Shown in pieces: positions 1 to 64,000 of a stretch of DNA of 64,000 nucleotides. The position numbers and the translations under genes were made by a program. The stretch lies in assembly GCF_900129375.1 (NCBI RefSeq), contig NZ_FQVN01000012.1, positions 62,001-126,000 of the forward strand, given 5' to 3'. Under the pieces are notes generated by a model. It was not told the DNA's origin, searched no databases, and saw nothing but the letters and a program-made list of their open reading frames with translations. Position 1 is the first letter of the stretch. Every line of letters begins with the position of its first letter. This DNA comes from Streptoalloteichus hindustanus. GTDB lineage: Bacteria; Actinomycetota; Actinomycetes; Mycobacteriales; Pseudonocardiaceae.

Positions 1-174
1 CAGCAGCTCGTGCCGGTCGGTGATGTGCCGGTACAGCGAGGCCTGCCCGGTGCTCAGCTCGTGGCCGACGCGGCGCAGTGTGAGCGCGTCGAGCCCGTCG
101 GCCTCGGCGATCCGCCTGGCCGTGGCCACGATCACGTTCCGGTTCAGCCGTTGACGTCCGTCGCGCACCCCCAC
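1..174 (-). CDS. TetR-family regulator, N-terminal part (runs off left edge)
   Basis: Only the first 58 codons are present; the gene continues beyond base 1. Translation from the GTG at 174 gives an N-terminal arm followed by a TetR-type helix-turn-helix, with the typical 'IVATARRIAEADG', 'LTLRRVGHEL' and 'ASLYRHITDRHEL' segments. A second GTG lies two codons downstream (168). The gene is divergent from a drug-efflux MFS gene that starts at 308, the classic arrangement of a repressor controlling its own gene and an exporter. The ligand-binding domain is outside the window, so the inducer cannot be guessed. Confidence 0.85.
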   Translation of the reverse strand, partial: MGVRDGRQRLNRNVIVATARRIAEADGLDALTLRRVGHELSTGQASLYRHITDRHELL

Positions 175-238
175 ACCCCGTGACTGTAGTGGGCGCCACC
201 CTGTCGACCGAGTCCACCTTAGGCTAGCCTCACTTTTC

Positions 239-253
239 GCGAACATCGTTCGC
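239..253. promoter_or_regulatory. 15-bp palindrome, probable TetR operator
   Basis: GCGAACATCGTTCGC is a perfect inverted repeat (6-bp arms, 3-bp centre) in the 133-bp divergent region between the TetR gene and the MFS gene. Its position and form suit a TetR operator. A second, imperfect palindrome, TTAGGCTAGCCTCA, lies at 219-232 and may be part of the same control region. Which one the repressor binds is inference. Confidence 0.45.
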
Positions 254-307
254 CTTTGGGGTGGTGTCGGCTCCCGACACCCGCCCGACCTGTCCCGAGG
301 AGGTCCC

Positions 308-1765
308 GTGTCCCTGGCCGTCACCCCGCCCGCCCCGACGGGCAGGGCGCGCCCGAGCACGGCCGGCGTGCTGACCGCCCTGGTCACGACGGTCCTGTCC
401 TACGGCCTGATGCAGACGATGCTGGTGCCGGCCGTGGGCGTGCTCCAGGCCGCCCTGTCCGCCGACACCCGGCTCACCGCGTGGGCCGTGCTCACCGCCC
501 CGCTCCTGACCAGCGCGGTGCTCACGCCGCTGGTCGGGACGTTGGGCGACCGCCACGACCGGCGCCGGGTGCTGCTCGCGGTGCTCGTCTGCTTCCTGGT
601 CGCGACTGTCGGCGCGGCCCTCGCGCCCGGCATCGGCGTGCTGCTCGCCTGCCGCGCGGTCCAGGGCGTCAGCCTCGCCGTGGTCCCGCTGTCCCTCGGC
701 CTCGTGCGGGAGGCCCTGCCGCCCGACCGGACCGCCTTCGGCACCGCGCTCGTCTCCGGGATGGTCGGCGGCGGGGCCGGGCTCGCCCTCGTCGTCGGCG
801 GGCTGATCTGCGACCTCGTCTCGTGGCGCTGGCTGTTCGTGGTCGGCGGCCTGGTCGCCGTCGCCGCGATCGTCCTGGTGGCGTGGTTCGTGCCCGCCGG
901 GTCCGGCAGCGCCGACGGCCCGCTCGACCTCGGCGGCGCGGCCCTGCTCGGCGGCGGGCTGGTCGCGTTGCTCGTCGCGCTGACCCAGGGGCCGGCGTGG
1001 GGCTGGGCCTCCGCCGCCGTGCTGGGCCTGTTCGCGGCCAGCGCGCTGGCCCTCGCCCTGTTCGTCGTGGTGGAACTCCGCCACCCGCACCCGCTGGTCG
1101 ACGTGCGCATGCTGCGCGGCGGGCCGCTGCTCGTGGCGCACCTCGGCGCGTTGCTGCTGGGCGCGGCGCAGTTCCTCACCTACGTGCTGGTGCCCCGGAT
1201 CGCGCAGCTCCCGCACGGACTGCCCCCGGAGGCGGCGGGGCTGGTCGACTACGGCTTCGCGTTGTCGGTGACCGGCGCGGGGCTGCTCATGCTGCCGGGC
1301 ACGCTCGTCATGCTGCCGGCGAGCGTGGTGACCGACACCGTCGAGCGCCGCCTCGGGCGCCGTGCTCCCCTCGTGTTCGGGCTGGCCACGACCGCGCTGG
1401 GCTGCGCGGCGCTCGCCGCGTGGCACGGCTCCGAGGGGGCGGTGGTCGTCGGCTACCTCGTGGCGAGCGTGGGCTTCGGGTTCGCCATGGCCGCCCTGCC
1501 CCGCCTGGTCAACAGCGCGGTGCCGGTGGCGCGCGGCGCGAGCGCGAACGGCGTCAACACCGTGGCGCGCACCGTCGGGGGCGCGCTCGGCAGCCAGCTC
1601 GCGGCGACAATGCTCAGCTCGCTGACCGTTCCCGGCGGACAGGCGCCCGCCGAGAGTGGTTTCACCGCGGCCTTCTGGGTCGCGGCGGGCGTCTCCCTCG
1701 TCGGCGCCGGCCTGCCGTTTCTCGTGCGGACGTCACCGGCCGACCGCCTGGCCACGACCGCGTGA
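308..1765 (+). CDS. MFS multidrug efflux transporter (DHA2 type)
   Basis: Inner-membrane proton-coupled exporter of 485 aa. The GTG start at 308 follows a good ribosome site (GAGGAGGT at about 296-303). The sequence shows the MFS signature loop between TM2 and TM3 (about residues 78-87, GDRHDRRR) and enough hydrophobic spans for the 14-TM DHA2 architecture. A charged central stretch lies near residues 195-205. It is divergent from a TetR gene, so substrate-induced expression is likely. The substrate is unknown. It lies more than 30 kb from the biosynthetic cluster, so there is no reason to link it to that product. Confidence 0.85.
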   Translation: MSLAVTPPAPTGRARPSTAGVLTALVTTVLSYGLMQTMLVPAVGVLQAALSADTRLTAWAVLTAPLLTSAVLTPLVGTLGDRHDRRRVLLAVLVCFLVATVGAALAPGIGVLLACRAVQGVSLAVVPLSLGLVREALPPDRTAFGTALVSGMVGGGAGLALVVGGLICDLVSWRWLFVVGGLVAVAAIVLVAWFVPAGSGSADGPLDLGGAALLGGGLVALLVALTQGPAWGWASAAVLGLFAASALALALFVVVELRHPHPLVDVRMLRGGPLLVAHLGALLLGAAQFLTYVLVPRIAQLPHGLPPEAAGLVDYGFALSVTGAGLLMLPGTLVMLPASVVTDTVERRLGRRAPLVFGLATTALGCAALAAWHGSEGAVVVGYLVASVGFGFAMAALPRLVNSAVPVARGASANGVNTVARTVGGALGSQLAATMLSSLTVPGGQAPAESGFTAAFWVAAGVSLVGAGLPFLVRTSPADRLATTA

Positions 1766-1793
1766 CCGCTTCCCCATCTGAGCCGGAACACGG

Positions 1794-1828
1794 GACGAGC
1801 CCGCCGACAGGTCGTCGACGGGCTCGTC
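1794..1828. terminator. Bidirectional terminator hairpin
   Basis: Arms of 15 nt (1794-1808 and 1814-1828) pair with one mismatch around a 5-nt loop. The hairpin sits in the 94-bp gap between the convergent MFS gene and gcvP, where a shared terminator is expected. There is no long T tract, as is common in GC-rich actinomycetes. Confidence 0.55.
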
Positions 1829-1859
1829 CGCGTGCGCGGGGCTCAGCTTCCGGGGCAGC

Positions 1860-4793
<2,934 letters not shown>

Positions 4794-4844
4794 GTTTCGC
4801 CTCCGGCGTTCGGGGACGGGCGTGCGGAGACAGCTCCGCCTGCC

Positions 4845-5066
4845 CTCCCCCTCTGTCGGTGCCCGCCGGGGCGGACGCCTGAGAGCTTCACCCGGGGCAC
4901 CGGGCTTGCACCGTCGGCGGGGCCGGACGGGTCGGCGCACCGACCAGCACGGCCCACTTTCCAGAGGCATCTCGCCCACGCGGTCCTGGCTGCCTGAGAG
5001 GTTCCGGGGAGGAGTTGCTCCTTCGGCGCCGCCCCCGAGCACGCTCGGCGACGGTCTCTCCCGCGT
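4845..5066 (-). promoter_or_regulatory. Tandem glycine riboswitch upstream of gcvP
   Basis: Read on the minus strand, the leader contains two glycine-aptamer cores. The first has GCGGGAGAGACC, then GCCGAAGGAGCAA, then GAACCTCTCAGGCA and CAGGACCGC. The second has GACGGTGCAAGCCC and GAAGCTCTCAGGC. Two cores joined by a short linker is the arrangement known for cooperative glycine sensing. The 3' end lies about 50 nt before the gcvP ATG, so glycine would switch on glycine cleavage. The boundaries are approximate. Confidence 0.92.
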
Positions 5067-5319
5067 GGGGTCTGCGATTACACCGCGCAGAGTACCCCGT
5101 CCGTGCGGGAGCACCGATCAGTCGGGACGAGGAGCCGACTGGACCGTCCGCGCGGGTGGGCGGCGGTCCCCCGGGTGAGGGACGGGCGCGGGGCACGACG
5201 CGGCGACCGGCGCGGGAACGCCGTCGCGCCGGACGCGCGCGTGCGCACCTCGGAGTACCCGTGCGGACAGGGCGAAGACGAACGGAACGGAGACGACAGG
5301 AGGGCGGAACGCCAGGAGC
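5067..5319. other. Intergenic region carrying the gcvP promoter
   Basis: About 250 bp between the MerR gene (stop at 5320) and the 5' end of the glycine riboswitch. The gcvP promoter must lie here on the minus strand, but I could not pick out convincing -35 and -10 hexamers. No further gene is seen. Confidence 0.4.
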
Positions 5320-5883
5320 TCAGCCGGTGCGGCGGGTGCGCCGGCGCCGGGACAGCTCGTCCTCGGGGCGGGGCTCGATCTCCACGCCGTCGGCCCGCTC
5401 GGCGGGGAACTCGTGGATGGTGCCGCTGATCTCCCGCATCGCCCCGCTCACCGCGATGCCGAACACGCCCTGGCCGCCCTGGAGCAGGTCGACGACCTCC
5501 TCCGGCGAGGTGCACTCGTAGACCGTGGTGCCGTCGCTGAACAACGTGATCCTGGCCAGGTCGTGCACGCCCCGACGGCGCAGGTGGTCCACCGCGACCC
5601 GGATGTTCTGCAGCGATACCCCGGTGTCCAGCAACCGTTTGACGACCTTGAGGACCAGGATGTCCTTGAAGGAGTACAGCCGTTGGCTCCCCGAGCCGGA
5701 GGCACTCCTTATCGACGGCAGGACCAGTCCGGTGCGGGCCCAGTAGTCGAGCTGCCGGTAGGTGATGCCGGCGATCTGACAGGCGGCCGGTCCCCGGTAG
5801 CCGACCAGCTCGTCCGGCAGCGAGGCGTCCGGGAACAGCTCGCCCTGCTCGGCGCCGTCCCGGTAGGGCGCTTCCTCGACCAC
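5320..5883 (-). CDS. MerR-family transcriptional regulator (Rv1830-like)
   Basis: 187-aa regulator with an N-terminal MerR winged helix-turn-helix at about residues 27-95 (GITYRQLDYWARTGLV, then RLYSFKDILVLKVVKRLLDTG). It is followed by a helical dimerisation segment and a C-terminal domain of unknown ligand (about 100-170). No cysteine pair of the metal-sensing MerR type is seen in the C-terminal part. Its place between gcvP and the DUF151 nuclease gene is the same as that of Rv1830 in M. tuberculosis. It is preceded by a 473-bp non-coding region with a MerR-type operator candidate, which suggests autoregulation. The tail is basic (SRRRRTRRTG). Confidence 0.9.
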   Translation of the reverse strand: MVEEAPYRDGAEQGELFPDASLPDELVGYRGPAACQIAGITYRQLDYWARTGLVLPSIRSASGSGSQRLYSFKDILVLKVVKRLLDTGVSLQNIRVAVDHLRRRGVHDLARITLFSDGTTVYECTSPEEVVDLLQGGQGVFGIAVSGAMREISGTIHEFPAERADGVEIEPRPEDELSRRRRTRRTG

Positions 5884-6057
5884 GCCTGCCTCCCCTCGCG
5901 GCCACGACGGCCGACGACCGCGGCTGCGCGTTCCGGACCGGACGCGTCACCACCGCCAGAACCCCCCGGTGCGGTGGAATCACACCGGCGCGATTCGCTC
6001 GACTCGACGGTAAGACCGGGGGTGCGGCCGGTCAACGCGACGCGCGGGCGCCGGTGA

Positions 6058-6088
6058 ACATCAATCTCAACTTGAGGGTTAAGGTCAA
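6058..6088 (-). promoter_or_regulatory. Candidate MerR-type operator/promoter
   Basis: On the minus strand a -35-like TTGACC (6083-6088) is followed by 19 nt containing the 11-bp palindrome CTCAACTTGAG (6066-6076) and then a weak -10 (TGATGT). MerR proteins act on promoters with over-long 19-20 bp spacers and an operator inside the spacer. The site is about 175 nt upstream of the MerR gene that starts at 5883. The weak -10 keeps this tentative. The rest of the 5884-6356 region holds no gene that I can support. Confidence 0.35.
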
Positions 6089-6356
6089 CTCGCAGCGTGC
6101 CCGTCCTGCTCCGGTTCACCCACGCCGTGCTGCGGTGATCGGGTGATCATGGACCACGCTCGGGTCACCACGCCGCGGTTTCACTCCTTCTATCCGGCGA
6201 ACTCCCCCGTCAGGCAGGCGACGCGGCTTGGCACGACCCGCCAGGGTCACCACGGGCGCGCGGCGCCCCGCGGGCAGCTCCCGGGCCGGTCCCGAGAACG
6301 CCGACGGCGCCCTCCCCTGGGGGGAGGACGCCGTCGCGCGAGTCGTGTGGGGTGGA

Positions 6357-6833
6357 TCAGGTGTCGGCGCCGCGGAAGTCCTCGGGCGAGACCGAGTCCA
6401 GGAACTCCCGGAACTTCTCCACCTCGTCCTCCTGCTCGTCCGGGATGACCAGGCCGGCCTCGGCGAGCACCGACTCCTCCGCGTGGATCGGCACGCCCAC
6501 CCGCAGCGCGAGCGCGACCGAGTCGCTGGGCCGCGCGGAGACCCGGATGTCCCCGTCGAAGACCAGCTCGGCGAAGAAGGTGCCCTCCTGCAGGTCCGTG
6601 ATCCGCACCTGCTGCAGCTGCCGCCCCAGCGCCCCGATGACGTCCTTGAGCAGGTCGTGGGTCAACGGCCGGGACGGCCGGACCCCCTGCTGCTCCAGGG
6701 CGATCGCGCTGGCCTCCATGGTGCCGATCCAGATCGGTAGGTAGCGGTCACCCTCGGACTCGCGCAGCAACAGGATCGGCTGGTTGGCGGGCAGCTCAAC
6801 CCGCACGCCGACGACGCGCATCTCGCTGCTCAT
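6357..6833 (-). CDS. Bifunctional nuclease family protein (DUF151, Rv1829-like)
   Basis: 158-aa soluble protein of the DUF151 family, whose plant and bacterial members have been described as nucleases. The family core is clear: MRVVGVRVELPANQPILLL near the N terminus, LPIWIGTMEASAIALEQQG, and ARPSDSVALALRVGVPI. A C-terminal acidic tail follows. The ATG at 6833 is preferred because GGAGGAGGC sits just upstream; a start ten codons earlier would swallow that site. Its position between two MerR genes matches M. tuberculosis Rv1829. The in vivo role is not established. Confidence 0.88.
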   Translation of the reverse strand: MSSEMRVVGVRVELPANQPILLLRESEGDRYLPIWIGTMEASAIALEQQGVRPSRPLTHDLLKDVIGALGRQLQQVRITDLQEGTFFAELVFDGDIRVSARPSDSVALALRVGVPIHAEESVLAEAGLVIPDEQEDEVEKFREFLDSVSPEDFRGADT

Positions 6834-7047
6834 CGGTCTCGCCTCCTCCACTGCGCCAGCCATGTCCCCGACAGGTCGCGCCCCGATGTGGATCGAGGAT
6901 CGCGTACCGTCGCCTTCGACGCTACCCGTCTGGGGCGTCCAGCGCTGCCCTTCGCCTGTTCGGCTGCAATCTGGTTACCCAGTCGTCACCGTATAACCGC
7001 GGATGGCCAACCCTCACCCGGATGAACCGTCCACCCGTCGGGGACGG

Positions 7048-7926
7048 TCAGCCACCAACGGCTCCCCGCAGCCCCGCCTTGACCAACAGGGTGTGCAGGG
7101 CCACCGACAACGCCGCCAGCTCCCGCACGACCTCCTCGGCGCGGGCCCGCGCGTCGGGGTCGCGCTGCCGCGCCAGCGGCGTGACGATCTGCGCCAGCAA
7201 CCCCACCTCGCGGTCCGCCGCCGCCCGGTAGGCCCGCAGGTGCCGGGGCTCGATGCCGAACGCCGTCATCGCCCGGACCGTGCGCGCCACGGCGACGGCG
7301 TCGCCGTCGTAGAACCCCGCGGCGCCCGGCCGGACCAGCCCGTACTGCTCCAGCTCCGCGAGCAGCCCCTCGTCGACCCCGGAGTCGGCGAGCAGCTCCT
7401 CCCTGGTCATCCGGATCTCGCCGGCGGCCCGGAAGGAGTCCGGGCCGGGCAGCCCCTCCACGGCCACCAGACCACGCGGTGGCCGGGGGGACGGGCCGCC
7501 CGGCCGCACTCCGCGGTCCAGGGCGTCGAGCTGCTCCTTGATGACCTTCAGCGGGAGGTAGTGGTCCCGCTGGGCGGCCAGCACGAACCGGAGCCGCTCG
7601 ACGTCGGCCGGCGAGAACTGCCGGTAGCCGGACGGTGTGCGTGCCGGGTGGACCAGCCCCTCGGACTCCAGGAACCTGATCTTGGAGATGGTCACCTCGG
7701 GGAAGTCGGGCCGGAGCTGCGCCAGCACCGCCCCGATGCTCATCCCCGCGCGCTGCGCGTGCGGGGCGCCCGCACCGGTGCCGTGCGGAGCACCCGCACC
7801 AACCCCGTGCGGGACGCCCGAACCAGCTCCATGCGGGACGCTCGCAGCCGAACCGTGCGGGACACCCGCACCGGTTCCGTGCGGGTGTCCCGCGCCCGAG
7901 GAAGAGGCCCGCCCGGCCGCGGTCAC
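7048..7926 (-). CDS. MerR-family regulator with octad-repeat N terminus (Rv1828-like)
   Basis: 292-aa transcriptional regulator. The MerR DNA-binding domain begins near residue 62 (MSIGAVLAQLRPDFPEVTIS) and continues through IRFLESEGLV and SGYRQFSPADVERL to about residue 135. A disordered linker and a helical effector domain follow. Residues 14-61 are unusual: six tandem octads of the form PHG-x-G-A-G-(V/A). The GTG start at 7926 overlaps the garA stop by 4 nt (GTGA), which supports translation from this upstream start and makes the repeat part of the protein. In the Rv1828 family the N-terminal extension varies. The regulator sits in the conserved gcv/garA block and may control it. Confidence 0.88.
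   Translation of the reverse strand: MTAAGRASSSGAGHPHGTGAGVPHGSAASVPHGAGSGVPHGVGAGAPHGTGAGAPHAQRAGMSIGAVLAQLRPDFPEVTISKIRFLESEGLVHPARTPSGYRQFSPADVERLRFVLAAQRDHYLPLKVIKEQLDALDRGVRPGGPSPRPPRGLVAVEGLPGPDSFRAAGEIRMTREELLADSGVDEGLLAELEQYGLVRPGAAGFYDGDAVAVARTVRAMTAFGIEPRHLRAYRAAADREVGLLAQIVTPLARQRDPDARARAEEVVRELAALSVALHTLLVKAGLRGAVGG
7744..7887 (-). repeat. Six 24-nt in-frame tandem repeats (PHG octads) in the MerR gene
   Basis: The region codes for six consecutive octapeptides, residues 14-61, built around Pro-His-Gly with Gly/Ala spacers. The nucleotide units are related but diverged, so this is an old repeat rather than a fresh slippage product. Each unit places one His (two in the first), which could allow weak metal binding; that is speculation. 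Confidence 0.85.
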
Positions 7927-8390
7927 CGCGCCCCCTGACCCCCGTTGCCCGGACCGGTCAGGAACACCAGGCGGAACTTGCCGATCTGCACCTCGTCGCC
8001 GTTGCCCAGCACGGCGGTGTCCACCGGCTCGCGGTTGACGTAGGTGCCGTTGAGGCTGCCCACGTCGACCACCACGAAGTCACCGCCCTCGCGGCGGAAC
8101 TCCGCGTGCCGCCGGGAGACGGTCACGTCGTCGAGGAAGATGTCGCTGTCGGGGTGCCGGCCCGCGCTGGTGGTGTCCCTGTCGAGCAGGAACCGGGAGC
8201 CGGCGTTGGGGCCGCGCTTGACCACCAGGAGCGCCGAGCCGGCGGGCAGCGCGTCGACCCCGGAGACCGTCGTGGTCTCGGGCTCGGGCGCGGCGGTGCC
8301 CTCGACGTCGGCGAGGAAGTCGGCCCGGAAGACGGAGGTGCTCTCCACCGCCTTCTCCGGCGGGACGCCGGGCCCGTCGTTCGTGCTCAC
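7923..8390 (-). CDS. garA: FHA-domain regulator GarA/OdhI
   Basis: 155-aa cytoplasmic FHA protein. In mycobacteria and corynebacteria this protein inhibits 2-oxoglutarate dehydrogenase and glutamate dehydrogenase, and is switched off by PknG/PknB phosphorylation of an N-terminal ETTT motif. The motif ETTTVS is present at residues 38-43. The FHA domain spans about 65-140, with GRHPDSDIFL, SRRHAEF and LNGTYVN as the phosphothreonine-binding loops. The GTG at 8390 was chosen because AGGAGGAG lies 7 nt upstream and because the resulting length matches family members. It overlaps the following MerR gene by 4 nt. Confidence 0.95.
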   Translation of the reverse strand: MSTNDGPGVPPEKAVESTSVFRADFLADVEGTAAPEPETTTVSGVDALPAGSALLVVKRGPNAGSRFLLDRDTTSAGRHPDSDIFLDDVTVSRRHAEFRREGGDFVVVDVGSLNGTYVNREPVDTAVLGNGDEVQIGKFRLVFLTGPGNGGQGAR

Positions 8391-8502
8391 CTGAGCTCTC
8401 CTCCTGAAGGTAGCCGCGATGTTTCCCAACGTACCGCGCCGCTCACGGCGCGTTCGCCCCGACTCCCGCTTCTTCCGGGAGCCGAAACCGAAGATCATCG
8501 CC

Positions 8503-8886
8503 TCAGACCTCGCCGATCTTCTCGCGGTAGCCGGCCGCGTCGAGCAGGCCGTCCACCTGGGCCGGGTCGGAGATCCGGAGCTCGACCAACCAGCCGTCGC
8601 CGTAGGGCGCCTCGTTGATCGTCTCGGGCGCGGTCACCACGGCGTCGTTGATCGCCACGACCTCACCGGCGAGCGGGGCGTAGATGTCGGAGACGCTCTT
8701 GGTCGACTCCACCTCGCCCAGGGAGTTCCCCTCGGTGACCTGCCGGCCGACCTCGGGGAGCTGCACGAAGACGATGTCGCCGAGTTGCCTCTGGGCGTAC
8801 TCGGTGATGCCCACCCGCACGGTGTCATCACCCACGAGGGCGATCCACTCGTGCTGCTCGGTGTACCTCAGCTCCTCAGGAACCAC
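8503..8886 (-). CDS. gcvH: Glycine cleavage system H protein
   Basis: 127-aa lipoyl carrier that shuttles the aminomethyl group between GcvP and GcvT and is reoxidised by lipoamide dehydrogenase. The lipoylation motif GEVESTKSVSD puts the modified lysine at residue 63. YTEQHEW near the N terminus and YGDGWL near the C terminus are family hallmarks. The GTG at 8886 is preferred over a TTG at 8910 because GAGGAG lies about 9 nt upstream and the product then starts like known GcvH. No gcvT is present in the window. Confidence 0.96.
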   Translation of the reverse strand: MVPEELRYTEQHEWIALVGDDTVRVGITEYAQRQLGDIVFVQLPEVGRQVTEGNSLGEVESTKSVSDIYAPLAGEVVAINDAVVTAPETINEAPYGDGWLVELRISDPAQVDGLLDAAGYREKIGEV

Positions 8887-8906
8887 CAGCGGTTTCTCCT
8901 CACTCC

Positions 8907-9695
8907 TCAACCGGTCGGCCGAGCGTATTTGTGCGTTCGGACGGGTCGCAAGGCGGTGATCTCCACCCGGTCGGCCTGCCGGACCTCCACCTTGCCCCCG
9001 GAGCGCTCCACCGTGTCGACCACCCCGCCGGGGATGTTCAACGCGGCGGCCAGCGTCGGTGGGTCACCGATGGCCAGCACCGAGTAGGGGGCGCGGAGCT
9101 GGACGCCGTCCAGCCGCACGTCGCCGGCCGCGCCGGTGAAGGCCGAGTCGACTCCCACCCGGACCTCCCCGACCTGCACCGCCTCCGCCCCCGCCGCGCG
9201 CAGCTCCTGCAACGCGTCCAGCAGCACTTCAGGGCTGATCTTGCCAGCCGGGTCCGTCAGTCCGATGCGCACCCCCGGCCCGGCCGCCGGCACCGTGCCC
9301 GACAACACACCCAGCGCGGCGGCCCGGCGCTGGGCCTCCTCGCGCGCGGCCGCTGCCCGGTCGCCGGTGGCGCGCAGCCGGCTCAGCGTCTCCTCGGAGT
9401 CGGCGATCTCCTTGCGCAGCGCGGCCTCCCGCTGCTGGAGGCCGTCCAGCAGCACCACGAGGTCCTGCGGCCGCTGCTCGGCCAGCGTGTCCCCGGCCCT
9501 GGTCCTGCGGACCTGGGTCACCAGGGCGACGCCGAGCGCCAGGCACAGCACGCCGATGAGCACGCCGGACAGCACCGGGTGCGCCCGCAGCCCGGTCGGC
9601 CGCGCCTCCGCGCGCCGCTGCGGGTCGAGGTGGTGCCGACCCCTGCCGTTCGTCCGACCGCCACGTCGCCCGTTCGTCCCCGCCACGCGTCTCAC
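8907..9695 (-). CDS. DUF881 membrane-anchored protein (Rv1825-like)
   Basis: 262-aa protein with a basic N-terminal cytoplasmic tail, one TM helix at about residues 38-58, a coiled-coil segment (about 70-125, rich in E/R/A heptads), and an extracytoplasmic DUF881 domain. The GTG start overlaps the stop of the preceding small-basic-protein gene (GTGA at 9692-9695). DUF881 proteins next to sbp and pgsA are conserved across actinobacteria, and a role in cell envelope or division has been suggested; the biochemical function is unknown. Confidence 0.88.
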   Translation of the reverse strand: MRRVAGTNGRRGGRTNGRGRHHLDPQRRAEARPTGLRAHPVLSGVLIGVLCLALGVALVTQVRRTRAGDTLAEQRPQDLVVLLDGLQQREAALRKEIADSEETLSRLRATGDRAAAAREEAQRRAAALGVLSGTVPAAGPGVRIGLTDPAGKISPEVLLDALQELRAAGAEAVQVGEVRVGVDSAFTGAAGDVRLDGVQLRAPYSVLAIGDPPTLAAALNIPGGVVDTVERSGGKVEVRQADRVEITALRPVRTHKYARPTG

Positions 9696-10048
9696 GCCTT
9701 GAACAGGTGCCGCCGGATCGCGGCGGCGTTGCTGAAGATGCGGATGCCGAGGACCACGACCACCGCCGTGGACAGCTGCGCGCCGACGCCGAGCGCGTCG
9801 CCGAGCAGCACGATGAGCGCGGCGACCAGGACGTTGGAGACGAACGAGACGACGAAGACCTTGGCGTCGAACCGGCCGTCGAGCATGGCGTGCACCCCGC
9901 CGAACACCGCGTCCAGCGCCGCGACGACGGCGATCGGCAGGTAGGGCTGCACCCACGGCGGCACGGTCGGGTCCAGCCACAGGCCGAGCCCGACGCCCAC
10001 GACGAGCGCGAGCAGGCCGATCACGGGGCCGAGCAACGGCGTCCTCAC
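9692..10048 (-). CDS. sbp: Small basic membrane protein (DUF1290, Sbp)
   Basis: 118-aa integral membrane protein of the DUF1290 'small basic protein' family, with three hydrophobic spans (about 6-24, 38-53, 68-100) and a basic C terminus (RRHLFKA). The family core PYLPIAVVAALDAVFGGVHA is present. The GTG start overlaps the upstream DUF881 stop, and its own stop overlaps the next DUF881 start, so the three proteins are translationally coupled. This three-gene set is conserved as Rv1823-Rv1825 in M. tuberculosis. Function unknown. Confidence 0.92.
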   Translation of the reverse strand: MRTPLLGPVIGLLALVVGVGLGLWLDPTVPPWVQPYLPIAVVAALDAVFGGVHAMLDGRFDAKVFVVSFVSNVLVAALIVLLGDALGVGAQLSTAVVVVLGIRIFSNAAAIRRHLFKA

Positions 10049-11298
10049 CGCGGTCCCTCCTGGCTGGGTGCTGGGGACGGGCCGCCGGTCGGGGTGGCGA
10101 CCCTGGGCTGTCCCGGGTTGGCCGCGGCGAGCTGGAGCGAGTCCACCCGCCGCACCTCGAAGCGCGTGCCGTAGAGCTGGGTGAAGGCGGAGAACCGCCC
10201 GTAGCCGTCGGTGCCGACGAGGCGGGTCTGGAGATCCTCGGGCGACCCGATCGCCTCCAGCACGTACGGGTGCCGGATGGGCCGGTTGTCGACCAGGATC
10301 GCGCCGCCGGCCTGCCGCACGGTGGCCCTCGGCTGCAGGCGAACGCCGCCGACCGCGACCGCCTCCGCCCCGGCCGCCCACAACGAGTTGACCAGGACCT
10401 GGAGGTCGCGGTCCAGCACGTTCTGCCGGCGCGTGCCGCCCTGGCCGGCCGGCTCCTCGACGGTGATCCGCAGGCCGGGGCCGGTCACCGGCACGGCGGC
10501 GGCCGCGCGCTCCAGCTCGCCGAGCTGGTCCAGCGCGGCCCGGCCGCCGGCGTCCCCGGCCAGCGCCGACTCCCTGGCCCGGTCGACCTCCCTGGCCAGC
10601 GCGCCCGCGCGGCGGGCCAGCTCGTCGGTGTCGCCCCTGGCCGAGCGGACGTCGTCGGCGAGGCTGCGTTGCGCCTCCTCGGACCCGGGCTGCCGGTCGG
10701 CGGCGTCCAGCGCGGCCACCGCGAAGAGCACGCCCACCAGCGCGGTGCCCACGACGAGCCACAGCCAGTGGGCGGGGCCGCCCGCCGGACGGCCACCGCG
10801 GCGCCGGGCGGCCTCCTCGTACCCGGGGTCGAGCCGCTGCACGAACAGGCCGCGCAGGAGCGACGCCGCGAAGTCCATCGGGCGGGCCGGCGCGGGGGAC
10901 GCGGACGGCGGTTCCGGCTCCGGCCAGGCCGGGTTGGCCTCACGCCACAGCGGGTGGGCGGCCTCGGCCGCGCCCGGCGCGGCGGGCGGGAGCGCATCGC
11001 CGCCGGTCCGCACGGTGGTGGCGTCAGCCCGCGCTCGGTCTGGCTCCTTCGACTCATCCGCCGGACGACGGTCGTCGGGGCGACCGGCCTTCGACGCCTC
11101 GCGATCCGACACCGACTCGACAACCTGCCGAGGGGCGTCGGCGCGGTCGGCCGCGGCCTCGCGCTCGGGCACACCCTCGGGCGCTGGCGCGGAAGCGGGC
11201 GGGGACACGGCCTCGGCCGACCGCGACTCGTCGGGAGTCCGGTCGTCGGGAGTCCGGCCGTCGGGGTTCCGCTCGTCGGGAGTCCGGTCGTCAGGCAC
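10045..11298 (-). CDS. DUF881 protein with long disordered N-terminal domain (Rv1823-like)
   Basis: 417 aa, longer than most family members because of a disordered N-terminal region of about 140 residues. That region starts with five pentads (PDDRT, PDERN, PDGRT, PDDRT, PDESR; residues 2-26) and continues Pro/Ala/Glu-rich. A TM helix at about 178-196, a coiled coil (about 205-260) and the extracytoplasmic DUF881 domain (about 265-395) follow. The GTG start overlaps the end of the phosphatidyltransferase gene by 8 nt. It is coupled downstream to sbp. Confidence 0.88.
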   Translation of the reverse strand: MPDDRTPDERNPDGRTPDDRTPDESRSAEAVSPPASAPAPEGVPEREAAADRADAPRQVVESVSDREASKAGRPDDRRPADESKEPDRARADATTVRTGGDALPPAAPGAAEAAHPLWREANPAWPEPEPPSASPAPARPMDFAASLLRGLFVQRLDPGYEEAARRRGGRPAGGPAHWLWLVVGTALVGVLFAVAALDAADRQPGSEEAQRSLADDVRSARGDTDELARRAGALAREVDRARESALAGDAGGRAALDQLGELERAAAAVPVTGPGLRITVEEPAGQGGTRRQNVLDRDLQVLVNSLWAAGAEAVAVGGVRLQPRATVRQAGGAILVDNRPIRHPYVLEAIGSPEDLQTRLVGTDGYGRFSAFTQLYGTRFEVRRVDSLQLAAANPGQPRVATPTGGPSPAPSQEGPR

Positions 11299-11953
11299 TG
11301 GCCGCCCCGGCGGTCCCGATCCGGTCGGCCCGCAGCCCCATCACCACCTGGACCACGTAGAGCAGGCCGGACCAGAGGAACAACGCGCCGCCCCAGGCCA
11401 CGAAGGCGTACGCGAACGGCCGGGCGATCTCGGCCGCCGTGGAGTCGCCCTGGGCCAGCAGCAGCAACGGGAACCCGTACATCAGGTTGAAGGTGGCCGC
11501 CTTGCCGATGTAGTTCACCTCGGGCGGCGCGTAGCCGGCCCTGCGCACCAGCAGCAGGGACACCGACACCGCCACGTCCCGCAGGACCAGCGCCGCGACC
11601 ACCCACCACGGCAGGATCTCGCGCACCAGGAAGGCGAACAGGGTGGCCAGCGTGTAGAGCCGGTCGACGGCGGGGTCGAGCAGGGCGCCGAGCCGGCTGT
11701 ACTGGTTGAGCAGCCGGGCCAGCTTGCCATCGAGCCAGTCGGTCAGGCCGCTGACCACCAGCACCACCAGGGCCAGCAGGTCGGCCTTCGGCCCGAGCAG
11801 CAGCCACAGGAAGAGCGGAACGCCGGCGAGCCGCAGGAAGCTCAGCAGGTTGGGGACCGTCAACACGCGGTCCTGCGCCACGTCGGCGACGACCCCGCGC
11901 GGGGTCTCCCCCCGCCCGGCCTGGTCGGGGCGCTGCGCCGAACCCTGCACCAC
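11291..11953 (-). CDS. pgsA: CDP-alcohol phosphatidyltransferase (PgsA2-like)
   Basis: 220-aa inner-membrane enzyme of phospholipid head-group transfer from CDP-diacylglycerol. The full catalytic motif D-x2-DG-x2-AR-x8-G-x3-D-x3-D is present (DWLDGKLAR through LLDPAVD, about residues 71-94). The predicted acceptor is glycerol-3-phosphate by analogy with Rv1822, but the motif does not settle this. About six TM helices. The GTG at 11953 follows GGGGAGGGG; longer in-frame readings start in low-quality Arg/Gly-rich sequence and are rejected. It heads the coupled DUF881-sbp-DUF881 set. Confidence 0.88.
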   Translation of the reverse strand: MVQGSAQRPDQAGRGETPRGVVADVAQDRVLTVPNLLSFLRLAGVPLFLWLLLGPKADLLALVVLVVSGLTDWLDGKLARLLNQYSRLGALLDPAVDRLYTLATLFAFLVREILPWWVVAALVLRDVAVSVSLLLVRRAGYAPPEVNYIGKAATFNLMYGFPLLLLAQGDSTAAEIARPFAYAFVAWGGALFLWSGLLYVVQVVMGLRADRIGTAGAASA

Positions 11954-12172
11954 GGTGAATCCCCTCCCCGCCGCCGCACGCCGCGAACCGACGCGGGGCG
12001 GCCTGCCACCCGTCTGGCGTCCCGTGTGGACAAGCCTGCCACACCGGGTCGGACGCGGGGATCTTCGGCTCACGCGGGAGCGCGGTCGGCCGCGTGGCGG
12101 CCCAGCAGACCGGCGGACCGGCGGCAACGTCGACGACCGGGAAAGCCGGAGAGGGAGGAGAAGGAAAAGCGC

Positions 12173-12213
12173 GGAGGTCGGGCGGGCGGTGTTCCCCCGC
12201 CCGCCCGACCTCC
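12173..12213 (-). terminator. Intrinsic terminator (17-bp perfect stem)
   Basis: Arms 12173-12189 and 12197-12213 are perfectly complementary over 17 bp with a 7-nt loop. On the minus strand the stem is followed within 4 nt by TTTTCC. It lies 2 bp after the stop of the small gene at 12216-12479 and ends its transcript. Confidence 0.85.
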
Positions 12214-12215
12214 GG

Positions 12216-12479
12216 TCAGCTGCGCTGGGTGCGGCTCCAGCCGCGGCGGAGCAGGTCGGCGTCGGTGAGGCTGAGCGGACGACCCCGGTCGTCGAGCCCG
12301 ACCCACCGGGTCCGGCCCTCGTCGCCCTCGCGGACGTAAGGGTGGCCTCCGCTCCACACGACGCTGTAGGGGGCGGTGGGCAACGGGGACGTCACCGCGG
12401 ACGCCACTGACGTGCTGGACGCCGTGGACGTCGCTGTGCCCGTGTCTTCCCCGGTTGCCGTGGCTGTCTCAACGCTCAT
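12216..12479 (-). CDS. Small hypothetical protein
   Basis: 87 aa, not recognised. The first 30 residues are Thr/Ser/Ala/Val-rich and low in complexity. The C-terminal 50 are compact and charged, with Trp at both ends of the block (VVWSGG, HPYVREGDEG, RTRWVGLDDRG, DLLRRGWS), which suggests a small beta-rich fold. GGAGGT lies about 12 nt before the ATG, and a strong terminator follows the stop, so the gene is a separate transcription unit and probably real. Confidence 0.7.
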   Translation of the reverse strand: MSVETATATGEDTGTATSTASSTSVASAVTSPLPTAPYSVVWSGGHPYVREGDEGRTRWVGLDDRGRPLSLTDADLLRRGWSRTQRS

Positions 12480-12728
12480 CTCTGACTGGCACCTCCATCA
12501 GGGGTGTCGGCCGACACAGTCACTCTGTTAGCCGAACACCCGCCGATTCTGCGGCCGAGGGGGCCGCCGCACCGGGAGAACGGCCGGAACGCGCGCCCAC
12601 CGGCGTCTTCGCCGCGCCGAGCTGCGTTCCGGCGACCCGTGCGCCGATCCGGGGCGGCGAACTGGTTTCCCGCGCACCGGTCTCACCACCGCCGGACTCG
12701 CCGTCGCGCCACCGCCCCGGGCCCGGTG

Positions 12729-13481
12729 TCACTCGACGAGCTCGTCGAGCATCCGCCGGGCCGCCTCCAGCTCCGCCTGCAACTGCTCCACCCGCGCCCG
12801 CTGCCGGTGCCGCGCGGCCTCCAGCACCGTCTCGATCGCGGAGGACACCTCGGGGTGTAGCGCCCGCGCCGCCTGCGCCACCGCGCCGGGGCCGACCGGG
12901 AGCGCGCGCACCGAGCGCTTCTTGCCCGTGACCACCTCGACGGTCCACTCCCCCTCCGGGGTCGAGGACAGCGTGACCACCACCGCCGGCGGCTCCGCCG
13001 GCCGGCGCCCGCCCCGGCGCGGCCGGGCCGCCTCGCCGGGGGCCGACGCCTCGGGCTGGGCCACCGGCGCCGACGGCGTGGCCGGCGGCGCCGGGGGCTC
13101 GGCGGTCGGCGTCGGCGCGGGGGCCGGCGCCGCCGCCGGGCGGACCGGCGCGGCCACGGCCGGCGCGCTGGTGGCCGCGGCGGCCACGCCGGGCGCGGCC
13201 CGCCCGGGCTTCGCGGGCTCGGCCGCGGCCCGCTTCCTCCGCTCCGGCTTGGTCATGGTCACCTCCGTCGGCGAGAACGACAGCGTGTCCTTGGAGCCGG
13301 TGGGCCGGACCTGGATGAAGTCGCCGTCGGCCGGGTCGCCGAGGTCGACCACCCGACCCGAGCGGCCGGCCTCCACGCCGACCGCGGCCGAGGTGAACCA
13401 CACCGTCGGGTGCTGACCGGCCCCCAGCTCGGCGCGCAGCTGGTCCAGCTCCTCCTGCGACAACGGACGGGGTCGGGGCAT
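12729..13481 (-). CDS. Hypothetical protein with Ala/Pro-rich linker (DUF6319-like)
   Basis: 250 aa. A structured N-terminal domain (about 1-85, PRPLSQEELDQLRAELGAG then beta-like VWFTSAAVGVEAG and FIQVRPTGSKDTLSF) is joined through a long Ala/Pro linker (about 95-160) to a C-terminal domain with VVVTLSSTPEGEWTVEV and a terminal coiled coil (about 210-250). No signal peptide or TM helix. GAGGAG precedes the ATG at 13481. It resembles an actinobacterial family of unknown function; the family name is from memory and not certain. Confidence 0.72.
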   Translation of the reverse strand: MPRPRPLSQEELDQLRAELGAGQHPTVWFTSAAVGVEAGRSGRVVDLGDPADGDFIQVRPTGSKDTLSFSPTEVTMTKPERRKRAAAEPAKPGRAAPGVAAAATSAPAVAAPVRPAAAPAPAPTPTAEPPAPPATPSAPVAQPEASAPGEAARPRRGGRRPAEPPAVVVTLSSTPEGEWTVEVVTGKKRSVRALPVGPGAVAQAARALHPEVSSAIETVLEAARHRQRARVEQLQAELEAARRMLDELVE

Positions 13482-13636
13482 GACGAACTCCTCGGCGCGA
13501 GCGTGATCAACGACGGCGTGCAGCCTGCCGCATCGCACCGACAGCCGACGAACCCGATACCGTCCCCCGTCACCCCCGACACCGGGTCGACGCCCCGGCG
13601 TCAACCCGTCGACACGGTCCCGACACCCCGCCCGGC

Positions 13637-13897
13637 TCAGTCGCCGGCCAGCGCCGCCCGGCCCGGCGCGGTGATCTCCGCGGGGACGAGCTGGCCGACC
13701 GGGGCCGACCGCACCGGGCGGATCAGCCCGGAGCGCACCAGGTCGGTGGCGGCGGTGTGGTCGCACCAGAACCCGTCGACGCGGAGATCCGGCGCGCAAC
13801 TGCAGGTCACCTCGGCGCGCCCGTCGGCCACGGCGCGCAGCAGGGCGAGGTGGCGGCGGTTCAGCCCGCTCGGGGCGGCGTAGCTCTGGCGGGACAT
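13637..13897 (-). CDS. Small winged-helix-like hypothetical protein
   Basis: 86 aa, function unknown. The layout LNRRHLALLRAVADG, then DHTAATDLVRSGLI, then a terminal strand pair suggests a small winged helix. Three cysteines lie in the middle (CSC and FWCDH). The ATG at 13897 follows AAGGAGC; an ATG ten codons upstream is poorer. Confidence 0.6.
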   Translation of the reverse strand: MSRQSYAAPSGLNRRHLALLRAVADGRAEVTCSCAPDLRVDGFWCDHTAATDLVRSGLIRPVRSAPVGQLVPAEITAPGRAALAGD

Positions 13898-14632
13898 CGT
13901 GACCAGCTCCTTCGGGACCGGCGACACCCGATGAGGAGCGGTCCTGCCAGCCCCAAGTACCCCGTGGGCGGTTCACCACCCGTTCGGCGGCCTGGTTGTC
14001 GGGGTCGTTCTCCCTGGTCATCGTTGGTCGACGACCACGGCCCGGCAAGTTGGAACCGGCGGGATGGCCCGACCCGGGCACGACGGGCCGCGATCAGCGG
14101 GCGGTCACCGCGCGCTTCGACGATCGTGGCGCCCGGTCGCTCCGGTCCCTTCCTTCCCGCTCCGCGAGTACCCCGCGGGACGGGGGTCAACCGAGCCGCC
14201 GCCCGCCGTCCACGAGAGCCGGAGGCCGTCGGCGCGCGCCGCGGCGTCGACATCGCACAGTGCACTGTGGTCGCCCGACCGGGATGTCCGCACCGCACGG
14301 GGAATGTGACCGCCGTCGTGTGAACCAGACCACTGTGGTGGCGAGGTTGGGGTGAACGATTCGCGACAGGAACGGGTTTCCACCACAGAGCGACAATGTT
14401 CACAGCGCGGTTCGATCACATCCGGGTGTTCGGGCCCCTCGACCAGGGGATAGGGTCGACCGGCCATCAGTGGCGAAGAAGGACGTCCGTCGCCGACGGG
14501 CGACGACAGGACTGCCCCCGGACCGGCCCGGGCCGCCCGTCGACGGACCCGCGCCCAGGGCGACACGGACGACTTCGGACGGCAGTGCCCGGACCAGGTT
14601 CAGACCACGCGGATCGAAACGGAGATCTCCCC
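13898..14632. other. Intergenic region with palindromes
   Basis: 735 bp without a supported gene. It holds a perfect 14-bp palindrome CACAGTGCACTGTG (14256-14269) and an 11-bp palindrome ACCACTGTGGT (14329-14339), both sharing the CACTGTG core. They may be operators for the gene that starts at 14633, but no regulator can be assigned. Confidence 0.4.
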
Positions 14633-15361
14633 ATGACGACGACCACGGGACCCATCGCGGCGGCGACCGGCGCCGAGGCTCGATGGTCTCCGTTGGCGGT
14701 CCTCGCCGACGCCGCCGCCCGCGGCGTGGCCGATGGCCAGACCGTCGCCGTGGTCCGCGGCTTCGACCGGGAGAGCCGGCGTCGCGCCCGCACCGTCCGC
14801 GACCACCTCGCCGGCGCCGGCGTGCGCGCGGTCGAGGCCACCCCGGCCCCGGACAGCTGGCCGCTGGGCGAGTCGTCGGCGGTGGGCGCGGTGGTGAACG
14901 TCGCCGGCTCCGGCTCGTGGGACGCCCACCGGATCGCCGCCCAGCTCGCCGCTCCGCTGTACGCGCTGGACGAGACCGGCGCCGACGGGGCCGAGCCCGG
15001 GATCACCGAGCGGCGGATGGACCTGATCGACGTCCGGGGCGAGCGCGGTGATCACGACATCGCGCTGTCGCACGTCACGCTGCTGCCGGAGGACCTCACC
15101 GAGGCCGAGCTGGCGGTCGTGGTGGACGGGACGCGGCACGTCGTGCGGGGCGCCCAGCTCCGCACCGGCCTGCACGAGCACCTGCTCCGGGCGCGGGTCG
15201 TCGGCGAGGGCGCCGAGCACGTCGCCGCCGAGCTGACCGTGGAGCCGGTGGCCGGCGTCTTCCGGCTGGTCCGCGACGGCCTGCCGGTGGACGAGCTGAC
15301 CGCGCCGGTGACCCTGGTCGCCCGGCCCGAGGCGCTGACCGTCCACCTGGTCCGCGCCTGA
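14633..15361 (+). CDS. Hypothetical protein
   Basis: 242 aa, no family recognised. Alternating alpha/beta pattern in the first half (LAVLADAAARGV, VAVVRGFDRESRRRARTVRDHL, VVNVAGSGSWDAHRIAAQLAAPLYAL) followed by a beta-rich second half ending in VTLVARPEALTVHLVRA. No signal peptide or membrane span. The ATG at 14633 follows GGAGATCTCC. A longer in-frame reading back to 14396 has no codon-bias support. The overall layout faintly recalls the lipid/diacylglycerol kinase fold, but the glycine-rich catalytic motif is not visible, so I do not assign it. Confidence 0.65.
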   Translation: MTTTTGPIAAATGAEARWSPLAVLADAAARGVADGQTVAVVRGFDRESRRRARTVRDHLAGAGVRAVEATPAPDSWPLGESSAVGAVVNVAGSGSWDAHRIAAQLAAPLYALDETGADGAEPGITERRMDLIDVRGERGDHDIALSHVTLLPEDLTEAELAVVVDGTRHVVRGAQLRTGLHEHLLRARVVGEGAEHVAAELTVEPVAGVFRLVRDGLPVDELTAPVTLVARPEALTVHLVRA

Positions 15362-15469
15362 CGGTCCGCACCTGACCCGGGGCGGCGCTGCCCCATCCCG
15401 GGGACACCGACACCGGAACCTGGCACCGGGAGCGCTTGTCGCCAGGAATATGCAGTAGGTTCTCCCGAC

Positions 15470-16249
15470 GTGACGACCGCGACCTCCCCGGGCTCCTGGC
15501 TGGACCCGGACCGGGCCCGCGCGTGGGTGCGCCGGTGGGACCGCCAGCAGGAGCGCTACATCGCGGACCGCGAGGAGCGGTTCCAGACCATCGTCGACGT
15601 CGTCGAGCACGTGACGCGGGCCGACGGCGAGCCCGTGGTCCTCGACCTCGGTTGCGGACCCGGCTCGCTGTCGGCCCGCGTGCGTGAGCGGCTCCCGCAC
15701 GCCCGGCTGCTCGGCGTCGACGCCGACCCGCTGCTGCTCGCCATGGCCAGGGCGGCCTACCCCGAGGTCGGCCGGTTCGTCGACGTCGACCTCACCGACG
15801 CCGACTGGTGGCAGGGCCTGGGCGTGGACCGGCCGCTGGACGCGGCGGTCTCCACGACCGCGTTGCACTGGCTGCCCGAGGACGCCCTCGCCCGGCTCTA
15901 CCGGGACCTCGCCGCGCGGCTGCGGCCCGGCGGCGTGTTCGTCAACGGCGACCACCTGTACGACGAGCAGCCGCTGGTCGGCGAGCTCGCCACGGCGGTC
16001 CGACAGCGCCGCGCGGAGCGCGTTGGCGTGCTGGACAACGAGGACTGGGCGGCGTGGTGGTCGGCCGTCGAGGAGGACGAGCGGCTGGCGGACCTGCTGG
16101 AGGAGCGTCGACGACGCGGCCTGGTCGGCGGGGACGGCAACCGGTTGAGCTGCGCGCGGCACGTGACGTTGTTGCGGGAGGCCGGTTTCCGCGCGGCCGC
16201 GCCCGTGTGGCAGGTCGGCGACGACTTCGTGCTCGCCGCCGTGCGCTGA
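15470..16249 (+). CDS. Class I SAM-dependent methyltransferase
   Basis: 259 aa. Rossmann methyltransferase with motif I VLDLGCGPGSLS (about residues 61-72), acidic motif II LLGVDAD (about 83-89), and post-motif WLPEDALARLYRDLAARLRPGG typical of trans-aconitate/small-molecule methyltransferases. GTG start at 15470. The substrate is unknown and the gene stands alone between a hypothetical gene and the cobalamin riboswitch. Confidence 0.85.
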   Translation: MTTATSPGSWLDPDRARAWVRRWDRQQERYIADREERFQTIVDVVEHVTRADGEPVVLDLGCGPGSLSARVRERLPHARLLGVDADPLLLAMARAAYPEVGRFVDVDLTDADWWQGLGVDRPLDAAVSTTALHWLPEDALARLYRDLAARLRPGGVFVNGDHLYDEQPLVGELATAVRQRRAERVGVLDNEDWAAWWSAVEEDERLADLLEERRRRGLVGGDGNRLSCARHVTLLREAGFRAAAPVWQVGDDFVLAAVR

Positions 16250-16368
16250 CGACCGTCCACTGAGGACAGTGGGGCCGGGCGCTTCCCGTGCCGTGTCCCC
16301 ACTTCCCGCCACAGCGTGTTCCCCGACCGTCCGACGGTCGGTAGCGTGCACCGAACCACAACAGAATC

Positions 16369-16469
16369 CGTGTCCCGTGGGGGAAGTCCGGTCCGAATCC
16401 GGCGCTGACCCGCAACGGTGGGTCGCACGAGCGAAGGCGTGCGACGAGCCCGAGTACCCGCGGGACACG
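16369..16469 (+). promoter_or_regulatory. Cobalamin riboswitch
   Basis: Closing stem CGTGTCCCG (16369-16377) with CGGGACACG (16461-16469) is perfect. Between the arms is the conserved core GGGGAAGTCCGGTCCGAATC, then GGCGCTGACCCGCAACGGT (the actinobacterial form of the B12 box), then AGCCCGAGTACCCG. The riboswitch precedes the ABC-uptake operon by about 150 nt; that stretch (16470-16621) is GC-rich with long inverted repeats and probably forms the expression platform. Known members repress corrinoid uptake genes when adenosylcobalamin is plentiful. Confidence 0.9.
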
Positions 16470-16621
16470 TGTCGCTCCACCACCCGTCGAGGTCTGCGGG
16501 ACGGAGCCCCGGGACGGCCACCGCCCCGTCGCCACGCCGCCGGACCCCCGGCACGGGTGGCCGGGGCGTGGACGGGCGATCCGAGGGCAGCCCGCCGGCC
16601 GTTCCCCGGAAGGCCCACCGC

Positions 16622-17752
16622 ATGGCGTCACCGCCCCTGGCCTCCTCGCCGCGGCGCGAGGAGCTGACCCCGCCCGAGCCCGGCGCGTCCGACCCAGGCG
16701 CGTCCGCGTCCCTGCCGCGACGGCGGTCCGTGCTGCCCCTGGTCCTCGCGCTGGCCGTGCTGACGCTCGGCTCGGTGGTGTGCGGTGTGGCGTTCGGCGC
16801 GGTGCAGGTGCCCTTCTCCGACGTGCTGCGCCTCCTGCGCGCGGCGTTCACCGGCGGGTTCATCGAGCCGGCCGACCTGCCGCGGTACCAGATCGTCTGG
16901 CAGATCCGGCTGCCGAGGGTGCTGCTCGCGGTGGTGGTCGGCGCGGGGCTGAGCGCGGTCGGGGTGGCCAGCCAGGCGCTGGTGCGCAACGCGCTGGCCG
17001 ACCCGTTCGTGCTCGGGGTGTCCTCCGGCGCCGCGGTGGGCGCCACCGCCGTGATCACGATGGGCGTGTTCGCCTCGTTCGGCATCCACGCGGTGTCGGT
17101 CGCCGCCTTCCTCGGCGCGTTGCTCGCCACCGCCGTCGTCTACCTGGCGGCGCGGTCGCCCCGGGGGCTCACGCCGCTGCGGCTGGTGCTGACCGGGACG
17201 GCGATGGCCTACGGCTTCACGGCGATCAGCACGGTCCTGGTGTTCTTCGCCGCGCACGGGGAGGCCGCCCGGTCGGCGATGTTCTGGTCCTTCGGCAGCC
17301 TCGGCGGCGCGACCTGGGAGTCGCTGCCGGTGGCCGCCGCCGTGGTCGCGCTGGGCGTCGGCTACCTGCTCGCCTCGGCCCGTCGGCTGAACGCGCTGGC
17401 CATGGGCGACGAGACCGCCGCGACGCTCGGCGTGGACGCCACCCGGATGCGGCGCGAGCTGTTCGTGGTCTCGGCCGCGGTCACCGGGGTGCTGGTGGCG
17501 GTCAGCGGCGCGGTCGGGTTCGTCGGCCTGATGATGCCGCACCTGACGCGCATGCTCGTCGGGGCCGACCACCGCCGGGTGCTCGCGGTCGCCCCGCTGC
17601 TCGGCGGCTGCCTCCTGATCTGGGTCGACCTGGTCGCGCGGACGCTGGTGCCGCCGGAGGAGCTGCCGCTGGGCGTGCTCACCGCCGCGTTCGGCGTGCC
17701 GCTGTTCCTGGTGCTGATGCGGCGGCGCGGCTACGTGTTCGGGGGTCGGTGA
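16622..17752 (+). CDS. btuC: FecCD/BtuC-type ABC permease, corrinoid uptake (predicted)
   Basis: 376-aa inner-membrane permease of the BtuC/FecCD family. About ten TM helices; family signatures RLPRVLLAVVVGAGLSAVG, NALADPFVLGVSSGAAVG, and GFVGLMMPHLTRMLVGADHR (the loop that contacts the ATPase) are clear. The ATG at 16622 follows GGAAGG; the preceding in-frame stretch is the riboswitch expression platform. The stop overlaps the ATPase start by 1 nt. The family also takes up ferric siderophores; the cobalamin riboswitch is what points to corrinoids here. Confidence 0.88.
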   Translation: MASPPLASSPRREELTPPEPGASDPGASASLPRRRSVLPLVLALAVLTLGSVVCGVAFGAVQVPFSDVLRLLRAAFTGGFIEPADLPRYQIVWQIRLPRVLLAVVVGAGLSAVGVASQALVRNALADPFVLGVSSGAAVGATAVITMGVFASFGIHAVSVAAFLGALLATAVVYLAARSPRGLTPLRLVLTGTAMAYGFTAISTVLVFFAAHGEAARSAMFWSFGSLGGATWESLPVAAAVVALGVGYLLASARRLNALAMGDETAATLGVDATRMRRELFVVSAAVTGVLVAVSGAVGFVGLMMPHLTRMLVGADHRRVLAVAPLLGGCLLIWVDLVARTLVPPEELPLGVLTAAFGVPLFLVLMRRRGYVFGGR

Positions 17753-18525
17753 TGGACGTCGAGCTGACCGACGTGACGGTCACCGCGGCCGGTCGCCGCC
17801 TGATCAGCGACCTGCGGCTGCGCGTGCCGTCCGGCGCGGTCGTCGGGCTGGTCGGGCCCAACGGCAGCGGCAAGTCCACGACGTTGCGCTGCGTCTACCG
17901 CGCGCTGCGCCCGTCCGCGGGCCGGGTGCTGCTGGGCGGCGACGACGTGTTCGCGCTGAGCCTGCGGGACAGCGCCCGCCGGCTCGCCGCGCTCACCCAG
18001 GACAGCCACGTGGAGTTCGACTTCACCGTGGCCGAGGTGGTGACCATGGGCCGGTCGCCGCACAAGGGCCTGGTGGGCCCGGACACCGACCAGGACCGGG
18101 AGATCTGCGCGGAGGCGCTGCGCCGGGTCGGCGCGGCGCACCTGGCGGCCCGCAGCTTCCTGACGCTGTCCGGCGGCGAGCGGCAACGCGTGCTCATCGC
18201 CAGGGCGCTGGCCCAGCGGCCGGCGGTGCTCGTCCTCGACGAGCCGACGAACCACCTCGACATCCGGCACCAGTTGGAGGTGCTGGCGCTGGTCCGGCAG
18301 GCGGGCCTGACCGTGTTGGCCGCGCTGCACGACCTCAACCTCGCGGCGGCCGCCTGCGACCGCCTCTACGTGCTGGCCGAGGGCCGGGTGGTGGCCAGCG
18401 GAACCCCCGAGGAGGTCCTCACCCCCGAGGTCGTCGCCGAGGTGTTCGGCGTGCGCGCGCACGTCGTCGCGCACCCCACCTCGGGGGCGCCACAACTGAT
18501 CTTCGACGCCCCGCTCCCCCGGTGA
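17752..18525 (+). CDS. btuD: ABC transporter ATPase, corrinoid uptake (predicted)
   Basis: 257 aa. Walker A GPNGSGKST (about residues 37-45), signature LSGGERQR (about 139-146), Walker B VLVLDEPTNHLD (about 157-168), and switch His in ALHDLNLA. It powers the FecCD permease encoded upstream (1-nt overlap). The C-terminal region (VAEVFGVRAHVV) is typical of the FepC/BtuD group. Start ATG overlaps the permease TGA. Confidence 0.93.
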   Translation: MDVELTDVTVTAAGRRLISDLRLRVPSGAVVGLVGPNGSGKSTTLRCVYRALRPSAGRVLLGGDDVFALSLRDSARRLAALTQDSHVEFDFTVAEVVTMGRSPHKGLVGPDTDQDREICAEALRRVGAAHLAARSFLTLSGGERQRVLIARALAQRPAVLVLDEPTNHLDIRHQLEVLALVRQAGLTVLAALHDLNLAAAACDRLYVLAEGRVVASGTPEEVLTPEVVAEVFGVRAHVVAHPTSGAPQLIFDAPLPR

Positions 18526-18557
18526 GCTCCCCCGTCCCGTCCCCGAGAGGTGCCCGC

Positions 18558-19637
18558 ATGTCACGACGTCTTCCCCCCGGTCCCGCCCGCCGTCCAGTCC
18601 CCCGGACCTCCCGCTGGACCTCCCGTCGGATCTCCCGTCGGCTGACCCTGATCACCGCCGCCGCCACGGCGCTGGCGCTCACCGCGGGCTGCGGCGCCCA
18701 GGTCCGCCAGGGGCCGGAGGGCTCGGCCGCCGCCGGGTACCCGGTGACGGTCGAGAACTGCGGCCAGAAGGTCACCTACGACCGCGCGCCGAGCCGGCCG
18801 GTCGCCTACGACGTCGGCATCATCGAGACGATGTTCGCCCTCGGCCTGCGCGAGAAGCTGGCCGGCTACGTGCTCGGGCGCGGGCACAGCGTCGCCGACT
18901 CCCCGTGGAAGGACGACTTCGAGAAGGCGCACCGCCTGGCGGCCGACCGACCGAGCAAGGAGCTCATCCTGGAGGCGAAGGCGGACTTCGTCTACGCCGG
19001 GTGGAACTACGGGTTCCGCGAGGGCAGCGGCCTGACCCCGCAGGACCTGGAGCAGGTGGGCGTGCGCAGCTACGTGCTGACCGAGTCCTGCCGCAACGGC
19101 GTCTCCGACCGCAGCCGGGGCGTGGTGCCCCCGCTGGAGGCGCTCTACACCGACCTGCGCAACCTCGGCCGGATCTTCGGGGTGTCCGAGAGGGCCGAGG
19201 AGCTGGTGCGGCGCTACCAGGCCCAGGTGGCGGCGGTGGAGGCGTCGATCCCGAAGGACCGCCCCCGGCCGAAGGTGTTCGTCTACGACTCCGGCACCGA
19301 CAAGCCGTTCACCACGGGCCGGTTCGCCGCGGCCCACGAGATCATCACCCGCGCCGGCGGGGACCACGTGTTCGCCGACATGCGGGACAGTTGGATCCAG
19401 GTCGGCTGGGAATCGGTTGTCCAGGCGAATCCGGACATCATCGTCATCAACGATTACGGCGAGCAGAGCGCGGCGGAGAAGCAGGCTTTCCTGGAGTCCT
19501 ACGCGCCGTTGGCCAACGTCAACGCGGTGAAGAACAAGCGGTTCTTCACGCTGCCGTACGCCGCGTTGGTGGAGGGGCCGCGCAATCCGGCGGCGATCGA
19601 GTCTTTCTCCGGGTACCTGCGCGGGCTGCCCGGCTGA
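18558..19637 (+). CDS. btuF: Substrate-binding lipoprotein, corrinoid uptake (predicted)
   Basis: 359-aa extracytoplasmic solute-binding protein. An Arg-rich N-terminus with a hydrophobic stretch ends in the lipobox LTAGC (about residue 44), so it is exported and lipidated. The rest is the two-lobed helical-backbone fold of FepB/BtuF proteins (PSRPVAYDVGIIETMFALGL, then VFVYDSGTDKPF, then NPDIIVINDYGEQ). The ATG at 18558 follows GAGAGG; a GTG at 18522 overlapping the ATPase stop is an alternative. A strong terminator closes the operon 28 bp downstream. Confidence 0.87.
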   Translation: MSRRLPPGPARRPVPRTSRWTSRRISRRLTLITAAATALALTAGCGAQVRQGPEGSAAAGYPVTVENCGQKVTYDRAPSRPVAYDVGIIETMFALGLREKLAGYVLGRGHSVADSPWKDDFEKAHRLAADRPSKELILEAKADFVYAGWNYGFREGSGLTPQDLEQVGVRSYVLTESCRNGVSDRSRGVVPPLEALYTDLRNLGRIFGVSERAEELVRRYQAQVAAVEASIPKDRPRPKVFVYDSGTDKPFTTGRFAAAHEIITRAGGDHVFADMRDSWIQVGWESVVQANPDIIVINDYGEQSAAEKQAFLESYAPLANVNAVKNKRFFTLPYAALVEGPRNPAAIESFSGYLRGLPG

Positions 19638-19664
19638 GAGGACGCGCCCGACACATACCCCACA

Positions 19665-19702
19665 GTGTGCGCCAGGGCAGCAGAACGTGCCCTGGCGCAC
19701 AC
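19665..19702 (+). terminator. Strong intrinsic terminator
   Basis: GTGTGCGCCAGGGCA (19665-19679) pairs perfectly with 19688-19702 around an 8-nt loop, and one further A-T pair extends the stem. TTGTCACTTT follows. It separates the cobalamin uptake operon from the threonine-kinase operon. Confidence 0.85.
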
Positions 19703-19927
19703 TTGTCACTTTCGGTCGCGGAGCGTTCCCACATTCGGCCTATTGACCCGTCAACCACCGGGCAAGACGATGTTGTCACGACATCCGGACGCGCCGACGT
19801 GCGCGCACGCCAACCACGACAACGGTTTCGCGCGCACGTCGTGCTCATCACACAAAGAAATCTGGGGGAATTCTGCCGTGGGCGGTGACCTCGTCCGTGA
19901 GTTCGTCCTGAGCGGTCCGGGAGAGAG

Positions 19928-20863
19928 ATGACGACCATTCCGACCCTCGCGGCCAGAGCCCGGCCGAAGGTGCACTCCGGGGTCTGCCAGGGCACCCTGG
20001 GCGAGCTCTTCCAGGGCCCCTTCCGGCGCGGCGACCGCTCCGAGATCGCGATCGTCTCGCTGCCCGTCGACCGGTTCAGCTGGGTCTACTTCACCGAGGA
20101 CGACGGCGTCCGCACCGGCGGAGACCGCGCCAACGGGGCGGGGGCCGACCTGGCCGCCGCGGGCCGGAGCAAGTCGCAGCGCGCCGTCGAGTTCTTCCTC
20201 GACCACTTCGGGCTGCGGCTGCCCCCCGGCCGGTGGGACTTCCACACCGAGCTGGCCGTCGGCGCCGGGATGGCCAGCTCCACCGCGGACGTGGTCGCGA
20301 CGCTGCGCTGCCTGTTCCGGCTGTTCGACCTGGCCTACGACCAGCGCCTGGTGCGGGCCGCCCTGGCCGGCATCGAACGCGCGGACAGCGTCTTCCTCGA
20401 CGAGTTCGCGCTCTACCTCAGCGGCCGGCACGAGGTCGTGCACCACTTCGGCGACCACGTCGGCCTCTACACCTGCTACACCACCGAGGACGGCTCGGTG
20501 GACACCGAGGACCTCGGCGACGAGCTGCTCGCCCACTACGGGCGGCACGCCGCGGCCTACGAGGACTGCCTCGGCGAGCTGGTCGCCGCCTTCCGGGTCG
20601 GCGACGTCGGCGCGCTCGGCAGGAGCTCGACCCGCAGCGCCGAGCTCGGCCAGCTCGTCGTGCCCAAGCGCCACTTCGACGAGGTGCGGGCCAACCAGCG
20701 GACGTTCCTGGCGGACGGAATCTTCGTGGCCCACACCGGCAGCATCATCGGTTACCTGTTCCGGGAACGACCCGACAGATCCCGGATGGACGACCTTTCC
20801 GCGTTCTTTCGCGAGCTCGGCCAACAGTGCCACTTCGCCCGAGGAGGCTGGCGGGATGTTTGA
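19928..20863 (+). CDS. GHMP-family kinase, PduX-like L-threonine kinase
   Basis: 311 aa. PduX-type N-terminal signature GTLGELFQG (residues 22-30) and GHMP motif 2 VGAGMASSTAD (111-121), which holds the ATP phosphates. PduX phosphorylates free L-threonine to O-phospho-L-threonine, normally for the aminopropanol arm of cobalamin. Here the partner gene is a fold-II PLP enzyme rather than CobD, so the phosphothreonine is more likely a building block for the following ligases. ATG at 19928 after GGGAGAGAG. A -35-like TTGACC inside the palindrome TTGACCCGTCAA (19743-19754) may mark the promoter. It overlaps the next gene by 8 nt. Related substrates such as serine cannot be excluded. Confidence 0.8.
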   Translation: MTTIPTLAARARPKVHSGVCQGTLGELFQGPFRRGDRSEIAIVSLPVDRFSWVYFTEDDGVRTGGDRANGAGADLAAAGRSKSQRAVEFFLDHFGLRLPPGRWDFHTELAVGAGMASSTADVVATLRCLFRLFDLAYDQRLVRAALAGIERADSVFLDEFALYLSGRHEVVHHFGDHVGLYTCYTTEDGSVDTEDLGDELLAHYGRHAAAYEDCLGELVAAFRVGDVGALGRSSTRSAELGQLVVPKRHFDEVRANQRTFLADGIFVAHTGSIIGYLFRERPDRSRMDDLSAFFRELGQQCHFARGGWRDV

Positions 20864-21995
20864 CCACATCGCCGACGCCATCAAGATTCCGGACATCGTG
20901 CGGCTCACCGACAACGTGTTCGTCGCGCGGTTCGAGACGATGAAGGTCTATTCCGCGCTCGCGGCGGTCCGCCACTTATTGGAGACCGGCAGGGTGCGTC
21001 GGGGCGACACGCTCATCGACAGTTCCAGCGGTATCTACGCGTACGCGTTGGCGATGGCCTGCCACAAATACGGGATGAAGTGCCGCATCGTCGGTTCGAC
21101 GACGGTCGACCGGACGCTGCGGACCCAGCTGGAGATCCTGGGCGCGACGGTGGAACAGGTACGCCCGTCGGCCAGCCTGAAACTCGACCAGAAACAACGC
21201 GTCGAGCGCATCCAACAGATCCTGCGCGACAGCGAGGCGAACCCCGGCGACGGCGCGGTTTACTGGATGCAGCAGTACCACAACGACATCCACTACCTCG
21301 GCTACCGCGAGTTCGCGGACATCGTGCGCCGGGAGATCGGCGGCCGCCGGCTGACCGTGGTCGGCGGCGTGGGCTCCGGCGCCTCGACCGGCGGCCTGGT
21401 CACCGCGCTGCGCGAGACCGACCCCGGCGTGCGGCTCGTGGGCATCCAGCCGTTCGGCAGCGTGACCTTCGGCAGCGAGCACATCGAGGACCCCGACGTC
21501 ATCATCGCGGGCATCGGCAGCTCGATCCCGTTCCGCAACGTGCGGCACGAGCTGTACGACACGATGCACTGGGTGAGCTTCGACCACGCCCGCGCGGCCA
21601 GCGTCGAGCTGCTCCGCCGGCACGCGATCTTCGCCGGGCTGTCCACCGGGTGCGGCTACCTGGTGACCCGGTGGGAGGCCGCCCACCACCCGGAGCGGAA
21701 CCACCTGTTCATCGCCGCCGACACCGGCCACCGCTACCTGGACCAGGTCTTCGCCGGGCACGAGGACGCCCTGTCGCTGGACGGCCTGGCCCCCCGGCGG
21801 GTGTCGAGCCTGGCCGAGCTGGCGTTCCCGTGGTCGGTCATGGCGTGGAACCGCCGGCCCTTCGCCGCGGCGCCCGACGGCGACGCCGACACCAACGCCG
21901 ACGCCGACGGCCCGGCCGCCGCCAACGGGGCCGCCCACGCGGGGGCCGCCGCGCGCAGCGAGATCAACGGAATCATGGAGGAGACAGTCCGGTGA
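20856..21995 (+). CDS. Fold-type II PLP enzyme (cysteine-synthase-like, beta-replacement)
   Basis: 379 aa. The PLP lysine is probably Lys30 in FETMKVYSAL. The substrate-carboxylate loop reads DSSSGIYAYAL instead of the TSGNTG of cysteine synthases, and the PLP-phosphate loop is GGVGSGASTGG. The altered substrate loop suggests a substrate other than O-acetylserine; O-phosphothreonine from the kinase encoded upstream is the natural candidate. Expected chemistry is elimination of phosphate and beta-addition of a nucleophile, for example giving a 2,3-diaminobutyrate or its Glu adduct, as SbnA does with phosphoserine. The last 45 residues are an Ala/Asp/Asn-rich tail. ATG at 20856 overlaps the kinase gene; the stop overlaps the next start by 3 nt. 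Confidence 0.85.
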   Translation: MFDHIADAIKIPDIVRLTDNVFVARFETMKVYSALAAVRHLLETGRVRRGDTLIDSSSGIYAYALAMACHKYGMKCRIVGSTTVDRTLRTQLEILGATVEQVRPSASLKLDQKQRVERIQQILRDSEANPGDGAVYWMQQYHNDIHYLGYREFADIVRREIGGRRLTVVGGVGSGASTGGLVTALRETDPGVRLVGIQPFGSVTFGSEHIEDPDVIIAGIGSSIPFRNVRHELYDTMHWVSFDHARAASVELLRRHAIFAGLSTGCGYLVTRWEAAHHPERNHLFIAADTGHRYLDQVFAGHEDALSLDGLAPRRVSSLAELAFPWSVMAWNRRPFAAAPDGDADTNADADGPAAANGAAHAGAAARSEINGIMEETVR

Positions 21996-23251
21996 CGCTG
22001 GTTTCCCTGGAGGCGCTCACGTTCGGCCTCGGCCGGCTGGTCGACGCGGTCCGCGCCCGCGACCACCGGCTGCGGTTGCTCACCTGCGGCCGCGACGTCT
22101 ACCGGTACGAGCTGGACCGGCTGGCGGCCGACCCCTCGGCGCCGCTGGACGTGGTCGACGTCGACACCTTCGACACCGACGCGGTGCGGCGCGCGCTGGC
22201 CGAGGTGCCCGACCTGCGCGGGCTGATCAGCTCGACCGACACCTGGAGCCTGGTGGCGCTGGACCTGCTGGCGGAGCTGGGCCTGCCCGGGCCCGCGCCG
22301 GCCGCGGTCCGCCTGGTGCGCGACAAGGCCCGGCTGCGCGACCACCTGCACCGCGCCGGCCTCAGCCGGGGCGCCAGCCACGCCTTCGACCCGGCCACGA
22401 CCACGGCCGCCGAGCTGGCGCCGCGCGTCAGCTACCCGGCGATCGTGAAGGACACCGCGGGCACCGGCAGCCAGAACGTCTGGCTGCTCGGCGGGCCCGA
22501 GGACCTGGACGACGTGCTGGCCGCCGGGCGGGCGGCGCGGCTGCGCGGCGCGCTGCTCGTCGAGCCGTACTTCGCCGGCCCGCTCTTCAGCGCCGAGACG
22601 CTGACCTGGGACGGCGAGACGCGCCTGCTGGGTGTCTCCAGCCGGGGCCTGTCGGCCGAGCCGCACTTCCGCGAGGAGTCGCTGTCCTTCCCGGTGGCGT
22701 TCCCGCCGGAGCGGGCCGCCGAGCTGGCCGACTGGATCACCCGGGTGCTGGCCGCCGTCGGCTTCGACGACGGCTTCGCGCACACCGAGTTCGTCCTGAC
22801 CGCCGACGGCCCCGAGGTCGTGGAGATCAACCCCCGGCTGGGCGGCGCGCTGGTGGGCGAGGCGGTGAGCCGCTCGCTGGAGCTCAACATCTACGACGCC
22901 TTCGTCGACCTGGCCCTCGGCCGGCGGCCGGCGCTGATGGACGCGCCGCTCAAGCCCGTCCGGGGCGTGGCGCAGGTGCTGCTGTACGCCGACCGGGTCG
23001 GGACGTTCCGCGGCGTCGACGGGCTGGACCGGCTGCCGGGGCACCCCGGCTCGCCCGCCCTGCTGCCCACGGCCGCCGAGGGGCGGCGGGTGGAGCACCT
23101 GACCGACCAGCGGGGTTCGGTGGGGATCGTGCTGGCCGAGGGCGAGACGGCCGAGCTGGCCCTGCACAACGTCCTGTCCGCGGCCGGCAAGCTGCGGGTG
23201 CGCGTGACCGGCGCCGAGGCCGACACCGAAGGGGAGCCCGAGCGTGGCTGA
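21992..23251 (+). CDS. ATP-grasp ligase 1
   Basis: 419-aa ATP-grasp enzyme, predicted carboxylate-amine ligase. Pre-ATP-grasp Rossmann-like part in residues 1-110. ATP-binding lysine in YPAIVKDTAGTGSQNVWLL and the metal-binding motif VEINPRLGGALVGEA are intact. The C-terminal lobe resembles BacD-type L-amino-acid ligases. The GTG start at 21992 overlaps the stop of the PLP gene (GTGA). It probably joins the PLP-enzyme product to a second amino acid by way of an acyl phosphate. The substrates cannot be read from the sequence. Confidence 0.87.
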   Translation: MTLVSLEALTFGLGRLVDAVRARDHRLRLLTCGRDVYRYELDRLAADPSAPLDVVDVDTFDTDAVRRALAEVPDLRGLISSTDTWSLVALDLLAELGLPGPAPAAVRLVRDKARLRDHLHRAGLSRGASHAFDPATTTAAELAPRVSYPAIVKDTAGTGSQNVWLLGGPEDLDDVLAAGRAARLRGALLVEPYFAGPLFSAETLTWDGETRLLGVSSRGLSAEPHFREESLSFPVAFPPERAAELADWITRVLAAVGFDDGFAHTEFVLTADGPEVVEINPRLGGALVGEAVSRSLELNIYDAFVDLALGRRPALMDAPLKPVRGVAQVLLYADRVGTFRGVDGLDRLPGHPGSPALLPTAAEGRRVEHLTDQRGSVGIVLAEGETAELALHNVLSAAGKLRVRVTGAEADTEGEPERG

Positions 23252-24482
23252 GCCGCACCTGGTGGTGGTGGGCGGTTGGACCGAGGTCATCGCGAAGGCG
23301 GTCGACGCCGGCTTCGCGGTGAGCTACCTCGGCCCGACCGCCGCCGGCGGCGGGCTGGACCCGGCCGTGCTGGAGCGCTGCGCCTCGGTGCACGAGGTCG
23401 CGGTCGACCAGGTGACCGTGTGCCTCGCGCTGGCCCGCCGGCTGCACGCCGAGCGGCCGGTCACGGCGGTGGCCTCGTTCACCGAGCTGGGGCTGGAGAG
23501 CGCCGCGGTGATCGCCGACGCGCTCGGCGTGCCCGGGCCCGAGCTGTGGCCGGTCGCGGTGACCCGGCACAAGGACTGGACGCGGCGGGTGCTGGCCGGG
23601 GTGCCGTCCCTGGCCCTGCCGTGGCGGCTGGTCGCCACCCCCGCCGACGTCGAGCGCTTCCACGCCGAGCACGGCCCGGCGATCATCGTGAAGCCGGTGG
23701 CCGGCGCGGCGAGCGTGGGCGTCCGGCAGATCCGCTCGGCTGAGGAGCTGGCCGCGGCCATGGCCAGCCCCGGCTGGCTGCGGGACGGCCAGTACGTGGC
23801 GGAGAAACTGGTCGACAGCGACGAGCTGTACAGCGTGGAGTCGCTCACCCTGAACGGCGAGCACTCCGTGATCACCTTCTCCTACACCAAACTCGTCGGC
23901 TACCCGTACTCGCTCGGCAGCTACACGATGGTGCCGCCGCCGCCCGGGTTCGAGCGGGTGCGGGACGAGGTGGTCCGGACGGCGCGGGAGTTCCTGACCG
24001 CGATCGGCATGACCTGGGGCGTCGCGCACACCGAGATCAAGGTCGGGCCGGACGGCCGGCCCGGGGTGATCGAGTCGCAGACCAGGGTGGGCGGGGACCG
24101 CATCTGGCTGATGACCGAGCGGACGACCGGCGTCGGCCAGATCGACCTCGCGCTGCGCGGCCTGGTCGACCCCGCGGTCACCGCCCCGCACCTTCCGGAC
24201 AGCGACCGCGTGGGCGTGTTCCTCCCGTTCCTGCCCCCCGCGGGCACGGTGCGGCGGGTCGCCGACATCGCGGACGTGCGCCGGCTGCCGGGAGTGCTGG
24301 ACGCCGACACCAACCTGACGCCGGGCCGGGTGCTCAAGGAGATCACCGACAACACGCAGCGGGGCGGGTACGCCCTGCTGGACGCGCCGGACCACGACGC
24401 GGCGTACGCGCTGATGCGCGAGGTCGGCCGCGCCTTCTGGGTGGAGTTCGATGACGGTCGCCTCTGGCATCCCGGGTTCTGA
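23244..24482 (+). CDS. ATP-grasp ligase 2
   Basis: 412-aa ATP-grasp enzyme of the same class, but not a recent duplicate of the first. ATP-lysine in PAIIVKPVAGAASVGV; adenine-loop glutamate in QYVAEKLV; metal motif VIESQTRVGGDRIW, where the usual Asn of E-x-N is Gln. That change is conservative, and the rest of the site looks complete, so I expect activity. GTG start at 23244 overlaps the upstream gene by 8 nt, and the stop lies 32 nt inside the MFS gene. Two ligases suggest a tripeptide or a dipeptide with a capped side chain. Confidence 0.86.
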   Translation: MAEPHLVVVGGWTEVIAKAVDAGFAVSYLGPTAAGGGLDPAVLERCASVHEVAVDQVTVCLALARRLHAERPVTAVASFTELGLESAAVIADALGVPGPELWPVAVTRHKDWTRRVLAGVPSLALPWRLVATPADVERFHAEHGPAIIVKPVAGAASVGVRQIRSAEELAAAMASPGWLRDGQYVAEKLVDSDELYSVESLTLNGEHSVITFSYTKLVGYPYSLGSYTMVPPPPGFERVRDEVVRTAREFLTAIGMTWGVAHTEIKVGPDGRPGVIESQTRVGGDRIWLMTERTTGVGQIDLALRGLVDPAVTAPHLPDSDRVGVFLPFLPPAGTVRRVADIADVRRLPGVLDADTNLTPGRVLKEITDNTQRGGYALLDAPDHDAAYALMREVGRAFWVEFDDGRLWHPGF

Positions 24483-25680
24483 GTCGACGCGGCGACCGCG
24501 CCTGCCGCCCGGGCTGCGGTTCCTGATCGCCAGCTCGTTCCTGATCCCGTTCGGCAGCTTCATGGTGCTGCCGTTCATGTCGATCTTCCTGCACCAGCGG
24601 CTCGGCATGTCGTTGGGCTGGGTCGGGTTCGTGCTCGCCGCCGCCTCGCTCATCCAGTTCTCCGGGGGCGTGGTCGGCGGCGCGGTCGCCGAGCGGCTCG
24701 GGCTCAAGCGCACGATGGTGCTCGCGCTGGTCGTGCGCACGGCCGGGTTCGCGTTGTTCGTCGCCGCCATGGCCTGGTCCGCCGCCGCGGTGCCCGCGCT
24801 CCTGCTCACGGCGTGCGGCGCGGCGCTGTACCTCCCGGCGAACAAGGCCTACATCGTCCGGAGCACCGACGAGGAGCGGAAACCGCTGTTCCTGTCGGTC
24901 AGCAACTCCGCGCTCAACGCCGGCATGGCGTTGGGACCGCTGGTGGCCGGGTTGCTCATCCTGGACGCGCCGTTGCTCGTCTTCGGCGTCACCACCGGCA
25001 TCTTCGTGGTGATGACCGTCTGCCACGTCGTCGTGCTCGCCGGCGAGCCGGCGGCGGATGAGCCCGAGGCGTCCGGGGACGGCGGGTCGGCGGCCGACGC
25101 GCCGCCCGGGGCGAAGGTTCTGCTGGCGGCGGCGGGCCGTTCGGCGCTCACGGCGCCGTTCCTGGTCAACGCGTTGACCATCTACGTCTACATGTTCTTC
25201 CAGAACTACATGGGAGTCTTCACGGCGGCGCACCACTCGCCGGAGGTCTACAGCCTGCTCCTGCTGGTCAACGCCGGCGGCGTGATCCTGCTGCAACCGT
25301 TGGCGGCCAAGGCGATCGGGAAGCTGTCCTACCGGTGGGCGATCGCGGTCTCCTTCGCGGCGTTCGGCTGCGGGATGGCGGTGCTGGCGCAGGCCGGGCT
25401 GGTGGCCGTGTTCCTGGGAACCGCGCTCATCACGCTCGGCGAGGTGGTGCTGTTCCTGAAGAACGAGCTGGCGGCGCTGGAGCGGTCGCCGGACCGGCCG
25501 GCGCTGGCCTTCGGCCAACAACGCCTCGCCGCCGGCGTCGGCGCCTTCGTCAGCGGCGTCGTCGGGGGGCAGCTCTACGAGCTGGCCGTGGCCGGCGGCG
25601 GCGACCGGTGGTTCTGGGTGGTCTGCGCCGCGCAGTGCGGCCTCGTCGCGCTCGTCGGCGGGCTCCTGGTCCGGCGATGA
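24451..25680 (+). CDS. MFS transporter, probable exporter of the ATP-grasp peptide
   Basis: 409 aa with about 12 TM helices and the TM2-TM3 loop AERLGLKRTMV. ATG start at 24451, 32 nt inside the preceding ligase gene, so strictly part of the operon. A hydrophilic central loop (about 200-228, Ala/Asp/Glu/Gly-rich) separates the two six-helix halves. An exporter placed last in a small peptide operon usually gives export and self-protection. Confidence 0.85.
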   Translation: MTVASGIPGSESTRRPRLPPGLRFLIASSFLIPFGSFMVLPFMSIFLHQRLGMSLGWVGFVLAAASLIQFSGGVVGGAVAERLGLKRTMVLALVVRTAGFALFVAAMAWSAAAVPALLLTACGAALYLPANKAYIVRSTDEERKPLFLSVSNSALNAGMALGPLVAGLLILDAPLLVFGVTTGIFVVMTVCHVVVLAGEPAADEPEASGDGGSAADAPPGAKVLLAAAGRSALTAPFLVNALTIYVYMFFQNYMGVFTAAHHSPEVYSLLLLVNAGGVILLQPLAAKAIGKLSYRWAIAVSFAAFGCGMAVLAQAGLVAVFLGTALITLGEVVLFLKNELAALERSPDRPALAFGQQRLAAGVGAFVSGVVGGQLYELAVAGGGDRWFWVVCAAQCGLVALVGGLLVRR

Positions 25681-25808
25681 GGCGGCAGAACACCTTGTGG
25701 GCCAAGGCTTTCGGTCCCCCGGTGAGTCAGTCCGACGCCGAGCCCGCCGGCGGCGCCGGATCTGACACTGTGACGACCACTGGGGCCGACCGCTGGGGGC
25801 CGACGTGC

Positions 25809-25856
25809 CGGGGCCCGGCGTGGTGGACGCGGCGCGTCCCACCAGGCCGGGCCCCG
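25809..25856. terminator. Bidirectional terminator hairpin
   Basis: CGGGGCCCGGC (25809-25819) pairs perfectly with 25846-25856; an inner TGGTGG/CCACCA stem extends it. It sits between the convergent MFS and DUF397 genes. Confidence 0.7.
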
Positions 25857-25865
25857 ACTCGTCCG

Positions 25866-26078
25866 TCAGCCCAGGTCCAACTGTCCACTTCGGACGGTTC
25901 GGACGAAGGACGCCCACTCACACCGCGCGAACAACAGCGCGGGTCCGGTGGGGTTCTTCGAGTCCCGCACGGCGGCGACGGTCGGGAAGTCCGCCACCTC
26001 CACGCAGTTGTTGGCGCCGCTCGTGTAGCTGGACGTGCGCCAGGACGCACCGGTCAGGGACGGGGCCGGGACCCACAT
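25866..26078 (-). CDS. DUF397 domain protein
   Basis: 70-aa DUF397 protein: W-RTSSYTSGANNCVEV at the start, VRDSKNPTGPAL in the middle. ATG at 26078 with AAGGAG 8 nt upstream, which lies in the end of the XRE gene, so the pair is co-translated. DUF397 genes paired with XRE/DUF5753 regulators are common in actinomycetes (the WhiJ-like systems that affect development and antibiotic production). Confidence 0.9.
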   Translation of the reverse strand: MWVPAPSLTGASWRTSSYTSGANNCVEVADFPTVAAVRDSKNPTGPALLFARCEWASFVRTVRSGQLDLG

Positions 26079-26083
26079 TTGAT

Positions 26084-26932
26084 CTACTCCTTGTCGAGTT
26101 CCGCGAGATGCCGGTCGATCATGGCCAACGACTCGAACTCGCCGAGCGCGGCCACGCGCAACCGGTCGAACGCCAGCCGGAACGCCTTCGTGTGCTGCGG
26201 GCGCGTGAGGTAGTCCGCGCCCGTCAGGCTCTCCACGTAGACGATCGTGGCCCCCGCCCTCTCGAACGAGAGCAGGGTGAACGGCGCGCCGAGCGCGACG
26301 TGCGCGCCACTGGCCAGCGGCATGATCTGGATGGTGACGTTGGTCAGCGCGGCGAGCTGACGCAGGTGGCAGAGCTGGCCGCGCAGGATCTTGGGGCCGC
26401 CGATCCGTCGGAGCAGCGCCTCCTCGCCGAACACCGCCCACACCCTGGGGGCGTCCGATGAGGACAGACGTTGGGAGCGACGGGCTCTGGCCTCGGCCAT
26501 CCGGTCGATCTCGGCGGGGGCGACCACGACCGACATGGACAGCATCGCCCTGGCGTACTCCGGTGTCTGGAACGGCCCGGGGATGAACTCCCCGTAGAAG
26601 ATCTCCATCTCGTCGGCGCTGGATTCCAGGCTGACGAACTGCTTCGCCCAGTCGGGCACCCTCGCCGGCGGGTTCTTCCGCCGGGACTCCTTCGCGAGCT
26701 TGCGCACCTGTCTGGCCTCGGCTGAGCCGACCCGGTAGAGCTCAAGCAGTCGCTCGACCTCGGCGTCGGTGACCCGCACCGCGCCGGTCTCGACCTTGCT
26801 GATCTTCGCCCGGTACCACTCGAGCTTGCGTGCGGCGTCCTCGGCGGCGATGCCCGCCGCCTCCCGGAGCACCCGCAGTCGCTCGCCCAACAGAAGCCGC
26901 TGCACCGCGGGACCGGGGCTCGTTGCCGCCAT
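26084..26932 (-). CDS. XRE-family regulator with DUF5753
   Basis: 282 aa. N-terminal XRE helix-turn-helix at about 14-70 (LGERLRVLREAAGIAAEDAA, then WYRAKISKVETGAV). DUF5753 occupies about 95-275 (FIPGPFQTPEYARAML, IMPLASGAHVALGAPFTLL, YVESLTGADYLTRP). It forms the regulator half of the WhiJ-type pair with the DUF397 gene. It is divergent from the hypothetical gene at 27082. Confidence 0.93.
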   Translation of the reverse strand: MAATSPGPAVQRLLLGERLRVLREAAGIAAEDAARKLEWYRAKISKVETGAVRVTDAEVERLLELYRVGSAEARQVRKLAKESRRKNPPARVPDWAKQFVSLESSADEMEIFYGEFIPGPFQTPEYARAMLSMSVVVAPAEIDRMAEARARRSQRLSSSDAPRVWAVFGEEALLRRIGGPKILRGQLCHLRQLAALTNVTIQIMPLASGAHVALGAPFTLLSFERAGATIVYVESLTGADYLTRPQHTKAFRLAFDRLRVAALGEFESLAMIDRHLAELDKE

Positions 26933-27081
26933 CCGGCAACCTCCCTTCGCTCAGGCGGGGCTAAGTGTGCCCGATGCCCACCAACCTGCGGAGAGCCCCC
27001 AGTCAGGGGATTTCCGACCAGGATTCCTGGTCGTACTTTCTGAGACCTGTCGGCGGCCCCACCCGGAGAGAGGGCGAGCAC

Positions 27082-27429
27082 ATGGACCTGGACCACTGGC
27101 ACCGGATCGAGTACTGGCAGATCAAACGAGGCCAACGAGTCCTCGTGCACGCCGAGGAAATCAACGATCACGGCTTCTACATCGGCCGGACGGTCCAGCG
27201 CCAAATGCGGACCACCGCAACGGATTACACCCGTGCCCTGTTCGAGGAGTTCGCCCTCAAGCACCCCACGGAGCCGGGACAGCGCTGGTTGGTGCGGGTG
27301 TGGCGGCTCACGGGGCGGAGCGGGGCGAAGACCGTTCGGGTGTGCGACGTCCCCCTGTCGATTCCGGCGGAGGAGATCGCGGAACGGAACGCGGAGAGCG
27401 CGCCGGCGGCCGCCGCGGCACTGGTTTGA
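27082..27429 (+). CDS. Hypothetical protein
   Basis: 115 aa, not recognised. Aromatic and charged N-terminal part (DLDHWHRIEYWQIKRGQR, HGFYIGRTVQRQ), central FEEFALKHPTEPGQRWLVRVWRL, and an Ala-rich C-terminal tail. The ATG at 27082 follows GGAGAGAGGG; an upstream start at 26965 would overlap the XRE promoter region. It is divergent from the XRE gene and may be under its control. Confidence 0.65.
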   Translation: MDLDHWHRIEYWQIKRGQRVLVHAEEINDHGFYIGRTVQRQMRTTATDYTRALFEEFALKHPTEPGQRWLVRVWRLTGRSGAKTVRVCDVPLSIPAEEIAERNAESAPAAAAALV

Positions 27430-27690
27430 CGCGCCGTTCCACCGGCCGCCAAATCCATTGTCACAACAAATACGACGTTTTCTCGGTAATTTCGTGAGCC
27501 AACAACGAACCGGCCAGGAGCCGGTCGCCCACGGGCCCGGGCCGAACCACCCGGCGACCGCCCGACGAACGCGACAGAGGAGGACGCGGACCACCCCGAG
27601 CGCGTTCCCGAGCGCGTTTTCGCCAGCTCACCGGGGGCTCACGTAATGCGAGAAATACTCGTGTGACGTGGTTGCTGGGGAGGTGGCGTC

Positions 27691-28611
27691 GTGGTGCGGC
27701 TCGACGGGGTCGGCAAACGTTTCGGCAAGGGGCCGTGGGTCCTGTCCGGCGTGACACTGAGCCTGCGCGCCGGCGAGGTCACCGCGGTGCGCGGGGCGAA
27801 CGGCGCCGGCAAGTCCACGTTGCTGCGGGTGGTCGCCGGGATCTCGCCGCCGACCACCGGCCGCGTCCTGCACCGGCCGAGCGTCGCCGCCTACGTGCCG
27901 GAGCAGTTCCCCGTCCAGGGCGGGATGTCCGGCCGCGCCTACCTGCGGCACATGGCCCGCGTGCGCGGGATGGACGCGGCGGGCGCGACCCGACGGGTCC
28001 AGCGGCTCTGGGAGCGGTTCGCGGTGCAGGGCGACCCGGACGGGCCGTTGCGCGCCCTGTCCAAGGGAAACCGCCAGAAGGTCGCGCTGGCGCAGGCACT
28101 TCTCGTCCCGCCGAGGTTGTTGGTGTTGGACGAGCCCTGGTCCGGGTTGGACGCCGCCGCGCACGACGTCCTGGCCGAGGTCATCGACGAGACCCGCCAG
28201 GACGGCGGAATCGTCGTGGTCACCGACCACACCGACTCGCTGGACCCGTCGGTGGTCGGCGCGGTGGCCCGGGTCGCGGGCGGACGCGTGACGGTGGAGG
28301 AGGTTTCTCCCACCGCACCGCCGGCTCGCCACCGGGCCGCCGCCCCCGTCGTGCACGTCCGGCTTCGGCGCACCGCGAAGGCCGTTGGCGCCTGGGAGAA
28401 CTGGCCAGGGGTGGTCATCCCGGACGAGCGCGCCGACACCGCGAGGCCGACCGAACCCGACCTCGTCGATCTCCGTGTGGCCCGCGAGAACACCGACGCC
28501 CTGCTCGCCGAGGCGTTGCGGCGCGGGTGGTCGGTGCACGAGGTCAGCGAAGTCGCCGAGGTGAGCGGGGCCACCGAGGTCGCCGCCAACCACTCCCGCA
28601 CCGAGCGGTGA
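27691..28611 (+). CDS. ABC transporter ATPase
   Basis: 306 aa. Walker A GANGAGKST (about 35-43), signature LSKGNRQKVALAQ (about 131-143), Walker B LLVLDEPWSGLD (about 149-160), switch His in VTDHTDSL. The signature LSKGN and a C-terminal accessory region of about 90 residues are typical of ABC-2 exporters. GTG start at 27691. The membrane partner is the next gene, 148 bp downstream. The 261-bp gap upstream (27430-27690) has an AT-rich stretch (about 27458-27500) that may hold the promoter. Confidence 0.9.
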   Translation: MVRLDGVGKRFGKGPWVLSGVTLSLRAGEVTAVRGANGAGKSTLLRVVAGISPPTTGRVLHRPSVAAYVPEQFPVQGGMSGRAYLRHMARVRGMDAAGATRRVQRLWERFAVQGDPDGPLRALSKGNRQKVALAQALLVPPRLLVLDEPWSGLDAAAHDVLAEVIDETRQDGGIVVVTDHTDSLDPSVVGAVARVAGGRVTVEEVSPTAPPARHRAAAPVVHVRLRRTAKAVGAWENWPGVVIPDERADTARPTEPDLVDLRVARENTDALLAEALRRGWSVHEVSEVAEVSGATEVAANHSRTER

Positions 28612-28759
28612 CCCGCGTCCGTCCTCTTCGGACTCCCCACGCCCTGAGGATCACCGGCTCCCCTCGCGGCTCCGGAGAACACGCCAGCCACTTCCGTCCC
28701 GTCCGCGCGCGCCCGCACCAGGGCGACGCGCACACCCCGCCCGCCAGCAGGAGACAGCC

Positions 28760-29410
28760 GTGACCGCCCTCGTCCGTTACGTCCTGGCCCACGTGGGACT
28801 GAGCCAGCGGTACCTGCCGCCGACCTTCGTCCTGCTCGTCGCGCTGGCGATCCTGTACAGCGACGACCCCGGGCCGGCGATGCCGGCCTACGTGCTCACC
28901 GCCGGCCTCCTCGTGCCGGTCACGGCCTGGTTCGCGATCAACGCCAGGGGGTTGGAGACCCCGGAGCAGCGCGGCGTCACCCTGGTCGCCGCCGGCGGCC
29001 CGCTCCGGGTGCTGGTCGCCGAGATCACGGCCTGCCTGCTGTACCTGGTCGCCAACGTCGCGCTCTGCCTCCTGTGGCCCCAGCTCGCCCACGGCGCGGC
29101 GAGCGCGGCCGAGCTGGGCGCCGGGGCGGTGGCCCACCTGACGTGCGGCCTCGTCGGCATCGCCATCGGCCTGGTCTGCGGCCGACCGCTGGTCTCCAAG
29201 GTCGGCACCGCGTCCCTCGTCGGCTGCGGGCTGGTGCTGGCCGCGTTGCTGGGCTCGGGAGTGTCGCCGGTGGCCATCTCGTTGCGGCTGTTGGGAACGA
29301 ACTCGGCGACGCACGAGGCCGCGACGCTGGTCGGAGTCGCGGTCGTCGCGGTCGCGATGGTGGCAGCGGCGGCGGGCGCGGTGCTCGTTCTCGGTCGACG
29401 CCGCGACTGA
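28760..29410 (+). CDS. ABC transporter permease (membrane partner)
   Basis: 216 aa, six hydrophobic spans (about 18-34, 40-56, 80-105, 118-140, 148-170, 188-212) and few polar loops. GTG start at 28760 follows an AGGAGA site. It has no strong family signature beyond general ABC-2-like membrane architecture; the assignment rests on its place behind the ATPase. Substrate unknown. Confidence 0.7.
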   Translation: MTALVRYVLAHVGLSQRYLPPTFVLLVALAILYSDDPGPAMPAYVLTAGLLVPVTAWFAINARGLETPEQRGVTLVAAGGPLRVLVAEITACLLYLVANVALCLLWPQLAHGAASAAELGAGAVAHLTCGLVGIAIGLVCGRPLVSKVGTASLVGCGLVLAALLGSGVSPVAISLRLLGTNSATHEAATLVGVAVVAVAMVAAAAGAVLVLGRRRD

Positions 29411-29796
29411 ACGTGCGACCGGAAACCGCGACGGCGCGGCCGTGGGCTCTGGTCCCAGCGCGCTCGTGCGGGCGGGCGCCTCGCGCGCGACACCTCTTAT
29501 GTATTGGGGGAACCCCCACTTCCAGTGTTTCAGGGCGGACTGACAGATTTCCCGGAGATCTGCCGAGGTAGCGGGGAAAGCACACCATCGAGTGAGCGTT
29601 GCTCGGTGCTCCTGCGAGGTGGAGGAACGTCGCGGGGTCAGTGAACCGAGCGGTTGCTGTCCAAAGAGGACAAACCTTCGGCGGAGAAGGTCCAACACGC
29701 GTCAAGCAGGTGCGAGGCCGGGGAAACCACCCACCGCCGTCCTCAGTGGACCGAAGTCTCCGCGCGCAGCTTCTCCGTCGCCACCGTCATCTTCCG
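29411..29796. other. Intergenic region between convergent genes
   Basis: 386 bp without a supported gene. It contains the palindrome TGGGGGAACCCCCA (29505-29518), an inverted repeat CAGAT/ATCTG near 29540-29560, and one copy of the dispersed motif GTCCTCAGTGGAC (29739-29751). No convincing U-tract terminator seen. Confidence 0.35.
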
Positions 29797-32307
29797 CTAC
29801 GCAGGAGGCAGCCGCACGGGGTGTCCCGGGCGCACCCGGTGGTTCACCCCGTTGACCCGCAACGTGGTCAGACCGGGCCACGGCGGGGCGTGGACGACGA
29901 CAGCCTCCGGTCGAACCCGCCACGCGCCCCGGTAGCTGACGTCCAGTGTCGTGCCGTGCACGTGGTTCTGGTCGAGACGGAACCGCAGCGTCACCGGGCC
30001 GAAGCAGGTGGCCATCCGCTCGAAGGCGGACTCGGTGTCGGCGCTGATCCAGGCCAGCGGGCAGAGCCGGAGCAGGTGCAGCTCGTCCGGCGCGATCTCG
30101 TCGTCCACCACGGCGGCGCGCACGCACCAGGTCAGCAGCGGGTGGGTGAACAGGTTGCCGTAGACGCCGTGCCGGTGCTCGTTGGAGATGAAGGTCTGCG
30201 GGGAGATGCCGCCGAACAGCAGGCTGTACATCCCCTCCAGGAAGCGCCCGCGCTCGCCGAGCTGCCAGGAGTGGACGATGTTCCAGCTGTAGCAGGGCTC
30301 GCAGGACGAGATCTCGTGGACGAGCACCGGCCGCACGATCGGGTTGGCGCGCACGCCGTACAGCCGGGTGTTGGGGCCGACGCGGAAGTACTCGCGACAG
30401 GACGACATCAGCTCGTCGTCGGCGGGGAGCAGGCCGGCCCACACCAGGACCAGCGGCCCGCTGTCGAGCATGAACGCCTCGTGGAAGATGTTGTCCGGCT
30501 TGGGGGTGAAGCTGACCGGGGGCACCGGGTGGCGGCTGCCGTCCGGGGCGGTCCACTTCGGCGCGGCGGCGCACAGCGCCCGGTAGGCGTCGACGAAGGT
30601 CTCCCGGAACCGGTGGGCGAAGGCGGCGAACTCGTCGGCCCTGGAGTGCCCGCACGCGCGCAACATGCGCACTGCCGTCGTGAGTCCCTTGTAGTTCCAC
30701 GCCTGCGTGGAGATGGCCTGGACGATGGTCAGCTCGTCGTTGGCGACTCCCGGCGGCATCAGGCCCCTGACGCCGTCGTGGTCGGTGATCGCGCAGACGT
30801 CCCTGAGGAACTCGCAGCCCGCCACGACGGGGTCGCGCCACCGGCGGACGAAGTCCTCGTCGCCGCTGAGCAACGCGTGCGTCGCGACCGAGAGCAGCAC
30901 CGCGCCGTGGTCGGACAGCCAGTCGTAGGCGCGCAGGTAGCCGGGCGAGGCGAGGTAGCCGGGGTGGTGCGGGTAGGCGGGGCCGGGCGCGCGCTCGGCG
31001 CCCTGCGTGGCCCGGTAGACCTCCAGGTGCCGGTCCACGACCTCGTGCCAGCCCAACGGGTCCAGGAACATGTGGGCGACCATCGAGGTCGGCGTGCTGT
31101 ACAGCACGTCGTAGGAGAAGGACGCGGTGAGGAAGGTGAACAGCCCGTTCTCCGGGCTGCGCTCGGCGAGCACCTCGGCGAACGCGGGACTGCGCAGGAA
31201 CAGCTCGTTGACCTGCCGCTCGGGTGTGGTGATCGAGGCGACCCCCGGCGGGCGGGCCCAGAACGCGTCGGCCTCGGCCAGCGCCCGGTCGAAGCCCACG
31301 GCCAGTTCGGCGTCGAAGTCGGCGCGGGGCTGGGGAAGCATCGGCAGGAGCAGGTCGACGCGCGCCCCCCTGCGGCCCGGCAGCACGACGGCGAGGTTGA
31401 AGACGCCGGTGTTCGCGCCGGGGCCGAACGTGACCGAGCCGGGCTCGGCGGGTCCGGCCGCCAGCCGCACCTCGCCGGCCTGGTTCAGGACGTAGACGAT
31501 CTCGCCGTCGCCGGCCGGAACCGTCTCGGCGTGCGGCAGCTCCCCCCTGTTCTCCTCCAGCGGGGCCAGTTCGGGGCGGGCCTCCAGCACCACCCCGTCC
31601 TGGAACAGGTAGGGCGCGTGGTGGACCAGGTAGCGGCGGGACAGCCGCACGGCCACGGGGAAGCTCGCGGGGGCGCGGCGCTCGTCGACGTGCTCCACGG
31701 AGAGCCGCACCCACGCGTACAGCGGCTCGACGGCGGTCCGCACGGCCCCGCCGCCGGGGATGTGCGCGAAGATCCACTGGCGGAGCACCAGCCCCTCCTG
31801 GAGGCGGTGCTCGGTCCACAGGACGGGCGCGGCGTGCGCCGGGTCCCAGCCCTGGACGCCGAAGCCCATGTCCTCGCGGTAGGGGTAGAAGCGCCGGTCC
31901 GGCAGGGCCGGCGCGATCCCGTCGGGCCAGGGCACGAAGCCGAGTTGGAAGTTCCGGTCCCGGTAGGGCTCGACGTTGGGCTTGCTCGACCACGCGGGTC
32001 CCGGCTCGCACAGGACGGTGCCGTCGTAGAGGACGTTGAACCGGAACAGGTGGTCCTTCCACCCCACCGGTGTCCACACCTGGCGCTGGTCGCCCCACCA
32101 CAGCGCGGCCAGGGCGGCGTTGGGCTCCCCCGGCCCGCCGACCGCGTCCCCGTGGCCGGTCCCCGGCAGCGGCGGGTCGGACCGGGCGGGCGAGGCCAGG
32201 TGGGTCAGCGACCCGCCGACGAGGGCGCCGCCGGCGACGCCCAGAACCGCTCTCCGGGAGAGGGCGGGTCCCGACGCCCTCCGGCCCGCACCAGCCGCGC
32301 CCACCAT
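29797..32307 (-). CDS. Tat-exported six-hairpin glycosidase-like protein
   Basis: 836 aa. N-terminal twin-arginine signal LSRRAVLGVAGGALVGG (about residues 16-32) followed by a likely cleavage region near 45, so the protein is exported folded. An N-terminal beta-sandwich-like half (about 50-400) is followed by an alpha-helical half with repeated W/Y-rich helices (about 420-740), the general layout of (alpha/alpha)6 glycoside hydrolases and phosphorylases. I could not match it to a numbered GH family or pick the catalytic acids. It is monocistronic and faces the ABC permease gene. Envelope or exopolysaccharide processing is a guess. Confidence 0.65.
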   Translation of the reverse strand: MVGAAGAGRRASGPALSRRAVLGVAGGALVGGSLTHLASPARSDPPLPGTGHGDAVGGPGEPNAALAALWWGDQRQVWTPVGWKDHLFRFNVLYDGTVLCEPGPAWSSKPNVEPYRDRNFQLGFVPWPDGIAPALPDRRFYPYREDMGFGVQGWDPAHAAPVLWTEHRLQEGLVLRQWIFAHIPGGGAVRTAVEPLYAWVRLSVEHVDERRAPASFPVAVRLSRRYLVHHAPYLFQDGVVLEARPELAPLEENRGELPHAETVPAGDGEIVYVLNQAGEVRLAAGPAEPGSVTFGPGANTGVFNLAVVLPGRRGARVDLLLPMLPQPRADFDAELAVGFDRALAEADAFWARPPGVASITTPERQVNELFLRSPAFAEVLAERSPENGLFTFLTASFSYDVLYSTPTSMVAHMFLDPLGWHEVVDRHLEVYRATQGAERAPGPAYPHHPGYLASPGYLRAYDWLSDHGAVLLSVATHALLSGDEDFVRRWRDPVVAGCEFLRDVCAITDHDGVRGLMPPGVANDELTIVQAISTQAWNYKGLTTAVRMLRACGHSRADEFAAFAHRFRETFVDAYRALCAAAPKWTAPDGSRHPVPPVSFTPKPDNIFHEAFMLDSGPLVLVWAGLLPADDELMSSCREYFRVGPNTRLYGVRANPIVRPVLVHEISSCEPCYSWNIVHSWQLGERGRFLEGMYSLLFGGISPQTFISNEHRHGVYGNLFTHPLLTWCVRAAVVDDEIAPDELHLLRLCPLAWISADTESAFERMATCFGPVTLRFRLDQNHVHGTTLDVSYRGAWRVRPEAVVVHAPPWPGLTTLRVNGVNHRVRPGHPVRLPPA

Positions 32308-32417
32308 GACGCCAGCGTGGCCGAGCTCCCTCGGCGGTCGGCGGCAACCGGGGCCGGCGTGCCGGGGACTTCACCCGCCAGGGGCGGCATTCACCCCTCA
32401 TCGTCCACAGTGGACGG

Positions 32418-33041
32418 TCAGCCTCGGGGCGCGGGGTCCTGGTCGTCGAGCCGGCGCGGCGGGTAGCTCGGGAACCGGGCGAACCGGACCACCGGGGAGC
32501 CCGGCCACCAGCTCTCGACCAGGATGTGCTGGCCGTCGGCGGCCGGCGTGGTCAGCACGGCCTGGGTGAGCAGCAGCCGGAAGAGCTGGAAGGGCTCCAG
32601 CGGCCGGGCCGCCGCCACGAAGGCCCGCAGCTCCGCCGGGTCCCGCACCTCGACCGCCCGGCCGGCGACCTTCGCGTCGCCGCCGCGCATCGAGCCGTCG
32701 CCCGGGTTGGCGTGCACCGCGAACCGGCCGTCCCGCCGCAGGTCCTGGGCCTTCACCGCGCCCCACAGCGAGCCGAGCACGAGGTCGGGGCCGTGGAAGT
32801 CCACCTCGGTGCCGCTGACCCTCGGCGAGCCGTCGCGGCGCAGGGTCGCCAGCACGTGGTGCCGGGCGGCGAGCAGCCGGTCCCGCACCGCCCCGGCCAG
32901 GTCGGGCGCCTCGTCCGCGAACCGCCGCCACGGCACCGCCCCGCCACCGGCGTCGGCCGCCGACCCTGGAGAGCCGGACGAGGGGGCACGCATCGCCATC
33001 ACAGGACCGCTATCGGCGGCGCCTCCCGGCATCGAGATCAC
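32418..33041 (-). CDS. Pyridoxamine 5'-phosphate oxidase-family flavoprotein
   Basis: 207 aa, PNPOx-like split-barrel. Core strands HHVLATLRRDGSPRVSGTEV and PDLVLGSLWGAVKAQDL, then RFAVHAN. Such proteins bind FMN, F420 or haem and act in diverse redox steps. The start is uncertain: GTG at 33041 gives the longest form; ATG codons at 32999 and 32993 are alternatives, and none has a strong ribosome site. It lies 59 bp downstream of the FAD monooxygenase on the same strand and may be cotranscribed with it. Confidence 0.8.
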   Translation of the reverse strand: MISMPGGAADSGPVMAMRAPSSGSPGSAADAGGGAVPWRRFADEAPDLAGAVRDRLLAARHHVLATLRRDGSPRVSGTEVDFHGPDLVLGSLWGAVKAQDLRRDGRFAVHANPGDGSMRGGDAKVAGRAVEVRDPAELRAFVAAARPLEPFQLFRLLLTQAVLTTPAADGQHILVESWWPGSPVVRFARFPSYPPRRLDDQDPAPRG

Positions 33042-33100
33042 TCGGTTCAGTGGCGCCCGACCCGTCCGTTCGTGTGATCACCCCGGGACCGGGCGAACCC

Positions 33101-34585
33101 TCAGGCCACGCCCGAACCCCGTTCGCCGCACCAGTTCCGCAGAGCGTCCGGCAACCGGCCCAGCCGGGACCGCGAGCCCGCCCACGCGACGAAGGCGTCC
33201 GGCCGGAACAACACGACCTCCGGCCACCGGCGCCCGTCGAGGACCTCGGCCCGCACGACGTCCACCCGGTCGGCCCAACCGGACGCGCACGCGCCGGCGG
33301 CTCCGCCGGTCTGGTCGAGCAGCACGAACCGGTGCCGCCGGAACAGCTCCAGCAGCCGGACGACGTCGTGGTCGGTCCGCAGCCGCGCGTCGGGGAGCCG
33401 CCGGCCGACGAGCCGGTGGCTCCCGGTGCCCGGCGGCGGCGGGTAGCGCAGGGTGAACCCGGCGAACTGCCGGACGACCGGGAGCTGGAACGGACCGACC
33501 CGCATCAGCCAGTACCCCACCTGGCGCGCGGCCCTGGCCAGCGCCGAGTTCGCGGTCTCGTACCGGTACGCCAGCTCGGCCTTGCGCAGCATCCGCTCGG
33601 CGATCGGCCAGCGCTCCCGCTCGTAGCTGTCCAGCAGACCGGCCGGCGCCCAGCCGGCCACCTCGGCCGCGAGCTTCCAGCCGAGGTTGACCGCGTCCTG
33701 GATGCCCAGTTGCAGGCCCTGGCCGCCCGAGGGCTTGTGCGTGTGCGCGGCGTCGCCGGCGAGCAGCACGCGCCCCCTGCGGTACCGGTCGGCCTGCCGC
33801 TCGGCGCACCGGAACCGGGACATCCACTCCGGGTCGCGCACGCCCAGGTCGCGGCCGAAGATCGCCACCACGCTGTCCCGCAGCTCCGGCACGGTCACCG
33901 GCTGGTCGACCGGGACGGCCATCCGGTCGTGGTCGAGGACGATGAGCCGGTGCAGCCCGTCGCCGAACGGGAAGACGGCCACCATGCCGCGCCCGGTGAT
34001 GCGCGCGTCGACCGCCGGCTCGGGCGGGTGGGCCAGCCGGACGTCGGCGACGACCAGGGACTGCGCGTGGGCCCGGCCGTGGAAGCGGATGCCGGCCAGC
34101 TCGCGCACCGCGCTGCGGACGCCGTCGCAGCCGACGACGAAGTCCGCCCGCTCGGTCCACGTCCCCCGCCGCCCGGTCACGGTCAGCGTGACCGAGGTGT
34201 CGTCCTGCTCCAGGCCCACCACGCGGACGTCGCGGACCACCTCCGCGCCGGCCCGCTCCGCCCGTGCCTCCAGCACCTCCTCGGTGCGCTGCTGCGGGAT
34301 GATCAGAATGTAGGGGTACGGGGTGTCCAGCCGGCCGTAGTCGAGGAAGGCCCGGCCGTCGCCGACGGGCTGACGCGCCCACGGCAGGCCCCGGTCGAGG
34401 AGGTCCGCGACGTCGGCGCGCAGGTCGAGCAGCTCCATCGTGCGCGGCTCCACCCCGCACGCGCGGGACCACGGCGAGCGGCGGGGCCTTTTCTCCAGCA
34501 CCCGGCAGGGCACGCCGGCGCCGGCGAGCTCGGCGGCCAGCGCCAGCCCGGTCGGCCCGGCGCCCACCACGAGCACGGAACCCAT
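33101..34585 (-). CDS. FAD-dependent aromatic monooxygenase
   Basis: 494 aa, class A flavoprotein monooxygenase (p-hydroxybenzoate-hydroxylase fold). FAD motif VVGAGPTGLALAAEL at 5-19, the DG motif VVGCDGVRSAVRE, and the GD motif VLLAGDAAHTHKPSGGQG are intact. A thioredoxin-like C-terminal extension (about 390-494) is typical of enzymes acting on polyketide or phenolic products. ATG at 34585 follows GGAGGGA; the longer in-frame reading upstream lacks coding character. As it borders the tetrahydroisoquinoline-type cluster, ring hydroxylation or quinone formation on the phenolic unit is plausible (compare the flavin oxygenases of the saframycin cluster). Confidence 0.9.
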   Translation of the reverse strand: MGSVLVVGAGPTGLALAAELAGAGVPCRVLEKRPRRSPWSRACGVEPRTMELLDLRADVADLLDRGLPWARQPVGDGRAFLDYGRLDTPYPYILIIPQQRTEEVLEARAERAGAEVVRDVRVVGLEQDDTSVTLTVTGRRGTWTERADFVVGCDGVRSAVRELAGIRFHGRAHAQSLVVADVRLAHPPEPAVDARITGRGMVAVFPFGDGLHRLIVLDHDRMAVPVDQPVTVPELRDSVVAIFGRDLGVRDPEWMSRFRCAERQADRYRRGRVLLAGDAAHTHKPSGGQGLQLGIQDAVNLGWKLAAEVAGWAPAGLLDSYERERWPIAERMLRKAELAYRYETANSALARAARQVGYWLMRVGPFQLPVVRQFAGFTLRYPPPPGTGSHRLVGRRLPDARLRTDHDVVRLLELFRRHRFVLLDQTGGAAGACASGWADRVDVVRAEVLDGRRWPEVVLFRPDAFVAWAGSRSRLGRLPDALRNWCGERGSGVA

Positions 34586-35297
34586 CAGCGCTCCCTCCGC
34601 CCGCCGGCGATGCCCCGCCATCCCGTTGTCAGCCGCTGTCAGGGGCTGCCAGCCGTCGTCAGCCGTTGTCCGCGGTTCTCGTGCCGTTCTTCCGCGCGTT
34701 GTCGTCGGGTTCGGAGACAGCCATGGCCGAACCGCGCCCGAGTTGATCACCGGAACGGGCCCGGGAAACACTATTGCCACCGAAGAATCGTCGGCGACGG
34801 CCAGGACAGAACAATGACAGGATTCTTTCCGCGCTGACCGGAGATCCCGTCCGCACCCGCCCGCCGTCCGGCCACGGTCACCGCTAGTAGGGCCTACCGA
34901 CCCCGCTGAAACCCTCCCCACCTGTGCTGACGGCGACGAGGAGAGATCAACAGCGCCGGTGGGACGACCGGAAGAGGCTCCCCGAGTGCGGTCGAGTTCC
35001 TGTCAGCCGACCCTTTTACTTGACGCAGTCAGTCGACGCGGTCCCGCCGGTGCTCCTTCACCCGGTCGGCGCTGCCGCTCGACGCACCGCCACTCCATAA
35101 TTCGATACGGCACGCCGACGGCCGGGCACCGGCCGCCCGGAGAATGGGAAATACCGATCTCCGGCCGCGAGGCATTCTCGAACAACACCCGGAACAACGG
35201 GGGCGGGTCGCCGACCGCGCCGTGGCGGGGTGACCGGAACACCCGGTTCGGGAGAACGCGCGCCGACCGGCGACGACATCCACACGACGGGAACGCG
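34586..35297. other. Divergent intergenic region
   Basis: 712 bp between the minus-strand monooxygenase and the plus-strand methyltransferase. It includes an unusually AT-rich patch (about 34740-34830) and a cluster of short imperfect repeats with the core CAGCCG (34629-34665: GTCAGCCGCTGTC, CCAGCCGTCGTC, AGCCGTTGTC). Promoters for both directions must be here, but I could not fix the hexamers. Confidence 0.4.
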
Positions 35298-35894
35298 ATG
35301 GGCAATCCGGGGCACGTCAGGACCTTCGACCGGATCGCGCCGGTGTACGACGCGCGTTACGGCCGGGGATGCGCTCCCGCCCACGAGCTGGCGCTGGACG
35401 CCGTCACCGCCGCCGGGGTGTCCCCCGGCGTGCTCCTGGACGTGGGCTGCGGAACCGGCCGGCTGCTGGCGCTCGCCCGCGTGCGGTGGCCGAACGCCCG
35501 CCTGCTGGGCGTGGACCCCGCGCCCCGGATGGTCGCGGTCGCGGCGCGGCAGGCGCCCCTGGCCGGGACCGCGGTGGCGGCCGCCGAGGCGCTGCCCCTC
35601 GGGGACGCCAGCGTCGACGTCGTCGTGAGCACCACCTCGTTCGGGCACTGGGCCGACCAGCGGGCCGGGCTCGCCGAGGTCGCCAGGGTGCTCCGCCCCG
35701 GCGGCGCCGGCGTCGTCGTCGAGCACCCGCCGCCCGGGCCGGTCACCCGGCTGTCGCTGTGGCTGACCCGACGCCTGCCCCGGTTGCGGCACGCGGACGT
35801 GATGGTCGCCCTGGCTTCGGGCGCCGGGCTGCGCGCGACGCGCTGCGGCCCGGCGGCGGGCTTCCTGGTCACCGTGGTCACCCGGCCGGGTTGA
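35298..35894 (+). CDS. UbiE-type SAM-dependent methyltransferase
   Basis: 198 aa. Motif I LLDVGCGTGRLLALA (about 43-57), motif II LLGVDPAPRMV, motif III region VDVVVSTTSFGHW, and post-motif EVARVLRPGGAGVVVEH. UbiE/COQ5 type, shorter than usual. ATG at 35298. It is followed by the covalent-FAD oxidase gene after 86 bp, probably in one operon. Substrate unknown; N- or O-methylation of the cluster product is possible. Confidence 0.85.
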   Translation: MGNPGHVRTFDRIAPVYDARYGRGCAPAHELALDAVTAAGVSPGVLLDVGCGTGRLLALARVRWPNARLLGVDPAPRMVAVAARQAPLAGTAVAAAEALPLGDASVDVVVSTTSFGHWADQRAGLAEVARVLRPGGAGVVVEHPPPGPVTRLSLWLTRRLPRLRHADVMVALASGAGLRATRCGPAAGFLVTVVTRPG

Positions 35895-35980
35895 TCGCGC
35901 GCCCCGCGGGACGCCGCGCCCAGCGCCGCCGGACACGCCTGCTCGACGCCGCCCCCACCGCGACGAAGCGAGGACGATCC

Positions 35981-37420
35981 ATGGCCACACCGAACCCGGA
36001 CTGGGGCGCCCTGCGGCGGAGCCTCGACGGGGAGCTCGTCCTGCCAGGGGACGACGGCTACGACGCGGCGCGGCAGGTCGCACTGCGCCAGTTCGACGAG
36101 ATCCGCCCACGGGCGGTCGTCCTGTGCGAGACGACGGCGGACGTGCGGGCGGCGGTCGCGTTCCTCCGCGCGACCGGGCTCCGGTGCGTGCCCCGCAGCG
36201 GCGGGCACAGCAACGCCGGCTACACGGCGGGACCCGGCGTCGTCGTGGACCTGTCCCGGATGGACCGGGTGGAGCTGGCCGACGGGGTGTTGCGCGCCGA
36301 GGCGGGCGCGCAGTTGGTCGACGTGTACGACCGGACGCTCCGGGAAAACCTGGCGGTGCCCGCCGGGTGGTGCGCCACGGTGGCCCTGGGCGGGCTGGCA
36401 CAGGGCGGCGGGATCGGCCTGGAGTGCCGCGCGCACGGCCTGACGGTCGACCACGTGCTGTCCGCGACGGTGGTCCTCGCCGACGGGCGGGTGGTGGAGT
36501 GCGACGCCGAGCGGCACCCCGACCTGTTCTGGGCGCTGCGGGGTGGGGGCGGCGGCAACTTCGGCATCGTCACCGAGTTCACCTTCCGCCCCGTCCCGGT
36601 GCCCCGCGACGTCGTGAGCTACACGCTGGTCTGGCCGTGGGCGGTGGCCGAGGACGTGGTCGACGCGTGGCAGCGGTGGGCGCCGGACGCCCCGGACGAG
36701 CTGGCCGCGGTGCTGAACGTCGGGATGCCGGACGCCGCCGAGGGCCGGCAGCCCCGCCTGCGCGCCGCCGGGGTCTGGTTCGGCGACCCGGCCGACCTCC
36801 CGCCCCTGTTCGACCGTCTGGTGGAGCGGGTGGGGACCGAACCGGCGGACAGCACGATCCTGCCCCGGTCGTACCGGAGCGCGCTGATGACCTGGTTCGA
36901 CTGCGACGGCTTCAGCGTGGCCGAGTGCCACACCGTGGGGCACAACCCGCTCGCGAAGCTGAGCCGCTACGCGTTCGCCCTGGCCAGGGGGAACTTCGTG
37001 GAGTCGGTGCTGCCGCGCGAGGGCGTCCGCGCGTTGCTCGACGCCTTCGACCGCGGGCGGTGCGCCGGCCAGGCGCGGGACCTGGACCTGATCGCGTTCG
37101 GCGGCGCGGCGAACCGGGTGCCACCGGACGCCACCGCCTTCGCCCACCGGACGCACCGGTTCTACGCCGGTTACTCGACGGGGATGGACCCCCGGGTGAC
37201 CGACGAGGGCAGACGGGCCGGCGAGCAGTGGATCGACGGCTGCTTCCAGGCCCTGCGGCGCTGGGGTTCCGGGCACGCCTACCAGAACTTCGTCGACCCG
37301 AAGCTGCCGAACTGGCAGCACGCCTATTACGGAGCGAACTACCCCCGGCTGCGCCGGGTGAAGGCCGCGTACGACCCGGAGGGGTTCTTCCGGCTGCCCC
37401 AGTCGATCGAGCTGCCCTGA
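35981..37420 (+). CDS. Berberine-bridge-type FAD oxidase, probably bicovalent FAD
   Basis: 479 aa, VAO/BBE family. FAD-binding PP-loop RSGGHSNAG carries His76. The segment PAGWCATVALGGLAQGGG carries Cys131 at the place where bicovalent flavoproteins such as GilR attach the 6-position of FAD. The C-terminal BBE segment NYPRLRRVKAAYDPEGFF is present. No signal peptide is visible, unlike the secreted oxidases reported for saframycin and naphthyridinomycin maturation. The likely role is oxidation of a late intermediate. ATG at 35981 after GAGGACGATCC. Confidence 0.9.
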   Translation: MATPNPDWGALRRSLDGELVLPGDDGYDAARQVALRQFDEIRPRAVVLCETTADVRAAVAFLRATGLRCVPRSGGHSNAGYTAGPGVVVDLSRMDRVELADGVLRAEAGAQLVDVYDRTLRENLAVPAGWCATVALGGLAQGGGIGLECRAHGLTVDHVLSATVVLADGRVVECDAERHPDLFWALRGGGGGNFGIVTEFTFRPVPVPRDVVSYTLVWPWAVAEDVVDAWQRWAPDAPDELAAVLNVGMPDAAEGRQPRLRAAGVWFGDPADLPPLFDRLVERVGTEPADSTILPRSYRSALMTWFDCDGFSVAECHTVGHNPLAKLSRYAFALARGNFVESVLPREGVRALLDAFDRGRCAGQARDLDLIAFGGAANRVPPDATAFAHRTHRFYAGYSTGMDPRVTDEGRRAGEQWIDGCFQALRRWGSGHAYQNFVDPKLPNWQHAYYGANYPRLRRVKAAYDPEGFFRLPQSIELP

Positions 37421-37792
37421 GCGGCGTCCGGTCCGAACGGCCTTTTCGACGTCTCGACATCTCGACCGCGACGCCGGCGAGCGCCGCGGGGAGACGCCCA
37501 CCGAAAGGATCCGGCCGAGTGAACGGGTGAACACCGGCCAATACGGTTCGAAATATTTTCACCGCCACCCGAATCGCGCTGTCCTCCGCCGCCGACCGGA
37601 CCTCTCCCGTAACGAGAAACACATGAGCACCAAGCATGACCCGCACGTCACACCCATCGGCACCAGTTCCCGGGTCCTCCTTTCCGCCGTCGCTACTCCG
37701 CGCGGGCGCTCACGGATTCCGCTGTTCGTCCCCGGGTCCTGACACCGCTGTCGCCGCCCCGTACTCCGTCCTTGTGAGAACAACAAGCGCAC

Positions 37793-37821
37793 TTGACGAG
37801 GAACACCCTCGTCCATAGCAT
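37793..37821 (+). promoter_or_regulatory. Candidate sigma-70-type promoter
   Basis: TTGACG (37793-37798), 17-nt spacer, TAGCAT (37816-37821). It lies in the 590-bp intergenic region 37421-38010, about 190 nt before the winged-helix regulator gene. The remainder of that region is comparatively AT-rich and has no gene I can support; a 39-codon ATG reading at 37623-37742 is discussed under rejected items. Confidence 0.5.
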
Positions 37822-38010
37822 CGGTCCCTGTCGGGTATTGTCAGAAAATACGGCCGGATTTCGCGGGACGAAAAGACGGCCAGAAAACACGGGTGAGGAG
37901 TCATCGGGTTCGCGGCCCGCCGCCGCTCCAGCGCCGTCCCGCGCGACCACCCACGTTGTTCGTCCTCGTCCCGTGGGGTGGGACGTGACCGGCCACAGAA
38001 AGGGGACGGG

Positions 38011-38709
38011 GTGTCCGAGATGGTGGGCTCCGCACGGCACGAGACCGCCCGGGTCGATCCCGGGGCGACGGGCGCGGCGGGCTGGGACCGGGAGGAGGTC
38101 CAGCTCCTGCGCTGGCCCTTCGACTCCGCGCGGCGGGAGCACTGCCGGGCGCTGGGCGTGCTGCGCCTGCTCGTGGTGGAGGCGGGGTCGGCGGCCCCGA
38201 TCTGCTCCGACGTCCGGGAGGACTGGGTCCGCGCGCCGGTGCCCAGGGAGGACCTGCTGGCCCGGATGGCGGCGTTGCGCGCCAAGGCGCGGGCGCACCG
38301 GACGCCGCGGCTGGACCCCAGCGGCGTGCTGTGCCTGGGCGAGCGGTCGATCTCCGTCTCGCCGGCCGAGGCGCAGCTCCTGGAGCTGCTCGTGCTCCGG
38401 TTCGCCGCGCTGGTGCCCAGGGAGGCGTTGCGCGCGCGGCTGTCCGACGGGGACCGCACGGCCAGCCGCAACGCGCTCGACCTGCACATCAAGCGGCTCC
38501 GGCGACGGATCGCCCCGCTGGGGCTGGCGATCCGCACCGCGTGGGGCCGCGGCTACCTGCTGGAGTTCGACGCCGGGGTCGGCGCGCCCGAGGCGTCGGA
38601 CGACGCGGTGCCCCGACCCCGGCGGGGACCCACCCGGCGCGGCGACGAGCACGGCGGGCGCCGGCACCCCGGCGTGGAGGCCGGCCGCCCCGGCCGGGGA
38701 CGCCGGTAG
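38011..38709 (+). CDS. Winged-helix (OmpR/PhoB-type) regulator
   Basis: 232 aa. The C-terminal half (about 105-190) is a Trans_reg_C winged helix: LCLGERSISVSPAEAQLLEL, LVPREALRARL, and NALDLHIKRLRRRI followed by GRGYLL. The N-terminal half resembles the end of a response-regulator receiver (LRLLVVEAG, then VRAPVPREDLLARMAAL) but lacks a recognisable phospho-acceptor Asp, so it is likely phosphorylation-independent. The C-terminal 45 residues are Arg/Gly/Pro-rich and disordered. GTG at 38011. A likely pathway-specific regulator of the neighbouring cluster. Confidence 0.8.
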   Translation: MSEMVGSARHETARVDPGATGAAGWDREEVQLLRWPFDSARREHCRALGVLRLLVVEAGSAAPICSDVREDWVRAPVPREDLLARMAALRAKARAHRTPRLDPSGVLCLGERSISVSPAEAQLLELLVLRFAALVPREALRARLSDGDRTASRNALDLHIKRLRRRIAPLGLAIRTAWGRGYLLEFDAGVGAPEASDDAVPRPRRGPTRRGDEHGGRRHPGVEAGRPGRGRR

Positions 38710-38885
38710 GCCGCGCCCCTCGGCTCTCCCCCGGTCCCGCTCGGGGTCCGATCCAGATCGCTCAGTTCACGTCGTCGGGGTGCGGGCCGGAGCGCGTGCC
38801 GTCGGCCACGCTCCCGAGCTCTGTTCTGTCCACTGAGGACAGCTTGAACGCCCCGCCCTGGTGATAGATCCACACCTTCGTGAGC

Positions 38886-38918
38886 CGAGTTGTCCACATG
38901 CCACCGAGTTGTCCACAG
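38886..38918 (+). repeat. Direct repeat containing two DnaA-box sequences
   Basis: CCGAGTTGTCCACA occurs at 38886-38899 and again at 38905-38918, 19 bp apart in the same orientation. Each copy holds TTGTCCACA, the actinomycete DnaA-box consensus. The 314-bp region 38710-39023 has no gene; it also holds one dispersed palindrome GTCCACTGAGGAC (38828-38840). Confidence 0.6.
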
Positions 38919-39023
38919 CGGACGAATCTCGCCTCGTGGCGGCCGGGCGTTCGGCGATAGGCTGGTCGCGGGGCTCGCCCCCCGGGACGGGTGGGGGCTG
39001 TACTCCGGCAGGTGAGTGGCGGG

Positions 39024-39206
39024 TCAGGCGCCGCGGGGTGGGGTGGCGCGGAAGGCGGCGATCGTCGCGGTGCCGAACGCCCGGTAACCGGCTTCGAGCG
39101 CGGCGCGCACCGGGGTGTCGTCGGCCTCCGGGAGCCGGAAGACGTCGAGACCGAGCCGGGGCATTCGCACACCGTTGTTCGGCGTGACCGCGGGAATGAT
39201 CGGCAT
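39024..39206 (-). pseudogene. Aldo/keto reductase remnant (N-terminal 60 aa)
   Basis: The 60-codon reading from the ATG at 39206 matches the start of aldo/keto reductases: PNNGVRMPRLGLDVFRLPEA, then RAALEAGYRAFGTATI. In functional enzymes the last segment is GYR-x-x-D-T-A and continues with the catalytic Tyr and Lys. Here the Asp is Gly, and the reading ends after ATPPRGA with no barrel. No continuation was found in the other frames downstream. A ribosome-site-like AAGAGGAAG precedes the ATG, so a short peptide may still be made. Confidence 0.7.
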
Positions 39207-39603
39207 GTCTTCCTCTTGTCGCGGCGGAACCCGATCCTGGCGCGGACGGGACGGTCGGAAATGCGCGCGCAGACCGCCCGAGCCGGCCCGCCACGACGCC
39301 GACGCGCGAAATGCGGCGACCACGGCGGCCGAGAAACCCGCCGTTCGGCGCGGAAGCCGCTCCCGGGCGCGCGTCGCCGTCGTCGCAGGTGAGAACGGGC
39401 GATCTTCGTGCCGGCTCTGGGTCATGCGATGCGGGGAATACGTCGGTCCGACAAATCGTGCCGCGCGGTCGACGTCGCCGGGAACAGCCGGACAGAGACG
39501 TGACCGAAAGTCGGCCGCATCCGTCCGCGCTGTTCACTCCGTTCTCGACCCGCGTTCACACAGGACCGTTCACGTGGGGCCGTTCCGTGCCCCGTCCGGA
39601 CCA

Positions 39604-39633
39604 TTGACAGCGTTCGCCGCGCCGACGTAGCTT
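39604..39633 (+). promoter_or_regulatory. Candidate promoter of the NRPS operon
   Basis: Perfect -35 TTGACA (39604-39609), 18-nt spacer, TAGCTT (39628-39633), about 145 nt before the first synthetase gene. The rest of 39207-39774 shows no gene. Confidence 0.55.
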
Positions 39634-39780
39634 CGCTGACGGCCCGACTTTCCCGTCGACGGTGAAACGATCACGGGAAAAGCCGAGCCCACTTCTCGGA
39701 AAGCCACGAAATCATCGCCGGGTCCCACCGGTCGTCGGTGGGCACCGACCGTCGCGCGGCCACCGACCGGGAGATTGCGC

Positions 39781-42700
39781 ATGCGAGAGCGGCACCCCGT
39801 GGGCACGCTGCCCGACCTGCTCCGCGCGCGTGCCTCGCGCACCCCGCACGCCGAGGCGTTCACCTTCCTGGAGAGCCGCGACGGCCCCGAACTGGCGCGG
39901 CCCGCGCCCCTCGCGGAACGAACGGTCGACTACGCGACTCTCGACCGCCTGGCGCGCGGGATCGCGGTACGACTGCGCGCGGCGGGATCTCCAGGGGATC
40001 GCGCGCTGCTGCTGTACCCGCCCGGCCCCGAGTACGTCGCGGCGTTCTTCGGCTGCCTGTACGCCGGCGTGCTCGCGGTGCCCGTGTATCCCCCGGACCC
40101 GCGGCGGGAGCGGTCGTTCGGCCGCCTGCGCGCGATCGCCGGGAACGCGCGGGCCCGTCTGGTCCTCACCACCACCGCGGTGCGCGAGGGCGCGGCCGCG
40201 GTGGGCGAGCAGGCCGGGCTCGGCGAGTCGACGTGGTTGGCGACCGACGACCTCGACAGCACCACGACCGACCTGGAAGACGCGGACGACGGGGCGTGGA
40301 CTCCGCCGATCGCCCCGGACTCCCCCGCCTTCCTGCAGTACACGTCGGGTTCGACGGCATCGCCCCGCGGTGTCGTGCTCACGCACGCGAACCTGATGCG
40401 CAACCTCGCCGCCATCCACGACAGGTTCGGGCTGAGCGAGCACAGCCACGGCGTGATCTGGCTTCCGCCGTACCACGACATGGGGCTCATCGGCGGTCTG
40501 CTCGGGCCGATCCACGGCGGTTTCCCGGTCACCCTGCTCTCCCCGCTCACCTTCCTGCGGAACCCGGTCACCTGGCTGCGCGCCCTCTCGGAGCGGGGCG
40601 GGACCTGCGGTGGCGGCCCGAACTTCGCCTACGACCTCTGCGTGCGCAAAGTGTCCGAAGAGGACAGAGCCGGCCTGGACCTGAGCGGGTGGGACCTGGC
40701 GTTCTGCGGCGCGGAGCCGGTGCGGGCCGAGACGCTGGACGCCTTCGCCGCCGCCTTCGCACCCTGCGGCTTCCGCCGGGAGGCGTTCTTCCCGTGCTAC
40801 GGACTGGCCGAGGCCACCCTGATCGTCACCGGGGGCCCGGCGGGAGGCGGAGCCCGGGTTGCGCGGTTCGACCGCGACGCGCTGACGCGGGGACAAGCAC
40901 TCCCCGTCGACGAGGAGGCCCCCGCCGACAGCACGACGCAGCGGCTGGTGGGGTGCGGTGGCGCGGTTCCCGGCTCGCGGGTGCTCGTCGTCGACCCGCA
41001 CACCCGGATGCCGTTGTCACCAGGGCGAATCGGAGAGATCTGGGTGGCGGGGCCGAGTGTGGCCGGCGGCTACTGGGACGACCGGGAGGCGACCGAGGAG
41101 ACGTTCGGGGCCCGGCTGGCCGACCCCGCCGCCCCGGAACGCTGGTTGCGCACGGGTGATCTGGGCTTCCTCGACGACGGCGAGCTGTTCGTCACCGGAC
41201 GCCACAAGGACGTGCTGGTCGTCCGGGGCCGCAACCACCACCCGCACGACATCGAGTCCACAGTGGAGCGGAGCCACCCCGCGCTGCGGCCCGGCTGCTG
41301 CGCGGTGTTCCAGGCCCCGGACGACGGCGGCGTCGAGCGGGTCGTCGTCGTGCAGGAGGTCGCGCGGCGGGCCGACGACGTGCGGCCGGCGGAGGTCGCG
41401 GCGGCTGTGCGCCGTGCGGTGTCGGCGCGGCACGGGGTCGCGGTCGACGACGTCGTGCTGGTCGCGACGCGGACGATCCCCAAGACGTCGAGCGGGAAGA
41501 TCCAGCGGCGGGCCTGCCGCGCGGCCTACCTGGCGGGGGATCTGCTTCGGGTGGATCGGGACGCGCCCGGTCCGCAGGGGCCGGAGCAGGTGTCACCCAG
41601 CGGCCACGCGGCGCGGAACGACCTCCGCCGAGCTCCGCTCGGGAGCCGTCGAGCGCTCGCACTGTCCACTGTGGCCGCGTTGGTCGCGGAGCTCGGCGGT
41701 GTGCCGGTGGGGGAACAGAATCCGGAGGGCGGCCTGGTCGACAACGGCCTGGACTCCCTGGCGGTGACCGAGTTCCAGCACCGGGCGGAGCGGCAGCACG
41801 CCGTCACGTTGAGCCCGTCCGCCCTCATCGCGGCGACCAGTCTCGGCGCGGTCGCCGACCACATCCTGGAGCGGATCGATCAGGCGCCAGCCGCACCGAC
41901 ACCGAAGACCGAGACTGAGATCGGGCCGCCGGACACCAAACCTCTGGACACCGGACCGTCGAACACCGCGGCCACCCGTGGTCCGCTCCCCCTCAGCCAG
42001 GGCCAACGCGCGCTCTGGCTCCTCGAACAACTCAACCCTCGCGACCCGGCCTACGTCATCGCGCGCGCGGTGCGACTGCACGGCCCGCTCGACGTCGCGG
42101 CGCTCCGCTCCGTCCTGCGGACGCTGGTCGCCCGGCACGAGGCGCTGCGGACGACGTTCACCGTGGTCGACGGGGAACCCGCGCAGGTGGTCCACGACGT
42201 CGTGGAACTGCCCCTCGACGTCGAGATGGTCGGCGGCGACGTCGACGCGGTCGACCAGTGGGCGCGCGACCGCGCGACCGCGCCGTTCGACCTGGCCGAG
42301 GGGCCGCTCGTGCGCGCCGCGCTGCTCGCCGAGACCCCGCGCCAGCACGTGCTGGTGTTCGCCGTCCACCACATCGTCGCCGACTTCTGGTCGCTGGGGT
42401 TGTTGCTCGACGAGTTCCGCGTGCTGCTGTCCGCGGCCTCAGCCGGGGCCGAACCGGCCGGCCTCCTGCCCGATCCCGTTCCCCACCGCGACTACGTGCG
42501 CCGGCAGGAGCGGTACCTCACCAGCCCCGAGGCCGAAGAGGACTGGGCGTACTGGCGTGAGCGGCTGGCCGGCCCGGTTCCCCGGCTCCGCCTTCCCACC
42601 GAGCGGATCGACGCGCCGCCCCCGGCACCGCCCACGCACGGGGTGGCGCTGCCGCGTGACCTGACCGCGCGGGTCCACGACTTCGGCCGGCGACACGGGA

Positions 42701-45264
42701 TCACGCCCTTCACCGTTCTGCTCACCGCGTACCAGGTGTTGCTGCACCGGTGGACCGGGGACCACGACATCGTCGTGGGCACTCACGTGGCCGACCGGGA
42801 CTGGCACGGATCAGCCCGGCTCGTGGGGTACTGCGTCAACACGCTGCCCCTGCGGGTCGACGTCGCCGACGATCCGCCCTTCGGCGCGTTGGCCCGTCGG
42901 ACCGGCCGCGAGGTGCGGGAAGCGTTGCGGCACCGGCGGTTGCCGTTCCCGATCCTGGTCGAGCGCCTCAATCCGGAGCGCCACGCGGACAGCACGCCGT
43001 TCTTCCGGACCTCGTTCGCCTTCCACGGAACCCGGCCCGGCGCCCCGGACGCGCTCGCCGCCCTGGACATGGGCGTGCCGGAGACGTCGGTGTCCGTCGG
43101 ACCGGTGCGGCTGACGCCGTTCCCGGTGGAGCCGGCGGGAGTGCGGTTCGACCTCACCCTGACTCTGTCCGAAGTGGACGGTCAGCTGATCGGCCGGTGG
43201 GAGTACGACCCGCACCTGTTCGCCGCGTCCACGATCCGCCGGATAGCGGAGTGCTACGCGGAACTGCTCACCGCCGCGCTGGCGAACGCCGACCGGGCGG
43301 TGTCCCGGTTGTCGCTCCTGCCCCCGGAGCAGGTCGACGAGGCGTTGGTCCGGTGGAACCGAACCGAGCGCGCCTACGACCTGGACGTCACGTTGCCGAT
43401 GCTCGTCCAACGGCAGGCGCACCGGACGCCCGACCGCACCGCGCTGGTGTGGCGCGGGCATCGACTGACGTACCGAGAGCTCAATCGACGCGCGAACCAG
43501 GTGGCGCGGTTGCTGTGCGGCCGGGGTGTCGGCCCGGAGGACCTGGTCGCGATCCGGCTGCCCCGCACCCCGCACCTGATCATCACGATCCTCGGTGTCC
43601 TCAAGAGCGGCGCGGCCTACGTCCCCCTCGACCCGGACCACCCCGCGCACCGAGTTGGCGTCATCCTCCGGGAGGCCCGTCCGTCGCTGGTCATCACCGA
43701 CGACCTCGACAGCGTTCCCGGTGACGTCACAGCGGTTCGCCTTCCTGGGCTCGGAGAGCTGGACGCGCTCGGCGACAGTGACCTCCACTCGACCACTCGG
43801 CTCCATCCACGGAACCTGGCGTACGTCCTCTACACCTCCGGATCGACCGGAACACCCAAAGGCGTCGCCATCGAACACCGCAGCGCCGTCAACCTCATCC
43901 ACTGGGCCCAGGAAACCTACACACCCGACGAACTCGCCGGCACCCTCGCCGCCACCTCCATCTGCTTCGACCTCTCCATCTTCGAAATCTTCACCCCACT
44001 CACCACCGGGGCCATGCTCATCCTGGCTGACAACGCCCTGGATCTGGCGGACCTCGGCGGCGTCGGCGTGACCCTGGTCAACACGGTCCCCTCCGCCATC
44101 GCGGAACTGCATGCCGTCCAAGGCATTCCGCGCAGTGTGCGGGCCATCAACCTGGCTGGGGAGCCACTTCCGGCCGCTCTGGTCCGCGCGTTGTACGACC
44201 GCACGTCAACCCGACGCGTCACGAATCTCTACGGGCCGACGGAAGCCACCACCTACGTGACCTACCAGGATCTCCCGGCGGACTGCCGTGATCCGGTCAG
44301 CATCGGTGTCGCGCTACCGAACACCCGCACCTACCTCCTCGACCACCACCACCAACCCACACCCACCAACACCACCACCCCACTCCACCTCGCCGGCACC
44401 CCACTCGCCCGCAACTACCACCACAACCCCACCCACACCGCCACCCACTTCACCCCCAACCCCCACACCACCACCCCCGGCGACCGCCTCTACCACACCG
44501 GAGACCTCACCCACCGCACCACCAACGGACACCTCCACTACCACGGCCGAACCGACCACCAAACCAAACTCCACGGCCACCGCATCGAACCCACAGAAAT
44601 CGAAACCACACTCCACCAACACCCCCACACCCACGAAACAACCGTCGTTCCCCACGGTGAAGGACGGGAACGTCGCCTGCTCGCCTACGTGACACCCGCT
44701 CCGCCCGACGGCGATCAGGAGGAGCTGGCCCGCGCGCTGCGCAACCACCTCGTGGAGCGTCTCCCGCACTACATGATCCCGGCCGGGTTCGTCTTCCTGG
44801 ACCGACTTCCCCGCACCCCCAACGGAAAAGTCGACCGTGCGGCCCTGCCACCACCGGAGGGGGCCGTCCTCGCCGCGCACCAGCGCCACGTCGCACCCCG
44901 GGACCGCACGGAGAAACGCATCGCCGCGGTGTGGGCGTCACTGCTCGACCAGGACCGGATCGGCGTGCACGACGACTTCTTCGAGCTGGGCGGCAACTCC
45001 CTGCTCGCCGGGCGACTCGTGCACGAGCTGCGCCGGGAGTTCGGCGTGCGGGTCCCCTTGCGGGAGCTCTTCCTCGACGCGACCGTGGCGCACCTGGCGG
45101 CGGCCGTCGAGGCCCGCCGCGACCCGACGGGCGCGCCAGGGGACCGGCGGCACCCGGTTCCGGCTCTGGACGACCTGACCGACGACGAGTGGGACGCCCT
45201 GCTGTCCGGCGGCGCGCCCGATCTCCCCGAACGAGCCAGCACGGCGAAGGAGTGGGACCGATGA
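39781..45264 (+). CDS. NRPS 1: acyl-ligase-ACP-C-A-PCP (SfmA-like, alanine-type code)
   Basis: 1827 aa. Acyl-AMP-ligase domain (about 1-590; FLQYTSGSTASPRGVVL, YGLAEATLIVTGG), ACP with phosphopantetheine Ser659 (DNGLDSLAV), condensation domain (about 735-1180) with HHIVADF (His863, His864, Asp868), adenylation domain (about 1200-1700), and PCP with Ser1740 (LGGNSL). Aligning the A domain to GrsA by eye gives D-L-F-N-N-A-L-T-Y, which I recall as an alanine code. This architecture is that of SfmA/SacA, which load a fatty acyl starter on alanine. ATG at 39781 is preferred over TTG at 39775 (GGGAGA upstream). Part of the A domain is coded by a strongly G-poor tract. Stop overlaps the next start (ATGA). 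Confidence 0.93.
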   Translation: MRERHPVGTLPDLLRARASRTPHAEAFTFLESRDGPELARPAPLAERTVDYATLDRLARGIAVRLRAAGSPGDRALLLYPPGPEYVAAFFGCLYAGVLAVPVYPPDPRRERSFGRLRAIAGNARARLVLTTTAVREGAAAVGEQAGLGESTWLATDDLDSTTTDLEDADDGAWTPPIAPDSPAFLQYTSGSTASPRGVVLTHANLMRNLAAIHDRFGLSEHSHGVIWLPPYHDMGLIGGLLGPIHGGFPVTLLSPLTFLRNPVTWLRALSERGGTCGGGPNFAYDLCVRKVSEEDRAGLDLSGWDLAFCGAEPVRAETLDAFAAAFAPCGFRREAFFPCYGLAEATLIVTGGPAGGGARVARFDRDALTRGQALPVDEEAPADSTTQRLVGCGGAVPGSRVLVVDPHTRMPLSPGRIGEIWVAGPSVAGGYWDDREATEETFGARLADPAAPERWLRTGDLGFLDDGELFVTGRHKDVLVVRGRNHHPHDIESTVERSHPALRPGCCAVFQAPDDGGVERVVVVQEVARRADDVRPAEVAAAVRRAVSARHGVAVDDVVLVATRTIPKTSSGKIQRRACRAAYLAGDLLRVDRDAPGPQGPEQVSPSGHAARNDLRRAPLGSRRALALSTVAALVAELGGVPVGEQNPEGGLVDNGLDSLAVTEFQHRAERQHAVTLSPSALIAATSLGAVADHILERIDQAPAAPTPKTETEIGPPDTKPLDTGPSNTAATRGPLPLSQGQRALWLLEQLNPRDPAYVIARAVRLHGPLDVAALRSVLRTLVARHEALRTTFTVVDGEPAQVVHDVVELPLDVEMVGGDVDAVDQWARDRATAPFDLAEGPLVRAALLAETPRQHVLVFAVHHIVADFWSLGLLLDEFRVLLSAASAGAEPAGLLPDPVPHRDYVRRQERYLTSPEAEEDWAYWRERLAGPVPRLRLPTERIDAPPPAPPTHGVALPRDLTARVHDFGRRHGITPFTVLLTAYQVLLHRWTGDHDIVVGTHVADRDWHGSARLVGYCVNTLPLRVDVADDPPFGALARRTGREVREALRHRRLPFPILVERLNPERHADSTPFFRTSFAFHGTRPGAPDALAALDMGVPETSVSVGPVRLTPFPVEPAGVRFDLTLTLSEVDGQLIGRWEYDPHLFAASTIRRIAECYAELLTAALANADRAVSRLSLLPPEQVDEALVRWNRTERAYDLDVTLPMLVQRQAHRTPDRTALVWRGHRLTYRELNRRANQVARLLCGRGVGPEDLVAIRLPRTPHLIITILGVLKSGAAYVPLDPDHPAHRVGVILREARPSLVITDDLDSVPGDVTAVRLPGLGELDALGDSDLHSTTRLHPRNLAYVLYTSGSTGTPKGVAIEHRSAVNLIHWAQETYTPDELAGTLAATSICFDLSIFEIFTPLTTGAMLILADNALDLADLGGVGVTLVNTVPSAIAELHAVQGIPRSVRAINLAGEPLPAALVRALYDRTSTRRVTNLYGPTEATTYVTYQDLPADCRDPVSIGVALPNTRTYLLDHHHQPTPTNTTTPLHLAGTPLARNYHHNPTHTATHFTPNPHTTTPGDRLYHTGDLTHRTTNGHLHYHGRTDHQTKLHGHRIEPTEIETTLHQHPHTHETTVVPHGEGRERRLLAYVTPAPPDGDQEELARALRNHLVERLPHYMIPAGFVFLDRLPRTPNGKVDRAALPPPEGAVLAAHQRHVAPRDRTEKRIAAVWASLLDQDRIGVHDDFFELGGNSLLAGRLVHELRREFGVRVPLRELFLDATVAHLAAAVEARRDPTGAPGDRRHPVPALDDLTDDEWDALLSGGAPDLPERASTAKEWDR
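44331..44645 (+). other. G-poor, C/A-rich tract inside the A domain of NRPS 1
   Basis: In 44341-44640 I count about 28 G in 300 nt on the coding strand, against roughly a third in the flanks; CAC, ACC and CCC codons dominate. The protein stays in frame and keeps the A-domain core motifs in altered form: YHTGDL for the usual YRTGDL, and GRTDHQTKLHGHRIE for GRxDxQVKIRGxRIE. A milder G-poor stretch covers about 43860-44035. Between them, the substrate-pocket region (44040-44310) has normal composition. Confidence 0.85.
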
Positions 45265-48200
45265 CGGGGCCTGTGGACCAGCCCGCGCAGGAGCCGGGGA
45301 GGACGGAGCCGGCGGGAGAGGACGCCCGACGCGCCCTGGTGACCCGCCTGCTCACCGAGCACGGCGTCACCAACGCCACGGCCCTCTCGCCCGAACAGCG
45401 GCGGTTGCTGATGCTGACGCGGATGGAGCCGGGGATGCCGGCGCACCTCGTCGCCGGGTACCGGCTGCGCGGCGCGCTGGACCTCCCGGTGCTGCAACAG
45501 GGTCTGGCCGAGGTGGCCCGCCGGCACGAGGTGCTGCGCAGCACCTTCGTCGAGGTGGCGGGACGGGTGTTGCGGGTGGTCAACCCGGCGACCGAGCTGA
45601 ACATCGTGGCGGCGGAGCCGGAGGCGCGGGAGTCGCCGGAGGAGTTCGTGCGCCGCAACGCCGAACGCGAGCTGGCGCAGGCCTTTGACCCGGCCACCGG
45701 CCCGCTCACCAGGGCGCGGCTGCTCCGGCTCGACGAGCGGGACCACGTGTTGATGCTGGCCGTGCACGAACTCGTCGCCGACGAGTGGTCCCCCGATCTG
45801 CTCGTCCGCGAGCTGGTCACCGCCTGCCGCCGGCTGCTCGACGACTCGGACGTGGTGCCCCAACCCGAAGCGCCGGCCTACGCGGACTACGCCCGGTGGC
45901 GACAGGTGCTGGCCGGTGGCGACGAGCACGCGCGGCAACTCGCGTTCTGGCGCGAGCGCCTGGCGGAGGTGCCCCCGCTGCCGCTGCCGACCGACCACGG
46001 TCGACCGGCGACCAAGACCTACGCCTGCTCGTCTGTCCACTTAGGACTGTCGACGAGCACCACCGAGGCGTTGGAGGACCTGGCAGGCCGGCTCGCCGTG
46101 CCACTGGAAACCGTCGTGCTGACCGGTTTCCAGATCCTGCTCTCGCGCTACGCCCGGCACTCCGACATCGCGGTGGGCACCCGCACCTCGGTCCGAGGCG
46201 AGCGGTGGAGCGGCTTGCTCGGCCCCGCCGGCAACACTGTCGTCCTGCGCGTCGACCTGACCGGCGACCCCACCGTCGGTGAGGCCGTCCACCGGGTCGC
46301 CGCCGCGACGGACGACGCCGCGCGGAACCGGGAGGTCCTCTTCGGCACGCTGGTCGACGACCTGCAAACCCACCGCGACGTCAGCCGAACCCCGTTCTTC
46401 CAGGTGATGTTCGCCTTCCGGGACGGGCGGTGGAGCCTGCGGGACGCGCCCGGCCTGACGGTGACCCCGTACCCGCTGCCGGTCGGGCGGACCGCCGTCG
46501 ACCTCACCCTCACGGCCGTCCGCGCCGACACCGGGCTGCTGCTCCGGCTCGACCACAACACGGACCTGTACGGAACGGACACGGCCCGCCGTCTGCTGGG
46601 CCACCTCAGGACACTGCTCTCCTCGACCACCGACCCCGCCCGGCGGGCCTCCGAGCTCCCCCTGCTCACCCCCGAGGAGCAGCACACCGTCCTGCGGACC
46701 TGGAACGAGTCCACTGAGGACGGACCAGCCCACGCAGACCACGCAGACCACGCGGGCTTTCCCGCCGACGCCCTGCTGCACCAGCTCGTGGAGGCGCAGG
46801 CGGCCAGGACGCCCCGCGCGGTGGCGGTGACCTGCGGCGGCGCGAGGGCGACCTACCAGGAGCTCAACGAACGGGCCAACCAACTCGCCCACCACCTCCG
46901 GGAGCGGGGGCTCGGTCTGGAGGGACGGGTCGCGATCTGCCTGGAACGCTCGGTGGAGATGGTGATCGCGATACTCGGGGTGCTCAAGGCCGGGGGCGCG
47001 TACGTGCCACTGGACCCGGAGTACCCGGCGGAGCGGTTGCGGTACCTGATCTCCGACAGCGCCGCCCAGATCCTCGTCACCCAACGCGAACTGGTGGCGG
47101 GCCTGCCCGAGGGGACCTCGGACCGCCTGCTGGTGGACGAGGACTGGCCGGCGGTGGCCCGTGCGCCCCGGCACGACCCGGAACCGGTGGCGCAGCCGGA
47201 CAACCTCGCGTACCTCATCTACACGTCTGGCTCCACCGGCCAGCCGAAGGGCGTCATGCTCACCCACCGCGGCGCGGTGAACAACCTGACCTGGCGGCAA
47301 CGGCGTTGGCCGCTCTCCCCCGACGACCGGGTCCTCCAGAACCACTCGTTCAGCTTCGACCCCTCGCTGTGGGCCACCTTCTGGCCGTTGATGGCCGGCG
47401 CGCGAACCGTCGTCACGCCGCCCGGCCAGAAGTACGACAGCAGCGCGTTGGTCCGTCTCCTCCGAGAAGAGGAGATCACCCTGTACGCGGCGGTGCCCTC
47501 GCTCAACGCTGTACTGATGGAGGAGCCGGGCATCGAGGAGTGCACGAGCATCCGATACGTGCAGAGCGGGGCGGAGATGCTCACCGGCGGGCTCCAGCGC
47601 GCGGTGTTCTCCCGCCTCGACGCCGAACTGGTCAACTTCTACGGACCCACCGAGACCACTGTGGACTCCACGGCCTGGGTCTGCCCGCGCACGTCAGAGC
47701 CGGAGGCCGCGCCCATCGGCCGTCCGGTGGCGAACCTGCGGGTTCACGTCCTCGACGACAACGCGCGCCCCGTTCCGCCGGGCGTGCCGGGGCACATCTG
47801 CGTCGGCGGTGTCGGTCTGGCCCGCGGCTACCACAACCGCCCCGGGCTCACCGCGGGCCGGTTCGTCCCGGACCCCTTCGGCGTGGAGCCGGGCGGACGG
47901 CTCTACCGCACCGGCGACATCGGCCGCTACCGCGCCGACGGCGTGCTCGAGTTCGTGGGGCGGGCGGACAACCAGGTGAAGGTGCGCGGCTACCGGATCG
48001 AGCTGGGTGAGGTGGAGGCGGCGCTGACCCAGCACCCCGATGTGCGGGAGGCGGTCGCGCTGGCCAGGGAGGACACGCCCGGCGACCGCCGGCTGGTCGG
48101 CTACGTCACCCGCACCGAGGGCAGTTCCCCGACGCCGTCGGCGTTGTCGGCGTTCCTGGCCGAGTTCCTGCCGTCCCACATGGTGCCCTCGGCGATCGTG

Positions 48201-49814
48201 GCGCTCGACGAGTTCCCGGTGACGCCCAACGGGAAGGTCGACCGCCGGGCACTGCCCGCCCCTGGCGCTCCCCGCGCTGCGCACGGGGCGGACGACGCGC
48301 CCCGCACCGCCCTGGAGAACGAGGTCGCCGGCCTGTTCGCCAGGGCGTTGGGCATCGACCGGGTCGGCATCGCCCAGGACTTCTTCGAGCTCGGCGGCTC
48401 CTCGCTGGTGCTCGCCCGGCTGGCCTCCCAGCTCCTCCACCACTTCCACGTCTCGCTGCCGGTGCACCAGCTCTTCAAGGTTCCCACGGTGGCGGGCGTG
48501 GCCGAGACGATCCAGGAGTCCCAACAGGACGGTGTCCGGGGCGCGTTGACCACGCGGCACACGACGCAGTTGGAGAACGACGCCACCCTCGCCGAGGACA
48601 TCACGCCGGACGGCCTGCCCAGGGCCGACTTCCTCGACCCGGACACGGTGCTGCTGACCGGAGCGACGGGCTACCTCGGCGCTTTCCTTTTGGAGCAGCT
48701 ACTTCGCCGCACCCGAGCGGACGTCTGCTGCCTGGTGCGGGCGAAGAGCCGGGAGCACGCGTCCGAGCGGCTGCGCGAGACCATGCGCCGCTACCTCATC
48801 TGGGACGACAGCTACGCGCACCGCATCCGCCCCCTGGTCGGCGACCTGGGCCGACCACGGCTGGGACTGACCGAGGGGCAGTGGCACGAGCTGTCGGGAC
48901 TGGTCGACGCGATCTACCACTGCGGCGCGACCGTGAACTTCGTCTACCCGTACTCGGCGTTGCGGAAGCCGAACGTCCATGGCACCCAGCAACTCCTGCG
49001 CCTGGCCTGCGCCGAACGCCTGAAGGCGTTCCACCACGTCTCCACCGCGGATGTCGTGCTGGCCAGCCACATGCCGCGCCCGCTGCTGGAGGACGAGACG
49101 GCGTTGCGGACGCCCAGCGACGACCCCGGCGGTTACACCGGCAGCAAGTGGGTCGCCGAGAAGATCGCGAACATCGCGCGCCGACGGGGGATTCCGGTCT
49201 CCATCTACCGGCCCGGCCTGATCCTCGGCCACACCAGGACCGGCGCCACGCAGCCCGAGGACTACCTCGTGGTCTCCTTCCGGGGGTTCGTCGCGATGGG
49301 CGTGGTCCCGGACTACCCCCGCATCCTGGACGCGGTTCCGGTGGACTACGTCGCCGCCGCCATCGTGCACATCTCGTTGCGGGAGCGGGCGATCGGCGAC
49401 TTCTACCACCTGTTCAACCCGGCTCCGGTGAGCATCCGGCGGTTCTGCGACTGGATCCGCTCCTACGGCTACGACTTCCGGATCGTCCCGTTCGAGCGGG
49501 CCAGGGAGCTGGCGCTGGGGGTCCGGCCCGGCCACCCGCTGTACTCCATGGTTCCGCTCATCCGGGACGCCGAGGTGGAGCCGCAGGAGTCCCTGGACCC
49601 CCGGCTGATCGACCGGGTCCAGCCGGAGCTGGAGTGCCGCAACACGGCGCGGGCGCTGGCCGGCAGCGGCATCGTCTGCCCGCCGGCCGACGAGCGGCAG
49701 GCCCACCTGGTCCTGCGGTACCTGGTCGAGCACGGCCACCTCGAACCCCCCGAGACGGCCCGCGCGAACGTCCCCCACCCTCCTGACACCGCCCTCCTGA
49801 CACCACCTTCCTGA
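45261..49814 (+). CDS. NRPS 2: C(Pictet-Spengler type)-A-PCP-reductase (SfmC-like)
   Basis: 1517 aa. Condensation-fold domain (about 40-460) whose active-site motif is HELVADE (His169, Glu170, Asp174, Glu175) instead of HHxxxDG. Adenylation domain (about 500-1000) with eye-read code D-P-W-A-V-S-F-V-D, not one I can assign. PCP Ser1048 (LGGSSL). Terminal NAD(P)H thioester reductase (about 1130-1490) with GATGYLG at 1134 and catalytic Tyr1292/Lys1296 in YTGSK. In saframycin SfmC the same order releases aldehydes, and its C domain performs Pictet-Spengler cyclisation with 3-hydroxy-5-methyl-O-methyltyrosine; the altered motif and the neighbours support that role here. ATG overlaps the NRPS 1 stop. 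Confidence 0.92.
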   Translation: MTGPVDQPAQEPGRTEPAGEDARRALVTRLLTEHGVTNATALSPEQRRLLMLTRMEPGMPAHLVAGYRLRGALDLPVLQQGLAEVARRHEVLRSTFVEVAGRVLRVVNPATELNIVAAEPEARESPEEFVRRNAERELAQAFDPATGPLTRARLLRLDERDHVLMLAVHELVADEWSPDLLVRELVTACRRLLDDSDVVPQPEAPAYADYARWRQVLAGGDEHARQLAFWRERLAEVPPLPLPTDHGRPATKTYACSSVHLGLSTSTTEALEDLAGRLAVPLETVVLTGFQILLSRYARHSDIAVGTRTSVRGERWSGLLGPAGNTVVLRVDLTGDPTVGEAVHRVAAATDDAARNREVLFGTLVDDLQTHRDVSRTPFFQVMFAFRDGRWSLRDAPGLTVTPYPLPVGRTAVDLTLTAVRADTGLLLRLDHNTDLYGTDTARRLLGHLRTLLSSTTDPARRASELPLLTPEEQHTVLRTWNESTEDGPAHADHADHAGFPADALLHQLVEAQAARTPRAVAVTCGGARATYQELNERANQLAHHLRERGLGLEGRVAICLERSVEMVIAILGVLKAGGAYVPLDPEYPAERLRYLISDSAAQILVTQRELVAGLPEGTSDRLLVDEDWPAVARAPRHDPEPVAQPDNLAYLIYTSGSTGQPKGVMLTHRGAVNNLTWRQRRWPLSPDDRVLQNHSFSFDPSLWATFWPLMAGARTVVTPPGQKYDSSALVRLLREEEITLYAAVPSLNAVLMEEPGIEECTSIRYVQSGAEMLTGGLQRAVFSRLDAELVNFYGPTETTVDSTAWVCPRTSEPEAAPIGRPVANLRVHVLDDNARPVPPGVPGHICVGGVGLARGYHNRPGLTAGRFVPDPFGVEPGGRLYRTGDIGRYRADGVLEFVGRADNQVKVRGYRIELGEVEAALTQHPDVREAVALAREDTPGDRRLVGYVTRTEGSSPTPSALSAFLAEFLPSHMVPSAIVALDEFPVTPNGKVDRRALPAPGAPRAAHGADDAPRTALENEVAGLFARALGIDRVGIAQDFFELGGSSLVLARLASQLLHHFHVSLPVHQLFKVPTVAGVAETIQESQQDGVRGALTTRHTTQLENDATLAEDITPDGLPRADFLDPDTVLLTGATGYLGAFLLEQLLRRTRADVCCLVRAKSREHASERLRETMRRYLIWDDSYAHRIRPLVGDLGRPRLGLTEGQWHELSGLVDAIYHCGATVNFVYPYSALRKPNVHGTQQLLRLACAERLKAFHHVSTADVVLASHMPRPLLEDETALRTPSDDPGGYTGSKWVAEKIANIARRRGIPVSIYRPGLILGHTRTGATQPEDYLVVSFRGFVAMGVVPDYPRILDAVPVDYVAAAIVHISLRERAIGDFYHLFNPAPVSIRRFCDWIRSYGYDFRIVPFERARELALGVRPGHPLYSMVPLIRDAEVEPQESLDPRLIDRVQPELECRNTARALAGSGIVCPPADERQAHLVLRYLVEHGHLEPPETARANVPHPPDTALLTPPS

Positions 49815-49875
49815 CCTGCCCTCCTGACACCGCCCCCGCCACGCGGCGTCCCTGCCACCGTCGAGGGAGAACCCG

Positions 49876-50934
49876 ATGCGCAGCGACGACTTCCCCCTGT
49901 TACGCCCGCAGGACCTGCCGGCGTCGACGCACGTGCTCGCGCCCGCGCCGGGCAGCGCGACAGCGGCCGCACTGGCCACCGCGCTCGCCGGTCCCGCCGA
50001 CCGGACCGACGACCAGGAGCTCGTCGTACTCCGCGCCGCACTGGGGGTTCTCGGGTTCTCCACCGGGGAGATCGCCGTCGTGACCGACGATCCGGAGGAG
50101 TCCGCGGGGAACCGGGCCAACGACGCCGCCTTCCGGTTCGTGCGGGTGCGCGGGGACGTCTCGCGGGTGCTCGCCCACTCCGTGCTCCAGGGATACGTGA
50201 CGTTGTTGGAGGAGGCGTTGGGCACGGGCACTGACCTGACGCCCGAGCAGTGGCGGCCACTGCGCACGGCGATGCGGCAACTGGTGCTCCTGATCTCCGG
50301 GGACTTCACGCCGCTCGACGAGCGGGCGGGGCCGGATGTCGTGCGCCTGCCGCCGAGGCCGTCGAGCTACCGGGACAACCAGGCGCTCCAGCGCTGGATC
50401 CGGGGCCACCACGTGTTCATGGTCCTCGTGCAGGGCCTGGTGATCAGCCTCAACGGGTTCGCGCACCACGCGTCGGCCGGCGAGATCCCCGAGGCGCAGC
50501 GGATGCTGGAGGTGGCCGCGGTCGTCATGCGGGGCGCGGCGGCGGCGCTGCGGTTCACCGGTGACTTCCCGTTCTCCGAGTACCAGAGGAACATTCGGCC
50601 CACCCTCATGCCGCCGACCGCGCCGCCGGACATGAGTGGGCTGCGGTGGCGGGACCACGAGCACCTGATCCGGGTGCTCGGGGGCACGCGGACGCTGTTC
50701 GCCCAGCTCGATCCCCGGTTGGAGCCGCAACGGGAACGGTTCCTGGCGGCGTTCGCCGCCACCTACGACGCGCACCGGGCGGTGTGCGGGCACTTCGTGG
50801 GCACCGAGCAGTCGAGCGTGCTCATGGCGGCCCGGTCGCCGCGCTCTGCGGTGTCTACATTGGACCATTTCAAGAAGGTCCGCAGTGGACTGGTGCGCTC
50901 CAGGGAGCACGACACTGACGGGGCCACCCCGTGA
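49876..50934 (+). CDS. sfmD: SfmD-like haem-dependent tyrosine hydroxylase
   Basis: 352-aa, all-helical. Near the C terminus it has His261 (RDHEHL) and, 39 residues later, His300-x3-Cys304 (HRAVC). As I recall, SfmD binds haem through two histidines 39 residues apart plus an HxxxC cysteine forming one thioether bond; the match in spacing is striking. SfmD hydroxylates 3-methyltyrosine to 3-hydroxy-5-methyltyrosine with peroxide. Position directly after the SfmC-like gene and before the peptidase/MbtH agrees with the saframycin cluster. ATG at 49876 follows GAGGGAGA. The stop overlaps the next start (GTGA). Without context this would have looked like an unknown protein. Confidence 0.82.
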   Translation: MRSDDFPLLRPQDLPASTHVLAPAPGSATAAALATALAGPADRTDDQELVVLRAALGVLGFSTGEIAVVTDDPEESAGNRANDAAFRFVRVRGDVSRVLAHSVLQGYVTLLEEALGTGTDLTPEQWRPLRTAMRQLVLLISGDFTPLDERAGPDVVRLPPRPSSYRDNQALQRWIRGHHVFMVLVQGLVISLNGFAHHASAGEIPEAQRMLEVAAVVMRGAAAALRFTGDFPFSEYQRNIRPTLMPPTAPPDMSGLRWRDHEHLIRVLGGTRTLFAQLDPRLEPQRERFLAAFAATYDAHRAVCGHFVGTEQSSVLMAARSPRSAVSTLDHFKKVRSGLVRSREHDTDGATP

Positions 50935-53483
50935 GCGCCGTGGAGTTCGGGAGCGCCAGTGGTCTGGCCGGGGCCCTGACGGCGGTCGCGCTGGTCGTCG
51001 TGTCCGCCGTCGTCGCGTTCCGGGCGCTGCGCACGCCCGCGGTCGTCCCGGCCCACGCCGACGAGCAGCGGTTCTCGGCGCTCAGGGCGATGCGGCACGT
51101 CGAGGACATCGCGCGGGCGCCGCGTCCCGTCGGCTCGGCCGAGCACATTCGGGTGCGCGACCACCTCGTGCGGAAACTCTCCGAACTCGGTCTCTCCCCC
51201 GAGGTCCAGACCGCCGTGGGCGTCAACGAGGTCGACGGCATGGAGCGCGGAACCCGGTTCCGCTCGGCCGGAGAGGCGCGCAACGTCGTCGCGGTCGTGC
51301 CCGGCGCGGAGGGCGCCGCCGACCGACCGGCGGTGCTGCTCGTTGCCCACTACGACTCGGTTTCGTCGGGGCCGGGGGCGAACGACAACGCCGCCGCCGT
51401 GGCAACCCTGTTGGAGACCGCCCGGGCGCTGTTGGCCGCGCCGAACCCGTTGCGCAACGACGTGATCCTCCTGTTCACCGACGCGGAGGAGGTGGGGCAG
51501 CTCGGGGCGCGGGCCTTCGCCGACCGGCATCCGCTGCGGAAGCGCGTGGGCGTGGTGCTGAACTTCGAGGCGCGCGGCAGCCGGGGTCCGGTCCTGATGT
51601 TCGAGACCGGACCCCGCAACGGTCGGCTCGTCACGGCGCTCGCCGGCGCGGTGCGCCCGTCCTACGCCTCGTCGTTGTTCCACGAGGTGTACCGGCGGAT
51701 GCCGAACCTGACCGACTTCGGTGTCTTCCGCGAGAAGGGGTTGCCGGGCCTCAACTTCGCCTACATCGACGGGTACCAGCACTACCACAGCGCGTCGGAC
51801 ACCCCGGACAACGTGAGCCGGAGCAGCCTGCAACACCAGGGGGAACACGCGCTCGGGCTCGCCCGACGACTGGGCGACGCCGACCTGACCGGCCTCGCCT
51901 CGCGGGGCGATTCCGTGTTCTTCCGGCTGCCGCACGGGCTGGCGCGGTACCCCGCGACGTGGTCGCTTCCCCTCTCCCTCGCCACGGTCACCCTGTGGGC
52001 CACCGTCGTCGCACTGTCCATAGTGGACTCTCAGGTTCACGCGCCGTCCGCACTGCTGGGGGCGCTCGTCGGGGCGGCCTGGCTCGTCGCGGCCGTGTTG
52101 ACACTCGGCACGCTGCCCCGCCGGATCGTCGCCCGCGGACCGGAGACGACCTTCCACGGCCACCCGCGCCGCGGTGGTCCCGCCTACCTGGTGGCCCTGG
52201 TGGCCGCCACCGTGGGCTCGTACGCGCTGCTGATCCAGCTTCTCCGCCCCTACTTGGAGATCTCCGCACTGGCCGTGGGCGGGACGGTCTGGTGGGTCCT
52301 CCTGACGCTGGCCACCGCCCGACGCCTGGCAAGCGCCAACTACCTGGCCCAGTGGCCGCTGCTGTTCGCCGCCCTCGGCCTCGCGGTGCTCACGCTGCCC
52401 CCGGCGGCCGCGGAATCCCCGACACTGGTGGTGGCGGGTCTCGCGCTCGGGGCCGTAGTTCCGGTTCACCTCCTCGCCCCGCTCGTGCACCTCACTTTCG
52501 TCGGGTTGCTGCTCAAGGGATCGGTAGCGCCCACAGCCGTGGTCGGTTCGCTGACACTGTTGTTGACCCCAGTGCTCAACGTGATCACCCTGGCGACGGG
52601 CTGGGCGCTGCCGATCGTCGCCGCGGCGACCGCCCTGGTCGGCTTCACGATCGCCGGAGTGTCAGCGCGGCCCACCACGTCGACGGGTCGGTTCCAGGGC
52701 GTCCTCTACGCGCTGGACACGGACACCGGCAAAGCCCTGTGGGCCACAGTGGACGATGACCACCACGCACTCGACCGGAGCGCGGGCGAGGTGGGCCGCG
52801 ACCGCCTGCGGGAGTTCCTTCCCCACTCCCTCCACCACTTCCGCCACGTCCCGGCGCCGGCGCTGCCCCTGCCCGGTCCCACCGTGACGGTCGTCGACGA
52901 CCACCGGCGAGGGGACCACCGCCACCTCCAGCTCACCCTCTCCTCGCCCCGGGGAGCCACCGACGCGGTGCTCGTCCTGTCCGGCGCACGGGTCCTGGCG
53001 TACGCGGTGGAGAAGGTTCCCGGCCCGCCCCAGATCCCGTCCGACGACGACTTCTCCCTGTGGCTGCACGGGATTCCCACGTCCGGCCTCCGAATCGACC
53101 TCGTCCTGCGGCCCGACCGGCCCGCCGTGCTGCGGGTCGTGGACCGGACACCCGGCCTGCCCGAGTCCGCGCCGACGGCGGCCCCCGACCCCGCTCCGGC
53201 CCTCGGACCGGGCACGGCGTGCGGCGCCACCCACGTCCGCGCCACGACCCGCCTTCAGCCCACCCCACCCCAGGAGGACGCCATGCCCGGGTTCCTGGAC
53301 GACGACGACACCACCCTGGTGTGCCGGGTCGTCGTCAACGACGAGGAGCAGTACTCGATCTGGCCCGCCGACCGGGAGAACCCGCCCGGCTGGCGGGACT
53401 CCGGTTTCACCGGAACCCGTCAGGAGTGCCTGGCGCACATCGACCGCACCTGGACCGACATGCGGCCGGGGTCGCTGCGCTAG
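50931..53483 (+). CDS. Membrane M28 peptidase (SfmE-like) fused in frame to MbtH
   Basis: 850 aa. One N-terminal TM helix (about 10-32), M28 zinc-peptidase domain (about 45-340) with His140/Asp142 (AHYDS), Asp152, catalytic Glu186 with Glu187 (TDAEEVG), Glu213 and His286 (YHSASDT), then about eight TM helices (345-600), an extracytoplasmic-type C-terminal domain (about 605-750), and from residue 785 a complete MbtH protein. No stop codon separates the two. In saframycin-type pathways a membrane peptidase removes the N-terminal acyl leader as a prodrug step and MbtH is a separate gene. The MbtH part has its own ribosome site (next entry). The GTG at 50931 overlaps the SfmD-like stop. Confidence 0.9.
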   Translation: MSAVEFGSASGLAGALTAVALVVVSAVVAFRALRTPAVVPAHADEQRFSALRAMRHVEDIARAPRPVGSAEHIRVRDHLVRKLSELGLSPEVQTAVGVNEVDGMERGTRFRSAGEARNVVAVVPGAEGAADRPAVLLVAHYDSVSSGPGANDNAAAVATLLETARALLAAPNPLRNDVILLFTDAEEVGQLGARAFADRHPLRKRVGVVLNFEARGSRGPVLMFETGPRNGRLVTALAGAVRPSYASSLFHEVYRRMPNLTDFGVFREKGLPGLNFAYIDGYQHYHSASDTPDNVSRSSLQHQGEHALGLARRLGDADLTGLASRGDSVFFRLPHGLARYPATWSLPLSLATVTLWATVVALSIVDSQVHAPSALLGALVGAAWLVAAVLTLGTLPRRIVARGPETTFHGHPRRGGPAYLVALVAATVGSYALLIQLLRPYLEISALAVGGTVWWVLLTLATARRLASANYLAQWPLLFAALGLAVLTLPPAAAESPTLVVAGLALGAVVPVHLLAPLVHLTFVGLLLKGSVAPTAVVGSLTLLLTPVLNVITLATGWALPIVAAATALVGFTIAGVSARPTTSTGRFQGVLYALDTDTGKALWATVDDDHHALDRSAGEVGRDRLREFLPHSLHHFRHVPAPALPLPGPTVTVVDDHRRGDHRHLQLTLSSPRGATDAVLVLSGARVLAYAVEKVPGPPQIPSDDDFSLWLHGIPTSGLRIDLVLRPDRPAVLRVVDRTPGLPESAPTAAPDPAPALGPGTACGATHVRATTRLQPTPPQEDAMPGFLDDDDTTLVCRVVVNDEEQYSIWPADRENPPGWRDSGFTGTRQECLAHIDRTWTDMRPGSLR
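53283..53483 (+). CDS. mbtH: MbtH-like protein, probable internal translation product
   Basis: 66 aa, complete MbtH family: NDEEQYSIWP, GWRDSGF, CLAHIDRTWTDMRPGSLR. MbtH proteins bind and activate NRPS adenylation domains in the cytoplasm. The ATG at 53283 follows CCAGGAGGACGCC, the best ribosome site in the region, so a free protein is very likely made even though the frame is open from the upstream peptidase. The adenylation domains of both synthetases are the expected partners. Confidence 0.88.
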   Translation: MPGFLDDDDTTLVCRVVVNDEEQYSIWPADRENPPGWRDSGFTGTRQECLAHIDRTWTDMRPGSLR

Positions 53484-53518
53484 CACCGTCCGTCCTCCCC
53501 ACTCCGAAAGGACCCGCC

Positions 53519-54559
53519 ATGAGCGCCGACCCCGACCTCACCCTCGACGACCTCACGCCGATCCTGTTCGGCCACGCCGCTTTCCAGTACCTCAACGCCG
53601 GCTGCGAGCTGGGCCTGTTCGCGTTGTTGGCCAGGGAACCCGATCTCACCAGAGAGAACGTGCGGGACGGGCTCGGGCTGGCCGACCGGGCCGTGGACGT
53701 CCTGCTGCTCGGCACCACCTCGTTGCGGCTCACCACCCGCGTGGAGGGCCGCTACCGCAACGCCCCGGTCATCGACCAGCTCGTCAGGGAGGGCCGCTGG
53801 GAGAACTTCGCCAACGTCGTGGCCTTCGAGGCGCACATCGTCTACGAGGGACAGGCCGACTTCGTGGAGTCGTTGCGGGACAACACCAACGTCGGCCTGC
53901 GCCGGATCAGGGGCACCGGACGGGACCTCTACCACCGGTTCGCCGAGAACCCGCACCTGGAGCGCGTCTTCTACCGGTACATGCGGTCCTGGTCGGAGCT
54001 GGCCAACCCGCTGCTGCTCCAGAAGGTCGACTTCGGCCGGGTCAAGAAGGTGCTCGACGTGGGCGGCGGCGACGCGGTCAACGCCATCGCCCTGGCCGGG
54101 GAGCACCCGCACCTGGAGGTCACCGTGCTGGAGATCCCGGCCACCGGGCCGATCGCCCGGCGCCGGATCGCCGACAGCGGGCTGTCCGACCGTGTCTCGG
54201 TGCACGAGTGCGACATCTTCCGCGACCCGTTCCCCACCGGGGCCGACTGCGTGCTGTTCTCCCACCAGCTCGTGATCTGGGAGCCCGAGCAGAACGTGGA
54301 GCTGTTGCGGCGCGCGCACGAGGCGCTGCCGCCGGGCGGCCAGACCGTCATCTTCAGCTCGATCTCCGACGACGACGGGGACGGACCGCTGATGGCGGCG
54401 CTGGACAGCGTCTACTTCGCGGCGCTGCCGGCGGAGGGCGGCATGATCTACGCCTGGCGGCAGTACGAGGAGTGGTTGCGGGAGGCGGGTTTCACCCGGA
54501 TCCACCGGTTGCCCTGCGCCGCGTGGACGCCCCACGGAATCATCGCCGCGACCAAGTGA
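53519..54559 (+). CDS. SAM-dependent methyltransferase (SfmM2/SfmM3 candidate)
   Basis: 346 aa, O-methyltransferase family 2 layout: N-terminal dimerisation winged helix (about 10-110) and Rossmann domain with motif I VLDVGGGDAVNAIALA (about 180). The acidic loop after beta 2 is VTVLEIP. ATG at 53519 after GAAAGGACC. As one of two methyltransferases next to the SfmD-like gene, it is a candidate for C- or O-methylation of the tyrosine precursor. Which step it performs cannot be told from motifs alone. Confidence 0.87.
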   Translation: MSADPDLTLDDLTPILFGHAAFQYLNAGCELGLFALLAREPDLTRENVRDGLGLADRAVDVLLLGTTSLRLTTRVEGRYRNAPVIDQLVREGRWENFANVVAFEAHIVYEGQADFVESLRDNTNVGLRRIRGTGRDLYHRFAENPHLERVFYRYMRSWSELANPLLLQKVDFGRVKKVLDVGGGDAVNAIALAGEHPHLEVTVLEIPATGPIARRRIADSGLSDRVSVHECDIFRDPFPTGADCVLFSHQLVIWEPEQNVELLRRAHEALPPGGQTVIFSSISDDDGDGPLMAALDSVYFAALPAEGGMIYAWRQYEEWLREAGFTRIHRLPCAAWTPHGIIAATK

Positions 54560-54687
54560 GACGGGGTCGAGGCGCGCGGTGCGTGCTCCCCGCGCGCACG
54601 CGCGCTCGCCCCGCCCCGGCCCGGGTCGACGCACCGACCCGCTCCCCCTCCCCTGCGCGGCAGGGCGCTCGATCGGAGTTCCGCGCG

Positions 54688-55755
54688 ATGGCACGACACC
54701 ACGACGCCCCGACCTCCGCCTCCCCCGCACCGCTGCCGGTCGACGTCCCCGCGGCCGAGCTCCTCAACGGTTTCGTCGGCACGCACGTCCTCTACGCGCT
54801 CACGGTGAGCGGTGTGCTCGACGCGGTCGTGGCCGCCGGGTCGGTGTCCGTCCCGACCCTCGCCGAGGCCACCCACTCCGAACCCACCGCCCTCCGCGCC
54901 CTGTTGCGGGCCGCCCAACGCCTCGGGCTGGTGCACGGGGACGCCGGGACGGACACCGTCGCGCTCACCCCCGGCGGGCGGGAGGCGTACCGGGTGCGCG
55001 GGTACTTCACCGCCACGGTCGGCGGATTCGGCGACGTCTTCCGGCACCTGGACACGCTGTTGGCCTGGCCCGAGGAGTTCGGCAGGTCGGTGCTGCAGAA
55101 CGGGCACTACACCGCGTTGGGCTGCGCGCAGAACTGGGACTTCCAACGCCGGATCTTCGACGGGGCCACCGGAGACCTCGGGTTCGGCCGGGTCGCCGAC
55201 ATCGGCTGCGGCGCCGCGGCCCGGCTCATCCACCTCGTCGGCGGCCGGCCGGACGTGACCGGCGTCGGCGTCGACGTCAGCGGCGAGGCGTGCCAGCTCG
55301 CCAGGCAGAACGTCAAGAGCGCCGGCCTGGACGACCGGATCACCATCGTGCAGGCGGACGTGCTGGGCGTCGTCGGCGCGCCGGAGGCCTTCACCCAGGT
55401 CACCGACGCGGACCTGGTCACGTCGTACTTCATCCTGCACCACTTCGTCGGCGAGCGGGTGGGCGGTCGGCCGTTCCTCACCGCCCTGCGCGCCGCGTTC
55501 CCCCGGGCGCGGAGTTTCGTCTTCGCCGACGGTTTCCGGGACCCGCGAACCGAACCGACCGACGACGCCGGCCCCGCGCCGCTGTTCACCCTGGCCTACC
55601 AGCTCTTCCACGACTTCACCGGCGTCGGGCTGCGAACCCGCGCCGAGCAACGGGAGATGTTCCTCGACGCCGGGTACCGCGTGGAGCGGGAGCTCCCGTT
55701 CGGCCACCCCCTCGAATGGCTCTTCGTGCTGTCGCCGGGAACCGACCCGGCATGA
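54688..55755 (+). CDS. SAM-dependent methyltransferase (SfmM2/SfmM3 candidate)
   Basis: 355 aa. N-terminal winged-helix dimerisation part (about 20-110: LNGFVGTHVLYALTVSGVLD, TALRALLRAAQRLGLV) and Rossmann domain with VADIGCGAAARLIHLVGG and the acidic loop GVGVDVSGEA. ATG at 54688, GGAG about 10 nt upstream. Together with the preceding gene it makes the pair expected for 3-C-methylation and O-methylation in 3-hydroxy-5-methyl-O-methyltyrosine formation. The 128-bp gap to the preceding gene shows no promoter. Confidence 0.86.
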   Translation: MARHHDAPTSASPAPLPVDVPAAELLNGFVGTHVLYALTVSGVLDAVVAAGSVSVPTLAEATHSEPTALRALLRAAQRLGLVHGDAGTDTVALTPGGREAYRVRGYFTATVGGFGDVFRHLDTLLAWPEEFGRSVLQNGHYTALGCAQNWDFQRRIFDGATGDLGFGRVADIGCGAAARLIHLVGGRPDVTGVGVDVSGEACQLARQNVKSAGLDDRITIVQADVLGVVGAPEAFTQVTDADLVTSYFILHHFVGERVGGRPFLTALRAAFPRARSFVFADGFRDPRTEPTDDAGPAPLFTLAYQLFHDFTGVGLRTRAEQREMFLDAGYRVERELPFGHPLEWLFVLSPGTDPA

Positions 55756-55800
55756 CCCGCCGCCCGGCCCAGCGCCGGCCAGGCCCCGGAGGTGGCCGAA

Positions 55801-56352
55801 GTGTCCGCAGTGGACAGACCGAGGGTCGTCTACGTCCACGGCAACCGCACCATGCGGTGGTCGACGGCGTGGGCCCCGTGGCTGCGCGACGAGCTGGCCG
55901 CGCTGGGCTTCGCCACCGTGTTCGAGACCTTCCCCGACTCCATCGCGGCCCGGCGCGAGTACTGGCTGTCCTTCTTGGACGAACACCTCGCGGTGGGGCC
56001 GGACGACGTGCTGCTGGGCTGGTCCTCCGGGGCCGTGGCCACCCTGCGCTACCTGGAGGGGCACCGGTTGCGGGGCGCCGTCCTGGTCTCGCCGTACACC
56101 GGCCTGGACGACGAGCTGGAGCGCGCCAGCGGCTACTTCGACCAGCCGTGGGACTGGGACGCCATGCGCCGCAACCAGGAGTCGGCCGCGGTCTTCTGGG
56201 GCGACGACGACCCGTTCATCCCCCAGGAGCAGTTCGCCCTCGTGGCCGAGGCGCTCGACGCCACCTCCTTCGAGATCCTCGGCGGCGGGCACTTCCTGGA
56301 CCGCACCGAGTTCCCCGAGCTGCTGGAGTACTTCAGGGCGACCTACGCATGA
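55801..56352 (+). CDS. Small alpha/beta hydrolase (RBBP9/YdeN type)
   Basis: 183 aa. Nucleophile elbow LGWSSGA (serine about residue 77), VYVHGN oxyanion strand near the N terminus, Asp in FWGDDDPFIP, and His in GGGHFLD give a complete triad. GTG at 55801 is chosen since GGAGG lies 8 nt before it; a GTG at 55792 is the alternative. It follows the methyltransferase by 45 bp in the same direction. It could hydrolyse a shunt thioester or the acyl leader; nothing in the sequence fixes this. Confidence 0.82.
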   Translation: MSAVDRPRVVYVHGNRTMRWSTAWAPWLRDELAALGFATVFETFPDSIAARREYWLSFLDEHLAVGPDDVLLGWSSGAVATLRYLEGHRLRGAVLVSPYTGLDDELERASGYFDQPWDWDAMRRNQESAAVFWGDDDPFIPQEQFALVAEALDATSFEILGGGHFLDRTEFPELLEYFRATYA

Positions 56353-56444
56353 GCCGCGTGGACCGCGCCCGCGCCCCGACGGCGGCGATCACGAGGACGA
56401 CGGACCCGGCATCGCCGGGCGCCGCGGGGGCGCGGCCGGCGGGC

Positions 56445-58985
56445 TCACACCTGGCCGGTCTCCAGCAGGCGCCGCAGGTGCCGCGCGGTCGGCCCCTCGC
56501 CCGCGGCCACGTCCCGCGCGGTCCCCTCGTTGACCAGGCGCCCGCCCTCGACGCCGGCGCCGGGCCCCATGTCCACGATCCAGTCGGCGCAGCCGGCGAA
56601 GTGCAGGTCGTGCTCGGCGACCACCACGGTGTTGCCGCTGGCGAGCAACGCCTCGAACGCGTCCACCACGCACTGCACGTTGGCCGGGTGCAGGCCGGTG
56701 ACCGGCTCGTCCAGGATCACCAGGCCGCGGCTCTCCCCCCGGGTGCCCCGCATGATCGCGCTCGCCAGCTTGAGCCGCTGGGCCTCACCGCCGGACAGCT
56801 CGGTCGCGCTCTGCCCGAGCTGGAGGTAGCCCAGCCCGACCCGCTGCATGGCACGCAGCGTCGTGGCCAACGCCTTGGGACCGGTCAACCGCTCGACGGC
56901 GTCGTCGACGGTCAGCGCCAGCACCTGGTCAACGGTCATGCCCTGGTAGGTGACCGCCAGGACCTCGTCGCGGAACCGGCGGCCGTCGCAGGCGTCGCAG
57001 GTGACCCAGACGTCGGGCAGGAAGTGCATCTCCACCAGGCGCCGGCCGTAGCCCCTGCAGACCTCGCACCGGCCGCCTTCCGAGTTGAACGAGAACGACG
57101 AGCTGGTCAGCCCCCTGGCCTTCGCGGCGGCGGTGCCGGCGAAGAGCTGCCGGACGGCGTCGAACGCCTTGGTGTAGGTGGCCGGGTTGGAGCGCGGGGT
57201 CCGGCCGATCGGGTCCTGGTCGACCACGGTGACCCAGTCCAGGCGCTCCAGCCCGGTCAGCGCGCCGACCGCCTCGGCCCGCCCGCCGTCCAGGCCGGCA
57301 CGCGCGGCGGCGGCCAACCCCCGGTGCAGCAGGCTGCTCTTGCCGCTGCCGCTGACCCCGGTGATGCAGGTGAGCCGGCCCAGCGGGAAGGCGACCCGGT
57401 CGACCCGCACGTTGTGCACGGCGACGTCGCGCAGGGTGAGCCACGCGCCGGAGCCGGGGCTGACCGGGCGGCGCTCCCGCACCGCGCGGCGCACGCCGCG
57501 GTCCAGGTACCGGCCGGTCAGCGACTCGGGGTGGCGGGCGACCTCGGCCGGCGGCGCGGAGACGACCAGCCGCCCGCCGTCCCTGCCGGCCAGCGGGCCG
57601 ATGTCGATCACCCAGTCCGCCCTGCGCACCAGCTCGGGGTCGTGCTCGACCAGCAGCACGGTGTTCCCGGCGTCCCTGAGCTGGACCAGGATCTCGAACA
57701 GCGGCTCCTTGTCCGCCGGGTGCAGCCCGGAGCTGGGCTCGTCCAGCACGAAGATGATCCCGGTCAGCGCCGTGCCGAGCTGGGCGGCGACCCGGGCGCG
57801 TTGCAGCTCGCCGCCGGACAGCGACGGCGCGTCCCGGCTGATCTGGACGTGGGACAGGCCGAGCAGGGTGAGCAGCCGCAACCGGGAGGCGATCTCGGGC
57901 AGCAGGGTGTCGGCGATCTCCCGCTGGGTCGCGGTGAGCTCCCGGTCGACGGCGTCGACCCACCCGCGCACCTGGTTGACCGGCAGGCTCACCACCTCCA
58001 GGTAGGTCAGGCCGCCAAGCTTGACGCTGCGCGCCACCTCGCCGAACCCGCTGCCCGCGCAGTCCGGGCAGGTCACCTGGCGCATGAACCTGGCGTAGCG
58101 CTGCTTGGCCGTGTCGGTCGTGGCCGCCGCGAACAGCCGCTCCACCTCGGCCAGCGCACCCCGGAAGGCCTGCCGGTTGCTGTAGGTCCACTCCGAGGCG
58201 GTGTTCCTGTTCGGGATGCGGATGCTGACGTCGATCGCCTCGTCGCCGGTGCCGTGCAGCATGGCGTGGCGGAAGCGCTCCGGCAGCTCGCGCCACGGCC
58301 GGCCCAGGTCCACTCCGTAGTGCTCGGCCACCGACGGCACGGCCGCCTGCTCCGGCGAGATCAGCTTCGCGTACCACGGCGAGGCGCCGTCCAGCAGCGG
58401 CAGGTCGGGGCGGGTGATGATCAACGTGGGGTCGGCGTGCGGCGTGCCGCCGGAGCCGTGGCAGGCGGGGCAGGAGCCCTCCGGGCTGTGCCGGTCGAAG
58501 TGCGTGCTGGTCAGCGGCGCCTCGGCGGAGCCGGTCGCGAACCGGGGCAGCCGGGAGTACACCAGCCCGAGGTAGGCGTCGATGCCGGTCATCGTGCCGA
58601 TCGTCGACCGCGCGTTGCGGTTCAGCTTGCGCTGGTCCACGGCCAGGGTGGCGCCGAGGTTCAGGATGCGGTCGACCTGCGGCCGGTCCCGGGGCGTCAC
58701 GTACTGCCGGACGAACGGCGACAGCCCCTCCAGGTACCGGAGCTGGGCCTCGGCGTGCACCGTGTCGATCGCCAGCGAGGTCTTGCCGCTGCCGCTGACC
58801 CCGGTGAACGCCACGATCCGGCCGCGCGGGATGCGCACGGTCACGTCCCGCAGGTTGTGGGTGCGCGCCCCGACCACGTCGATCCACTCGCCGACCTCGG
58901 CCGCCGCACCGGCCGCGGCCCCGACTGGGGTCCCGACTGGGGTCCCGGCGCCGACCCCGCCGCCGTCCGTCCCGGTCCCCGGCAT
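56445..58985 (-). CDS. UvrA paralogue (drug self-resistance type)
   Basis: 846 aa, two UvrA-type ABC ATPase halves: Walker A GVSGSGKTS and, in the second half, GVSGSGKSS; signatures LSGGELQRARVA and LSGGEAQRLKLA; Walker B FVLDEPSSGLHP and VILDEPVTGLHP. Zinc clusters CPACHGSGG/CPDCAGSG and CEVCRGYG/CDACDG are kept. It is shorter than housekeeping UvrA (about 950 aa), as in DrrC/SfmG-type proteins that protect producers from DNA-binding drugs. It is encoded against the neighbouring genes, inside the cluster. ATG at 58985 (GGAGG 5 nt before) is preferred; ATGs at 58997 and 59117 are alternatives. Confidence 0.9.
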   Translation of the reverse strand: MPGTGTDGGGVGAGTPVGTPVGAAAGAAAEVGEWIDVVGARTHNLRDVTVRIPRGRIVAFTGVSGSGKTSLAIDTVHAEAQLRYLEGLSPFVRQYVTPRDRPQVDRILNLGATLAVDQRKLNRNARSTIGTMTGIDAYLGLVYSRLPRFATGSAEAPLTSTHFDRHSPEGSCPACHGSGGTPHADPTLIITRPDLPLLDGASPWYAKLISPEQAAVPSVAEHYGVDLGRPWRELPERFRHAMLHGTGDEAIDVSIRIPNRNTASEWTYSNRQAFRGALAEVERLFAAATTDTAKQRYARFMRQVTCPDCAGSGFGEVARSVKLGGLTYLEVVSLPVNQVRGWVDAVDRELTATQREIADTLLPEIASRLRLLTLLGLSHVQISRDAPSLSGGELQRARVAAQLGTALTGIIFVLDEPSSGLHPADKEPLFEILVQLRDAGNTVLLVEHDPELVRRADWVIDIGPLAGRDGGRLVVSAPPAEVARHPESLTGRYLDRGVRRAVRERRPVSPGSGAWLTLRDVAVHNVRVDRVAFPLGRLTCITGVSGSGKSSLLHRGLAAAARAGLDGGRAEAVGALTGLERLDWVTVVDQDPIGRTPRSNPATYTKAFDAVRQLFAGTAAAKARGLTSSSFSFNSEGGRCEVCRGYGRRLVEMHFLPDVWVTCDACDGRRFRDEVLAVTYQGMTVDQVLALTVDDAVERLTGPKALATTLRAMQRVGLGYLQLGQSATELSGGEAQRLKLASAIMRGTRGESRGLVILDEPVTGLHPANVQCVVDAFEALLASGNTVVVAEHDLHFAGCADWIVDMGPGAGVEGGRLVNEGTARDVAAGEGPTARHLRRLLETGQV

Positions 58986-59596
58986 GCGCTCCTCCATGTC
59001 CTCCCCGTCCCCAGCCCCGCGGTTCCCCCGCGGGTTTTCGGCCGCCCCGAGCATAGGAGGGCCGGGGGCGCCGAATTCATCGAGCCCCACGTCCGGCAAT
59101 CCGGCAAACACCATCACCCGATTGGCGGCGTCGACCGGCTGCCCGGATCAGTCGCGGGCGAATCCTGTCGGCGCTGTCACCATTTTCCCCTGCCGGTCGC
59201 GGCACACCGCCAAGAACGGCGCCCCTGGCCGCTCCCATCGCACGACGAACGGGCCGTCGCCAGCTCTTCACCACACCTCTCACCCCATCTGAGCTGTGCC
59301 TATGCTGAGAACACCCCGGCAAGGACTCCCGGTGGGAAAGTGCTGGACGCCTCGCGTCCCCTTGCCTCGCAGCCATCTGGCGAATTACCTGACAATAACT
59401 GCCACAGGTCCGGACCACATACCTCACCAATACGCGTTCCCCGCGCCGCCGCCCTCCACCGCACACTCTCCTCCAGGCGCCCGGACCAGTTTTCTCCCGA
59501 GGCGGGGGCGACCCCGTTCCCAGCCAGGGGAGCGCCAATTCCGGAAACGACACGCAATTCGCCGGCACAACACCCCCTCGCCCCAGGAGAGTCGCG
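58986..59596. other. Divergent intergenic region
   Basis: 611 bp between the UvrA paralogue and the next methyltransferase. Comparatively AT-rich stretches around 59270-59430 and 59540-59590 probably hold promoters. A TATGCT -10-like hexamer lies at about 59300 but lacks a good -35. No gene supported. Confidence 0.35.
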
Positions 59597-60730
59597 ATGA
59601 CAGAGCAGACGACGCGGTCCGCCCGGCCGGCGGGGCCGCGGGACGACCTCGACCTCGCCGGCCGAATGCGCGAGATGCTGTTCTCCCACCTCGTCTCCCG
59701 CTGCCTGTGCGCGGTCGCCCACCTCGACGTGCCCGACCTGCTGGCCGACGGCGCGCTGCCCGTCGCCGAGCTGGCGACGCGGACCGGCGCGCACCCGGCC
59801 GCGCTCCGCCGGGTGTTGCGGGCGCTGGTCCTGTTCGAGGTGTTCACCGAGCCCGCGCCCGACGTCTTCGCGCTCACCCCGCTCGGCGCGACGCTGCGCC
59901 GGGACGCGCCGGCGTCGGCCCGGCCGTCGGCGCTGCTCGTGGGCGGTGTGGTCGGCACGGCGTGGAACGAGCTCCCGCGGAGCGTGCGCACCGGACAACC
60001 AGCCTTCGAGGAGGCGTTCGGGGCGGGGTTCTTCGACTACCTGGAGCGCCGGCCGGAGGTCCGCGCGGTCTTCGCCCGCTCGCAGGCCGAGGGCCTCGCC
60101 CTGGAGCTGGACGAGATCCTCGCCCACGTCGACCTCCCGGAGCACGGCCTGCTCGTGGACGTCGGCGGGGGCGACGGCGCGTTCCTGACCGCGGTGCTGG
60201 CGACCCGGCCCGGGGTCACCGGGATCGTCCTCGACCTGCCGGAGACCGCCGCGCTCGCGGCCCGGCGGATCGCGGAGCGCGGGCTGGCGGGGCGCTGCGC
60301 GGCCAGGGCCGGCGACTTCTTCCGCGCGGTCCCGCCCGGCGGCGACCTCTACCTGCTCTCCCACGTGCTGCACGACTGGAGCGACGCGGACGCGGTGGCG
60401 TTGCTGCGCGTGTGCGCGAAGGCCATGCCGGCGCACGCCACCCTGCTCGTGATCGACCTCGTCGCGGCGGAGAGCACCGCCGCCGGCACGGCCGACGCGG
60501 GCTACCGCTACGCCGCCCTGCTGGACCTCTACATGCTGTCGCTGTTCGGCGGGGACGGCGGTCGGGAGCGCACCGCCGGGGAGATCACCGATCTTCTCCG
60601 CGCGGCAGGTCTGGTCGACGTCCGGGTCCGGCGGTTGCCCAGCGGCGTCGGTGTCGTCACGGCGCGCCGCGCGGACACGCACGACGCGGAGGCTGACTGT
60701 CCACTCCAGACGGACGGAGGCCAGCCGTGA
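59597..60730 (+). CDS. O-methyltransferase (family 2)
   Basis: 377 aa. N-terminal winged helix (LLADGALPVAELATRTG, AALRRVLRALVLFEVF), motif I LLVDVGGGDGAFLTAVLA (about residue 190), acidic loop IVLDLPE, and LSHVLHDWSDADAVALLR, the segment that carries the catalytic His/Asp in plant-type and polyketide O-methyltransferases. ATG at 59597 after CAGGAGAG. It is a separate transcription unit divergent from the UvrA paralogue. It may methylate a phenol on the finished scaffold. Confidence 0.9.
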   Translation: MTEQTTRSARPAGPRDDLDLAGRMREMLFSHLVSRCLCAVAHLDVPDLLADGALPVAELATRTGAHPAALRRVLRALVLFEVFTEPAPDVFALTPLGATLRRDAPASARPSALLVGGVVGTAWNELPRSVRTGQPAFEEAFGAGFFDYLERRPEVRAVFARSQAEGLALELDEILAHVDLPEHGLLVDVGGGDGAFLTAVLATRPGVTGIVLDLPETAALAARRIAERGLAGRCAARAGDFFRAVPPGGDLYLLSHVLHDWSDADAVALLRVCAKAMPAHATLLVIDLVAAESTAAGTADAGYRYAALLDLYMLSLFGGDGGRERTAGEITDLLRAAGLVDVRVRRLPSGVGVVTARRADTHDAEADCPLQTDGGQP

Positions 60731-60929
60731 GCTCCCTCCGGCGCCTCCCGCGCCGACGCCGGTCCCCGTTTTCCGACAATCCCGCCGACTTCGGCCGCGA
60801 AATCACCTCGACGACCCCGCCTCTCCCGGCATCCGTGACCAACGAGCATTCGCCACGCACGGGCGCCGAGAATTCGGAAAACAACACGATCACCGACCGT
60901 GGCGACAACCGCGGCGGGAAAGGAAGAAC

Positions 60930-61394
60930 ATGTCGAACGACCGGGAAGCGATCATCCGGCTGCACCGGCGCTGGATCGACGAACTGTGGCACGCCGACCT
61001 GGACCGGATCGCCGACCTCGCCGGGGAGATCTTCGCCCCCGACTTCGTCGGCCGCTGGCCGGAGGCGGCGGTGCACGGCCCGGACGCGCTCGCCGAGTGG
61101 CTGCGCGCGGGCCTGATGGCGTTCACCGAGCCGAGGATGACGGTGGATCTCGGGCCGCTCGTCGACGGCGACTTGGCGGCGGCGCGCTGGACGTTCCGCG
61201 GCCGGTACGCCGGCGGCATCCCCGGAGCCACCGCCCCCGTCGGCACGGCGGTCGCCTTCTCCGGCATGGAGTTCCTGCGCTACGACGCCGGCCGGTTCGT
61301 CGAGTACTGGGTCTCCTCCAACGAGGTCGACTCGCACCGCCAGCTCGGCTTCGCCGTGGCCGGCTGCTTCGAGACGGAGCCGGCCACCGACTGA
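60930..61394 (+). CDS. SnoaL-like / ester-cyclase-type protein
   Basis: 154 aa, NTF2-like alpha+beta barrel: LHRRWIDELWHADLDRIADL, HGPDALAEWLRAGL, ARWTFRGRYAGG, and GMEFLRYDAGRFVEYW. Family members catalyse ring closure or isomerisation of small molecules, or act as hydroxylases without cofactor. ATG at 60930 preceded by AAAGGAAG. It lies 199 bp after the O-methyltransferase. The role in this cluster is unknown. Confidence 0.85.
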   Translation: MSNDREAIIRLHRRWIDELWHADLDRIADLAGEIFAPDFVGRWPEAAVHGPDALAEWLRAGLMAFTEPRMTVDLGPLVDGDLAAARWTFRGRYAGGIPGATAPVGTAVAFSGMEFLRYDAGRFVEYWVSSNEVDSHRQLGFAVAGCFETEPATD

Positions 61395-61815
61395 CCCGCG
61401 CCCGCCCCCGACCGGCCCGCCAGCCGGCGCCGGCGAATTCCTGCCATTTTCTGCCATTTCCGCCACTCGCGTGAGTGAGCACGAGCGCACCGTTGACGCT
61501 ATTCGTGGGAAAACTCGGCGGAAATGCCGCCGAACGCTCCCCCGACGCTCCGCGAGGGCGTCTCCGGGTCTACGATTTCCGACTGCGGAACCAGGAACAC
61601 GGCGACGACCGGCGACGAAGTCCGGAGCACGCGAACCGGGTCTGTCCGGGCCGTCGCCGTCACCCCGACCTGTCACCCCGACGTCGTCGGCGGTCGCCGA
61701 ACCGACACCGAACCGACGCGCCGTTCCGCCGGGGCGGGCGACGCGGCGCGCGTCGACGCGGTCTCCCGGCGCCCGTCCCCAGCCACTCCTCCCCGTTGGA
61801 AAGGACATCCCGGGC
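61395..61815. other. Intergenic region before the MFS exporter
   Basis: 421 bp. Contains a tandem CTGCCATTTT/CTGCCATTTC (61441-61460) directly followed by the inverted repeat CACTC-GCGT-GAGTG (61464-61477), a candidate operator for the exporter, and a TTGACG hexamer at about 61493 without a clear -10. No gene supported. Confidence 0.4.
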
Positions 61816-63261
61816 ATGCCCGCTCAGACACCGCCGGCCCCGACCGCGTCCGCCCCTGGCCGCCTGGTCCTCGTCGTGCTGTGCGCGGCCCAGTTCATGA
61901 TCTCCCTCGACACCACCGTGGTCACCGTCGGCCTGCCGGTGATCCAGCAGGAGCTCGGCGTGGCGCCGGCCGCGCTGCAGTGGGTCACCACCGCCTACAC
62001 GCTGACCTTCGGCGGCCTGCTCATGCTGGCCGGCCGGTTCGGCGACCTGTACGGCCGGCGCCGGATGCTCGTCGTCGGGCTCGCCGTGTTCACGGCGGCG
62101 TCCCTGCTGTGCGGGGTCAGCCAGCTCGGCTGGCAGCTCTTCGCGGCCCGCGGCATGCAGGGCCTCGGCGCGGCGGTGGTCATCCCCGCGTCGCTGTCGG
62201 TGGTGACCACCTCGTTCGCCGAGGGGCCGGAGCGCAACCGCGCCATGGGCCTGTGGGCGGTGATCGCCACCGGCGGCGCGATCACCGGGTACGCCCTCGG
62301 CGGCGTCGTCGCCGGGTTGCTGGGCTGGCGGTGGATCTTCTTCATCAACCTGCCGCTGGGCGTGTTCGCGGTGCTGGCCGTGCTCCGCCTGCTGACGCCG
62401 GACGCCCCGGCCCGGCGGCAGCGGCTGGACGTGCCCGGCGCCGTCTCCCTCACCGTCGCCCTGCTCCTGCTGGTCTTCGCGATCACCTCGGTGACCGACC
62501 GCGGCGTCGACGGCGTCGTGGCGGGGACCGCGGTCGCGGGCCTGGCGCTGCTGGCGGCCTTCGCGCTCGTCGAGCGGCGGCACCCCGAGCCGTTGGTCCG
62601 GTTCGGACTCCTCCGCAACCGGAACGTGGTGGCCGGCAACGTGGTCAACGCGGTGAACGCCGGAACGTCGCTCGTGGTCACCTTCCTGGCCACCCTGTAC
62701 CTGCAGAAGGTGCTGGGGCTGCCGCCGTTCCTCGCCGGCGTCGCGTTCGCCCCGGTCAGCGTCCTGATCATGGTGGTGGGTCGGCGCACCGCGCCGCTGG
62801 TCGCCCGGTTCGGCGCCCGCGACCTCCTGCGGGCGGGCTCGGTGGTCACCATCCTCGGCGTGCTCTGGCTGAGCCGGATGTCGGTGGACGGCGACTACTT
62901 CACCACCGTGTTGCCGGGCATCCTGCTGACCGGCCTCGGCGCCGGGCTGTCGTTCGCCCCGTCGATGATCGTGGCCACCTCGGGGGTCGCCAACAGCGAC
63001 CAGGGGCTGGCCTCCGGCCTGGTGAGCACCGCGCAACAACTGGGCGGGGCCACCGGGTTGGCCGTGTTCGCGACGGTCGCCACCGCCGGCATGGACGCGG
63101 TGTCCGGGTCGTCGGGCCGGCCGGACGCCCATGCCCTGGTCGCCGGCTTCCACCTGGCGTACCTGTGGGTGATCGTCCTGCCGCTCACCACGATCCTGGC
63201 GACGACGCTGGTCCGCGCGCCCGCACCGGCCGCGAAGCTGGCGGAGCCGCCCCGAACCTGA
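61816..63261 (+). CDS. MFS drug exporter (DHA2, 14 TM)
   Basis: 481 aa. N-terminal helix with the DHA2 signature LDTTVVTVGLPVI, TM2-TM3 loop GRFGDLYGRRRM, and motif C-like GGAITGYALGGVVAGLLGWRW. About 14 TM helices. ATG at 61816 with GGAAAGGAC upstream. It is the only drug-type exporter gene inside the 33-64 kb cluster and probably carries the product out, complementing the UvrA paralogue. Confidence 0.9.
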   Translation: MPAQTPPAPTASAPGRLVLVVLCAAQFMISLDTTVVTVGLPVIQQELGVAPAALQWVTTAYTLTFGGLLMLAGRFGDLYGRRRMLVVGLAVFTAASLLCGVSQLGWQLFAARGMQGLGAAVVIPASLSVVTTSFAEGPERNRAMGLWAVIATGGAITGYALGGVVAGLLGWRWIFFINLPLGVFAVLAVLRLLTPDAPARRQRLDVPGAVSLTVALLLLVFAITSVTDRGVDGVVAGTAVAGLALLAAFALVERRHPEPLVRFGLLRNRNVVAGNVVNAVNAGTSLVVTFLATLYLQKVLGLPPFLAGVAFAPVSVLIMVVGRRTAPLVARFGARDLLRAGSVVTILGVLWLSRMSVDGDYFTTVLPGILLTGLGAGLSFAPSMIVATSGVANSDQGLASGLVSTAQQLGGATGLAVFATVATAGMDAVSGSSGRPDAHALVAGFHLAYLWVIVLPLTTILATTLVRAPAPAAKLAEPPRT

Positions 63262-63277
63262 CCGGACGCCCGACGAG

Positions 63278-64000
63278 TCACCGCGCGATCCGGTACTCCA
63301 ACAGGTAGAGGTGCGAGTAGTCGGTGGGGAGGGTGGCGGTCAGCTCCAGGCCGGCCGCCGCTCCCACCGCCCGGAACTCCGCCAGTTCCCGCTCCTTTCC
63401 GCCGAGCAGCAACAGAATGCGCAGGTTCGCGTCCCGCACGTGGAGCTGGTGGTCGTCGTCGCTCAGGACGCGCTCGATGACCAGCACCCGGCCGCCCGCG
63501 CCCGCCGCCTCCGCGCAGCGACGCAGGAGGCGCACGGCGTTGTCGTCGTCCCAGTTGCGGAGGATGGTGGTCAGCACGTACGCGTCGGCGCCCTCGGGCA
63601 GCGGGTCGAACAGGCTCTGCGTGACGGCGTCACAGCGGTCCCCGACCTCGGCGAGCGCGTCCACGCCGCTCATCGCGGTCTCGGCAGGGTCCTCCACGAG
63701 GGTCCCCCGCATGGCGGGGTAAGCCCGCAACAGCTCGGCGAGGAAGGTCCCAGCCCCGGTGCCGCCGCCGACATCCACGACGTGGCGGAAGGCACCCCAG
63801 TCGTAGGAGCGCCGCAGGTCCGGACCGAACCACCGGGTGTGCGCCGCCATGACCCGGTTGAAGGAGAGGCTCTCGTCGGGGTAGGAGTCCTGGTCTGCCC
63901 AGAACCCGCGGCCGAACACGTCCCGGTAGACGGGGCGGCCGGTGCGCACGGCCGTCGCGAGGTGCGCGGTGACCGCGTCGAGCCGCGCGCCGAAGCCGTT
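63278..64000 (-). CDS. O-methyltransferase (family 2), 5' end beyond the window
   Basis: At least 240 aa; the reading is open to base 64000, so the N-terminal dimerisation domain lies outside. Motif I HVVDVGGGTGAGTFLAELL, LVEDPAE as the acidic loop, LTTILRNWDDDNAVRLLRR as the catalytic segment, and a standard C-terminal end. It is convergent with the MFS gene (16 bp apart). It shows that the cluster extends to the right of the window. Confidence 0.85.
   Translation of the reverse strand, partial: NGFGARLDAVTAHLATAVRTGRPVYRDVFGRGFWADQDSYPDESLSFNRVMAAHTRWFGPDLRRSYDWGAFRHVVDVGGGTGAGTFLAELLRAYPAMRGTLVEDPAETAMSGVDALAEVGDRCDAVTQSLFDPLPEGADAYVLTTILRNWDDDNAVRLLRRCAEAAGAGGRVLVIERVLSDDDHQLHVRDANLRILLLLGGKERELAEFRAVGAAAGLELTATLPTDYSHLYLLEYRIAR

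Follow-up and report, generated by a model that had tools for sequence, protein, structure and literature searches.

A five-gene operon of Streptoalloteichus hindustanus as the candidate biosynthesis and export half of a cobalamin-riboswitch-linked metallophore system

SbnA and CmnB act in Dap synthesis, and SbnA, the staphyloferrin B precursor enzyme, replaces the phosphate of O-phosphoserine by an amino acid. The 2,3-diaminobutyrate pathways of friulimicin (DabABC) and pacidamycin (Pac17) use a kinase and a cysteine-synthase-like PLP enzyme, followed at the end by an ArgH-like lyase, to supply an NRPS. PduX makes O-phosphothreonine, and pairing L-amino-acid ligases of the ATP-grasp type with an MFS exporter follows the logic of bacilysin and dapdiamide. 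Cobalt is required for making B12; to our knowledge, little is known about how B12-making bacteria obtain this scarce metal beyond membrane carriers. The aminopolycarboxylic-acid metallophores, with EDDS, EDHA and the AesA-D proteins, form an antiSMASH class (PMC10320115, PMC13206832, PMC10702961, PMC6103462). In the accessible portions of these sources, EDDS is Zur-controlled (PMC6103462), and the EDDS/EDHA-type gene set includes an ornithine cyclodeaminase (SbnB-like) and a PLP decarboxylase (PMC13206832). For Dhaf4260, a DUF364 protein (PF04016) encoded beside ABC transporters, the accessible part of its report predicts metal-chelator chemistry of the siderophore, pterin or flavin type (PMC2954201).

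The window analysed here is a stretch of 64,000 nucleotides from S. hindustanus. A sequence-only reading had described a five-gene operon in it, encoding an exported peptide derived from phosphothreonine. All five open reading frames are present on one strand (Table 1), and Pfam matches over the gathering score back their identities (GHMP_kinases_N, PALP, ATP-grasp_4 plus LAL_C2 in each ligase, and MFS_1). The genes do overlap; the values, given earlier as 3-32 nt, are 8, 4, 8 and 32 nt. Since the five genes and the identical overlaps recur in Streptoalloteichus tenebrarius (locus L039; 87-90% protein identity), with dN of 0.06-0.09 against dS of 0.26-0.33, the arrangement is, on comparative grounds, more than chance. 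We propose, with a probability of roughly one half, that the operon makes and exports an aminopolycarboxylate-like pseudopeptide metallophore and that the upstream importer retrieves its metal complex, the metal probably being cobalt.

Table 1. Features of the locus, in positions of the window
Feature	Positions	Strand	Remarks
Protein beside methyltransferase, membership uncertain	14633-15361	+	start arbitrary; 79% identical in L039
SAM methyltransferase, possible accessory	15470-16249	+	PF13649; homologue (57%) adjoins locus L099
Cobalamin riboswitch before importer	16358-16479	+	RF00174, 42.5 bits (gathering 31.5)
FecCD-type permease	16616-17752	+	PF01032; start inferred, ORF open from 16418
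Importer ABC ATPase	17749-18525	+	PF00005
Importer substrate-binding protein (SBP)	18522-19637	+	PF01497; start uncertain
Hairpin, gap between importer and five-gene operon	19662-19706	+	-35.7 kcal/mol, z -6.5; terminator-like without U tract
GHMP kinase, inferred amino-acid kinase (Thr or Ser)	19928-20863	+	311 aa; PF00288
SbnA-like fold-II PLP enzyme, family hub	20856-21995	+	379 aa; PF00291
ATP-grasp 1, L-amino-acid-ligase type	21992-23251	+	GTG start, 419 aa; PF13535, PF18603
ATP-grasp 2, L-amino-acid-ligase type	23244-24482	+	GTG start, 412 aa; PF18603, PF13535
MFS exporter	24451-25680	+	409 aa; PF07690

As far as the accessible parts of the EDDS/EDHA sources go, the locus shares with that type a core cysteine-synthase/SbnA-like PLP enzyme and, for the proposed product, a small amino-acid-derived chelator. 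However, it adds a GHMP kinase and two ATP-grasps and has a riboswitch instead of Zur. Its PLP enzyme has altered loops and falls far below the SbnA cut-off (134 bits with TIGR03945, the best NCBIfam model, against 350). Neither an ornithine cyclodeaminase nor a PLP decarboxylase was found among the ten proteins scanned between 14633 and 25680.

By profile and by fold, SbnA is the closest solved relative of the PLP enzyme (Foldseek top matches 5d84-5d87), and SbnA and CmnB both rank among its closest PDB entries in sequence, profile and fold comparisons. A W..Q(Y/F).N motif is shared in the alignments, whereas identity is 23-25% in the Foldseek alignments, the substrate loops differ and no SbnB partner was found among the ten proteins scanned. 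The Schiff-base lysine is retained (K30, by alignment to SbnA). The preceding stretch (RFETMK) is short, and SSSGIYA stands in place of the TSGN motif, bearing out the altered substrate loop noticed earlier. Residues R25-F26-E27, K30 and D55-G59 are invariant in 39 aligned sequences, the window included.

The kinase is a GHMP kinase by Pfam. Its label PduX-like rests on motifs, and no PduX entry is among its PDB matches. The closest PDB folds to its AlphaFold model (pLDDT 86) are IspE, mevalonate and homoserine kinases; among curated models, those for mevalonate and homoserine kinase are nearest, both far below their cut-offs. A search of its own genome for paralogues (E ≤ 0.01) returned the kinase itself only. 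Its substrate may be L-threonine or serine. Like DabABC and Pac17, the window pairs a kinase with a cysteine-synthase-like PLP enzyme, but neither an ArgH-like lyase nor an NRPS was found at the locus. Two distant relatives that resemble those pathways, L078 and L079, carry such a lyase (Lyase_1 domain), and in L079 a kinase/PLP/ATP-grasp/ArgH/MFS set lies beside an NRPS. None of the 172 core loci described below shows a homologue of these lyases, which speaks against the free 2,3-diaminobutyrate intermediate suggested in the sequence-only reading, and we rejected it.

The L-amino-acid ligases BL00235 and BacD are the best PDB matches of the two ATP-grasps (BL00235 for ATP-grasp 1). The window ligases share their ATP-grasp_4 plus LAL_C2 architecture but sit in the context of an importer and a riboswitch. 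In 69 + 3 of the 172 loci the PLP gene is followed immediately by an ATP-grasp match; a further ATP-grasp comes next in just four: the window, L039 (89% identical), L074 and L075 (about 44%). On this distribution, ATP-grasp 1 is the recurrent partner of the PLP enzyme and ATP-grasp 2 a rare extra ligase. A genome-neighbourhood check, proposed earlier for the exact kinase-PLP-ATP-grasp-ATP-grasp-MFS set, returns two of 172 loci, both of a single genus. Ligases and exporter recall bacilysin and dapdiamide, and with L079 they favor an exported bioactive peptide derived from phosphothreonine, an antibiotic or signal, as first suggested; yet DdaF and BacD reach only 14 and 19 bits against the window ligases, far under their cut-offs. 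The importers, DUF364 genes and Zur-like sites of the relatives and the lack of an ArgH-like match in the 172 core loci argue against such a peptide, which we regard as improbable. The earlier reading had overlooked the importer, the cobalamin riboswitch and the Zur-type sister loci, and because of these three we prefer a metallophore to a merely exported peptide.

Both importer and exporter adjoin the biosynthetic genes in the window; in relatives, this is not so at every locus. The riboswitch is kept in L039 (RF00174, 35.3 bits), as is the hairpin (z -4.7, by fold and alignment). The protein at the upstream edge of the locus has no match in Pfam or NCBIfam at E ≤ 0.1. The window importer shows approximately 62% (permease, ATPase) and 47% (SBP) identity to the importers of 12 Zur/DUF-type loci. 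All scores of its SBP are below the cut-offs (F420-0 model, 171.8 bits, cut-off 392; EitA, 104; BtuF, 43.7, cut-off 234), and in all five SBPs scored the F420-0 or EitA models exceed BtuF.

The 172 core PLP loci comprise 112 loci and a sample of 60 from genus g53 (Streptomyces by inference), the latter mostly top-scoring and drawn from matches in 119 genomes. The 112 are what is left of 117 loci without five whose PLP identity is under 50% (L068, L069, L077, L078 and L079). The search of the window's family (297 genomes) contributed the best 100 loci, 98 of them strong; L050 was dropped because it coincides with L039. From the 56 plasmid records that gave a match, 10 regions were taken, and seven of 11 named loci were compared, L041, L043, L046 and L048 being left out as near-copies. 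The usual neighbors of the PLP enzyme are FecCD/ABC/SBP-type transporters and either DUF364 or ATP-grasp: 97 loci have DUF364 only, 69 ATP-grasp only, three both and three neither, in counts of relatives not corrected for kinship. A Massilia locus has an ATP-grasp-DUF364 fusion. At the window locus no DUF364 match was found and an ATP-grasp occupies its place; DUF364, the domain of Dhaf4260, marks the sister clade. An MFS match lies near 77 of the 112 loci (22+49+3+3 over the four types, from 7.5 kb upstream to 4.5 kb downstream); in the Streptomyces-type sample, 59 of the 60 have one nearby. Kinase and ATP-grasp occur together in 16 of the 172; five kinase loci are among the ATP-grasp types of the 112, without the upstream ORF of L074/L075, which has no Pfam match. 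In a tree, the ATP-grasp loci do not form a single clade, in that the window/L039 and L074/L075 branches diverge before the main split, and the riboswitch loci known when it was built fall in three positions (window/L039, L071 and L126/L133).

The two main types differ in regulation. Zur-box-like sites occur at 73 of 97 DUF364-type loci (24 show none) but at only one of 69 ATP-grasp-type loci; with at most two mismatches, 34 sites are observed in the 117 loci against 0.33 in mononucleotide shuffles. The DUF364 branch thus looks Zur-controlled, i.e., directed at zinc, a likeness to EDDS as described in the accessible part of its source (PMC6103462). IdeR and Nur boxes were rejected as family regulators, having only scattered weak matches; one IdeR-like site precedes an ABC gene in L056.

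A cobalamin riboswitch is present at 14 of 16 kinase+ATP-grasp loci, in counts not corrected for kinship. The Rfam scan covered the window and 45 loci (14/16 kinase+ATP-grasp, 12/53 other ATP-grasp, 18/97 DUF364, 2/3 with both, 0/3 with neither); elsewhere riboswitches were sought by a core pattern only (at most three errors, both strands), which recovers 33 of 36 known riboswitches. At four errors all 36 are recovered, with many spurious matches. Several matches within three errors, such as those at L119, L206, L231, L232 and L255, look spurious, and those at L203 and L222 lie away from the PLP operon. In 12 of the 16 loci the first gene matched after the riboswitch is that of the kinase; the riboswitch is an Rfam match at L071 (63.9 bits) and nine Streptomyces loci (46.5-84.2 bits), and a core-pattern match alone at L246 and L256. 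In the window and L039 the importer is next. At L062 and L121, also of the kinase+ATP-grasp kind, Rfam found no riboswitch. Of the 53 ATP-grasp loci with no kinase (12 scanned by Rfam, all by core pattern), 51 gave none either, and a group of these shares an ECF-sigma-like promoter. At L126/L133 a riboswitch (36.7 bits) precedes a same-strand SBP-FecCD-ABC-PLP-ATP-grasp run with no kinase match. In S. clavifer, a neighboring riboswitch precedes an annotated 2Fe-2S ferredoxin gene and a FhuF_C-domain gene.

In the window itself, Rfam finds no riboswitch directly before the kinase gene, and 290 nt with the strong hairpin separate it from the end of the importer, so that riboswitch control of the five genes is putative here. 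The hairpin leaves room for a metallophore for another metal (iron, nickel or zinc), the riboswitch being a relic or serving the importer only. The seemingly Zur-controlled sister clade, the riboswitch-less ATP-grasp group with its ECF-like promoter and the usual presence of CbiM point the same way, but with the riboswitch before the kinase gene itself in those 12 loci we consider another metal unlikely.

We searched 26 genomes for the cobalt importers CbiM, CbtA and NicO, and 41 Streptomyces-like genomes for CbiM. Two riboswitch-type genomes, G142 and G267, lack all three but have CobN, and each of the seven of the 26 without a PLP match at 1e-30 has at least one; this is suggestive support for a cobalt role. 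As proof we rejected it, since the pattern is not clean: 10 of the 11 Streptomyces of riboswitch type carry CbiM, as do 20 of 20 that gave no PLP match and nine of 10 of the DUF364 type, G000 has NicO behind its own riboswitch, and G128, G185 and G160 lack all three importers and also a riboswitch-type locus.

Co-occurrence with cobD and cobalamin genes, raised in the sequence-only reading, gives a split answer: CobN, which alone was checked (not cobD), lies on a different contig or no closer than 145 kb in 19 of 19 genomes with a strong PLP locus, while the ATP-grasp subtype shows a link to cobalamin riboswitches. The riboswitch, the role of PduX and the 223 bits of the FecCD-type permease with the BtuC model (cut-off 461) would fit cobalamin assembly or salvage, with the kinase supplying phosphothreonine for the aminopropanol linker and a BtuFCD transporter. 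The riboswitch loci L126/L133 with no kinase match, a fold-II SbnA-like PLP enzyme unlike the CobD fold and the distant CobN of the 19 genomes checked led us to reject this as the main reading; the SBPs tested are also nearer to F420-0/EitA than to BtuF, and ATP-grasps and exporter would be left unexplained, so that we give it hardly any credence. A riboswitch before a biosynthesis and export operon in Streptomyces could also indicate a B12-starvation-induced molecule with another role, e.g., one that scavenges corrinoids or inhibits competitors dependent on B12. The importer type common to Zur-type loci and the DUF364 sister clade favor a metal chelate, and we regard such another role as very improbable.

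From gene set, family architecture and regulatory elements we infer the enzymatic steps and the metal of the proposed metallophore, as well as a response of the five window genes themselves to B12. The kinase would phosphorylate threonine (or serine), and the PLP enzyme, in the manner of SbnA, would eliminate the phosphate and attach a second amino acid through its amine to yield an N-substituted 2,3-diamino acid. Because no SbnB-, decarboxylase- or ArgH-like gene is among the ten proteins scanned, the added amino acid would be retained as a metal-binding arm. ATP-grasp 1 and then 2 would couple further amino acids by amide bonds, the MFS pump would export the product, and the metal complex would re-enter via the FecCD/ABC/SBP importer. 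Kinase, beta-replacing PLP enzyme, ATP-grasp coupling and export, the order suggested earlier, is a natural one and agrees with SbnA as nearest solved PLP relative. The metal is probably cobalt because, in relatives, cobalamin riboswitches are associated with the kinase/ATP-grasp branch.

The literature searched, with preprint servers and most subscription journals outside it, holds no mention of “cobaltophore” or “cobalophore,” and never brings cobalt, metallophore and cobalamin riboswitch together. We read the window operon as the biosynthesis and export half of a metallophore system that is sister to a Zur-type zincophore-like one and probably directed at cobalt. It is tempting to go further, tentatively and with some doubt, to a dedicated, riboswitch-controlled and ATP-grasp-built cobaltophore that scavenges cobalt at B12 shortage and arose from or beside the Zur-controlled zincophore family through replacement of DUF364 by ATP-grasp ligases and of Zur by the riboswitch. 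The locus family is common, with PLP relatives in 119 of 392 genus g53 genomes (E ≤ 1e-80) and, in the family to which the window belongs, in 136 of 297 (E ≤ 1e-30, distant ones counted). The metallophore reading also suggests what DUF364 may do and with which partner, for which the pertinent literature, as far as its accessible part goes, is a 2010 structure report (PMC2954201). Genome G142, which carries both a riboswitch-type (L126) and a DUF364-type (L114) locus, offers a pair for comparison.

The five ORFs proposed in the sequence-only reading are borne out, with small coordinate corrections, and their Pfam domains, which exceed the gathering scores in all five proteins, match the gene identities: a GHMP kinase, an SbnA-like fold-II PLP enzyme, two ATP-grasps of the L-amino-acid-ligase type and an MFS exporter. 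The genes do overlap end to end, but the measured overlaps are 8, 4, 8 and 32 nt rather than the 3–32 nt claimed. We read this operon as the biosynthesis and export half of a metallophore, probably a cobaltophore. In Streptoalloteichus tenebrarius (locus L039) the five genes are kept with identical overlaps (proteins 87–90% identical, dN/dS about 0.2–0.3), together with the upstream cobalamin riboswitch (35.3 bits) and the hairpin before the kinase gene. This hairpin has no U tract but may terminate transcription of the importer; a separate promoter for the five genes is accordingly possible. The riboswitch is one of six of its class in the S. hindustanus genome, and an E-value search of window positions 14000–26500 found no second one; besides the SAM methyltransferase, one further protein of no assigned family precedes it. 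No paralog of the kinase was found in its own genome (E ≤ 0.01, self-match only).

Features of the window, in window positions
Feature	Position	Strand	Evidence and remarks
Glycine riboswitch RF00504	4971-5073	-	61.8 bits
SAM methyltransferase	15470-16249		before the cobalamin riboswitch
Cobalamin riboswitch RF00174	16358-16479		before the permease; 42.5 bits, gathering 31.5
FecCD permease, ABC ATPase, Peripla_BP_2 protein (SBP)	16616-19637		directly upstream of the five genes; Pfam
Very stable hairpin	19662-19706		between SBP and kinase genes; z -6.5
GHMP kinase	19928-20863	+	Pfam GHMP_kinases_N
PLP enzyme	20856-21995	+	Pfam PALP
ATP-grasp 1	21992-23251	+	GTG start; Pfam ATP-grasp_4 + LAL_C2
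ATP-grasp 2	23244-24482	+	Pfam ATP-grasp_4 + LAL_C2
MFS exporter	24451-25680	+	Pfam MFS_1

How widespread is this gene set? With the PLP enzyme of the window as bait, matches occur in 136/297 genomes of the same taxonomic family (E ≤ 1e-30, distant relatives counted), in 56 plasmid records (E ≤ 1e-20) and, at E ≤ 1e-80, in 7/396 genomes phylum-wide and 119/392 genomes of genus g53, which we take to be Streptomyces because the locus of its member G920 is 99–100% identical to the Streptomyces clavifer locus (L071). Eleven named loci have a PLP relative, among them Massilia, Sphingomonas and Streptomyces. We compared 117 + 60 loci, 172 of which (PLP identity at least 50%) form the core set. The PLP gene is accompanied by FecCD/ABC/SBP importers, MFS exporters, SAM methyltransferases and GHMP kinases, in varying order and with some of them missing from some loci; a further neighbor is either DUF364 (PF04016, named “putative heavy-metal chelation” in Pfam) or an ATP-grasp. 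DUF364 alone is found in 97 core loci, ATP-grasp alone in 69, both in three (Massilia, Sphingomonas) and neither in three. A pair of ATP-grasps behind the PLP gene is confined to four of the 172, and the complete five-gene set to two.

In Massilia rubra (L040, 11027–13102) ATP-grasp and DUF364 form a single 691-amino-acid fusion protein, a Rosetta-stone link of partners that elsewhere nearly exclude each other. On a FastTree phylogeny of the PLP enzymes from the first 117 loci, with long branches flagged, the DUF364 loci group together (two label changes, one from a long-branched outlier); the ATP-grasp loci require six changes, because window/L039 and L074/L075 diverge before the main split. 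The two types coexist, with one locus apiece, in at least four genomes (G064, L057/L058; G142, L126/L114; G213, L096/L136; G259, L117/L149). Several loci have unusual layouts. In Streptomyces xanthii (L074, 7805–8944) a 379-amino-acid protein with no Pfam match replaces the kinase before PLP-ATPgrasp-ATPgrasp-MFS. A conjugative plasmid of Mesorhizobium (L078, 5962–10731) carries a kinase-like gene, the PLP enzyme and an ATP-grasp/ArgH fusion, and other rhizobial plasmids also carry PLP relatives. The loci of “Bacillus sp. 2B10” and Sphingomonas (L041 and L042) share one layout, and the former may come from a mislabelled or contaminated assembly.

The two types differ in their regulatory signals. 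We scored as Zur-like any site similar to TGAAAATNATTTTCA, the Zur consensus, with at most 3 mismatches and no more than 500 nt from the start of a matched gene. Such sites occur in 73/97 DUF364-only loci (40/53 and 33/44) versus 1/69 ATP-grasp-only loci (1/53 and 0/16; Fisher p-value 1e-24, uncorrected for relatedness). With at most 2 mismatches, 34 sites are observed versus 0.33 expected from mononucleotide shuffles of 117 loci. The DUF364 branch looks Zur-controlled and zincophore-like. In 22 kinase-less ATP-grasp loci among L086–L146, where the methyltransferase gene precedes the importer, a conserved GGGAAC-N17-CGAC block resembling an ECF sigma promoter stands before the methyltransferase gene.

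Cobalamin riboswitches accompany 14 of the 16 loci with both kinase and ATP-grasp (the window, L039, L071 and every one of the 11 Streptomyces loci of this kind that were compared; none was found at L062 and L121) and 2/53 kinase-less ATP-grasp loci (L126, L133). None was found directly before the PLP operon in the 97 DUF364-only loci (18 by Rfam, the others by pattern). In 12/16 the first gene matched downstream of the riboswitch is the kinase; Rfam confirms the riboswitch in L071 (63.9 bits) and nine Streptomyces loci (46.5–84.2 bits), and the calls at L246 and L256 are by core pattern only. Of these nine, seven have a second riboswitch flanking the other end of the operon, followed in six (L221, L223, L227, L235, L239, L252) by SBP, FecCD and ABC matches. 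In L126/L133 a riboswitch (36.7 bits) is followed on a single strand by SBP-FecCD-ABC-PLP-ATP-grasp. In S. clavifer (L071, region 4874–6226, minus strand) a further riboswitch precedes a gene annotated as 2Fe-2S ferredoxin, which has no Pfam match, and a gene for an FhuF_C-domain protein. FhuF_C-type proteins reduce ferric siderophores, and the pair is a possible chelate reductase under B12 control.

What does the importer carry? Compared with 12 Zur/DUF-type loci, the permease and ATPase of the window are about 62% identical and its SBP about 47%; importers of a second DUF364 group are less similar (42–48%), and those of L126/L133 are about 30% identical. For each of five SBPs (window, L227, L133, L053, L072) the best score is against an F420-0 or EitA siderophore model, far ahead of BtuF, and all scores are under the curated cut-offs. 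By these measures the importer looks more like a carrier of a chelate common to both branches than of cobalamin.

The PLP enzyme retains K30, the Schiff-base lysine. Among solved structures, SbnA is closest to it in both profile and fold comparisons, and a single-sequence search places CmnB and a cystathionine beta-synthase level with SbnA. SbnA converts phosphoserine and glutamate to N-(1-amino-1-carboxy-2-ethyl)-glutamate. Identity with the SbnA equivalog was rejected (134 bits versus a cut-off of 350; altered loops): RFETMK takes the place of the pre-lysine stretch and DSSSGIYA that of the TSGN motif, both largely invariant family-wide. No SbnB-like or decarboxylase gene was found among ten proteins scanned at the window locus, and no ArgH-like lyase in the 172 core loci, so the amino acid that the PLP enzyme would add should stay in the product as a metal-binding arm. 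Candidate kinase substrates are Thr and Ser. The window kinase is 23–31% identical to the aligned kinases of DUF364 loci, three of which are closer (39–45%) to the kinase of L079, which lies next to an ArgH-like gene within an NRPS cluster.

Literature searches, with preprint servers and most subscription journals outside their coverage, found no paper on “cobaltophore/cobalophore” and none combining cobalt, metallophore and cobalamin riboswitch; nor did any paper join three of phosphothreonine, cysteine synthase, ATP-grasp and biosynthetic gene cluster. Among the papers listed for DUF364/DUF4213, a single one, on a structure and dated 2010 (PMC2954201), appeared relevant. Work on EDDS/EDHA and the antiSMASH class includes PMC10320115, PMC10920908, PMC10486106, PMC13206832, PMC11888242, PMC8914351, PMC10702961 and PMC6103462.

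CobN is present in 26/26 genomes checked, so these organisms probably make B12 and need cobalt. Among riboswitch-type genomes, G142 and G267 have none of the cobalt importers CbiM, CbtA and NicO. The sole importer match of G001 (C3, 226639–227419) is a sub-threshold NicO with an internal TGA stop behind a cobalamin riboswitch, which may be a decayed nickel/cobalt carrier; in G000, NicO is preceded by a riboswitch of its own. At least one of the three is present in 7/7 genomes without a PLP match, yet G128, G185 and G160 lack all three and have no riboswitch-type locus. In Streptomyces, CbiM is found in 10/11 riboswitch-type genomes, 20/20 without a PLP match and 9/10 of DUF364 type. Cobalt is therefore favored because of the riboswitch and not because of absent carriers. 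We infer the enzymatic chemistry of the operon, and if one metal is to be named, cobalt is the best guess; genomic context and regulation give good evidence that the locus encodes a metallophore system of new make-up.
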